From Phycisphaerae bacterium (GTDB lineage Bacteria; Planctomycetota; Phycisphaerae; Sedimentisphaerales; Anaerobacaceae), in contig JAAYBV010000054.1 in the NCBI GenBank assembly GCA_012744475.1, positions 1-38,384 on the forward strand: DNA of 38,384 nt. Direction: 5' to 3'. The translations under genes and the position numbers were made by a program. The notes under the pieces were generated by a model. The model did no database searches and was not told the DNA's origin. It worked only from the letters and a program-made list of their open reading frames with translations. This document shows, piece by piece, positions 1-38,384 of the stretch (position 1 is its first letter; every line of letters starts with the position of its first letter).

Positions 1-429
1 ACGCCCCTTCGCAATGAGTGTGGGCGAAGTGGGATATATGCTGAACGACGCGATGCGGTGTCTCCCTTCGTAGCACGTTATGTCGACCGGCTTGTCGAGT
101 ATCTTGCCGGATGCTATACCCCGGTCTCTTCCCCTGCGAATCTGCTCATCAAAGGCCCTGATCTGTGCCTGATCGGTCACCGTCCATTTGTCGAAGGAAC
201 GTACGTCTCGTTGTTCTTCTTCGCTCAGCATCCTCTCCAGCATGGGCGAGTATCCAAAGAAGTAGTCGAGCGCTCCATACGTGTAGCGGACTTCAACGCG
301 GGTGCAGGCTGTGAGGTCAGGCGGCTGGCGAGGGCAGAGCAGGTACAGCAACAGGACCGCTGTGCAGGCGGCCAGGACGATGGCGACACAGAGCCATCTT
401 CTTCGGCCCGTTCCAGCGTGCTTCCTCAT
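1..429 (-). CDS. Membrane-anchored hypothetical protein, partial (C-terminus off window)
   Basis: Reading leftward from an ATG at 429, an open frame of 143 codons runs to the window edge with no stop. GGAGGGAG lies just upstream of the ATG as a good ribosome binding site. The N-terminus is basic (MRKHAGTGRRRW) and is followed by a hydrophobic segment at about residues 12-33 (LCVAIVLAACTAVLLLYLLC), so one membrane anchor or an uncleaved signal is likely. The rest is soluble and charged, with no motif I recognise. It is the last visible gene of the minus-strand group 4708-1 and lies 128 bases past the aminotransferase stop. Family and function are unknown; that it is a real gene rests on the start, binding site and membrane segment. 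Confidence 0.6.
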   Translation of the reverse strand, partial: MRKHAGTGRRRWLCVAIVLAACTAVLLLYLLCPRQPPDLTACTRVEVRYTYGALDYFFGYSPMLERMLSEEEQRDVRSFDKWTVTDQAQIRAFDEQIRRGRDRGIASGKILDKPVDITCYEGRHRIASFSIYPTSPTLIAKGR

Positions 430-478
430 AGTCTCCCTCCGCAGGCTATAGAGTGTCTCCCGCGCGCCGCATGGATTC

Positions 479-499
479 GGTGTGCAGTGCACACCCTAC
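479..499. repeat. Palindromic repeat, GTAGGGTGTGC type, copy 1
   Basis: A 7-base stem (GGTGTGC / GCACACC) encloses a 3-base centre and is followed by CTAC. The reverse complement matches a 21-base element at 35243-35263 with one difference. It sits between two minus-strand genes and directly before an 8-base repeat array. Confidence 0.75.
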
Positions 500-506
500 A
501 TTTACC

Positions 507-546
507 CATCTACGCATCTACGCATGTGCGCTTCTACGCTCTTACG
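507..546. repeat. Octamer tandem array
   Basis: Five consecutive 8-base units can be read: CATCTACG, CATCTACG, CATGTGCG, CTTCTACG, CTCTTACG. The array ends 11 bases before the stop codon of the aminotransferase at 558. Unit length is constant while sequence drifts. Confidence 0.75.
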
Positions 547-557
547 CCACGTGCGGC

Positions 558-1901
558 CTATGCGAGTTTGTCGCGGTTGTCGTAGACTTTGCGGATGGCG
601 TTGGCGATGTCGTCCATGTCGGATTTTTCGGTCAGGAGCATATTCTGGCTGAGCCAGACGGCTTCTTCGCAGAGCTGGTCGTTGCCGGGATAGTTCAACT
701 CTCTGCGGTACTGGTCCAGGCGGTCCTTGGGGAAGCTGCGCGTGAAGTTCTTGGAGGTCAGCGCCGCCTCGATCAGCTCGTCGCGATACTGCGGCCCGTA
801 CCCGCCGGAGCAGGGCACGCCCTCGGCGCTCAACGCCGCCATGAACTTGGCCCGCGGCGCGTTGTTGAACTGCTCCTTCTTATAGCGGAACGGATACAGA
901 TGGAACACCGCCCGCGTCGTCCCTTCGTACAGCTTACAGGGGATGATCCCCGGGATATCCTTGATCTGGCTGGTGAGGTACTGGCCGTTGGTCCAGCGCC
1001 GCTGCGTGTCTGCTTCGAGCCGCTGCATCTGGTTGAGCAGGATGGCCGCCTGGTACTCGGTCATTCTTCGGTTGGTCCCGATGATGGGATAGCCGGTGGC
1101 GCCCTTCACGCTGCCGTACGGCCGGCCGCAGTTGTGGAACGAGTGGATGCGGTCCATGATCTCGTCGTCGTTGCCGACCACCGCACCGCCCTCGCCGCAA
1201 GGCAGGTGCTTGGAGTTCTGAAAGCTGAAGCACCCCAGATCGCCGATCGTCCCGCAGCACTTGCCGCGATACTGGGCCAGCCACGCCTGGCAGGCGTCTT
1301 CGATCACTACGAGCTTGTGCTTCCTGGCGATGGCCATGATCGGGTCCATGTCGGCGGGGATGCCGAGGATGTGGACGGGCATGATCGCGCGGGTCCGCTC
1401 GGTGATGCGCTCCTCGATCTTGTCGGGGTTGATCTGGAACGTCTCGGGGTCGGTGTCCGCGAAGACCGGCAGCGCCGCCGAGTTGAGCACCACGTTGTAC
1501 GTCGCGATGAACGTGTACGGCGAGACGATCACCTCGTCGCCCACGCCCACGTCCAGCGCGTGCATCGCCGTCAGCAGGGCGTTGGTCCCATTGACCGTGC
1601 AGGTGCAGCGTTTGGCGCCGAGCAGCCTGGCGTATTTGCCCTCGAATTCGGTGACGGTCTGGCCCTGTCCGCGGTACCAGTTGCCGCTGCGCAGGATGGC
1701 CAGGATACGCTCCTCGGCGGCCCGGTCCCAGATCGGCCAGTTGGGCCAGGGCTTGGTGCGCAGGGGCTTGCCGCCTTTGACGGCCAGCGTGGCCGCGCTG
1801 CGGCCGGCGAAAGCAGGAAGGCTGCCGAGGGTCAGTGCGGCCAGCGTGCCCGTCGAGGCCTGGCTCACGAATTGTCGTCGTGTCATATTCTGTCTGTTCA
1901 T
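558..1901 (-). CDS. Tat-exported DegT/DnrJ/EryC1/StrS-family aminotransferase
   Basis: This 447-residue protein has the fold-type I PLP aminotransferase layout of the DegT/EryC1 sugar aminotransferases. A twin-arginine signal is visible (TRRQF at 7-11, hydrophobic stretch to about 32, AFAG). The substrate-loop glycine region NGTNALL is at 104-110, the ring-nitrogen acidic pair VVIEDACQA at 198-206, and the Schiff-base lysine is K231 in SFQNSKHLPCGEGGA. The family normally makes amino-sugars from keto-sugars in the cytoplasm; the Tat signal implies export of the folded, PLP-loaded enzyme. The gene starts 11 bases after the beta-propeller gene stops, so co-transcription is likely. AAAGGGCGAG precedes the ATG. 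Enzyme class is well supported; substrate and amino donor cannot be seen. Confidence 0.9.
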   Translation of the reverse strand: MNRQNMTRRQFVSQASTGTLAALTLGSLPAFAGRSAATLAVKGGKPLRTKPWPNWPIWDRAAEERILAILRSGNWYRGQGQTVTEFEGKYARLLGAKRCTCTVNGTNALLTAMHALDVGVGDEVIVSPYTFIATYNVVLNSAALPVFADTDPETFQINPDKIEERITERTRAIMPVHILGIPADMDPIMAIARKHKLVVIEDACQAWLAQYRGKCCGTIGDLGCFSFQNSKHLPCGEGGAVVGNDDEIMDRIHSFHNCGRPYGSVKGATGYPIIGTNRRMTEYQAAILLNQMQRLEADTQRRWTNGQYLTSQIKDIPGIIPCKLYEGTTRAVFHLYPFRYKKEQFNNAPRAKFMAALSAEGVPCSGGYGPQYRDELIEAALTSKNFTRSFPKDRLDQYRRELNYPGNDQLCEEAVWLSQNMLLTEKSDMDDIANAIRKVYDNRDKLA

Positions 1902-1912
1902 TTCTCGCCCTT

Positions 1913-3235
1913 TCAGTTGCGGATGCTGATCAGATCGCTTTTCGGAGGTTTGCTGTCGGTGACGCGGGCCAGCGTATAGACGGTGCCGTCCTTGCCGACC
2001 GCGATCGAATTGACGTAGTAGGGCCGCCGGCCGTCCTCGTAGAAGATCGGGCCGTGATCGGTGTACTTGCGCGCGGGGATATCGTAGGTGATCAGGTGCA
2101 GGTTTTCGAGCCCCTTGGACTCGCCCATCGCGGTCTTGGCCTTGCCGGCCAGGCGCTTGCCGTCGATGTAGATCGGGCCGCCGGTCAGGTAATACAGCGT
2201 CTTGCCGTCGGGTCCGAGCGCAAAGCCGAGATAGCCGTAGCTGAACTGATCGAACATGCCGCTTCGCTTCGAGGGCAGCGAGGTGATGCGATCGACGATC
2301 TGCACCTCCGGCACGCGCGGATCGAAGCGGAACAGGTATCCGGAGTTGCCGTGTACGCCATAGATCGCCTTCTCCGGCTCATACCAGACCGTCTGCCTCC
2401 AGTTATAGGCCATGTGGCCGGCGGAGGTCGGGTCGTAAAGTCCGAAGTAATCCTTTCGCATGTCGTCGCCGACCACCAGCTCGATCGCGTCGCGGTCGTA
2501 GCGGTAGCGGAAGATCTCGCCGTCACCGACGGTGTAGTAGACGCTGCCGTCGTGCGGATCGACCACGAAGGAGCGGCACAGCGTGCGATACTGCTCGCCC
2601 TTGCCGTTCTCGCCTTCCCGCGAGACGGGCCCGAAGTCCTTCAGCCCGCGCGTCGTCAGATCGTAGCGGAGGAAGCGGCCGCTGGGCCAGGTCAGGCCAT
2701 AGAGACGCCCGCGTTGGGCGTCCATCGTCGTGGTGAGGATTCCCTCGCCGCGAGGGGCCTTGGCCAGGTCCTCGAATTTCTTCGTCGCCATGTTGTAGGC
2801 GAGGAAGTGTCCGCCGGGATAGGGTTTCCAGCCTTCCGGCGGGATGCCGATCTTCTCCATGCCGTCCACGATGCTGTAGTAGCCCACGTGCGTCGAGAAG
2901 TAGAGCTTGCCGTCCCGCTCCATGAACGTCACGTGCGACTTGCCCTGGACGATGGTCTTGGTGTCCTTCTCGCCGCAGGCCTCGGTGATGTCGCCGACGT
3001 GCTCGATTTTGTCGGTGGCCGGGTCATAGCAGAACATCTGCGCGCCGACCTCATAGGACTCCGAACTCAGCACGTAGTAGATCCGCCCGTCGCTGGCGGC
3101 GCCCATTCCGTTGTAGGTGTCGTGCGCCAGGGCGAAGCCCGAGTCGTGGATTCGAGCGATCAGGTCCGCCCGGGCCGGAGCGAGGTGCACCGACAGGCAG
3201 ACGGCCAACGAGAAAACGCAGCGCAAGTACTTCAT
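1913..3235 (-). CDS. Secreted beta-propeller-like protein
   Basis: I chose the ATG at 3235 (MKYLRCVF...) because GGGAGA lies 7 bases upstream; an in-frame ATG at 3250 has a weaker site. The product is 440 residues with a Sec signal peptide (about residues 1-23, ending APARA). The rest is a series of short segments rich in aromatic residues and glycine, of the type GRIYYVLSSESYEVG, GRLYGLTWPSGRFLRYD, GSVYYTVGDGEIFRYR and GKTLYYLTGG, typical of propeller blades in extracytoplasmic binding or lyase-like proteins. No catalytic motif is recognised. It lies between the ceramidase-like gene (24 bases upstream) and the aminotransferase (11 bases downstream). The propeller call is from repeat texture only. 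Confidence 0.8.
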   Translation of the reverse strand: MKYLRCVFSLAVCLSVHLAPARADLIARIHDSGFALAHDTYNGMGAASDGRIYYVLSSESYEVGAQMFCYDPATDKIEHVGDITEACGEKDTKTIVQGKSHVTFMERDGKLYFSTHVGYYSIVDGMEKIGIPPEGWKPYPGGHFLAYNMATKKFEDLAKAPRGEGILTTTMDAQRGRLYGLTWPSGRFLRYDLTTRGLKDFGPVSREGENGKGEQYRTLCRSFVVDPHDGSVYYTVGDGEIFRYRYDRDAIELVVGDDMRKDYFGLYDPTSAGHMAYNWRQTVWYEPEKAIYGVHGNSGYLFRFDPRVPEVQIVDRITSLPSKRSGMFDQFSYGYLGFALGPDGKTLYYLTGGPIYIDGKRLAGKAKTAMGESKGLENLHLITYDIPARKYTDHGPIFYEDGRRPYYVNSIAVGKDGTVYTLARVTDSKPPKSDLISIRN

Positions 3236-3259
3236 ATTCGAGTCTCCCATCCATCCTTT

Positions 3260-4708
3260 TCACTGTTCCGTTTTCACTTGCTGCACCAGTTCGTGCACCT
3301 TGGCCACGACCACCTCCTCGACCGATGGTTGGAAGGGGCCGGGCAGGGGGGTGTAGAGCATCGCGCCGCCCCCTTCATAGCCGCCCTCGTGGACAATGCG
3401 GGCCGAGGGCACGTAGCCGAAGACGTCGTTTGAGTAGCCTGCGACCCAGAGCGGCGGGCCCGTCAGCTCGCGCTTCAGACGCAGCGAATAATCGACGACC
3501 ACCTCGCCCGCCAGCGCCACCATCAGCAGGTCGTCGCCGAACCGGACCACCTGCACCGGATACGTATAGGTGGCCGGAATCCTGCCTTCATGCTCCAACT
3601 GGGCAAGCAGGAATTCCGCGTGTAGCTTTTCGTATTTGTTGTCGGACTTGGCCTGCTGTTCGAGCGTTTCCTTGCCGGGCGGCTCCGCGAGGTCCAGCGT
3701 CACATCCTCCAGCGCCGTTCGCAGCGGTCCGCTCACCGGCTTGGGCACGCCCTGGAGCGCCGCCTCGACCGCGTTGGCCAGCGCGTGGCCATGCTCGCGG
3801 CACAGGTCCAGCGCGCGGTCCGCCGTACGCGGATACGGGTTCTGGTCGGCCCCGCAGCCGGCGATGAACAGCGCGGTCACTCCCGGAAACCGTTGCTCGA
3901 CGTATTCCTTGGCGAAGCCGGGATAGTCGCCGCAGTAATCGTAGAAGCTCAGCGTCGTCGCGTGACAGGCGTATCCGAACACGATCGCCCGCGGCTTTCC
4001 CTCAGCGTCGTCGATGCGCAGCACCGGGACATCGTGGTCAACCGGGCCGTCCGCATGAGGACTGTTGATGACGCCTCGCGCCGTGGGCCGGCGGCGGTTC
4101 ATGGCGAAGCCCGCGCGGGCGTGCGTATAGGACAGCTTGGCAGGGGCCATCTTCTCGATGGCCTCGCCGACCACGGCCGCGATCTTCTCCTGCAACCGAT
4201 CGCTGTAGGCATCGGATTGCACGAGCTGTTCCGGCGTCAGGTTGTAGAACGAGTGTCCGTAGATCGAGTAGGCGCTCTCGCGGATCACGGGTCCCGAATG
4301 CGTGTGGGACGCGTTGATCAGCAGGTCCTTCGGCGCGAGGCGGTATCGCCGCTCGACCTGGTTGGCGATCCAGTCGCGCATCGTGCGGTCGATGCCGAGC
4401 AGGTCCGCCGTGACGATGGCCAGGCGGTTGCCTTGGGCGTCCTGCAAGACCAGCGCCTTGGCGTGCAGGTCATGGACCTTGCCTTCGGCGGGCTTCGTCC
4501 GGGCGGCGTAGCCGGCCATCCACATGGGCTGGTCCGGCGTGATGACGGCTGTCGCCACACCCGCCTGCCACTGGTCCGCGCTCGCTGCCCTGGCGGGCAC
4601 GCTGCAAACCGCCAACGCGCAGACGACGACCGCCAGCAAAAACGAGAGGACTGTACGGCGCCAAGTCCCGGCGCCACAACGTGAGGCGTGTGCACCCTTT
4701 GCATTCAT
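3260..4708 (-). CDS. Neutral/alkaline ceramidase-like secreted protein
   Basis: The start is the ATG at 4708, preceded by AAGGAGAC; the open frame extends far upstream, but that part is intergenic repeat sequence. The 482-residue product has a signal peptide (hydrophobic 19-37, cleavage near ARAAS). It shows ceramidase N-terminal features: VATAVITPDQPMWMAGY at 51-67, the zinc-site motif NASHTHSGP at 132-140, and CHATT at 248-252. At the usual nucleophile site (GDVSP-like in characterised neutral ceramidases) it has GCGADQNP (284-291), so the serine is not evident. Planctomycetes carry many such homologues whose substrates are unknown, so an amidase or hydrolase role on a lipid or glycoconjugate is inference. 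It is the first gene of the minus-strand group and diverges from the Gfo/Idh cluster. Confidence 0.85.
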   Translation of the reverse strand: MNAKGAHASRCGAGTWRRTVLSFLLAVVVCALAVCSVPARAASADQWQAGVATAVITPDQPMWMAGYAARTKPAEGKVHDLHAKALVLQDAQGNRLAIVTADLLGIDRTMRDWIANQVERRYRLAPKDLLINASHTHSGPVIRESAYSIYGHSFYNLTPEQLVQSDAYSDRLQEKIAAVVGEAIEKMAPAKLSYTHARAGFAMNRRRPTARGVINSPHADGPVDHDVPVLRIDDAEGKPRAIVFGYACHATTLSFYDYCGDYPGFAKEYVEQRFPGVTALFIAGCGADQNPYPRTADRALDLCREHGHALANAVEAALQGVPKPVSGPLRTALEDVTLDLAEPPGKETLEQQAKSDNKYEKLHAEFLLAQLEHEGRIPATYTYPVQVVRFGDDLLMVALAGEVVVDYSLRLKRELTGPPLWVAGYSNDVFGYVPSARIVHEGGYEGGGAMLYTPLPGPFQPSVEEVVVAKVHELVQQVKTEQ

Positions 4709-5310
4709 CGCAGTCTCCTTCATGAACGCCAATGCCGACATGATACCAGCCCCGGCCTGGTGTCGCAAGCAACGAATTTGCCGGCCAGGACCCGCTACCG
4801 TGCCGGGTGGGAGCCAACGCTGTGAACTCAGGTGCGGTTGCTTATTTCGTAAGTCGTTCTGGCGAGGTGCTTTTCCTGTGGAGTGGCCTCGCGCATCTTC
4901 GGCCACCCCGGTGGGGGGCAAACACGCCATCACCGCCCCTTCCAATCCCCGTCGGGCCTGGCCCGGAGAGGTACTACGCAGGGTGTGCTGGGCCGGGCGA
5001 GGCAGTCTCTTAGGTCCATTAGGTCCCTTTGGTCCTTCTCGGGCCCCAAAGGACCTGAAGGACCGAAAGGAATAGTCGTTGCGGTCCGGCCCACAATCTA
5101 CACGGCGTTGGGTGGCAGCCTGAGACCTCTGCGCCTGAGACTGGATTGCTCTGGGATTTGCGTGGATATGTGTATGGCCGAGAGGCCGACAAAAAGCCTT
5201 GTACTCTGGGCGGCAGAGGGGATAATGGGGGGCGGCAACGGAGCTGCCGGCCTGCGATGTATCACCGGATGGCGGCAAGCAAACACGAATGAGATAGGAG
5301 AAGACCTGCC
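4709..5310. other. Divergent intergenic region, 602 bases
   Basis: This gap separates the divergent starts at 4708 (minus) and 5311 (plus), so promoters for both groups should lie here. I could not pick convincing -35/-10 boxes. The only clear structure is the mirror-symmetric nonamer array at 5012-5074. TAGGAGAAGACC lies before the ATG at 5311 and recurs before the paralogue at 6886. Open frames across this gap show no protein features I recognise. Confidence 0.6.
5012..5074. repeat. Mirror-symmetric nonamer array, copy 1
   Basis: Seven 9-base units: AGGTCCATT, AGGTCCCTT, TGGTCCTTC, then a GGGCCC centre (TCGGGCCCC), then AAAGGACCT, GAAGGACCG, AAAGGAATA. The second half is roughly the complement of the first, so a long imperfect hairpin can form. 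A second array with the same plan is at 22597-22659, also in a divergent gap. Confidence 0.8.
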
Positions 5311-6714
5311 ATGAGCGAAGCCACAAGCTACACCACCACACGTCGCGAATTTCTGAAGAATACAGGCCGGGTCGCGGCGGCCTCGGCCCTGGCGACGGGC
5401 ATCAGTTCGAGCCTGTACGCCGGCAGCGACAACACCATCCGCCTGGCGCTGGTCGGCTGCGGCGGACGAGGCACGGGCGCGGCGGTCGACGCCATGAACG
5501 TCAAGGGTCGCGGCCCGATCAAGCTCGTGGCCATGGCCGACGTCTTCGAAGATCGCCTGACCAGCAGCTACAACAGCCTCAAGAACAACGAGAACGCCCG
5601 CGACAAGATGGACGTGCCGGACGACCGCAAGTTCGTCGGCTTCGACGCCTACAAGAAGGCGATGGATTGTCTGCGTCCGGGCGACGTCGTCATCTTCGCG
5701 ACCCCTCCCGCCTTCCGTTGGGTCCACTTCACCTACGCCGTCGACAAGGGCCTGAACGTGTTCATGGAAAAGCCGGTGACCGTCGACGGTCCGACCACCA
5801 AGCGGATGATCGAGCTGGCCAAGAAGGCCGACGCCAAGAACCTCAAGGTGGGCGTGGGACTGATGTCGCGTCACAGCCGGGCGCTGCAGGAGCTGGCCAA
5901 CCGTGTCGCGGATGGCGAGATCGGCGACATCATTCTGATGCGCGGCTACCGCATGCACGGAATGGTGGGGTCCTTCCGCTCCATGCCCGTGGCGCCGGGG
6001 CAGAACGAGTTGTTCTACCAGATCAGGAACTTCCACAGCTTCATCTGGGCCAGCGGAGGCAACTACAGCGACTTCTACATCCACGTGATCGACCATCTGT
6101 GCTGGATGAAGGGCTCCTGGCCGGTGAAGGCCCAGGCGCTGGGCGGCCGGCACTATAAGGAGAGCCCCGAAGGCGTCCGGTACGTCGATCAGAACTTCGA
6201 CACGTATTCGGTCGAGTACACCTTCGCCGACGGAGGCAAATTCTTCTTCGATGGGCGCACGATAGAAGGCTGCGCTCCGATCTATGCCAGCTATCTGCAC
6301 GGGACCAAGGGCTCGGCCATTGCCTCGAACAGCGGCGACTGCGGCCTGCCTTCGGCCATCTACAAGGGCCAGGCGTTCGACGATGCCAACCGGGTGTGGC
6401 GATCCAGGATTCCCCGCGAAGAGCAGAATCCCTATCAGAACGAGTGGAATGACCTCGTCGACGCGATCCGCAACGACAAGCCGTACAACGAGGCCGAGCG
6501 CGGCGCGATCGGCAGCATGGTCACGTCGATGGGCCGCATGGCCGCTCACACCGGCGTGGAGATCACCTACGATCAGATACTCAACTGCCCGCACGAGATG
6601 GCGCCGGGCCTGGACAAGCTGACCTGGAATTCGCCGGCTCCGCTGCCGTCCGATGCCCAGGGACGCTATCCGGTTCCGAAGCCGGGCATTGTCACCGATC
6701 GCGAATACGCATAA
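5311..6714 (+). CDS. Tat-exported Gfo/Idh/MocA oxidoreductase, paralogue 1
   Basis: This 467-residue protein has a twin-arginine signal (TRREFLK, 10-16, hydrophobic to about 36) and then an NAD(P)-binding Rossmann motif (ALVGCGGRGTG, 46-56). The family EKP motif is at 153-155. The DxxxH pair of the catalytic region is intact (D254, H258 in YSDFYIHVIDHLCW). C-terminal sequence such as NPYQNEWNDLVDAIRNDKP and the GRYPVPKPG tail is shared with the next two genes. Family members oxidise or reduce sugars or cyclitols; an exported member is expected to carry its nucleotide out through Tat, as known for Zymomonas glucose-fructose oxidoreductase. It is the first of four tandem paralogues and is closest to the next one. 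Family is certain; substrate unknown. Confidence 0.93.
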   Translation: MSEATSYTTTRREFLKNTGRVAAASALATGISSSLYAGSDNTIRLALVGCGGRGTGAAVDAMNVKGRGPIKLVAMADVFEDRLTSSYNSLKNNENARDKMDVPDDRKFVGFDAYKKAMDCLRPGDVVIFATPPAFRWVHFTYAVDKGLNVFMEKPVTVDGPTTKRMIELAKKADAKNLKVGVGLMSRHSRALQELANRVADGEIGDIILMRGYRMHGMVGSFRSMPVAPGQNELFYQIRNFHSFIWASGGNYSDFYIHVIDHLCWMKGSWPVKAQALGGRHYKESPEGVRYVDQNFDTYSVEYTFADGGKFFFDGRTIEGCAPIYASYLHGTKGSAIASNSGDCGLPSAIYKGQAFDDANRVWRSRIPREEQNPYQNEWNDLVDAIRNDKPYNEAERGAIGSMVTSMGRMAAHTGVEITYDQILNCPHEMAPGLDKLTWNSPAPLPSDAQGRYPVPKPGIVTDREYA

Positions 6715-6730
6715 CCATCCCGTGGGTGGC

Positions 6731-6768
6731 GGCCTGTAGGGGCGAATAAGCATTCGCCCCTACAGGCC
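6731..6768. repeat. GANNYSP-type palindrome, intergenic copy
   Basis: A perfect 17-base stem (left arm from 6731, right arm 6752-6768) surrounds the loop AAGC. The core GGGGCGAAT / ATTCGCCCC is shared with five other copies in the window. It lies 16 bases past the stop of paralogue 1. No T-run follows, so it is not a textbook terminator. Confidence 0.9.
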
Positions 6769-6885
6769 GTGTCACGGGGATGACGGAGGAGTTGATGGGG
6801 GTGGTCCGGCACATCGGACCGGCATTTCCATGTAACGACCGAAGCATTGTCCGCCGCACACCAGGCAAGTAGGAGAAGACCCACC

Positions 6886-8262
6886 ATGAAGCAGACCACG
6901 AGCCAACAGACGTCACGCCGCCAATTCCTGAAGAACACCGGTCGGATCGCTGCGGCCACCACGCTGGTCGGCGGGCTCGGTTCGAGCCTGTACGCCGCCG
7001 GCAACGATACGATCCAGGTGGCCCTGGTGGGTTGCGGCGGTCGCGGCACCGGCGCCGCCCAGAACGCCCTGTCGGTCCCGAACGGACGGACGAAGCTCGT
7101 CGCGCTGGCGGATGTGTTCGCCGATCGCGTAGACCGCAGCTTCAAAGGGCTCCAGAACGAGCGCGCGGCCCAAATGGATGTGCCCGACGAGCGCAAGTTC
7201 GTCGGCTTCGACGGCTACAGGAAGGCGATGGACTGCCTGCGTCCGGGCGACGTGGCCATCCTCGCGACGCCGCCGGCGTTCCGCTGGGTGCACTTGACCT
7301 ACGCCATTGAGAAGGGCATCAACGTCTTCATGGAAAAACCCGTCACCGTCGACGGCCCGACCACCAAGCGGATGATCGAGCTGGCCAAAAAGGCCGACGC
7401 CAAGAACCTCAAGGTCGGCGTGGGCCTGATGATCCGCCACTGCCGGGGCCGGCAGGAACTGAAGAAGCGCATCGAGTCGGGCGAGATCGGCGAAATCCAC
7501 ATGATGCGGGCCTACCGCATGGGCGGCCGCGCCGCCAACGCCCGTCCGAGGCGGGGCAACATCAGCGAGCTGCTCTACCAGGTCCGCAGCTTCCACAGCT
7601 TCCTGTGGGGCAGCGGCGGCGTCTACAGCGACTATTACATTCACCAGATCGACGAGTGCTCGTGGATGAAAGGCGGCTGGCCGGTCGAAGCCCGCGCCAT
7701 CGGCGCGCGGCACTTCCGCGGCGAGTCCGTCGATCAGAATTTCGACAATTACTCGGTCGAGTACGTCTTCGACGACGGGACGCGGTTCTTCTACGATGGC
7801 CGCAACATGGACGGCTGCGAGAATGCCTTCAGCAGCTTCGTTCACGGCACCAAAGGCTCGGCGGTCGTCTCGACGTCCAGCCACACCCCCGGCCGCGTCC
7901 GCACGTACAGCGATCAGAAGATGGCCCGCGAGAACCTCATCTGGAGCTTCCCGCAACCCGAGCCCAGTCCCTATCAGCTCGAATGGGACGACCTGATCGA
8001 CGCCATTCGAAACGACAAGCCCTACAACGAGACCGAGCGCGGCGCGATCGGCAGCATGGTCACGTCGATGGGCCGCATGGCCGCCCACACCGGCAACGTC
8101 ATCACCTACGATCAGATGCTCAACTGCCCGCACGAGTTCGCCCCGGACGCCGACAAGTTCACGATGGACTCGCCCGCGCCGCTGAAATCGGACGCCGAGG
8201 GCCGGTATCCGCTGCCGCAGCCGGGCGTGCTGAAGGACCGCGAATACCAGGAATTCGTGTAG
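6886..8262 (+). CDS. Tat-exported Gfo/Idh/MocA oxidoreductase, paralogue 2
   Basis: I chose the ATG at 6886 (MKQTTSQQTSRRQF) because TAGGAGAAGACC lies just upstream, the same leader as paralogue 1. The protein is 458 residues: Tat motif SRRQFLK (10-16), Rossmann ALVGCGGRGTG (46-56), EKP at 150-152, and an intact D249/H253 pair in YSDYYIHQID. Long stretches match paralogue 1, for example around the EKP motif and the RNDKPYNE region near the C-terminus, which points to a fairly recent tandem duplication. It is probably co-transcribed with its neighbours. An exported nucleotide-dependent sugar oxidoreductase is the expected role; substrate is not visible. Confidence 0.93.
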   Translation: MKQTTSQQTSRRQFLKNTGRIAAATTLVGGLGSSLYAAGNDTIQVALVGCGGRGTGAAQNALSVPNGRTKLVALADVFADRVDRSFKGLQNERAAQMDVPDERKFVGFDGYRKAMDCLRPGDVAILATPPAFRWVHLTYAIEKGINVFMEKPVTVDGPTTKRMIELAKKADAKNLKVGVGLMIRHCRGRQELKKRIESGEIGEIHMMRAYRMGGRAANARPRRGNISELLYQVRSFHSFLWGSGGVYSDYYIHQIDECSWMKGGWPVEARAIGARHFRGESVDQNFDNYSVEYVFDDGTRFFYDGRNMDGCENAFSSFVHGTKGSAVVSTSSHTPGRVRTYSDQKMARENLIWSFPQPEPSPYQLEWDDLIDAIRNDKPYNETERGAIGSMVTSMGRMAAHTGNVITYDQMLNCPHEFAPDADKFTMDSPAPLKSDAEGRYPLPQPGVLKDREYQEFV

Positions 8263-8360
8263 TATCGTCACATGGCAGCCGATGCGCCGCCGGTCCTGGA
8301 CCCTTCGAGGCCGGCGGCGTTTGCCTTCGAGACCTCAGACCAAAGGGAAAGGGAGCCACC

Positions 8361-9743
8361 ATGGACAGTCAAACGCAGTCGAAGGGTTTGACCTCATCGC
8401 AGACGGAAGGGACGCGATCCTCTCGCCGGCAGTTCCTGGCGCAGAGTTCGCGCGTCGTGGCCGGATCGGTGCTGGGCGGCGTCGCCCTGTCGCGCGCCTA
8501 CGCGGGCGAGAACAACACGATCCGCCTGGCCTTGGTCGGCTGCGGCGGACGCGGCGGCGGGGCGGCCGCTAACGCCCTCTCCTCGCAGACGGGACCGACG
8601 AAGCTCGTCGCCATGGCCGACGTGTTCGAAGACCGCCTGACGCGGTCCTATAATGCCCTGCGGGAACAGTTTGGCGAGCGGATCGACGTGCCCGAGGACC
8701 GGCGTTTTGTCGGGTTCGACGCGTATCGCAAGGCGATCGACTGCCTGCGGCCGGGCGACGTGATGATCCAGGCGACGCATTCCGCCTTCCGTCCCACACA
8801 CCTGGCGTACGCTGTCGAGAAAGGCGTCAACGCGTTCATCGAGAAATCCTTCGCTCCCGACCCCGGTGGCACACATGAGATCCTCCATCTGGGCGAGCTG
8901 GCCCGGCAGAAGAACCTCAAGATCGGTTGTGGCCTGATGTGCCGCCATTCGTCGGCCCGCCAAGCCCTCATCGAGAAGACTCGCGAAGGCGCGATGGGCG
9001 AGATCACGCTGATCCGCGCGTACCGGATGGATCCCGGCGCTCGCATGGGCCCGTTCCAGGGAGGCGAGAGCGAACTGCTCTGGCAGATCCGCCGGCCGTA
9101 CTTCTTCCTGTGGGTGTCCTCCGCGTGGTTCATCGAGATGATGATCCATCAGGTGGACGAGTGCTGCTGGATCAAGGACGCCTGGCCGGTGAGCGCCGAG
9201 GGTCTGGGCGGCTGCGAGCCGCGAAGCGACGATTGCAGCCAGAACGTGCACAGCTACGCTATCGAGTACACCTTCGGCGACGGGACCAAGGCATTCGTCA
9301 ACAGCCGCAACCAGCAGAACTGCCGCAACGACTTCGCCACCTTTGTGCACGGCACGAAGTGCGCCGCCCAGTTCTCGGGCAACGTCCACGCGCCGACCGT
9401 GCAGATTCACAGGGACCAGCGGATCAGCCGGGACAACATCGCCTGGCGTCCCGACGCTGAAAAGGTCAGCCCGTACCAGGCCGAATGGGACGCGCTGCTC
9501 GACGCGATCCGCAACGACAAGCCGTACAACGAGGTCCAGCGGGCCGCCTATACCAATCTGGCCTCCATTATGGGACGGGCGGCCATCCACACCGGCCAGA
9601 TCGTTACTTGGGAACAGATGATGGCCTCGAATTTCAAGTTCTGCCCGGATGTGAACTTCACGCTCAGAAGCCCCGCGCCGGTGCAGGCTGATGCGGAGGG
9701 ACGCTATCCGGTCCCGATCCCCGGCCAGTGGTCGGAAGTCTGA
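8361..9743 (+). CDS. Tat-exported Gfo/Idh/MocA-family protein, paralogue 3, altered active site
   Basis: The start is the ATG at 8361, after AAAGGGAG. The 460-residue product has a Tat signal (SRRQFL at 21-26) and Rossmann motif LVGCGGRGGG (58-67). The overall layout matches paralogues 1 and 2, but two conserved positions differ: EKP is EKS (161-163), and the aspartate of DxxxH is glutamate (E259, H263 in FIEMMIHQVD). The EKP lysine itself is kept. The protein may have a changed reaction or act as a binding or structural partner of the other paralogues. It shares the C-terminal NDKPYNE and GRYPVPIPG segments with them. Family is clear; activity is uncertain. Confidence 0.92.
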   Translation: MDSQTQSKGLTSSQTEGTRSSRRQFLAQSSRVVAGSVLGGVALSRAYAGENNTIRLALVGCGGRGGGAAANALSSQTGPTKLVAMADVFEDRLTRSYNALREQFGERIDVPEDRRFVGFDAYRKAIDCLRPGDVMIQATHSAFRPTHLAYAVEKGVNAFIEKSFAPDPGGTHEILHLGELARQKNLKIGCGLMCRHSSARQALIEKTREGAMGEITLIRAYRMDPGARMGPFQGGESELLWQIRRPYFFLWVSSAWFIEMMIHQVDECCWIKDAWPVSAEGLGGCEPRSDDCSQNVHSYAIEYTFGDGTKAFVNSRNQQNCRNDFATFVHGTKCAAQFSGNVHAPTVQIHRDQRISRDNIAWRPDAEKVSPYQAEWDALLDAIRNDKPYNEVQRAAYTNLASIMGRAAIHTGQIVTWEQMMASNFKFCPDVNFTLRSPAPVQADAEGRYPVPIPGQWSEV

Positions 9744-9939
9744 CGCCATACTGCCTTGAGGGTGAACCTCCCCGCTCGTCTTTGGGCTGTTGTGCGAGGA
9801 CGCACGACCTACATGGGCTGCGACTTGAATTTGGGTGACTCAGGGAGTATCATAACCCGCGCAGGCGCAATCTACAGGAGACCTTGATTCGATACGGAAA
9901 CACTGGGCCAGGACAGGCAGATCGAACGAAGGAGGCACT

Positions 9940-11259
9940 ATGGCAGGCTCGAACAAATCCGACAGGAGCCAGGGCACGACGCGGCGTGATTTCCTCAAGG
10001 CCTCGACCGTAGCGACTTCGGCCGCGGTGGCCGGGACGTTGGGGCTGGGCGCCCGGGTCTTCGCGGGCGGCAGCGACATCCTCCGCGTGGGGATGGTCGG
10101 CTGTGGCGGTCGCTGCACGGGCGCAGCCGCCGAGGCGCTGACCGCCGATCCCGGAACCCGCCTCGTCGCCATGTGCGATGTCTTCATGGATCGCGTCAAG
10201 GACAAGCGCCGCATTTTGAAGGAGCAGAAGGGCGATCAGGTCATGGTCGACGACGACCATTGCTTCGTCGGCTTCGAGGGCTACAAGCACGTGATCGACT
10301 CGTGCGATGTCGTGCTCATCGCCAACGCCGCCAAGTTCCATCCGCTGCACGCGATGACCGCGGTGAAGGCGGGCAAGCACGTGTTCGTGGAGAAGCCGCA
10401 CGGCATCGATCCGGCCGGCGTCAAGCTCATGGGCGCCGCCGCCGATCTGGCCAAACAGAAGGGCCTGTGCTTCGTCTCGGGTCTGCACAGCCGCTACGAC
10501 ACGCGATACGCCGAGACGGTCCAGCGGATTCACGACGGCGCCATCGGCGAGGTGATCTCGATCGAAGAGAACTTCCTTCGCGGCCCCTACGGCATCATCG
10601 ACCGCCAACCGGGCCTGACCGAGCTCCAGTGGCAGTGCAGCACGCAGTATCACTTCCGCTGGCTCAGCGGCGACGACGTGCCGCAGTCGCTCGTGCACAA
10701 CTTAGACCGGTCTCGCTGGGTCCTGCGCGAGGCCAATCCCGTCAAGTGCCACGGCCTGGGCGGGCGGTCCTCGATGACCGACCCGATCTACGGCGACGTC
10801 TTCGACCACCATTCGGTGGTCTACGAGTTCGCCAGCGGCGTCCGCATCTACGCCTTCTGCCGGACCACCGACGGATGCCACAACGACTCCTCCAGCGTCG
10901 TGCTGGGCACCAAGGGCAAGGCCGACGTCACCGGCTATCGTATTTGGGGCGAGACGAACTGGCGCTCGACGGCCCGCTGCAATCCGTATCAACGGGAGCA
11001 CGATCTGCTCTTTGCCGCGATCCGTTCGGGCAATCCCATCAACAACGGCGCCTACATGGTCCCCAGCACGATGGTCACGGTCATGGGGCAGATCTCCTGC
11101 TACACGGGCAAAGAAGTGACATGGGACCAGATCCATCAGTCGGATTTCTACTACCCGCCCAGACCCGAGGAATGTCACGACGCGATGGACCCGCCCAGCC
11201 GGCTCGGTCCCGACGGCAGCTATCCGGTTCCCCGGCCGGGCTTTACGCAGATGATATAG
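9940..11259 (+). CDS. Tat-exported Gfo/Idh/MocA-family protein, paralogue 4
   Basis: A strong AAGGAGG precedes the ATG at 9940. The 439-residue product has a Tat signal (TRRDFLK, 14-20), Rossmann motif MVGCGGRCTG (52-61) and EKP at 151-153. It is the most divergent of the four tandem copies. The DxxxH aspartate is glutamine here (Q249, H253 in VPQSLVHNLD). It ends with the same kind of tail (GSYPVPRPG) as the others. The gap before it (9744-9939) holds a small GTGCG/CGCAC hairpin at 9792-9805 and nothing else I can name. The role is probably related to paralogues 1-3 but with another substrate or a weakened reaction. Confidence 0.92.
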   Translation: MAGSNKSDRSQGTTRRDFLKASTVATSAAVAGTLGLGARVFAGGSDILRVGMVGCGGRCTGAAAEALTADPGTRLVAMCDVFMDRVKDKRRILKEQKGDQVMVDDDHCFVGFEGYKHVIDSCDVVLIANAAKFHPLHAMTAVKAGKHVFVEKPHGIDPAGVKLMGAAADLAKQKGLCFVSGLHSRYDTRYAETVQRIHDGAIGEVISIEENFLRGPYGIIDRQPGLTELQWQCSTQYHFRWLSGDDVPQSLVHNLDRSRWVLREANPVKCHGLGGRSSMTDPIYGDVFDHHSVVYEFASGVRIYAFCRTTDGCHNDSSSVVLGTKGKADVTGYRIWGETNWRSTARCNPYQREHDLLFAAIRSGNPINNGAYMVPSTMVTVMGQISCYTGKEVTWDQIHQSDFYYPPRPEECHDAMDPPSRLGPDGSYPVPRPGFTQMI

Positions 11260-11343
11260 AATCGAAACGCCGGGACCGCAGGGCGTTCCGGCCGACATTG
11301 GGATATCACGACCTTTCTCAGAAACGCTCTTAAGGAGACGAAG

Positions 11344-12327
11344 GTGAACGGCAGTAACAGGCAGAAGCGCATCGGTGTCCTGGCCCTCTGTATCGTCGCG
11401 GTGCTGGCCGGCAGCGTCATCGGCGCCGAAGACAAACTCCCGAAGAAGTATACCGAGACCATCAAGAGCAAGACCGGCGCCGAGCTGTCTCTCGAGATGG
11501 TCCTGGTCTCGGGCGGCAGCTTCACGATGGGCAGTCCCGCCACGGAAGCGGATCGCAACGAAGACGAGGGGCCGCAGCGCAAGGTCAGTCTCGATCCGTT
11601 CTATCTCTGTTCGACGGAGACTACGCTCGAGCTGTTCATGGTCTACTACCAGGAGACGGGCACCGCCAAGAAGGAGTTCGTCGAGGTCCAGGAGGCCCAG
11701 AAGAACGCCGAGCCGGCCGCCGGCGGCGTCAACACCATCACCGGCCCGACCCCCGTCTACGGGGACATGACGATGGGCTACAGCGTCAAGCATCCGGCGA
11801 TCGGCATGACCTGGCACAACGCGAGCGTCTTCTGTCAGTGGCTGGCCCAGAAGACGGGCAAGCCGTACCGCCTGCCCACCGAGGCGGAATGGGAATACGC
11901 CGCCCGGGCCGGGACGACCTCCGCATATGGTCCCGCCACCGACGCCGAGAAACTCGGCGACTATGCCTGGTACGAGGACAATTCCGATTTCGGTCCCGGC
12001 GCCGTCGCGACGAAGAAGCCCAACGCCTGGGGCTTCTACGACATGCAGGGCAACGTCCGCGAGTGGGTCCACGACTTCTACCAGCCCAACGGCTACGCCG
12101 ATGCCGCGACGAAGAACCCGACCGGTCCGGCCGACGGCAAGGTGCATGTCGCACGCGGCGGGTGCTACGACAGCCCGCCCGCTGACCTGCGCTGCGCCGC
12201 CCGGGCGTTCGAAGAGGACTGGTGGCGGATGAACGACCCGCAGATTCCCAAGAGCAAGTGGTGGCTGCCTCAGATCGATTTCGTCGGCTTCCGCGTCGCC
12301 TGCTCGATTCCCAAGGACACCAAGTAA
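11344..12327 (+). CDS. Secreted SUMF1-domain (FGE-sulfatase fold) protein
   Basis: The start codon is GTG at 11344, preceded by TAAGGAGACGAAG. The 327-residue product has a signal peptide (residues 1-28, ending SVIGA) and a full formylglycine-generating-enzyme-like domain: VSGGSFTMGSP (55-65), HPAIGMTWHNASVFCQWLA (150-168), YRLPTEAEWEYAARAG (175-190), NVREWVHDFY (237-246) and a GFRVAC end. The region that carries the two catalytic cysteines in true formylglycine-generating enzymes here reads RGGCYDSPPADLRCAAR (271-287), shorter and lacking both. It is therefore probably a binding or structural SUMF1 protein, not a sulfatase activator. It sits between the Gfo/Idh array and the glycosidases. 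Confidence 0.9.
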   Translation: MNGSNRQKRIGVLALCIVAVLAGSVIGAEDKLPKKYTETIKSKTGAELSLEMVLVSGGSFTMGSPATEADRNEDEGPQRKVSLDPFYLCSTETTLELFMVYYQETGTAKKEFVEVQEAQKNAEPAAGGVNTITGPTPVYGDMTMGYSVKHPAIGMTWHNASVFCQWLAQKTGKPYRLPTEAEWEYAARAGTTSAYGPATDAEKLGDYAWYEDNSDFGPGAVATKKPNAWGFYDMQGNVREWVHDFYQPNGYADAATKNPTGPADGKVHVARGGCYDSPPADLRCAARAFEEDWWRMNDPQIPKSKWWLPQIDFVGFRVACSIPKDTK

Positions 12328-12354
12328 CATCGGGTCGATCTCGGAGCAGGTTCT

Positions 12355-13890
12355 ATGAATAGGGTTCTCAGCCGGCGTCATTTCCTCGGGACCGTGGGTG
12401 TCACGGCGGGCCTGGGGCTGACGCCGCGCGGGCTGCGCCGGATTTGCGCGAACGAGGGTCGTCCCGGCAGCTACACGAATTCGATCCTGCGAGGGGATTA
12501 CCCCGACCCGACCGTCGTTCGCGTGGGCGACGCGTATTACATGACCCATTGCGGCGGCAACTGGTGTCCGGCGTTCCTGATCTGGCGCTCGCGCAACCTC
12601 GTGGACTGGGAGCCGGTGCGTTCGGCGCTGCACGAATACGGCGGGTCGATCTCGGCGCCGGAGCTGACGAGCTACCAAGGCCGTTTCTACATCTACTACG
12701 AAACCGCCGGCGGCAACCACGCGATCGTCGCCGACCGGATCGAGGGTTCGTGGAGCCGGCCGCACAAGCTCGATCTGCCGCACATCGACCCCGGTCACAT
12801 CGCCACGCCACAAGGGCAGCGCTATCTGCACGTCTCCGGCGGCTACGCGGTCGAGCTGGCCCCCGATGGATTGTCCACCGCCGGGCCGCTTCGCAAGGTG
12901 TTCGAGCCCTGGCCGATCCCCGAAGACTGGCACATCGAGTGTGTCTGTCTGGAATCTCCAAAACTCTTCTATCGCGATGGATACTACCACTTGCTGGTCG
13001 CCCAGGGCGGCACCGCCGGACCGCCGACCGGACACATGACCGTACACGCCCGCTCGCGAACGCCGATCGGGCCTTGGGAATACTCGCCGTATAACCCGAT
13101 CGTCCACACCGCCAGCCGCGAAGAGAAATGGTGGTCGTGCGGACACGCGACCGCCGTCGAGGCCCTGGACGGCTCCTGGTGGCTGATCTACCACGCCTAC
13201 GAGAACGGCTACTACACGCTTGGCCGTCACACGATGATGGAGCCTCTGGAATGGACGCCGGATGGATGGTTCCGCGTCCGCCCGGGGATCGACCGAGCTA
13301 TGCCGATTCCGCGACCGAACGGCCCGGCGCAGGGCGTCCGCATCGAACGCTCCGACGACTTCTCATCTCCGGAACTGGGCGTCCACTGGCAGTTCTGGGG
13401 TGAGACCCCCGCGGGACACCATCGGCTGGCCGACCGCCGGCTACACCTGGAGGCCAAGGGCGCTACGCCGGGCGAAGGACGCATCGTAACGTGCAAGGTG
13501 GGCGATCACGCCTATGTCGCGGAGGTCGAGGTCGCCGTCGACGCGGGCGCCGAAGCGGGTTTGCTGCTGTTCTACAGCCCGCAATGCTATGCCGGCGTCT
13601 CGCTGACCGACAAGGGCGTGAGCGCCTATGCGTTGGGCCGGCCCGTCGGGACGATCCCTTCGCCGGCGGCGCCGGGCGGGCGCTGCGCGCTTCGCCTGCT
13701 CAACGACCACCACGACGTTGCGATGTACTTCCGCGCGTCGAACGGGCAGTGGACCAAGTTCGAGAGATCGTGGGACACCTCGGGCTACCATCACAACGTC
13801 TTTGGCGGGTTCGATGCGCTCCGCGTGGCGCTGTTCGCCTCGGGGCAGGGTGAGGCACGCTTCGGGGAGTTTTCGTATCGGCCCGCGTAG
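12355..13890 (+). CDS. Tat-exported GH43-like glycoside hydrolase with C-terminal sandwich domain
   Basis: This 511-residue protein has a Tat signal (SRRHFLG, 6-12). A five-bladed propeller follows with GH43 hallmarks: the likely catalytic base D51 in GDYPDPTVV, the APEL segment at 101-104, D145 in HIDPGH as the pKa-modulating position, and the likely general acid E200 in CLESPKLF. From about residue 330 a second, jelly-roll-like domain begins (DDFSSPELGVHWQFWGE), similar to the C-terminal domain of many family 43 beta-xylosidases and arabinofuranosidases. It should cleave pentose-containing side chains or oligosaccharides outside the cytoplasm. It lies 27 bases after the SUMF1 gene. Specificity cannot be told from sequence. 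Confidence 0.88.
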   Translation: MNRVLSRRHFLGTVGVTAGLGLTPRGLRRICANEGRPGSYTNSILRGDYPDPTVVRVGDAYYMTHCGGNWCPAFLIWRSRNLVDWEPVRSALHEYGGSISAPELTSYQGRFYIYYETAGGNHAIVADRIEGSWSRPHKLDLPHIDPGHIATPQGQRYLHVSGGYAVELAPDGLSTAGPLRKVFEPWPIPEDWHIECVCLESPKLFYRDGYYHLLVAQGGTAGPPTGHMTVHARSRTPIGPWEYSPYNPIVHTASREEKWWSCGHATAVEALDGSWWLIYHAYENGYYTLGRHTMMEPLEWTPDGWFRVRPGIDRAMPIPRPNGPAQGVRIERSDDFSSPELGVHWQFWGETPAGHHRLADRRLHLEAKGATPGEGRIVTCKVGDHAYVAEVEVAVDAGAEAGLLLFYSPQCYAGVSLTDKGVSAYALGRPVGTIPSPAAPGGRCALRLLNDHHDVAMYFRASNGQWTKFERSWDTSGYHHNVFGGFDALRVALFASGQGEARFGEFSYRPA

Positions 13891-13925
13891 ACCGCCGTGC
13901 CGATTGTCTCCGGGAAAGGAAGACC

Positions 13926-15047
13926 ATGAAGTGTCGAGTGGGACTGATTCTCCTGGCGTCAACGTTGTTCGCCGCCGGCTGCGCCTCGCTGTCGCCCGAG
14001 TCGTCGGAGCGATGGTCGGCCGAGCGCGCTAACGCCTGGTACGCCGAGATGCCTTGGCTGGTCGGCTGCAACTTCTCGCCCAGCACCGCGGTCAATCAGC
14101 TCGAGATGTGGCAGCGCGACACGTGGGACCCGCAGACCATCGACCGGGAGCTGGCCTGGGCGCAGAAGCTCGGCTTCAACAGCATTCGGGTCTATCTGCA
14201 CCATCTGCTCTGGGAGCAGCACGCGCGTGGCTTGCTCCATCGCATGGAGGAATTCCTCGACATCGCCGAGCGCCACGACATTGGCGTGGTGTTCGTGCTC
14301 CTCGACGGCTGCTGGGACCCGTATCCACAGGTCGGGCCGCAGCCGGAGCCGATCCCTCACATCCACAACTCCGGATGGGTCCAGAGTCCCGGCGTCGAGG
14401 TTCTCCGCGATCCGGCCCGGCACGATGAGCTGAAGGGCTACATCAAGGGCGTCATCGGCCACTTCCGAAAGGACCGGCGCATCCATGCGTGGGACCTGTT
14501 CAATGAGCCCGACAACCGCAACGACCCCGCCTACGTGAAGTTCGAGCCCGAGAACAAGGCCGAGCTGTCGCTGATGCTGCTCAAGAAGGCGTTCGCCTGG
14601 GCCCGGGCGGCGCGACCGACGCAGCCGATCACCGCGGGCGTCTGGGCGGGCGACTGGTCGAGCGACGAGAAGCTCAGCGAGGTGAACCGCTTCATGCTCG
14701 AGCAGTCGGACATCATCACGTTCCACTGCTACGGGAATCCCGACGAGATGAAGGCCCGCGTCGAGTCGCTGCGACGTTGCGGCCGGCCCATCCTCTGCAC
14801 CGAGTACATGGCGCGTCCTGCCGGCAGCACGTTCGCCGACATCCTGCCGTACCTCCAGCAGCAGCGGATCGGCGCCTACAACTGGGGCTTCGTCGCCGGC
14901 AAGACGCAGACGATCTACCCGTGGGATTCGTGGACGAAGACGTACAGCGCCGAGCCGCCCATCTGGTTCCACGACATCTTCCGGCCCGACGGCACGCCGT
15001 ACGATGCGCAGGAAGTGACATTGATCCGCCGCCTGACCGGAAGGTAG
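13926..15047 (+). CDS. GH5-like glycoside hydrolase lipoprotein
   Basis: GGAAAGGA precedes the ATG at 13926. The 373-residue product has a lipoprotein signal with lipobox FAAGC (Cys19). The body is a TIM barrel of clan GH-A type: FNSIRVYLHHLLW on strand 2, the acid/base glutamate E194 in WDLFNEPDN, and the nucleophile glutamate E293 in PILCTEYMARP. The last barrel strand has AYNWGFVAGKTQT. The enzyme should be anchored in a membrane and cleave beta-linked polysaccharide. It follows the GH43-like gene by 36 bases, so the two probably act on the same glycan. The exact GH5 subfamily or a related clan GH-A family cannot be assigned by eye. Confidence 0.87.
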   Translation: MKCRVGLILLASTLFAAGCASLSPESSERWSAERANAWYAEMPWLVGCNFSPSTAVNQLEMWQRDTWDPQTIDRELAWAQKLGFNSIRVYLHHLLWEQHARGLLHRMEEFLDIAERHDIGVVFVLLDGCWDPYPQVGPQPEPIPHIHNSGWVQSPGVEVLRDPARHDELKGYIKGVIGHFRKDRRIHAWDLFNEPDNRNDPAYVKFEPENKAELSLMLLKKAFAWARAARPTQPITAGVWAGDWSSDEKLSEVNRFMLEQSDIITFHCYGNPDEMKARVESLRRCGRPILCTEYMARPAGSTFADILPYLQQQRIGAYNWGFVAGKTQTIYPWDSWTKTYSAEPPIWFHDIFRPDGTPYDAQEVTLIRRLTGR

Positions 15048-15128
15048 AAGCATCTTGTGGAAATGCAGCTATCAAATAGCAGAACGCAGAATTGAGGAAG
15101 TTATCGCCGCGTTGCGGCGACTCCACTA

Positions 15129-15170
15129 TTTTGATCTTTGCTTTTTGATATTTGATCTTCTCTTGAATCC
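15129..15170. repeat. Heptamer array, TTTTGAT type
   Basis: Six consecutive 7-base units: TTTTGAT, CTTTGCT, TTTTGAT, ATTTGAT, CTTCTCT, TGAATCC. The array is AT-rich against a GC-rich background and lies between two plus-strand genes, ending 36 bases before the aminopeptidase start. A small GCCGC/GCGGC hairpin at about 15105-15118 precedes it. Confidence 0.7.
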
Positions 15171-15206
15171 ACAATCGGAAATATGGAGTCCGAGGAGAGC
15201 TGGACT

Positions 15207-16217
15207 ATGGGAACCATCGAACAGGGCGTCAGGCAGGTGATCGACAACTGCCTGCGGATCCAGCCGGGCGAGCGTGTCGTTGTCATCACCGATCGCCCGA
15301 CGCTTGCGATCGGCGAGGCGCTGCGCGTCGCGGCCGAGAAGATCGTCGGCAGCGTCCAGTTCTTCCTGATGGAAGACTTCGGGACCCGGCCCGTCGCGTT
15401 TCCCTCCATCATCGCCGAGGCCCTGCGGAACGCCGACGTGAGCATCTACGCCGCCCAGGGCGCCGAAGGCGAACTCCAGACCTTCCGAAAGCCCATGCTC
15501 AAAGCGGTCGACGCGAACCCGAAGCTGCGTCACGCGCACATGATCGGCATCACGACGCAGATCATGACCGACGGCATGTGCAGCGACTACGTCGAGATCC
15601 AGAGGATCAGCAAACAGGTCTACGAGATCGTCCACGCCGCCAGGGCGATTCGCGTCGTGACCGCCAAAGGCTGTGATTTTACCGCCCGCTTCAGCCCCCA
15701 TCTGAAGTGGATCATCAGCGATGGAGACATCCGCCCCCGGCACTGGACGAATCTTCCCGACGGCGAGGTGTTCACCGCGCCGGCGTCGGTCGACGGGCGC
15801 GTCGTGATCGACGGTTGTCTGGGCGACTACTTCACGGAGCGGTATGCGTCGCTGGCCGAGACGCCCGTCACCGTGGACGTTCGCGACGGCTGCGCGGTCC
15901 GCGGGAGCCTGCGTTGCGACAACGAGCAACTGCGGCGAGAACTGGACGCCTACGTCTTCGAGACCGACGCCAACAGCAGCCGCGTGGGCGAGTTCGCCAT
16001 CGGCACCAACACCGGCCTGACCCGGCTGATCTACAACCTGCTCCAGGACGAGAAGTTTCCGGGCGTGCACATCGCGTTCGGCAGTCCCTATCCCGCCAAG
16101 ACAGGCGCCACGTGGGACAGCGCTGCGCACGTCGACGGCGTGATCATCGCGCCGAGCATCTACGTCGACGGCCGGACCCTCATGGATCAGGGCCGATTCT
16201 GCCTTGAAGGAATGTGA
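15207..16217 (+). CDS. M29-family aminopeptidase (thermophilic metalloprotease family)
   Basis: I chose the ATG at 15207 because GAGGAG lies 9 bases upstream; an in-frame ATG at 15183 has no comparable site. The 336-residue protein has no signal peptide. Family M29 metal ligands can be matched: E187 in DGEVFTAP, E262 in VGEFAIGTN, H288 in GVHIAFG, and the H308/D310 pair in AAHVDGVI. M29 enzymes are dinuclear-metal aminopeptidases with broad specificity that work in the cytoplasm as dimers. It follows two exported glycosidases but has a longer gap and is cytoplasmic, so it may be only a positional neighbour. Its stop lies 37 bases before the helicase start. Confidence 0.9.
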   Translation: MGTIEQGVRQVIDNCLRIQPGERVVVITDRPTLAIGEALRVAAEKIVGSVQFFLMEDFGTRPVAFPSIIAEALRNADVSIYAAQGAEGELQTFRKPMLKAVDANPKLRHAHMIGITTQIMTDGMCSDYVEIQRISKQVYEIVHAARAIRVVTAKGCDFTARFSPHLKWIISDGDIRPRHWTNLPDGEVFTAPASVDGRVVIDGCLGDYFTERYASLAETPVTVDVRDGCAVRGSLRCDNEQLRRELDAYVFETDANSSRVGEFAIGTNTGLTRLIYNLLQDEKFPGVHIAFGSPYPAKTGATWDSAAHVDGVIIAPSIYVDGRTLMDQGRFCLEGM

Positions 16218-16254
16218 CAACGGCACCGCGCATCCGAATGGAGGAGCATGGGTT

Positions 16255-17613
16255 TTGAGCAGGTCTGCGAAGAAGTCCGACCCAGATGAGGCGACGCCGA
16301 GCGTGCTGCCGCAGCCGTATCCGTATCACGATGCGCGGAACGCGGTGCTGCTGTCGGACGTGGTCGAGGGGCTTCTGTCGGGCCGGCGGATCTTTCTTTC
16401 CGGCGGCGCGGGCACGGGCAAGACCACGCTGGTCCGGCGGATCGCCAACCAGCTCGTGCAGCGCAGCAAGCACGTCGTCCTGGCGGCCTCGACGGGCATC
16501 GCCGCCTGCCAGTTGCGCGACGAGACGGGCATCCACAACTCGCACTACTGCCAGGGTCCGTCCACCCTCCACGCCGTCGCCTCGCTGCCCCGCGTCGAGA
16601 TGCCCGACTCCAATCGCAGGAGAGAGTGGGGACGCCGCAAGCTCGGACGCGCCGCCGTGATCATCGTCGACGAAATCAGCATGGTCGACCGCGTCACCTT
16701 CGACCGGTTCCTCGAACGCGTCGAGCCGGAAACCGGTATCCTGGTGGTGGGCGATTTCTTCCAGCTTCCGCCCGTGCCGCGCAACGAGGAGGGGCTGCCC
16801 GACTTCGCGTTCTACAGTACCTCGTTCGCCGATTTCGAGTTGATCGACCTGCAAACGGTGTTGCGGCAGGCCGAGCCGCACTTCATCGAATTCTTGAAGG
16901 ACCTCCGCCAAGGCCGCGTCAATGCCGCTGTCCTGGAACGTACGCAGCGCGAGTTCGACCCCGAATACCCCGTTCTCTTCGGCACCAACCGCCAGGCGGA
17001 CGCCCACAACCAGAGACGCATCGACCAGATCGACGCCCCGTCGGTCTATAGCGCCTGCCAGGTCAAGAAAGGCGACCGCGAGGAGGCGGCCCAGTGGCTC
17101 CAGGGCCACACGCGGGCCAAGGCCATCCTCCAGATCAAAGAGCAAATGCGGGTCCTGTGCATCCAGAATCACGAGGACCTGGTCAACGGCGACTTGGGCA
17201 CCGTCGTCGACATCTGCACCGAGTGCGAGCCGGGCACCGAGATGCCGTACTGGATTGACGTAGAGTTCGACCGCAACGGGCTCGCCACCCGCCGGCTCAA
17301 TCCCCTGGAGTTCCAGGAGCTGATCTGGGACTCCCGCAAAGACAAGGAGGAAGTCAAGTTCACGGTCGTGCAATACCCCATCGTGCCGGCCTACGCGCTG
17401 ACGGTCCACAAGGCCCAGGGCATGACGCTCGACGTCGTCAATATCGATGGTTCGCACGTCAATTTCGTTCCCGGCCACGTGTACGTGGCCCTCTCGCGGG
17501 CGCGGACCCTCGACGGCGTGCGCCTGCGCAACGCACGCGGCCTGGCCGCCTTCAACGATTCGGCGGTGCTGCACTACTACGAGCGGGCCTGCTGCTTCCA
17601 GGGCCGCTCGTAG
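16255..17613 (+). CDS. PIF1-like superfamily 1B DNA helicase
   Basis: I chose the TTG at 16255 because GGAGGAG lies 8 bases upstream. An earlier in-frame TTG at 16204 lies inside the previous gene with no binding site, and the ATG at 16248 is out of frame. The 452-residue protein carries SF1 helicase motifs in order: Walker A SGGAGTGKTT (49-58), motif Ia AASTGIAA (77-84), Walker B VDEISMVD (138-145), motif III GDFFQLPPV (166-174), and near the C-terminus a UvrD-C-like block with YALTVHKAQGMT and motif VI VALSRA. PIF1/RecD2-type helicases unwind DNA 5' to 3' and act in replication or recombination. Its place after sugar genes is odd. Substrate preference is not visible. Confidence 0.9.
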   Translation: MSRSAKKSDPDEATPSVLPQPYPYHDARNAVLLSDVVEGLLSGRRIFLSGGAGTGKTTLVRRIANQLVQRSKHVVLAASTGIAACQLRDETGIHNSHYCQGPSTLHAVASLPRVEMPDSNRRREWGRRKLGRAAVIIVDEISMVDRVTFDRFLERVEPETGILVVGDFFQLPPVPRNEEGLPDFAFYSTSFADFELIDLQTVLRQAEPHFIEFLKDLRQGRVNAAVLERTQREFDPEYPVLFGTNRQADAHNQRRIDQIDAPSVYSACQVKKGDREEAAQWLQGHTRAKAILQIKEQMRVLCIQNHEDLVNGDLGTVVDICTECEPGTEMPYWIDVEFDRNGLATRRLNPLEFQELIWDSRKDKEEVKFTVVQYPIVPAYALTVHKAQGMTLDVVNIDGSHVNFVPGHVYVALSRARTLDGVRLRNARGLAAFNDSAVLHYYERACCFQGRS

Positions 17614-17670
17614 TGACGCCGTCAGGCGTTATATGTCCTTGTGGACACACTACAAACCGATCTGCCCGAA

Positions 17671-17692
17671 GGGGCGAATGATTGTTCGCCCC
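17671..17692. repeat. GANNYSP-type palindrome, intergenic copy
   Basis: GGGGCGAA and TTCGCCCC arms enclose TGATTG. It is the first of two copies in the 266-base gap between the helicase and the sulfatase-methyltransferase gene. Confidence 0.85.
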
Positions 17693-17805
17693 TGCCTGAC
17701 CGGTCCCCCAACGGGTCACCACGCGGCGTTTTCCCTATTGACGGCGCAGACCTGCGCTGGGTAGCGTGAAAGGCTACGGCGCCCGGATTCGCCGGGTGGT
17801 AGCCT

Positions 17806-17833
17806 GTAGGGGCGAATGATTATTCGCCCCTAC
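17806..17833. repeat. GANNYSP-type palindrome, intergenic copy
   Basis: A perfect 12-base stem starting GTAGGGGCGAAT encloses the loop GATT. It lies 46 bases before the start at 17880, so it falls in the 5' leader of that gene. Two smaller hairpins lie just before it, at 17761-17777 and 17782-17796. Confidence 0.9.
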
Positions 17834-17879
17834 GGGATGGTGTCGCTGCAAGACAGGGTCTCTTTGAGAGGAGTTGGCT

Positions 17880-19274
17880 ATGCGAGGCACGATGGTACGT
17901 CTATCGTTGTTTGTGAGTCTGCTGGCGGTTGTTTCGCCGGGGCTGGTCGTTGCTGCGCCGCCGCGGAATGTCGTTCTCATCGACTGGGACGGAGCCGCAC
18001 GCGAGCGCGTCGATCGGGCCCTCGCCCAGAAGGAGCTGCCCAACCTGCAAAAGCTCATCGATCGCGGCGTCTACGTCAAGATCGACGTCGAGGGCGCCGG
18101 CAACGGCGACGCGGCCTGGACGCAACTGCTGGCCGGCTATCTGCCCAGGCAGGCCGCCGCCGGCGCCGACCAGCCGCCGGTCTTGAAGGGCGCCACCGTA
18201 TTCGACCGCCTGGAGAACCACTTTGGCGCCGACAAGTTCGCCACCCTCGCGCTGATCGCCGGGCAGCGTGCTCCCGCCGCGATGCGTCCGGCGGTCGCGG
18301 ACGTCTGGGCCGACGGCCTGCTACGCGACGAGACGATCGGCGCCCGTGCCGTCGAGTTGCTCGATAAGTACAAGGATCGGCCCTTCTTCCTCTTCGTACA
18401 CCTGGCCCGCGATGCCACCGCCTCCGGCACGAATGCTCAGCAGAACGGCGAACCTCTGGTCTGGTTCGACCGCTGGACCGGGCAGATCGCCGACAAGGTC
18501 CAGACGCTCGGATTGGCCGACAAGACCCAGGTCTACGTCACCACCGGTCTGAACTACCGCCGGGGCCAATCCGCCGAGGGCGCGCCGCCGCTGTTTCTCG
18601 CCACCGACAACCGGGCGGTCTACCGTGACGGACGCCGCCAGGATGTCGCGCCGACGATCCTGGAGGCGTTCGGACTGGACCTGAGCAAGATCGAGCCGGC
18701 GCTGGACGGGATCTCGCTGACGAAGATCGATTCGCGTCCGCCCGCCGTGCCCAGTCGCAAGCCCGACGTCGTCTATGTGCCCACGCCGATGGTCGTCGTC
18801 GACAAGATGCTGGAACTGGCCCAGGTCAAGCAGAGCGATGTCGTCTACGATCTCGGCTGCGGCGATGGGCGCATCGTCGTCACCGCCGCCAAGCGCTTCG
18901 GCTGCAGGGCCTTTGGCTATGACATCGACCCGCAGCGCGTCGCCGAATCGCTCGACAACGTCGCCAAGGAAGGCGTCGGCCATCTCGTCACCATCGAGCA
19001 GAAGGACATCTTCACGCTCGATCTGAGCAAGGCCGACGTCGTGACGCTGTACTTGCTGCCCAGCCTGAACGTCAAGCTGATCCCCCAGTTGGACAAGCTC
19101 AGGCCCGGCTCGCGCATCGTCTCGCACGATTTCGACATGCGCGGCGTCAAGCCCGACCAGGTGGTGCAGGTCACCAGCGACGGCGTCTACATCAGTCACA
19201 CAGTCTACCTGTGGACCTGTCCGCTCAACAAGGTCGACGAGCCCGACGAAGACTCCGACGACGGCGTCGACTGA
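17880..19274 (+). CDS. Secreted fusion: degenerate sulfatase/phosphodiesterase-like domain plus SAM methyltransferase
   Basis: The start is the ATG at 17880, after GAGAGGAG. The 464-residue product has a signal peptide (1-27, ending VVAAP). Residues about 29-283 follow the alkaline phosphatase/sulfatase order: NVVLIDWDG, LPNLQKLIDRG, WTQLLAGYLP, FLFVHLARDA, VYVTTGLNYRRG, DVAPTILEAFGLDL, LDGISL. The usual nucleophile (C/S/T before the LLTG-like motif) is missing and the DHG metal motif is replaced by GLN, so this half looks catalytically dead. Residues about 301-450 form a class I methyltransferase: motif I VYDLGCGDGR (322-331), acidic YDID (347-350), ADVVTLYLLPSLN (385-397). The C-terminus is acidic. 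A SAM enzyme behind a Sec signal is unusual, and its target is unknown. Confidence 0.87.
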   Translation: MRGTMVRLSLFVSLLAVVSPGLVVAAPPRNVVLIDWDGAARERVDRALAQKELPNLQKLIDRGVYVKIDVEGAGNGDAAWTQLLAGYLPRQAAAGADQPPVLKGATVFDRLENHFGADKFATLALIAGQRAPAAMRPAVADVWADGLLRDETIGARAVELLDKYKDRPFFLFVHLARDATASGTNAQQNGEPLVWFDRWTGQIADKVQTLGLADKTQVYVTTGLNYRRGQSAEGAPPLFLATDNRAVYRDGRRQDVAPTILEAFGLDLSKIEPALDGISLTKIDSRPPAVPSRKPDVVYVPTPMVVVDKMLELAQVKQSDVVYDLGCGDGRIVVTAAKRFGCRAFGYDIDPQRVAESLDNVAKEGVGHLVTIEQKDIFTLDLSKADVVTLYLLPSLNVKLIPQLDKLRPGSRIVSHDFDMRGVKPDQVVQVTSDGVYISHTVYLWTCPLNKVDEPDEDSDDGVD

Positions 19275-19392
19275 CCGGCGCGACGTGGTCTGAGCCGGCG
19301 GTGCGGCGGTTCCATCGGCGGCCGGCGCATCGCGTTCCTCGGGGAAACTGAGCGAGGCGAATTCGCCGGAAGGCCCCCGACCCCAGACCGCG

Positions 19393-19527
19393 TAAACACG
19401 AAACACGAAGCACGAAATCCGAAACAAACTCGAATGCCAAAATCAGAAATCCCAAACCGCCATGCCCCGAAAACCCGCTGGCGCCGTCAGGGTTTGTTTC
19501 GGATTTCGTGCTTCGGATTTCGAGTTT
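19393..19527. repeat. Heptamer arrays forming a long inverted repeat
   Basis: Nine 7-base units (TAAACAC, GAAACAC, GAAGCAC, GAAATCC, GAAACAA and four more) run from 19393 to 19455. Five units in reverse sense (TTTGTTT, CGGATTT, CGTGCTT, CGGATTT, CGAGTTT) run from 19493 to 19527. Within them, 19406-19429 and 19492-19515 are perfect 24-base inverted copies with a 62-base loop. The structure lies between two convergent genes and could end transcription from both sides; that is inference. Confidence 0.85.
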
Positions 19528-19541
19528 ACCGCCGGTGGCGG

Positions 19542-20096
19542 TCAGGGAGACCGAGGCGGCTGGCTGTTCTGCGCCGCGGAGAGCAGGTGCTCCTTGAGGC
19601 CCGCGAGGCCCGTCGTGCGCAGGACGCTCTGGAGCGTGGACGGCAGATCGGGCGCCAGGCTACCCTTCTGGCGTCCGTAGAGCAGTTGATTCTCGCCCTG
19701 GGCGAAGACCGCCAGATCGCGCAGCGAGCGTCCGCCGGTGCGCACCAGGACCAGAAGGTTGAACGGGCCTTCCCGCGCCTGGAGGACTTTGTCCCAGCCC
19801 TTCTGCGGCATGTGGCCGAGGTCCAATGGGCTGCCGGACGGCAGTTCGAAGACCGCCAGATCGATCCGCGTCAGGCCCGCGAGGTAGCCGCCTTCGCCGC
19901 CGGCTCGTGAGGCGGCCAGCTTCGCGAGGTTCATCGTCGCCCCGTCGAGCTGGAACTCGAACGAATCGCGCGGCGCCGCGCCGGTCTGCCGCTCGATCTC
20001 GTGTCGCGTCCACTGCGGACTGAACGGCGTGCAGCAGCCCGAGGTCAGCAGCAGGATCGCCACCAGGCAGCCCTGCCCAAGACTGTGCCCTCTCAT
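19542..20096 (-). CDS. Small lipoprotein of unknown function
   Basis: I chose the ATG at 20096 because AGGAG lies 8 bases upstream. The 184-residue product has a lipoprotein signal with lipobox LTSGC (Cys21). The mature part has alternating hydrophobic segments (LTRIDLAVFELP, PFNLLVLVRTGG, LRDLAVFAQGENQLLYG) that suggest a mixed alpha/beta domain. It vaguely resembles DUF4252-type lipoproteins, but I cannot confirm that. It follows the ABC permease by 69 bases on the same strand, so it may be the last gene of the ABC operon. Confidence 0.75.
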   Translation of the reverse strand: MRGHSLGQGCLVAILLLTSGCCTPFSPQWTRHEIERQTGAAPRDSFEFQLDGATMNLAKLAASRAGGEGGYLAGLTRIDLAVFELPSGSPLDLGHMPQKGWDKVLQAREGPFNLLVLVRTGGRSLRDLAVFAQGENQLLYGRQKGSLAPDLPSTLQSVLRTTGLAGLKEHLLSAAQNSQPPRSP

Positions 20097-20165
20097 GGCA
20101 TTCGCTCCTAAAGATAACATACTGCATCCAGATACGTGATATCTACCCCACGGGACGCGGTCCTA

Positions 20166-21434
20166 TCAGAGCCGGGTCTTTCGCAGCATGAACACGCCCA
20201 GGGTGAAGAAAACGGCGCCGACGGCGATCAGGACGGCGCAGGGGACCAGCATCTCGGTGAAGCGAAAGTCGCGCCAGATGGCGCCCTCCATCGCGAGGAT
20301 GGCCCACTTGATCGGACTGAAGTGGCTGATGTTGCGCATCCAGGAGGGCATGAAGGCCAGGGGCATCATGGCGCCGCCGAACATGGCCATGATCATGAGG
20401 ATGGCCCAGCCGGCGCCGCCGACGCTCTGCTCGGTCTTGCCCAGCGTCGAGATGAACATCATCAGGCCGACGAAACACAGCACCGTGCAGGCGGCGCCGA
20501 GAACGAACAGGGGTGGGCTGCCGATCGGCACGTGGAAGACCAGCGAGCCGCCCAGGGTCAACACGCCGATGACCATTGCACACGTCATCGCGCAGGCCAG
20601 GCCCTTGCCCGCCAGGACGTGGGCCTGAGAGATGGGGCCGACGCACAGGCGCTGGAACGTGCCGCTGGTGCGCTCGCGGACGATCGAGACCGCGAACGTC
20701 GCGGCGCAGCCCAGGATACCGAAGATCATCGCCTGGGGAAACGTGATCTGGAACGGCGTGCGCGGGCCATCATATTCGCGTTGGACGTCCACTGTCGCAA
20801 TGTTGAGCAGCCCGTCGCCGAGCCCACTGCTGTAGGTTTGGTCGTTGACGTCTTCAAGGAACGTGTCCAGCGCGTCGAAGTAGCGCAGGAACACGCTCGT
20901 GTCTTCGCCGCTCAGGTCGTTGGCCTCGGTCATTTCTGCCCGCCAGGTGTCCATCTGCTCTCGCATCCACTGGCGATCCTGGAACTGCTTGCCCATCACT
21001 TCGAATTGGGCCTTGGCGAGCAGTCCCTGGAGGTAGGCGCCTTCCATGCGCCGCCCTGGATCCTGGGCGATCTGGAGCCTGGGCTCGTTGACGTCGAACA
21101 TGGCGCCGAGACCCTCACCGAAACCAGGCTGGATCAGGATCGCGGCGGCCTGGTTGCCCTTGCGTACCTGTTCGAGGGCCTGCTCGCGATCGAGGCGGGC
21201 GATCTCGAGGGCTTCCTCCTCTTCAAGATGCGAGACGTAGCGTTGGGAGAACGTGCTGTTGTCATCGTCCACGACGGCGACCTTCATGCCGGAGGGGCCA
21301 TCGCCCGCACCCGAGTAGACGGCCCCGAACAGCAGGGCGAAGATCGCTGGGAAGACGAAGACCCAGAACAGGTTGCCCCGGTCGGCGATCAGAACGCGGA
21401 AGTCTTTGCAGGCCAGTGCCAAGAGCTTTCCCAT
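20166..21434 (-). CDS. ABC-2 type transporter permease
   Basis: The 422-residue protein has one N-terminal membrane helix (about 22-40). A large extracytoplasmic domain follows (about 41-230; VAVVDDDNSTFSQ at 53-65 is typical of the YhiH/NatB-type permeases). Five C-terminal hydrophobic segments lie at about 233-251, 274-300, 308-330, 342-363 and 393-416. The family exports drugs, lipids, polysaccharides or ions with a partner ATPase. Its ATG overlaps the stop of the ATPase gene in an ATGA arrangement, which indicates translational coupling. Substrate is unknown. Confidence 0.92.
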   Translation of the reverse strand: MGKLLALACKDFRVLIADRGNLFWVFVFPAIFALLFGAVYSGAGDGPSGMKVAVVDDDNSTFSQRYVSHLEEEEALEIARLDREQALEQVRKGNQAAAILIQPGFGEGLGAMFDVNEPRLQIAQDPGRRMEGAYLQGLLAKAQFEVMGKQFQDRQWMREQMDTWRAEMTEANDLSGEDTSVFLRYFDALDTFLEDVNDQTYSSGLGDGLLNIATVDVQREYDGPRTPFQITFPQAMIFGILGCAATFAVSIVRERTSGTFQRLCVGPISQAHVLAGKGLACAMTCAMVIGVLTLGGSLVFHVPIGSPPLFVLGAACTVLCFVGLMMFISTLGKTEQSVGGAGWAILMIMAMFGGAMMPLAFMPSWMRNISHFSPIKWAILAMEGAIWRDFRFTEMLVPCAVLIAVGAVFFTLGVFMLRKTRL

Positions 21435-22345
21435 CAGTCGCGCAGCCTCCTTCCGGTCAGGTTCAGGAAGACGTCTTCGAGGTTGGCGGTTTCAACCTTG
21501 ATCGCGCGGAAGCGCAGGGCGGTTCGATTCAGACCCGCCAGGCTCTCCATCGGCTCGGCGGTCTCGAATCGGATGGTGTTCCCATCGATGTGAAGACCTC
21601 GCTCGCCGAGACGCGCGGCCAGCTCTTCGTGGTTCGCCGGCGCATCCTCCAATTCGGCTTCAATGTGCGAAGGGCCGCCGTGTTGGGCGATGAGGTTCTC
21701 GACGGTGTCCAGTGCGAGCATCTTGCCACGATCGAGGATCGCGACTCGACGGCACAGGCGCTGGGCCTCTTCCATGTAGTGGGTCGTGTAGATGATCGTC
21801 CGGCCTTCGGACTTGAGCTTCTCGATGCTGTCGAAGATGAGATTGCGCGACTGGGGGTCCACGCCGACGGTGGGCTCGTCCAGCAGCAGGATGGTCGGCT
21901 CGTGCAGGAGCGAGCAGACGAGGTTGAGCCGCCGCTTCATCCCGCCGCTGAAGGTGGCGACCCTGTCCTTGCGCCGTGGGGTCAGGCCGGCCATCTCCAA
22001 GCACGTCTTGACGCGCTCCTTGAGCCGCGATCCCGTCAAGCCGTTGATGCGTCCGAAGAACTCGAGGTTGCCCTGCGCGGTCAGCTCATCATAGAGAGCG
22101 AGGCTCTGCGGCACGACGCCCAGCGAGCGCCGGACGCTCGCCCGGGTGGGGTCCGCTTGGCCATCGAGGTTGACCGATCCGGAATCGGGCGCGACGAGGC
22201 CGCACAGCATGTTGATCGTGGTGCTCTTGCCTGCGCCGTTGGGCCCGAGCAGGCCAAACGTCTCCCCTTGCGCGACCTGGAAGCTGATGTCTTCCGCCGC
22301 CACGATCGTGCCGAAACGCTTGCACAACCTTTCGACCTCAACCAT
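21434..22345 (-). CDS. ABC transporter ATP-binding protein (ABC-2/DRA type)
   Basis: I chose the ATG at 22345 because GGGAG lies 6 bases upstream; the open frame further upstream has no protein features. The 303-residue ATPase shows Walker A GPNGAGKST (34-42), Q-loop Q80, signature FSGGMKRR (132-139), Walker B ILLLDEP (152-158) and the switch histidine in IIYTTHYMEEA. A C-terminal domain of about 80 residues is typical of drug or antibiotic efflux ATPases of the CcmA/NatA type. It pairs with the overlapping permease gene. It is divergent from the gene at 22759. Confidence 0.93.
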   Translation of the reverse strand: MVEVERLCKRFGTIVAAEDISFQVAQGETFGLLGPNGAGKSTTINMLCGLVAPDSGSVNLDGQADPTRASVRRSLGVVPQSLALYDELTAQGNLEFFGRINGLTGSRLKERVKTCLEMAGLTPRRKDRVATFSGGMKRRLNLVCSLLHEPTILLLDEPTVGVDPQSRNLIFDSIEKLKSEGRTIIYTTHYMEEAQRLCRRVAILDRGKMLALDTVENLIAQHGGPSHIEAELEDAPANHEELAARLGERGLHIDGNTIRFETAEPMESLAGLNRTALRFRAIKVETANLEDVFLNLTGRRLRD

Positions 22346-22758
22346 TCCCGTCTCCCTATGCGAGCGGCCCGGACAGGGACGCGTCCTCGCCCGCGCATGT
22401 CCGATGACCGTACGCGATGTCCATCGAAAAAACAAGATCGTTCCGGTGCGAACGGCGCATGGGTGGGTGTGCAGACTTCGGCGCACCGGCATTCCTGAGC
22501 CATTGGAGCGTCTGGGTGGGAGCCCTGAACTTCCTGACCCAGTCGCTGCTGTGCATCGCCGCAAAGGCTCTTGAGGACCTCGGCTTCTCATTCGGCTTAG
22601 GTCCTTTTTGTCTCTTAGGTCCTTTGAGGCCGAAAGGACCTAAGGGACCCAACGGACTCAAATGACCGGCAGTCCGACACCCTACAGCCCTTTACGAAGG
22701 CGGCCCGCGCCGGTAGACTCCGGCTGGCCGGTTGGATCTTTGTGTAGAGGGATTGGCC
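22346..22758. other. Divergent intergenic region, 413 bases
   Basis: This gap lies between the ABC ATPase (minus) and the secreted oxidoreductase (plus), so promoters for both belong here; none could be named with confidence. Its clear feature is the symmetric nonamer array at 22597-22659. Open frames through it show no protein features I recognise. Confidence 0.6.
22597..22659. repeat. Mirror-symmetric nonamer array, copy 2
   Basis: Seven 9-base units: TTAGGTCCT, TTTTGTCTC, TTAGGTCCT, a centre TTGAGGCCG, then AAAGGACCT, AAGGGACCC, AACGGACTC. Three units, a centre and three complementary units match the plan at 5012-5074. Both are 63 bases long and both lie in divergent gaps. Confidence 0.85.
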
Positions 22759-24141
22759 ATGGTGCGAACGCTGGTGCTGACCGTTGTGGGTTTCTGTTTG
22801 CTTCTGGTCCCGCTGTCCTGTGCGACGGCGGGCAGGCGCGCCGGGACGCCCGTCCGGCTGATCGTACTCGATCCGGGGCATTACCACGCCGCTCTCGTCC
22901 AGAAAACGATGTACGAGCAGATCGACCCGGCGGTCCACGTCTATGCTCCCGATGGACCTGAGGTGCAGGAGTACCTCGCTCGGATCGAAGGCTTCAACCG
23001 CCGACCGGATGAACCTACCAGTTGGAAGCAGCAAGTCTATATCGGACCTGACTACCTCGAAAGGCTGGTGACGGACAAAGCCGGCAACGTCATCGTGCTG
23101 TCGGGCAACAACCGCAGGAAGACCGAGTGCATCACGACCGCGATCGACGCGGGCCTGAACGTCTTTGCCGACAAGCCGATGTGCATCGATGCGGCGGGAT
23201 TCGCCGAACTGGAGCGGGCCTTCGACGACGCCCGGCGCAAGGGGCTGCTGATCTACGACATCATGACCGAGCGCTTCAACCGGCTGTGCATCCTGCAGAA
23301 GCGGCTCGTGCTCGACACGGAGGTCTTCGGCGAGCTCGAAAAGGGCTCGCCCGACGATCCGGTGATCGTCCAGGAAAGTATCCACCATTTCTTCAAGTAC
23401 GTCTCAGGCCAGCCCATCCGCCGGCCCACCTGGTACTTCGACGCCGCCCAGCAGGGCGAGGGCCTCGTCGATGTCACCACCCACCTGATCGATCTGGTGC
23501 TGTGGACGTGCTTCTCCGGCCAGAGGATCGACTATCGCACCGAGGTCGCGGTGCTTCGCGCCGGGCACTGGCCGACGCGGATCACCCGCGCGCAGTACCA
23601 GAAGGTCACAGGAACTGCCGAGTTCCCCGACTACCTGCAAAGCCAGCTCGACGACGAAGGCGCGCTGCCCTACTACTGCAACGGCGAGGCGATCTACACC
23701 GTCAAAGGCGTGCACGCCAGGCTCGCGGTGACCTGGGCCTTCGAGGCGCCGGACGGGACGGGTGACGCGCACTACTCGCTGGTGCGGGCCAGCCGCGCGC
23801 ACGTGATCATCCGCCAGGGCGCCGAGCAGAACTACGAGCCCCAGCTCTACGTGGAGCCGGCTCCCGGCGCTGACCTTGGCCGGCTGGAACGGGCGCTGCA
23901 CGCCGCGATCGAGCGGCTTGCAGGCGAGTATCCAGGTCTATCGCTGAAGTCCGACCGACGCGGCTGGCAAGTCGTCATCCCGCCCAAGCACCTCATCGGC
24001 CACGAGGCGCACTTCCGCCACGTCACCGAGCAGTATCTCGACTACCTCGCCGAGGGCAGTCTGCCTCTGTGGGAGGTCGATTTCATGAAGGCCAAGTACT
24101 TCATCACGACCCGATCGCTGGAGCTGGCCCGACAGCGGTAG
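22759..24141 (+). CDS. Secreted Gfo/Idh/MocA-type putative oxidoreductase
   Basis: I chose the ATG at 22759, after AGAGGG. The 460-residue product has a hydrophobic signal (4-20) followed by SCATAG; it may be a lipoprotein (Cys21), but the lipobox is poor, so Sec cleavage is equally possible. The nucleotide-binding start is unusual (RLIVLDPGHYHAALV, 33-47, in place of a GxGxxG motif). The family lysine motif is DKP (138-140), and the DxxxH pair is intact (D238, H242 in VDVTTHLID). The long C-terminal part resembles the oxidoreductase C-terminal domain seen in Bacteroidetes and Planctomycetes homologues. It converges with the sugar isomerase-like gene 24 bases away; the two may share a pathway. 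Confidence 0.85.
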   Translation: MVRTLVLTVVGFCLLLVPLSCATAGRRAGTPVRLIVLDPGHYHAALVQKTMYEQIDPAVHVYAPDGPEVQEYLARIEGFNRRPDEPTSWKQQVYIGPDYLERLVTDKAGNVIVLSGNNRRKTECITTAIDAGLNVFADKPMCIDAAGFAELERAFDDARRKGLLIYDIMTERFNRLCILQKRLVLDTEVFGELEKGSPDDPVIVQESIHHFFKYVSGQPIRRPTWYFDAAQQGEGLVDVTTHLIDLVLWTCFSGQRIDYRTEVAVLRAGHWPTRITRAQYQKVTGTAEFPDYLQSQLDDEGALPYYCNGEAIYTVKGVHARLAVTWAFEAPDGTGDAHYSLVRASRAHVIIRQGAEQNYEPQLYVEPAPGADLGRLERALHAAIERLAGEYPGLSLKSDRRGWQVVIPPKHLIGHEAHFRHVTEQYLDYLAEGSLPLWEVDFMKAKYFITTRSLELARQR

Positions 24142-24165
24142 GATGGGCTTCAGCCCATGCTGTGT

Positions 24166-25140
24166 CTAATTCGGCAGCACGCGATTCAATCTGGCGAGAA
24201 TGTCGGCCAGCCGCTCGCGGCCGCCTCCGCCGACTTCCGCCGTGCACCAGCCGGTGAAGCCGACTTCGTCGAGCGCCTCGCGGACTGCGGGCCAGTCGAT
24301 TGTGCCGTCGCCGATCTCGCACCAGTTGTTCTTTTCGCGGCTGTAGCCCTTGACGTCGAGCTTGACGATCCGCGTGCCGAGGGTGCGAATCCACTCTTGA
24401 GGCCGGCCGTACTTGTGATGGTTGCCGATGTCGTAGTACGCGCCCACCCACGGACTCTTGCAGGCGTCGATGAAGGCGGCGTAGCGTTCGGCTCCCTGCT
24501 CCGGGGCGCCGTCGTGGTCGTAGAACATCCGGTTCCACACATTCTCGATGAGGATGCGAACGCCCAGCTTGGCCGCTGTCGGCAGCGCCTGGCCGATCAC
24601 GTCAAGGCAGCGCGGGACGATCTCGCTCTCGGGACCATCGTTGCCATGGCCCGGGACGAACAGCACGGTCGAGCCGCCGCAATAGTTTGATTCCTTGATC
24701 GCAGTCAGCAGATCGTTGAGGCACTCCTGCCGCCGTTTGGGGTCGGCTTCGGTGGCGCGCACGGACCAGTGTCGAGAATCGACCACGCCATGGATAGGCA
24801 GGCCGGTCTTCCGGCTGGCCTCCAGGCACTGCTGTTTGTCCTGCCCGCCCGGCGAATCCAGCTCCACCCCGTCATAGCCGAGGTCCTGGACCAGCTTGAA
24901 CTTGTCGAGAATGGACATGTCGCCCTGGATCATGCCGAACTTGAGCGACTTGAAGATGGGCTTGCGCGTCGGCTTGCCGCCCTGGAGTACGGGCGAATAA
25001 TTATTCGCCCCTGCCGCGGCGTGGTGCGGCGTCAGCGCCGTTGTGCCCAGCGCAAGAGCGGTTCCCAGGGACATGGACATCATCTCGCGCCGACTCATTG
25101 GCGATGGATTGGACGACAGACTGCGATGGCGATTGGCCAT
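24166..25140 (-). CDS. Tat-exported sugar phosphate isomerase/epimerase-like TIM barrel
   Basis: I chose the ATG at 25140, where GGAGGC lies 7 bases upstream. The 324-residue protein has a Tat-like signal (SRREMM, 16-21, hydrophobic to about 37) and an AP-endonuclease-2/xylose-isomerase-like barrel. Likely metal-site residues are in ILIENVWN, YYDIGNHH and the strand-8 WCTAEVGGGGRE. Relatives act as sugar isomerases, epimerases or 3-keto-glycoside lyases. Between signal and barrel, residues 44-50 are GANNYSP, encoded by a palindromic repeat at 24991-25010. The insertion sits where sequence is free to vary, so folding should be unaffected. It converges with the oxidoreductase gene at 22759-24141. 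Confidence 0.87.
   Translation of the reverse strand: MANRHRSLSSNPSPMSRREMMSMSLGTALALGTTALTPHHAAAGANNYSPVLQGGKPTRKPIFKSLKFGMIQGDMSILDKFKLVQDLGYDGVELDSPGGQDKQQCLEASRKTGLPIHGVVDSRHWSVRATEADPKRRQECLNDLLTAIKESNYCGGSTVLFVPGHGNDGPESEIVPRCLDVIGQALPTAAKLGVRILIENVWNRMFYDHDGAPEQGAERYAAFIDACKSPWVGAYYDIGNHHKYGRPQEWIRTLGTRIVKLDVKGYSREKNNWCEIGDGTIDWPAVREALDEVGFTGWCTAEVGGGGRERLADILARLNRVLPN
24991..25010. repeat. GANNYSP-type palindrome inside a coding sequence
   Basis: GGGCGAAT / ATTCGCCC arms enclose AATT. Read on the minus strand in the gene frame it gives GANNYSP. Flanking bases also match the copy at 33501-33520 (GCCGCGG before, CGTA after, on the minus strand), so the element is longer than its core. 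Confidence 0.9.
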
Positions 25141-25246
25141 GATCGAGCCTCCAGAAGAAGAATGCTGTTCCACTGATCCTGCATCGAACGCAATACCCAT
25201 TCTACGGTCGTCGGCTGGCAATTTCCAGCGTCCCGCACAGTTGGTC

Positions 25247-26593
25247 TTATTGCCAGAGCGCTTCGATCTGCCGGACGGTCTCGTCCACCAGCGCCTGGCC
25301 CCCTTCGGGTCCGACGACGAACTTGTCGGCGCTGTATCCTCCGCCCTGGACGGCCTTTTCCGTCGGCAGGTAGCCGCAGTGTTGGCACGACAACTGGACC
25401 AGCAGGGTCATCGTCGCCGGGCTTCGGGCCTTCATGCGGATTCCGTAGTCGAGGTACAGCTCGAACGGATTCGTCGCCATGGCGACCTCGCCGAGCCGCA
25501 GCACGTGCAGCTCGACCGGGGCAATTGTGTCCGTCGTATAGAACGGCGCGTTGACAGAGCTGGCCGGCGGAATGTTCACCCGCGCGACAGCGTGTTTGAA
25601 AACGATATCAGTTTCGATGCGCCGCTGGACCAGGGGCAGCACATCCTGAACGGCGCCGACGATTCGCCGGGCGATCTCCTGGCGACGGGACAGGCCCCGT
25701 TGCTCGATCATGGTCTGCTCGGCGCGCGAGCGGAAGAGCAGATGCGGAGACAGGTCGCCCGCTGGGGCGCACTGAGGCAGCACGAACAGGTCCGGCGCGA
25801 TCTTGTTGTGAAGCTCCTGCCGCACATCGTGCCAGAAATCGGCGGAGACTTCGCTCAGGCCCTCGGTCTCCTGCGAGGTGCAGGCAATGTTTATGACCAC
25901 CCCCGTCGGCTTGCGGCTGCCGTCCCAGAAGAACAGCATCTCCACGCCGTGGTCCTCGTATCCTTCGATCCCGGAGAATTCGGGCCGGTTGGTGGCGCCG
26001 TACATCACCGCCGAGCCGTCGAAGTAGCGAGCGCGCCGGTTCATCCCCACCACCGCGTGCCCGAGCCCCCAGCTCATGCCGGCCGGTTTGCGCTTCTGCC
26101 ACGCCTGGGCCGCGACCTGCGCGACCTTCTCCGCGAAGAACGCCCCGTACTCGGATGCCTTCATCACTCCATCGTCCTCGCTTACATCGTACAGGTCGCC
26201 GAAGTCCTCGTCCGCGAAGCCCGGGCCTGTATGCGTGTGCGTGGCGTTCAAGGCCAGCTTGTTCGCGTCGAAGTCGGGCAGCTTTGTTTTGAGGAGGTCC
26301 CTTGCCTTGTCCAGCATCGACTTGCGGATGTAGAGCACGTCGCAGGACACGAGGATGGCCTGTTCGGATTGGCCCTCAGGCGTCTTCGTTTCGAGGGCCA
26401 GCGCGGTGGCCGTCAGTGGATCGAGGACCCGCTGCGAGATGCGTTTGTGCAGTTGCCCGACCAGCGCCACGGGCTTTTCCGGCGTGATGTCGATGGTGGA
26501 CCATCCGACGGACAGCGCGGCTTTGGCCGGTGCGGACAGGCTGCTGACGCACGACAACAAGGTTATTGCGCATATTCCAAAGCTCAATCTCAT
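25247..26593 (-). CDS. Neutral/alkaline ceramidase-like secreted protein, second copy
   Basis: The start is taken as the ATG at 26593, where AAAGGAG lies 12 bases upstream, a rather long spacing. The 448-residue product has a Sec signal (1-25, ending PAKAA). Ceramidase-type motifs are WSTIDITPEKPVALVGQ (31-47), the zinc-site NATHTHTGPG (116-125), GMNRRARY (183-190) and GDLSP (279-283), which matches the GDVSP nucleophile motif of neutral ceramidases (serine at 282). The second zinc histidine position, CHATT in the other copy, reads ACTSQ here. It therefore keeps the serine but may lack a metal ligand, the opposite of the gene at 3260-4708. Its substrate is unknown. Confidence 0.85.
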   Translation of the reverse strand: MRLSFGICAITLLSCVSSLSAPAKAALSVGWSTIDITPEKPVALVGQLHKRISQRVLDPLTATALALETKTPEGQSEQAILVSCDVLYIRKSMLDKARDLLKTKLPDFDANKLALNATHTHTGPGFADEDFGDLYDVSEDDGVMKASEYGAFFAEKVAQVAAQAWQKRKPAGMSWGLGHAVVGMNRRARYFDGSAVMYGATNRPEFSGIEGYEDHGVEMLFFWDGSRKPTGVVINIACTSQETEGLSEVSADFWHDVRQELHNKIAPDLFVLPQCAPAGDLSPHLLFRSRAEQTMIEQRGLSRRQEIARRIVGAVQDVLPLVQRRIETDIVFKHAVARVNIPPASSVNAPFYTTDTIAPVELHVLRLGEVAMATNPFELYLDYGIRMKARSPATMTLLVQLSCQHCGYLPTEKAVQGGGYSADKFVVGPEGGQALVDETVRQIEALWQ

Positions 26594-26637
26594 GGATCGC
26601 ACACGCTCCTTTCGCCTCTTTGTGCAAAACGCCTCTG

Positions 26638-27960
26638 TCACAGATGCCACGGGCTTCTCATGGGCCGATTCAGCATCCGGCTGGCCTGCGGGTCGTCGAT
26701 GAAGTCTTCCTTCGCGGGGTCCCATCGCAGCTTGCGACCCAGACGCGTGCAGATGTCCGTCAGGTGACAGATCGTGTCCGTACGCACAGCGACGTCGATG
26801 GGACAGATCGTGCCGCCGCGCGTCTTGACCGCGTCGAGGAAGTCACGCTGGTGCCCCTTGCTTTCGGGCAGGTGAATCCCGTCCGGCCCGATGGTCGAGG
26901 TCAGCAGCGACTCGGGTTCGGCCCAGAGCCCCTCGCGCGTGATGTGCACCCATCCTTCCGTGCCCTGGAAGGTCACGCCGTGCTTGTACTGCGCCTCGTC
27001 CATGTAGATCATCTTCACACCGTCGGCGTAGGTGTGCGTTACCTTCCAGCTCGTGGCGCAGTCCGTCAGGCCATCGGCGGGAAAGACGCCTGTGCCCTCG
27101 ATCTCGACCGGGCCGGTGTCGTCGGTGCCGTGACCCCACTGGCCGATGTCCACATGGTGGACGCCCCAGTAACCCCCGATGCCGCCCAGACAGTAATCGG
27201 CGATGTGATACCAGATCGAATAGCTTTCTTTTTGCGTCCAGGGACGACATCGCTGGTAGGTGTAGGGCGCCCACGGCGCCGGGCCCAGCCACAGGTCATA
27301 GTCCAGACCCTCCGGGACCGGCTGCGTCGGCTGATTGGGAAAGACGAAATCGTAAGGCACGCCCACCTGGATCGTGTGCAGCTTGCCGATGCGACCGTTG
27401 CGCACCAGTTCGCAGCCGAAGCGGAAGTTCCGGTCGGATCGCTGCTGTGTTCCCCACTGAAAGACCGTGCCATACTTGTGACAGGCCCGCTGGAGTGCCT
27501 TGTCCCAGGCCAGGCTCAGGCCCAGGGCCTTCTCGGTGTACATGTCCTTGCCGTTGCGGGCCGCCTCCAGCGACACGAGCACGTGCCAGTGGTCCGGCGT
27601 CGCAATGCAGACCGCGTCGATGTCGCGGCGCCCGCACACCTCGCGAAAGTCGTTGTACATGGCGCAGTCGGAGTTGCCGTAGCGCTGATCGACGGTCTGC
27701 TTGGCTCGCTGGCGCTGGCTCGCCCGGACGTCGCAGACGGCGACCGCCTGCACGTCCTTCTGGCCCAGGAACGCTCCCATCAGGCCGGAGCCCTGAATTC
27801 CGAGGCCGATGAAACCCATTGTGATTCGCTCGCTCGGCGCGACAGCGCCGGCCGACCCCATCGCCGACGGCGGAACGAAGTACGGAATGACCCCAGCCCC
27901 TGCGATGGTTGCAGCGCCTCTGAGAAACTGACGACGTGAACACCTGTTTTCCGAAGACAT
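26638..27960 (-). CDS. Tat-exported Gfo/Idh/MocA-family protein (EKA variant)
   Basis: I chose the ATG at 27960, after GAGAGG with 7-base spacing. The frame is open further upstream, but only through repeats. The 440-residue product has a Tat signal (CSRRQFLRG, 7-15), Rossmann motif GFIGLGIQGSG (49-59), and EKA (143-145) where EKP is usual. In the DxxxH region it has YWGVHHVD, so the aspartate is lost. The layout with WLGPAPW and a YMDEAQYKHGVTFQGTEGW segment is common in a large planctomycete subgroup. It lies 44 bases upstream of the second ceramidase-like gene and is probably co-transcribed with it. An exported sugar dehydrogenase-like role is likely but the substrate is unknown. Confidence 0.92.
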   Translation of the reverse strand: MSSENRCSRRQFLRGAATIAGAGVIPYFVPPSAMGSAGAVAPSERITMGFIGLGIQGSGLMGAFLGQKDVQAVAVCDVRASQRQRAKQTVDQRYGNSDCAMYNDFREVCGRRDIDAVCIATPDHWHVLVSLEAARNGKDMYTEKALGLSLAWDKALQRACHKYGTVFQWGTQQRSDRNFRFGCELVRNGRIGKLHTIQVGVPYDFVFPNQPTQPVPEGLDYDLWLGPAPWAPYTYQRCRPWTQKESYSIWYHIADYCLGGIGGYWGVHHVDIGQWGHGTDDTGPVEIEGTGVFPADGLTDCATSWKVTHTYADGVKMIYMDEAQYKHGVTFQGTEGWVHITREGLWAEPESLLTSTIGPDGIHLPESKGHQRDFLDAVKTRGGTICPIDVAVRTDTICHLTDICTRLGRKLRWDPAKEDFIDDPQASRMLNRPMRSPWHL

Positions 27961-27990
27961 GCCCGATCCTCTCGAATTGGCCACGAAGAC

Positions 27991-28023
27991 GTAGGGTCCC
28001 GGCACGCCGGGATTGCACACCAA
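27991..28023. repeat. GTAGGGTCCCGG-type palindromic repeat, copy 1
   Basis: A 33-base element starting GTAGGGTCCCGG, with a CCCGGC/GCCGGG palindrome and the end GCACACCAA. It matches the reverse complement of 35278-35310 except for the two-base palindrome centre and one further base. It lies in the 5' leader of the Gfo/Idh gene that starts at 27960. Confidence 0.85.
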
Positions 28024-28028
28024 ATCGA

Positions 28029-28084
28029 CTTCAAACTTCAAACTTGAAACTTCACACTTCAAACCTCACGCTTGGAACTTCACC
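28029..28084. repeat. Heptamer array, CTTCAAA type, overlapping a stop codon
   Basis: Eight consecutive 7-base units: CTTCAAA, CTTCAAA, CTTGAAA, CTTCACA, CTTCAAA, CCTCACG, CTTGGAA, CTTCACC. The last unit covers the stop codon of the DUF748 gene (28080-28082). It fills most of the gap between that gene and the next minus-strand start. Confidence 0.85.
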
Positions 28085-31000
28085 TCGCCTTGCTCTTGGA
28101 GAGCGTAAGGGTGATCCGGCCTGCGGGATCGCCGGCTTCCGTGAAGCGGGGTGGCACGAACGTGACGCGTCCGGATGCCTCCGGTCCGTCTGCGGCCGGC
28201 TCGATCGCCAGAAGCGCCGCCACCGTTTCGATGCGCGCCTTGCCAATGGCAATGCAGGCATCCTGCGTGCGTCTTCTTACGGCGTACTCCGAGCCGGGAC
28301 GCATCGTCTCGAGGAGATTGTCCAGAGCCTGCTCGATCAGACCCAGTTGTGTCTCGGCCTGTTGCAACTGCCTTGTCCTGGTCGTTACGTTCCCGCGGGA
28401 GCCTGCGGCATAGGCCGCACGAGTCTGGCCTGCCAGTTCGTCTCTGCGTCGCCTCAGTTCGGTCCTTTCCTGGCGCAGCTTCGCCAACAGGGCCTTCGTC
28501 TGGGGCTCTGACAGGTTGACCAGGCCGGCGGCCTTTTCGATGTCTGCGGCGCCCAGGTGGTGGCGAACCGTAACCGCCAGGTCTCGTTCATTGCGCAGAC
28601 GCTCGGCGATCTGCGCCAGCTCTGCGGCCTGGTGATCGGAAAGCATGGTGATGCCGGCGGCATACTCCACGACGTAGGTTTCCGCGCCGCTGGTTTCCTC
28701 CTTGTCCCCGCCCAGGATATTGCCGATCGTTCCGGCGACCCGGTAGGGAGAACCTGCTACGGCGCCGGCGATGAGGGTCGCGGCCGCTCCCACGGCCGCC
28801 TGCGTAATCTGGCCGCGCGAGAGGCCGTCCTCGCCGATCTTGAACGACAGCGGCAGCCGAATGGACCCGCCCGCGTCCCGCAGAATGAAGAGCACCGTGT
28901 CCAGAGACGCCGGCAAAGTCAGAAGCTGCGCCAGAAAGCCATCGGGCGGCTCCGTCAGCGACAGGTCCGTAAAGACCAGCCGGGCCCGCGTCGAAAGAGG
29001 CTGATCCTTGTGGAACCGCATGTCGACGCTGGCGTCGAAAACGCCTTTGCGCAGGGTCACCCCGCTCTCGCTGGCCACGCCCCTGAAATTGACCAGCTCC
29101 AGTCCGCTCAGGCCGGCCTTCACCCAGCCGTCGGGACGCGGATAGAGGGTCAGGCGTCCGGTGGCCGACAGCTCCTGGAACAGCAGGCGATTCTCCATCG
29201 TCGAAGGCTCCGAGGAGTCCTCGATGTCCGCCAGAGGCAAATCGGCCGGCTCCTCGGAGGCGGATGCGGAGCTGCGCCTCGTCTGCGGCAACGGCACCTC
29301 CCCGGCCGTCGCAATCACGTTGAATCGCATCGGGGTCTTGACATCGGCGCCGGCTGTGGCGAATCCGCGAACCTCCACGTCCAGGCCCTTCAGTGGTACG
29401 TACATCGGGGGCTCGACCGTGTTGTCGACGAGAGCGAAATCGACGCCCGTCACCAGGAGCTGATCGACGCGCAGGTCGAACGCGGATTGTGGATTGTGGA
29501 TTGGCGATTGCGGATTGGCCGACGCGACCGCATTCGCATCGGCGGATCGCCCCTTCGCGGTCGTTTTCCAGGTCATTCCGAGCAGATGCCATCCGTCCGT
29601 TTCCCGCCGGATCGCCCCCTGCGGATTCACCAGGCCGATCTCCTTGACGTGAACGCTGCCGCTGTTCAAATCCACTTTTGGCGCCACGATCCGCAGTTCC
29701 TCGACTCCCGCCAGCACGGTGTCCGTCTGCGCGTCACGGAAGGCCATCGCCTTGACCCACGCATCTACGCCAAAAGGTCTGCTGAAGTCGAATTCTGCGA
29801 CGTCGCGTCGCTCCACGTGCAGCGTCAATTGCGCGGTCCCGGAGAACCTGCCGGTGTGCAGGTTGTTGGCATCCACTGCGCTGCGGACCTCCGGCAGGAT
29901 GGAAACCAATCCCGGGCCTTGGATCTGCGTGATGTCCCACTCGGCGAGAATCTGGGGCTGGGCGACGAAGGGAGACACCTCGATCTTCAGCGCCAGAGAC
30001 TCGGTCAAAGGCTCAATCTGGCCGTGGACATCGATCTTGACGGGCGGATTGGTGTCCGGCTCATCGCCAAGGAGCTTGACGGTCTCGGTATTGGCCACCT
30101 TCAAATTCGAGATGACCAAGGGTGTCGCCGCCGGCCTGGCGGCATCCTTCACGGTGAGTTTGCTGGCCTCCAACGACAATCGATCGAGGACAACCAGCGG
30201 CAGCCGCCGGGCCTTCCGTGCGACGGCGCTCGCAAGGCCCGGCGCCTGATCGGGCACGGTCTGTTGGGCCGCCGGCGGTTCCTCGCTGGCAGAAGGTGTG
30301 AGACCCCGCTGTTCATCCGTCGTGCCAGACGCGTCGGTGGGGGCCGACTCAGAAGCGCCAAAGTCAAATCCGAGCAGGCTCATCAGGCCGGAAGCCTTGC
30401 GTTCGACGGTGGCCTCCAGACCCTGGAGCGATACCTGCTCGATGGAGATCAGGTGTGCGTTCGGGTCGAAGCGATCGACGGCCAGTTCGGCCGAATCGAA
30501 TCGCAGGAAAGGCTCCGGCTCGGAATCCCCGCGGTAATCGACATCGGTTGCGCTGGCGCGGATGCGCCGGCCCCCTTCGGGATGCGCGGTCAGCTCGCCG
30601 GTGACTCGGGCGTGGAGTTGCCCTTGCTCCAGGGCCGGTCTGACGGCCGGCGGCAGGTAGCTCAGCAACGGTCCTGCATTGACGCCTGCCGCGTCCAGCG
30701 TCAGGTCGGCTCCCTGTTTTGACGGCGTTGTCTGAAGCTGTCCGGTCACGGTGGCCTTCTGCACGATGCCGGGGGCCCTGACGGTTGCGCTGATCGTCGT
30801 CGGAGGCGATTCAACTCCGAGGGCAAGCTCGCTCAGGGCGAGGTCGATCCCCACAGACTGGGATACCGCCGGCGTCACGGCGTGATCGGACCACTGAATC
30901 TGGGCGCCTTTCATTTCCAGCCGACCCACACGCACGGGCCGGACCGGCTCTGGCGAGGCCTCTGTCTCGGTCTTCTGCCCCCGGACGATACGCAGGCCCG

Positions 31001-33587
31001 CGCAGGCAAATACGCCGGATTCGTCGCGCGACAGCATCAGCCGTGGACGCTCGAGCATGATGCGCTCCACCTGGAAACCTGTGGCGGCCAGATGGAGCTG
31101 TGCGATGTCGATCTGGTCAAGTCCTGCCAACTCGGCCGCGCCGTCCCTGACAGCCGCATCGCGGATCGTCGCCGAGCAATGGAGCCCGTCGATTCCCCAT
31201 GTGATGCGTCCCTTCGTCCGGGCGGCCACACTGCCTTCTGTCATGACAGACTCGGTCCCAAGAGCCGCAAGGTAAGGCGCCATCGCCACCAGAGCCAGAC
31301 CTTCGCCACGCAGGTCCAGGTCGAAGGACAGCCCGGCCGGCTCGGGCGCAACCGAGCCGCTCAACTGGACGGTCTCGATGGTTCCCGGACTGCGCAGCCA
31401 TGCCTTCACCGATGCCGGCGATGCAGCGTTGGGATCACCTCCCAGGACAAGGTTCGTCAGTTCAAAGCCAAGGTCCGGCACCGCGATCGTCTTGGCGGGC
31501 GTGACCATCCGATCCACAAAAGTCAGTTCATTGTCGTGCCAGCTCAACCGCCCGATCTCAATCGGGGCGGTCTTCGTCCGATGTGCGCCGAGAGTCGATG
31601 GGGTCCGGATCTCTTGGACTGCCTCCATGCTCTCGGCTTGGTGCGGCGCTGGCTCGGACGTGCGGCCGACGAGGCGAAAGCCCAGAGTGGCCAAGCAGCC
31701 TTCTCTGTCCCGCGCGACCGCCAGACGCTGTCCGGAGATCTCAACCTGATCGATGCGCGTTGCCCCGGTAACCGGGTCGATACTGGCCCCTTGAACGCCG
31801 ATGGTCTTGAGGCCGAACAGCTCTTCGGTGTCCTGCAAGTGGATATTCGTGATGGCCCCGGACGCCCCGATGGGTTCATTCGGCTGATTGGTGAACGTCG
31901 CGTTCACGTCACACGAGAATGTCCCGCCGGTGTAGAGAGACTCCAGGCCGAGCCCTTCGAGATACGGCTGCAAGGCGTCCGGGCGGATTCCCGTGCCAGA
32001 GATCTTGAGCGCTGCGCTGCCCTGGGAAGACGACAGAACCACGGTCCCCTGGGTCTGGAGGCTCTCGACGACGCCCGGCGCCCCCAAACGAGCGGTCAGC
32101 GTCAATCCTTCCTGATCGGAGGCGGCGCTGCGGACCGTCACGTCGTTGAGGTCCAGCGCCAGATCGGCCTGTGGTGACACCGACTGATCGTGAAGCACCA
32201 GTCGCACGTCCCGCACCTCCACGCTGTCGAGCGACCACGCAAAGCCGTCGCTGGTCGCTGGTCGCTGGTCACTCGGGCCACTCGTCGGCTCCGGCCGCGG
32301 GCGCCGGGTGAACTGGAAACCGCCGACCGAAAGCGCGCCGGCCGGCCTCCTCCAGGCGTGGAACGCGCCCCCACGGATCTGTATCCGTCCCGCCCGAATG
32401 GCGCCCGAGTCCGCCACGTTCGCGTCGACCGCCGCGTGCTCCAGAACGAAATGCTCCGCGCCGTCAATCGTCACGGTCGTGTTCTTCGATTCGAGCTGAA
32501 CCTGGAGTGTGGCAGACGAAGGGGCCGCCGCGATCTCGTTCGACGAAAGTGTCTCGTCGATCACCGGGCCTGCATCGTTGGCGTCCATCACCTCGATCCC
32601 CTGGACGCGGACGGATCCGCTGCAGGACAGCGCCAGATTGCGCGCATCGGGAACGAGTCCCAGATCGGCCAGGTAATCCTTCACCGCGTCGGGATGCAGA
32701 CCCTGGAGGGCGACGTGGACTTCCGCCAGGAGGTCGCGCCCTTCGGCCGAGCCGGTCCCGTCGATCTGAAGCTGGTCCAGCACGGGAGGAGACGACAGGA
32801 GGATCTGGAACCGTGTCTTGCGTTTGTCGGATCGGAGGTCGGAAAGACGCACGTTCAGATCCAACTGCGTCTCAAAGACCGGCTCCACAGTCTCGTCTCG
32901 AAACTGCAACTGCACGTGCTGAAGTCTCAGCGCATCCATCTGGAGCGGCGGCGTCAGATCGATCTGCCCCGGCGACGCCGCGGTCGGGGCCGCCGCGGTA
33001 TCGGTCGGCTGTGCCGCCTTGCTGCGCTGGCGCAGGACGGTCAGCAGGGTCCGCAGTTGGGGAAACGTCCCATCCTGGGCCCGGGTCAGATTGATGTCCA
33101 TTCCGTCGATCTCGACGCGGCGGACGATGAGCCGACGTGTAAACAACGTCACCAGAGAGACCGCCGCCCGGCAGTACTCAACATCCGCAAATGGCGTGTT
33201 GGCGTCGGTCGGCACGAGAACCAGATGCCACAGTTCTGCGTCTCCGGTGAGCAGGGAGAGATTCAACCGTTCATAGCGCGCATTCAGGCCGTACTGCTCC
33301 ATCGTCTTGTCGATGATCCACGGCAGAGACAACCACAGCGCGATGCGGAGGACCACAATCACGGCGGCCAGGATTACACCGGCCCAGAACAGACGCCGGA
33401 GCCAACGGTGATGGTGGCCCGCCTCTTGTTCGATCCGCTGCTGGGGTGGTCCGCCGGCGGGCTGATCCGTTTCCGATCCGCCTGTGGCGGGGGCGGCTAC
33501 GGGCGAATAGTTATTCGCCCCTACCGCGGCCTGCCGCTTGTCCGGATGGTCCGAGAATGACTTGCGTTTTCTGTCTTTGTGCCGCAC
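28080..33587 (-). CDS. Giant DUF748/AsmA-like envelope protein
   Basis: The start is GTG at 33587 with AGGAG 6 bases upstream. The 1835-residue protein has a cytoplasmic tail (1-64), one membrane helix (about 65-86) and a very long extracytoplasmic region. The first part (ARYERLNLSLLTGDAELWHLVL, VRRVEIDGMDINLTR) and the repeated pattern of about 150-250 residues with VEIDGxx-like strands match DUF748/AsmA proteins. Near the C-terminus are LPLSFKIGEDG, a glycine/alanine-rich hydrophobic stretch, and a coiled-coil-like segment (KLRQERTELRRRRDELAGQ). Related AsmA-like proteins form lipid-conducting bridges between membranes; here that is inference. The tail carries two repeat-encoded peptides, GANNYSP (23-29) and ATGGSE. 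It lies 17 bases after the lipoprotein gene. Confidence 0.88.
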   Translation of the reverse strand: MRHKDRKRKSFSDHPDKRQAAVGANNYSPVAAPATGGSETDQPAGGPPQQRIEQEAGHHHRWLRRLFWAGVILAAVIVVLRIALWLSLPWIIDKTMEQYGLNARYERLNLSLLTGDAELWHLVLVPTDANTPFADVEYCRAAVSLVTLFTRRLIVRRVEIDGMDINLTRAQDGTFPQLRTLLTVLRQRSKAAQPTDTAAAPTAASPGQIDLTPPLQMDALRLQHVQLQFRDETVEPVFETQLDLNVRLSDLRSDKRKTRFQILLSSPPVLDQLQIDGTGSAEGRDLLAEVHVALQGLHPDAVKDYLADLGLVPDARNLALSCSGSVRVQGIEVMDANDAGPVIDETLSSNEIAAAPSSATLQVQLESKNTTVTIDGAEHFVLEHAAVDANVADSGAIRAGRIQIRGGAFHAWRRPAGALSVGGFQFTRRPRPEPTSGPSDQRPATSDGFAWSLDSVEVRDVRLVLHDQSVSPQADLALDLNDVTVRSAASDQEGLTLTARLGAPGVVESLQTQGTVVLSSSQGSAALKISGTGIRPDALQPYLEGLGLESLYTGGTFSCDVNATFTNQPNEPIGASGAITNIHLQDTEELFGLKTIGVQGASIDPVTGATRIDQVEISGQRLAVARDREGCLATLGFRLVGRTSEPAPHQAESMEAVQEIRTPSTLGAHRTKTAPIEIGRLSWHDNELTFVDRMVTPAKTIAVPDLGFELTNLVLGGDPNAASPASVKAWLRSPGTIETVQLSGSVAPEPAGLSFDLDLRGEGLALVAMAPYLAALGTESVMTEGSVAARTKGRITWGIDGLHCSATIRDAAVRDGAAELAGLDQIDIAQLHLAATGFQVERIMLERPRLMLSRDESGVFACAGLRIVRGQKTETEASPEPVRPVRVGRLEMKGAQIQWSDHAVTPAVSQSVGIDLALSELALGVESPPTTISATVRAPGIVQKATVTGQLQTTPSKQGADLTLDAAGVNAGPLLSYLPPAVRPALEQGQLHARVTGELTAHPEGGRRIRASATDVDYRGDSEPEPFLRFDSAELAVDRFDPNAHLISIEQVSLQGLEATVERKASGLMSLLGFDFGASESAPTDASGTTDEQRGLTPSASEEPPAAQQTVPDQAPGLASAVARKARRLPLVVLDRLSLEASKLTVKDAARPAATPLVISNLKVANTETVKLLGDEPDTNPPVKIDVHGQIEPLTESLALKIEVSPFVAQPQILAEWDITQIQGPGLVSILPEVRSAVDANNLHTGRFSGTAQLTLHVERRDVAEFDFSRPFGVDAWVKAMAFRDAQTDTVLAGVEELRIVAPKVDLNSGSVHVKEIGLVNPQGAIRRETDGWHLLGMTWKTTAKGRSADANAVASANPQSPIHNPQSAFDLRVDQLLVTGVDFALVDNTVEPPMYVPLKGLDVEVRGFATAGADVKTPMRFNVIATAGEVPLPQTRRSSASASEEPADLPLADIEDSSEPSTMENRLLFQELSATGRLTLYPRPDGWVKAGLSGLELVNFRGVASESGVTLRKGVFDASVDMRFHKDQPLSTRARLVFTDLSLTEPPDGFLAQLLTLPASLDTVLFILRDAGGSIRLPLSFKIGEDGLSRGQITQAAVGAAATLIAGAVAGSPYRVAGTIGNILGGDKEETSGAETYVVEYAAGITMLSDHQAAELAQIAERLRNERDLAVTVRHHLGAADIEKAAGLVNLSEPQTKALLAKLRQERTELRRRRDELAGQTRAAYAAGSRGNVTTRTRQLQQAETQLGLIEQALDNLLETMRPGSEYAVRRRTQDACIAIGKARIETVAALLAIEPAADGPEASGRVTFVPPRFTEAGDPAGRITLTLSKSKAR
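33478..33490. repeat. CCGCC-NNN-GGCGG palindrome inside a coding sequence
   Basis: CCGCC and GGCGG arms enclose TGT. In the frame of the DUF748 gene it encodes ATGGSE, in the cytoplasmic tail and 10 bases from a GANNYSP palindrome. The same family is at 34545-34557 (coding) and 35210-35228 (intergenic). Confidence 0.75.
33501..33520. repeat. GANNYSP-type palindrome inside a coding sequence
   Basis: GGGCGAAT / ATTCGCCC arms enclose AGTT. In the frame of the DUF748 gene it encodes residues 23-29, GANNYSP, before the membrane helix. Confidence 0.9.
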
Positions 33588-33604
33588 GGGATGCTCCTGT
33601 GATT

Positions 33605-35107
33605 CTACGGTTGTTCCTGGAGAATCCGGTTCAGTACGTTGCGCCTTTCCTTGAGTGAGGCGAGGGGATCATAGCCCTGAGGCGCCTGGTCTCTGGCCGC
33701 CAGCCATTCAAAGGCCCGTGTCCGGGCGGCTGGCGAAATGTCCTCCAGATAGATGAAGTTCTCCAGGAGCAACCGCTGCCTCAGGTCCTCGATACTCGTC
33801 GCCTCCGAGACCATCTCCTGCAGAACGGAAGGATGACGACCCACCTCGCCGGCGTGGCGGATCACGACCGCCTCCAGGTCGGGCGACGTCTGGTCGGCGC
33901 TCAGCAGCTTGATGAGCAGTTGATACGCGGTCCGCTCCAGCCGCCATCCCAGGGTGGCTGTTTCAAAGGTGGAACCCGACCACTCGTTCGTGACCGCGTT
34001 CGCGAGACGGTCCACGACGGTGTCTGTCGCCGACAGCGTCACGTCGGCGAACAGCGGTGCTCCGGTCTCTTGTGCCAGGTACACCAGTGCCCGCTGCCTG
34101 TGTGTGGGCGACGCGAGCAGTCGCAGGGCGTCTTCGATGCCTCGTCTGCCAGCGTCGAACGGCGGTCGGTCGTCGCCTGTTCCCGCCGCTGCCAGCAGTT
34201 TGTCTCGACACTGCTTCCAGCTCGCTGCATAGGTGGCTGCTTCGGCCGTTCCTTCCGGCGGGGGCGGCTGCACTTCGATCAGCGCCGCGAATCCCACGAG
34301 TCCGTCCACGTCGAATGGAGACGGCAGCACGAACGCCAGGCGATCCTGCTCCTGCATGTCCTGTGGCGCCAGCGCGATCGTCTCGGTCGTCAGCATGCCC
34401 GTTCCGCCGGGCCCGGACGGCCCTTGGGGCTTCTCCGAATCGTCGGCCTCGGGGCCGGCCGTCTGCTTCAGATGTCCCGTCGCCACAAGCGAAACCTCCA
34501 GCGAAATCCGCCGCAAGCGGATCGCCGGCACGTTCGGTTCCGGTCCGCCCGTGGCGGATCTGCGGCGCACGTGGATCTCGAGCGTACGGATGGCGCCGGA
34601 ATCCGACGTCGGCTTCTCCGCGATGCGAATGACGGCGTCGATCCCATCGGGCAGAATGCCGTGCAGCTTTTCCACGAACAGCGGCGCTTCGGAGCCTTTG
34701 ACGGCGATCTGGCTCCAGAACTGTGCTCTGCTTTGAATCACGCCCACGCTGGCTCTTCTCATCAGACGCGGCACAGCCGCCACCGCCGTGCTCGCCGGGA
34801 GCACCGTGATCATTTGCGTCTGTGAGGCTACGGGTCTCAGGGTGTTCTCATGCCACTGGGTGATGGCCGCAATGGTCACGTTGATACCAAGGGAATCTTC
34901 GATGCGTCCCGGCGCGCCGGGATCGGCCGGCGATAAGCCTGTGGCGTAGCCGACGCCATACTGCAACTCGGAGCCGGGCAGAGGGTGAGCCGTCTTGAGG
35001 CCGGGACGGCAACCCGCAGACAAGGCCATCATCCAACTCATCAAGACGAGGGCAACTCGATACGGACCAGTTGAATTCCTGTGCCGGCAACTCCACTGTC
35101 GTTCCAT
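33605..35107 (-). CDS. Lipoprotein of unknown function, next to DUF748 and AAA-protease genes
   Basis: The ATG at 35107 gives a 500-residue product with a lipoprotein signal: basic start, hydrophobic 17-30 and lipobox LSAGC (Cys33). No strong binding site is seen, and an in-frame ATG inside the signal (MSWMMALSAGC) is an alternative start. The mature protein has no family I recognise. It contains a beta-rich middle (IRTLEIHVRRRSATGG, RRISLEVSLVATG), a PQGPSGPGGTG linker and a helical C-terminal third (DLRQRLLLENFIYLEDISPAARTRAFEWLAAR) with helical-repeat texture. Two repeat-encoded peptides lie in it: DPGAPG (62-67) and ATGGPE. It ends 17 bases before the DUF748 start, so the two proteins probably work together at the envelope. 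Confidence 0.82.
   Translation of the reverse strand: MERQWSCRHRNSTGPYRVALVLMSWMMALSAGCRPGLKTAHPLPGSELQYGVGYATGLSPADPGAPGRIEDSLGINVTIAAITQWHENTLRPVASQTQMITVLPASTAVAAVPRLMRRASVGVIQSRAQFWSQIAVKGSEAPLFVEKLHGILPDGIDAVIRIAEKPTSDSGAIRTLEIHVRRRSATGGPEPNVPAIRLRRISLEVSLVATGHLKQTAGPEADDSEKPQGPSGPGGTGMLTTETIALAPQDMQEQDRLAFVLPSPFDVDGLVGFAALIEVQPPPPEGTAEAATYAASWKQCRDKLLAAAGTGDDRPPFDAGRRGIEDALRLLASPTHRQRALVYLAQETGAPLFADVTLSATDTVVDRLANAVTNEWSGSTFETATLGWRLERTAYQLLIKLLSADQTSPDLEAVVIRHAGEVGRHPSVLQEMVSEATSIEDLRQRLLLENFIYLEDISPAARTRAFEWLAARDQAPQGYDPLASLKERRNVLNRILQEQP
34545..34557. repeat. CCGCC-NNN-GGCGG palindrome inside a coding sequence
   Basis: CCGCC and GGCGG arms enclose CGT, extending to an 8-base stem with one mismatch. 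In the lipoprotein frame it gives ATGGPE, the same reading frame as the copy in the DUF748 gene. Confidence 0.75.
34907..34922. repeat. CCCGGC-type palindrome inside a coding sequence
   Basis: A perfect 16-base palindrome, TCCCGGCGCGCCGGGA. In the lipoprotein frame it encodes DPGAPG (residues 62-67), in a variable stretch after the signal. Its core is the core of the 33-base repeat at 27991 and 35278. Confidence 0.7.
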
Positions 35108-35209
35108 GTTCGTCTCAGATCTGCATCCCCATGGTCGTTGCCACGGCGGGCGCCCGCCATGTTTCTTCCATAGGATAGCATGAGTCGGCGCAGAGCACAA
35201 GAATTGCCG

Positions 35210-35228
35210 GATCCGCCTGCGGCGGATC
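35210..35228. repeat. CCGCC-NNN-GGCGG palindrome, intergenic copy
   Basis: A perfect 8-base stem (GATCCGCC / GGCGGATC) around TGC. It is the first of three different palindromes packed into the gap between the lipoprotein start (35107) and the AAA-protease stop (35314). Confidence 0.8.
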
Positions 35229-35242
35229 GGATCACAGGTCCG

Positions 35243-35263
35243 GTAGGGTGTGCACCGCACACC
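35243..35263. repeat. Palindromic repeat, GTAGGGTGTGC type, copy 2
   Basis: GTAGGGTGTGC, then ACC and GCACACC; one base differs from the reverse complement of the copy at 479-499, more than 34 kb away. Confidence 0.85.
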
Positions 35264-35277
35264 TTTGGTCTATCGAG

Positions 35278-35310
35278 TTGGTGTGCGATCCCGGCACGCC
35301 GGGACCCTAC
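35278..35310. repeat. GTAGGGTCCCGG-type palindromic repeat, copy 2 (reverse)
   Basis: The 33-base element is in the opposite orientation to 27991-28023, ending GGGACCCTAC. With the neighbouring 35243 element it makes a block that starts GTAGGGT and ends ACCCTAC. Confidence 0.85.
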
Positions 35311-35313
35311 GCC

Positions 35314-38271
35314 TTAAGGGACCAAAGAGACCTCAGGGAAGGGCGAGGGCTGTCTGCCGAGCAGCTCGGTCAGTTGGGCCTCATCCAGCCGGTTGTGTTT
35401 GACCAGCGCATCGACCAGGCGATCGAATTCGTCGCGATGGGTCTCAATGAGTCTCCTGGCGACGTCCAGTTGTTCGGACACGATCCTCTCGGCCAGCATA
35501 AGGGTTTGTTCGGCGAGCGGGCGCTGGCTGTTCTCGACGAAGAGCTCATCGAGCGCCAATTGTCCGATCTCCTCGTCCATGCCGTAGACGCGAACCATCT
35601 GGATCGCCTTCTGCGATGCGTTGGGCAAGTCGCCGCCTCCACCGCCGATGGCTCGGGGCGCGCCGACGCCGATGCTCAGACCCGCGTCCGGGCCATAGCA
35701 GACCAGTTCCGCCGCGCGACCCGCCATGGAGATGCGAATATCACGAAGCAGATCTTCCTTGGTTTGCAGGTCGCGGTCGTCGTCATGTTTGCGTTCCATG
35801 TAACCGCCGGCCCCGCCGCGTCCGACGATCGTCACCTGATGGACCGGCGTGCCGCTTTTCCACGCCACCAGCGTGTGTCCCGCCTCGTGGCGGGCGATGC
35901 GGAGCAGCTTTGTCTGGTTCGTGCAGGGCAGGGCTTCGCCCATGCGCTGCTTCTCGAACGCCTCGAGCAGGATGCTGTCGGTGATGGTCGATCCCGCCAG
36001 CGCCGCCATCACTCCGGCTTCCTGGACGATGCGGGCCAGGTCGGCGATCGTCATGTATACGCTCTGATTGGCGATCGCTTCGAGAGTCTCGGCGCCGACC
36101 TCGGATTTCGATAGCTTTCCGATCGCCTGTTGCAGGTACGCCAGGCGAGCGGACCGGTCCGGCTCGTCGACCCTGATCTCGCGGTCGAAACGCCGCTTCA
36201 GCGCCGGGTCGAGCTTCTCGGCCAGGTTCGTCGCCGCCAGCACGATCACCGGGGCGTCCGCCGTCGCGCCGAACCCGTCCATTTCCGTCAGGAGGGTGTT
36301 GAGCGTTGTCTCGCGGGACTCGCTGGTGGTTGCGCCGCTGCGCGTCTTGCCCACCGCGTCGATCTCGTCGATGAATACGATCGCAGGGGCGTACTTGCGT
36401 GCCCGCTGGAACAGCTTCCGCACGTTTTCCGGACCGCTGCCTTGCCACTTGGTGATGAAGTTGCCGCCGGATTCCTCCATGAACGCACAATTCGACTCTC
36501 CGGCGACCGCCCGGGCGAGCATGGTCTTGCCGGTTCCGGGCGGGCCGCTCAGGAGAATGCCCTTGGGCGGGCGCAGCCCCAGTCCCGCGTAACGCTTGCG
36601 GTTCTTCAGCCAGTCGACCACGAAGCCCAGCGATTTCTTCGCGGCGGTCGCGCCGAAGACTTCGTCGAAGCGGGTGGAAGGACGTTCCACGTCGCTGACC
36701 AGGCCGACCACGTCTTCGGCCTCGATGACACGCTGGAGTCGGAATCCGCGAGTCCAGATCCCCAGGTGACGAGCCGACTCGTTCAGGCGGGCGACCGTGT
36801 CGAACTCCAGGCACTGGCGCTGCCGCGCGAGATCGGCGGCCACCTTTTCGCGGAACAGGCGAAGCAGAATCCCCTGAAGGGCCGCCGCGAATCCCGGCGC
36901 GCCGGGGTCGGTTTTTGAGGATCGGTCATATTCGGTTGCGATCATCCCTCGGGCGCCGCCGGCTCGGACGCAGGCCAGAAACAACTCTTCGTCGATCGGC
37001 CGGGGCCTCTTCGCGTCGTGGGGGCGCTCATTGACGTCGTACCGATCATCCACGCAAACGGTCTTTGTCGCGCCGTCGGCCTGTTGCGTCTGGAATGACA
37101 GCAGGTAAACCGGGACATCCGAGAAACGCTTGCGAATGGTCTGGAGGATCGTCCGGCCGTTGTCGAAGGCCCTGGCCGACAAGGGGAGATGATCGATCCG
37201 GCCCGCGCTCGGTAGGGGCGAATAATCATTCGCCCCTGCGCCGGCCCGATCGTGTCCCGTCGAGACCCACAGGTCCAGCAGGATCACGTTGACTTCATGG
37301 GCAGTCAGTTGACTGACCACTTCTTCCTTCGTCGCGGCCGAGATCCACTCGAACTCCGGATGGGCCTGGCGACAACGCGAGGCGAAGGCCTCATCCGCCA
37401 CCAGGAGCACAGTCGATTTGTCCGGATTGAACAGGAGTCTCTGCGTCGCAGGGTGATTCTGAATCTCGGCCGGATCGACAGTGAAGAGCACCTCGTCGAT
37501 CTGCTCGAGCACTTTTTCGACGCGCTGCGACTCGTAGAGGCTACAGAACTTGAACAGCTCCGATTTGACGAATCGCTCCACCTCGCTGCGCAACTGCCGG
37601 GCGTCGATGCTCGCGCCGCATCGCAGCACGAGCAGGATCGGCAGGATCGGATCGTGTCGAAACGTCTTGAAGTACTGCCGTTCGAGCAGGGCCTCGGTGC
37701 GCGTCATTTCCGTCTCGGCGATGCGTTCAAGCTCGTTGATGCCCAAATGATTGAACATCAGCGGATAGCCCTGCCCGAGCCGGCTGCAAATGGCCGGCGG
37801 AAAGGCCGGCTGGCCGGTCGTGGGATTCTTCTCGTTCGCCAGCGCGCTGAGGATCGTGCGCTTGTGATAGTCGGCGTTGACCGCGGAGATCCCGCTGGCG
37901 TTGGGATTCTCGTAGAGGCTCCGCCCGGCGTTCGTCGTGAAGATGATGATCGTGTCGCGGAAGCACACATCCTCGTCGTCGAATTTGTCGTGCAGTCGGC
38001 CGGCGTCGAGGATCTGATAGAACAGTTGCATCGTGTTCAGATGCGCCTTCTCGATCTCGTCGAACAGCAGGATGGCGTTGGGATTCTGCTTGACGAATCC
38101 CGTCAGGAGGCCGGGCTTGGCGGCCTGAAAGGACGGCGCAAAACCGACGAGCTGGTTGTCGGCCTGGTGGTCGCTGTAGGCGGTCATGTCGAACCGCTTG
38201 AAGGGACGCTTCAGATGAGCGGCGCACAGCTCGGCCATGTGGGTCTTGCCGACCCCGGGCGAACAGGTCAC
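35314..38271 (-). CDS. ClpB-like AAA+ / receiver-like / FtsH-like AAA+ / M41 zinc protease chimera
   Basis: From a GTG at 38271 this is a 985-residue protein. Residues 1-200 are a ClpA/ClpB-type AAA+ module: SPGVGKT (4-10), Walker B AILLFDEIEKAH (66-77), sensor IIIFTTNAG (108-116). Its N-terminal strand is missing or truncated. Residues about 286-393 look like a response-regulator receiver: LLVADEAF, phosphoacceptor candidate D333 in VILLDLW, PVYLLSF. Residues 534-770 are an FtsH-type AAA+ module: SGPPGTGKT (575-583), IVFIDEIDAV (631-640), RRFDREI with arginine finger (693-699). Residues 790-960 are an M41 peptidase: HEAGH (795-799) and a third-ligand candidate D881. There are no membrane helices, unlike FtsH. 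Repeat-encoded peptides GANDYSP (347-352 with G346) and DPGAPG (455-460) lie in the loop after D333 and in a linker. Confidence 0.88.
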   Translation of the reverse strand: MTCSPGVGKTHMAELCAAHLKRPFKRFDMTAYSDHQADNQLVGFAPSFQAAKPGLLTGFVKQNPNAILLFDEIEKAHLNTMQLFYQILDAGRLHDKFDDEDVCFRDTIIIFTTNAGRSLYENPNASGISAVNADYHKRTILSALANEKNPTTGQPAFPPAICSRLGQGYPLMFNHLGINELERIAETEMTRTEALLERQYFKTFRHDPILPILLVLRCGASIDARQLRSEVERFVKSELFKFCSLYESQRVEKVLEQIDEVLFTVDPAEIQNHPATQRLLFNPDKSTVLLVADEAFASRCRQAHPEFEWISAATKEEVVSQLTAHEVNVILLDLWVSTGHDRAGAGANDYSPLPSAGRIDHLPLSARAFDNGRTILQTIRKRFSDVPVYLLSFQTQQADGATKTVCVDDRYDVNERPHDAKRPRPIDEELFLACVRAGGARGMIATEYDRSSKTDPGAPGFAAALQGILLRLFREKVAADLARQRQCLEFDTVARLNESARHLGIWTRGFRLQRVIEAEDVVGLVSDVERPSTRFDEVFGATAAKKSLGFVVDWLKNRKRYAGLGLRPPKGILLSGPPGTGKTMLARAVAGESNCAFMEESGGNFITKWQGSGPENVRKLFQRARKYAPAIVFIDEIDAVGKTRSGATTSESRETTLNTLLTEMDGFGATADAPVIVLAATNLAEKLDPALKRRFDREIRVDEPDRSARLAYLQQAIGKLSKSEVGAETLEAIANQSVYMTIADLARIVQEAGVMAALAGSTITDSILLEAFEKQRMGEALPCTNQTKLLRIARHEAGHTLVAWKSGTPVHQVTIVGRGGAGGYMERKHDDDRDLQTKEDLLRDIRISMAGRAAELVCYGPDAGLSIGVGAPRAIGGGGGDLPNASQKAIQMVRVYGMDEEIGQLALDELFVENSQRPLAEQTLMLAERIVSEQLDVARRLIETHRDEFDRLVDALVKHNRLDEAQLTELLGRQPSPFPEVSLVP
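35316..35342. repeat. Partial nonamer array overlapping a stop codon
   Basis: Three 9-base units, AAGGGACCA, AAGAGACCT, CAGGGAAGG, match the GGACC half of the arrays at 5012 and 22597. They encode the last residues of the AAA-protease protein (SLVP end) and reach its stop codon. Confidence 0.55.
36892..36907. repeat. CCCGGC-type palindrome inside a coding sequence
   Basis: TCCCGGCGCGCCGGGG, one base from a perfect 16-base palindrome. In the AAA-protease frame it encodes DPGAPG (455-460), the same peptide and frame as the copy in the lipoprotein gene. Confidence 0.7.
37215..37236. repeat. GANNYSP-type palindrome inside a coding sequence
   Basis: GGGGCGAAT / ATTCGCCCC arms enclose AATC. In the AAA-protease frame it encodes GANDYSP, in the loop that follows the putative phosphoacceptor aspartate of the receiver-like domain. 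Confidence 0.9.
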
Positions 38272-38384
38272 ACACTGCTCATGATTCGTTCACAGGCAAG
38301 ATCTGGTACCGATATCATCCACTTTATGGATGCGAAGTGCGCGTGTGGCGGCGGGTGTCTCAGTATCATTCCGAGGATATCGTA
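38268..38384 (-). CDS. Upstream open frame, partial (N-terminus off window)
   Basis: In the frame next to the AAA-protease, 38 codons are open from the window edge to a TGA at 38268-38270, ending with ACERIMSSV. This TGA overlaps the GTG start at 38271 as GTGA, an arrangement typical of coupled genes. Alternatively it is the true N-terminal part of the AAA protein, separated by a two-base slip in TGTGTG: losing one TG would join MSSV to TCSPGVGKT and restore a strand before the Walker A motif. I cannot decide from this window. Confidence 0.4.
   Translation of the reverse strand, partial: YDILGMILRHPPPHAHFASIKWMISVPDLACERIMSSV

Follow-up and report, generated by a model that had tools for sequence, protein, structure and literature searches.

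A rare bacterial fusion of Clp-type and FtsH-type AAA+ modules with an M41 protease, apparently soluble and probably split in its own genome

We interrogated a window of 38,384 nucleotides (the whole stretch of DNA that was analysed) and found that a gene at its end encodes part of a fusion protein that is rare yet widespread in bacteria. In full length, the protein contains a Clp-like N domain, followed by a ClpA-type ATPase, a receiver-fold domain, an FtsH-type ATPase, and an M41 protease. We favour, as somewhat probable, the view that it is a soluble AAA+ protease whose two motors belong to different AAA+ clades and are both active, and that it is encoded in a Ser/Thr-kinase-linked cluster for quality control or regulated proteolysis. 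Narrow literature searches returned no described protein with this domain order, in agreement with the sequence-only reading of the window, which knew of none.

Domain layout and motifs of the chain

The sequence-only reading had described one chain carrying a Clp-type AAA+ module, a receiver-like domain, an FtsH-type AAA+ module, and an M41 protease. The open frame, a domain search, and a structural model bear out this arrangement, with the domain search placing AAA_2 at residues 5-126, AAA at 572-702, and Peptidase_M41 at 791-970 of the window chain. The features are as follows, with the usual motif names and borders of the ClpC N and D1 domains.

35314..38259, minus strand: 3' portion of the gene, covering residues 5-985 and the stop codon (open frame, homology to the relative G359)
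37537..38259, minus strand: module 1, AAA+ of ClpA-D2 type, with the remainder of Walker A, DE 71-72 of Walker B, N114, R164, and R225
36814..37422, minus strand: pseudo-receiver, residues 284-486, with the beta-3 Asp333 present and the Lys and first acid missing
36691..36813, minus strand: residues 487-527, beta-hairpin and linker between pseudo-receiver and module 2 (secondary structure of the model)
35947..36690, minus strand: module 2, FtsH-type AAA+, with GPPGTGKT 576, pore loop WQG 609, DE 635-636, and RR 693-694
35359..35901, minus strand: M41 zinc protease, with HEAGH 795-799 and the third zinc ligand Asp881
38260..38384, no strand: about 125 foreign bases, a putative mobile-element end, with GTG 38271 (tail comparison)
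C84:1-757, minus strand for the 5' part (116-757): the second foreign tail together with the missing 5' part, on another contig (contig search)

In module 1, we take N114, R164, and R225 to be sensor-1, the Arg finger, and sensor-2, respectively. The NCBIfam ClpA model scores ahead of ClpB on this module (105.7 vs 78.8 bits), which corrects its earlier description as ClpB-like. Across the 28 aligned rows, the Walker A Lys and Thr, Walker B DE, sensor-1 Asn, and the tested arginines of both motors are each present in 28/28, as are the HExxH motif and Asp ligand of M41. Pore loop 1 of module 1 is unlike GYVG (an aromatic residue is seen by eye in 25 of the 28 rows, not in L086, L087, and L089), and such an atypical loop would suit a ring with a regulatory or assembly role rather than a motor that threads substrate. 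However, the Walker A and B, sensor-1, Arg finger, and sensor-2 residues of module 1 are invariant, with only the second Walker A glycine reduced to 27/28, and we consider a purely regulatory module 1 unlikely. We favour reading both modules as motors. In module 2 the pore aromatic is gapped in seven rows (L092-L096, L098, and L100), so that threading may be different in these rows.

A Clp-like N domain precedes module 1 in the relatives, where a profile of the N-termini matches the ClpC N domain (E 6.9e-8); Pfam Clp_N is matched by none of five N-termini of the own-genome type. In the model of the relative L077, the N-terminal helices run directly into a single ATPase ahead of the receiver. 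The full-length model of the fusion has a pTM of 0.58, so the placement of its domains is unsure.

Judged by hydropathy, the chain has no clear membrane helix, in line with the sequence-only reading, and is apparently soluble. The top 19-residue value is 1.37 in the window chain, 1.59 in the 5' part on C84, and at most 1.72 in the 28 relatives (1.60-1.72 in L077, L078, L079, L082, and L101), whereas 34/34 ordinary FtsH frames give 1.93-3.19. Like FtsH, m-AAA, and i-AAA, the fusion ends in an AAA+ module followed by M41 with catalytic residues present, and apo-FtsH (3kds) matches the L077 model with 40% identity and a Z of 35.0. Unlike FtsH, it carries a Clp motor and a pseudo-receiver in front and forms a separate branch. 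The NCBIfam FtsH equivalog TIGR01241 (cut-off 600 bits) is not reached by the window chain (347.1 bits) or L077 (372.7 bits). With ClpA, ClpC, and ClpB (Hsp100) the fusion shares an N domain and a D2-type motor, whereas its D1 counterpart lies outside the chain in a separate partner gene and its protease is fused. An FGF-type ClpP-docking loop, with F allowed in first place, occurs in 0/28 fusion rows; by eye, the FGF loop is seen in 17/17 ordinary Clp frames.

The gene break at the contig end

The window is one whole contig. Its open frame of 985 aa (35314-38271, minus strand) starts at GTG 38271 inside a foreign tail, from which residues 1-4 are read, and homology to the full-length G359 relative covers residues 5-975, from Walker A on. 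The frame is therefore a fragment: the full protein of relatives has 1147-1437 aa, and the missing 5' part is found in the same genome at G000:C84:116-757 (minus strand; E 1.7e-35). The start of C84, which bears this part, likewise closes with about 125 foreign bases. Both tails depart from the gene at identical codons and measure 125 bases each with the edges as set; C/G runs common to both flanks leave these edges open to a shift of a few bases. Compared as inverted repeats, the tails match at 14/20 positions (shuffle p 0.0002; 1 in 6966 real stretches), with a length of 20 being the best among four tried (15, 25, and 30 gave p 0.005-0.006).

The resemblance of the two contig ends to inverted repeats points to a mobile element, which probably interrupts the gene in its own genome at the first Walker A motif. 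If the break were instead a mere assembly fault, with the gene intact in the cell, it could reflect contigs broken by strain mixture, and it would fit the finding that neither tail has a second copy in the own assembly. The identical departure codons, equal tail lengths (edges as set), and inverted repeats argue against such a fault, which we consider somewhat unlikely. A tail peptide found no match in plasmids. With the gene probably interrupted in this way, the window copy may not work; it sits on a long branch (0.85) in the FtsH-module tree.

A receiver fold between the motors

The middle segment had been read as a phosphorylatable, receiver-like domain. The likeness is weak at the level of sequence, where the match to PF00072 (E 0.021) falls under the cut-off, and is supported at the level of fold. 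The AlphaFold model of the segment has a (beta-alpha)5 topology (pLDDT 79.5), and 49 of the best 50 Foldseek matches are receivers or response regulators as we read the titles, counting rows 7, 18, 22, 24, 34, and 49, whose titles alone are silent on this. Row 16 among the best 50 is USP11. The structure match of the predicted model has a Z of 15.4 and an rmsd of 2.5 (134 residues).

At the phosphorylation site, the Asp is present in 27 of the 28 rows, the second acid in 14, the beta-4 Ser in 11, and the first acid and Lys in none. Because the Lys and first acid are absent in 28/28, the domain is a pseudo-receiver, and the earlier term phosphorylatable is not supported. Modelling and residue counts together support a predicted receiver fold whose phosphorylation chemistry is mostly lost. 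The fold and the beta-3 Asp are what speak for a two-component switch, as first proposed, in which a histidine kinase would phosphorylate Asp333 and thereby switch the motors, but the missing or poorly kept partner residues make this very improbable. Moreover, the kinases near the fusion are of the Ser/Thr type, and a histidine-kinase query (a single sequence picked by eye from C84, of low sensitivity) matched itself and only 1/28 other loci, at a non-adjacent position about 6 kb from the fusion. Similar to the receiver-controlled AAA+ activators NtrC1 and NtrX, the fusion has a receiver fold adjoining an AAA+ module; in contrast to them, its receiver lies between two motors and has mostly lost the phospho-chemistry.

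Spread, gene neighbourhood, and a proposed machine

The fusion occupies one frame in 27/28 loci, which belong to 12 phyla by record titles and include Lachnospiraceae; L074, L094, and L098 are cut off where their contigs end. For the family, this excludes the possibility, raised earlier, that separate genes were joined by an assembly error. A survey of Planctomycetota, suggested by the sequence-only reading, found the fusion in 2/392 genomes, its own included. In the tree, a branch with support 100/100 separates the fusion FtsH modules from 34 ordinary FtsHs, and relatives of unlike phyla stand side by side. L092, whose title names no phylum, was grouped with Bacillota, since its partner in the tree is a row from Lachnospiraceae.

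The family was retrieved only via the receiver segment and a two-row alignment; the single window protein as query (once, its front half) gave ordinary FtsH or Clp, or nothing, among the matches listed. A viral_contigs scan with the two-row alignment returned at least 80 partial loci, the widest reaching query residues 705-767. The 147-aa remnant L099 was left out of protein alignments, alignment A2 is without L089 and L099, alignment A3 is without L075, L089, and L099, and X letters (masked bases) were taken out of L075 in the script alignment. G022 was rejected as a Clp frame joined across a masked run to unrelated sequence. G513 and G427 (receiver segment, E 6-8e-4) were also dropped: G513 had no fusion among the frames listed and was absent with the profile, and G427 did not recur with the profile.

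In its own genome, C84 carries, in order, a kinase, a 540-aa protein, Hsp70, PP2C, the partner, and then the 5' part of the gene. A Ser/Thr kinase lies near the fusion in 13/29 loci (13/19 non-Bacillota, 0/10 Bacillota), compared with 0/20 ordinary ftsH loci (Fisher p 2.7e-4 for 29 loci, 3.3e-6 for 19), where the control loci are Planctomycetota only and the test loci span 12 phyla. The loci from which the neighbour profiles were made also belong to the test set; each left-out builder was recovered, and without the three profile-building loci the count is 10/26 (p 0.0024) or 10/16 (p 3.2e-5). At the 20 ordinary loci, neither kinase nor PP2C was found even at E 0.01. PP2C occurs near the fusion in 6, Hsp70 in 4, and the partner in 11 of the 29 loci. 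None of the 10 Bacillota-group loci has kinase, phosphatase, Hsp70, or partner, and phospho-control is therefore not universal. FHA domains bind phosphopeptides, and a Pfam scan found one in 3/9 kinases. The partner, a separate gene upstream of the fusion, is D1-like: its profile matches ClpC N+D1 (E 2.1e-22), and the P-loop is absent in 8/8. WD40 genes also occur among the neighbours, and in L082 a trypsin-like gene and a VWA-FHA gene lie near the fusion.

Such neighbours (kinase, WD40, Hsp70, and the two L082 genes), together with the patchy spread in Planctomycetota and across the tree, could indicate a machine for biological conflict or defence that resembles the MoxR-vWA-FtsH ternary systems (Kaur et al. 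2020) and uses the protease as its effector. According to PMC7159879, these systems, found in planctomycetes too, likewise have two ATPase domains per chain with the FtsH-type last. However, both ATPases there are of FtsH type and the first is inactive, whereas the first ATPase of the fusion is Clp-type with its motifs; the ternary systems have MoxR and vWA genes alongside, and M41 is unnamed in the main text (PMC7159879). PADLOC returned 10 families, all AAA+-type by name (e.g. IetA, DolB, and TRIP13), the receiver segment is unmatched in plasmids, and 0/142 phage records cover 80% of the query, with the best 10 of 142 matching the Clp-type part only. We regard a defence role as improbable.

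For the favoured soluble protease with two motors, we infer a hexamer, a direction of threading, and phospho-control. Six chains would form stacked rings, whose N domains may catch substrate together with the P-loop-less Clp N+D1 partner from its separate gene and perhaps with Hsp70. The Clp-type ring would unfold the substrate and pass it by the pseudo-receiver to the FtsH ring and M41 chamber; with unfolded substrate fed into its own chamber, the machine would need no ClpP. The clustered Ser/Thr kinase and PP2C phosphatase would probably act by marking substrates or by gating the machine. More tentatively, we propose as possible a phosphorylation-marked degradation route, in which a three-tier soluble protease would have Clp-clade and classical-clade rings in series via a pseudo-receiver collar, a dead D1 in trans, and dedicated Ser/Thr kinase, PP2C, and Hsp70 control. 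If true, the fusion would offer a natural system in which to examine how two unlike AAA+ motors work in series within one chain, and how Ser/Thr phosphorylation controls proteolysis in bacteria. At 1e-4, Pfam gives no match for the 540-aa gene of C84 or for a 940-aa gene of L086; by eye only, they show a likeness to J-domains.

Fusion frame and an interrupted gene copy

C28 of the source genome (G000), 38384 bases long, is a complete contig that forms the entire window. We searched the fusion frame with Pfam and located its neighbours and its foreign end as follows:

35314-38271, minus strand: fusion frame, open for 985 aa
residues 5-126 of this frame: AAA_2 (Pfam)
residues 572-702 of this frame: AAA (Pfam)
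residues 791-970 of this frame: Peptidase_M41 (Pfam)
33605-35260, minus strand: 551-aa protein, downstream of the fusion gene, same strand; no match in a Pfam scan at 0.001
28080-33587, minus strand: 1835-aa DUF748/AsmA-like protein, downstream of the fusion gene, same strand
38260-38384: foreign tail, a putative mobile-element end; imperfect 20-base inverted repeats link it to the other tail, G000:C84:1-125

The sequence-only reading called the front AAA+ module ClpB-like; its Clp type holds, but among NCBIfam families ClpA (105.7 bits) scores above ClpV (86.8) and ClpB (78.8). The back scores 347 bits against NCBIfam FtsH, whose family cut-off is 600, and an ordinary FtsH is present on contig C30 of the same genome besides the fusion.

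A full-length relative from genome G359 has 1172 aa and is identical to the window protein in 413 of 989 alignment columns, with homology beginning at window residue 5, within Walker A. The absent first 208 residues match C84:116-757 (minus strand), on a second contig of G000 (E 1.7e-35). C28 and C84 depart from the gene at identical codons and each ends 125 bases further, a length that depends on the edges set in the analysis; the GTG at 38271, the apparent start of the frame, sits inside the foreign tail. Compared as inverted repeats, the two foreign ends share 14 of 20 bases (p 0.0002 by shuffling), a match equalled by one of 6966 real stretches, and lengths of 15, 25 and 30 give p 0.005-0.006. 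Each tail occurs just once in the G000 assembly, none of the 20 relatives searched has the C84 tail, and plasmids gave no match to a peptide read from one of the tails. The simplest reading is that a mobile element has gone into the gene at its Walker A codons and that a repeat broke the assembly. That both tails have 125 bases would be consistent with an assembler word length of about 127.

A sporadic family with intact active sites

We built a profile from the window protein and its G359 relative and ran it against genome_contigs; the 79 candidate stretches obtained include 28 fusion loci. The fusion is a single frame in 27 of the 28, in agreement with the proposal that one polypeptide carries all modules. 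The frames of loci L074 and L098 are cut off by a contig end at their 5' side and that of L094 at its 3' side; the remaining single-frame members have 1147-1437 aa, counted from the first possible start. By record titles the loci span 12 phyla (Planctomycetota, Gemmatimonadota, Verrucomicrobiota, Lentisphaerota, Acidobacteriota, Nitrospirota, Pseudomonadota, Myxococcota, Melainabacteria, Armatimonadota, Chloroflexota and Bacillota), and because most titles say MAG, any single placement could be a wrong bin. The receiver profile matches 2 of 392 Planctomycetota genomes, own genome counted; the distribution is sporadic. L098 and L100, divergent Bacillota members, have an additional C-terminal part beyond the protease, and on an Oscillospiraceae contig 147 aa of the family's first motor remain (L099:9001-9444), perhaps a decayed copy.

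In a midpoint-rooted tree of 62 FtsH modules, a branch (100/100) separates the 28 fusion rows from 34 ordinary FtsHs (30 from the own genome and relatives, four from plasmids). Long branches (L086 1.23, L208 0.89, window 0.85) drew a warning from the program, as did the joining of two long Bacillota groups and an unusual residue composition in five of the fusion rows. At about 35620-35670 the window copy has a glycine-rich stretch with nine extra residues, directly before the third M41 zinc ligand and missing in the G359 relative; together with the long branch, this may reflect relaxed selection.

We counted residues in 28 aligned rows (27 relatives and the window). Both motors retain the Walker A Lys and Thr, Walker B (in module 1, Asp and Glu) and sensor-1 (Asn in module 1) in 28/28, as do the module 1 Arg finger and sensor-2 Arg, the module 2 RR, and the HExxH and third-ligand Asp of M41; the second Walker A glycine of module 1 is found in 27/28. 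Pore loop 1 of module 1 is aromatic in 25/28 rows, judged by eye (exceptions L086, L087 and L089), and that of module 2 carries W or Y in 21/28, with a gap in seven (L092-L096, L098, L100). The FGF-type ClpP loop occurs in 0/28 fusion rows, compared with 17/17 ordinary Clp frames by eye, and its absence fits a motor that carries its protease in its own chain.

Ten rows with N-termini of the own-genome type give a profile that hits the N domains of ClpC at E 6.9e-8. Pfam Clp_N directly matches none of five N-termini of this type and is above cut-off in L080 and L075, which have a second type. Hydropathy shows no clear membrane helix, in support of the sequence-only reading: the family maximum is 1.72 (five relatives, 1.60-1.72) versus 1.93-3.19 in 34 ordinary FtsH frames. 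A full-length model of L077 (pLDDT 81.9, pTM 0.58) aligns with FtsH (Z 35.0 over 416 residues) and with ClpA (Z 24.8 over 289 residues).

Narrow literature searches, with most subscription papers outside their reach, returned no protein with this domain order. The nearest among what they returned is the FtsH component of MoxR-vWA-FtsH systems (PMC7159879), which joins an inactive FtsH-type ATPase to an active one behind it and is accompanied by genes for MoxR and vWA proteins; the fusion differs in that its first ATPase is Clp-type.

Receiver-fold domain

PF00072 matches the receiver segment of the window at E 0.021 and that of G359 not at all; by sequence the domain is nearly undetectable. 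The AlphaFold model of the segment (27 sequences, pLDDT 79.5, pTM 0.78) alternates strands and helices, five of each kind. Among the 50 Foldseek matches listed, 49 are receivers or response regulators judged from titles (best E 1.2e-4), including six with silent titles that we take to be receivers; the sole exception is USP11, at row 16. In a VIA comparison the model superposes on NtrX with Z 15.4 (rmsd 2.5, 134 residues).

A phosphorylatable receiver forming a two-component switch had been proposed. The predicted fold upholds the receiver, but the phosphorylation site has the first acid in 0/28 rows, the Lys in 0/28, the second acid in 14/28 and the beta-4 Ser in 11/28. The beta-3 Asp, retained in 27/28, is the sole result keeping phosphorylation alive. 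Judged from these residues, the chemistry is mostly lost, and we name the domain a pseudo-receiver. By eye, L073:15405-17636 (minus strand) is a histidine kinase-like gene, about 15 kb upstream of the fusion gene's 5' part and outside the kinase-Hsp70-PP2C run.

Gene neighbourhood and proposed mechanism

On C84, a Ser/Thr kinase, a 540-aa protein, Hsp70, a PP2C phosphatase and a 376-aa protein lead up to the gene's 5' part. We scanned 29 loci (the 28 and C84) with home-made profiles and found the kinase in 13, PP2C in six, Hsp70 in four and a separate partner gene of about 350 aa in 11; none of the four was found in the 10 Bacillota-group loci. The kinase is in 13 of 19 non-Bacillota loci; of the six without a match, three are contigs shorter than 6 kb. 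As a control for the test loci, which come from 12 phyla, we scanned 20 loci around ordinary ftsH genes (13.4-19.5 kb) in Planctomycetota relatives and found no kinase, PP2C or Hsp70 and one weak partner-type match; kinase and PP2C remained at 0/20 at the looser E 0.01. For the kinase, Fisher p is 3.3e-6 with 13/19 and 2.7e-4 with 13/29. Some test loci helped build the profiles; each builder was recovered when left out, and without the three kinase-profile builders the counts are 10/16 (p 3.2e-5) and 10/26 (p 0.0024). The Hsp70 association by itself is weak (4/19, p 0.047). Pfam scans of nine kinases found FHA in three, WD40 in three and TPR in two, and none of these in the own-genome kinase.

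A profile built from 8 partner rows aligns with ClpC residues 48-345, from the N domain into D1 (E 2.1e-22), and a P-loop is lacking in 8/8; we read the partner as a dead D1 separated from its D2.

The observed basis for a mechanism is the domain order, the kept active sites, the predicted fold, the partner and the neighbours. Fusion chains would form stacked hexamer rings, substrate would move from the Clp-type ring through the FtsH ring into the M41 chamber, and the clustered kinase and phosphatase may control the protease. Near the fusion gene of L082 lie a trypsin-like protease gene and a VWA-FHA gene (6525-7364 and 11123-12856).
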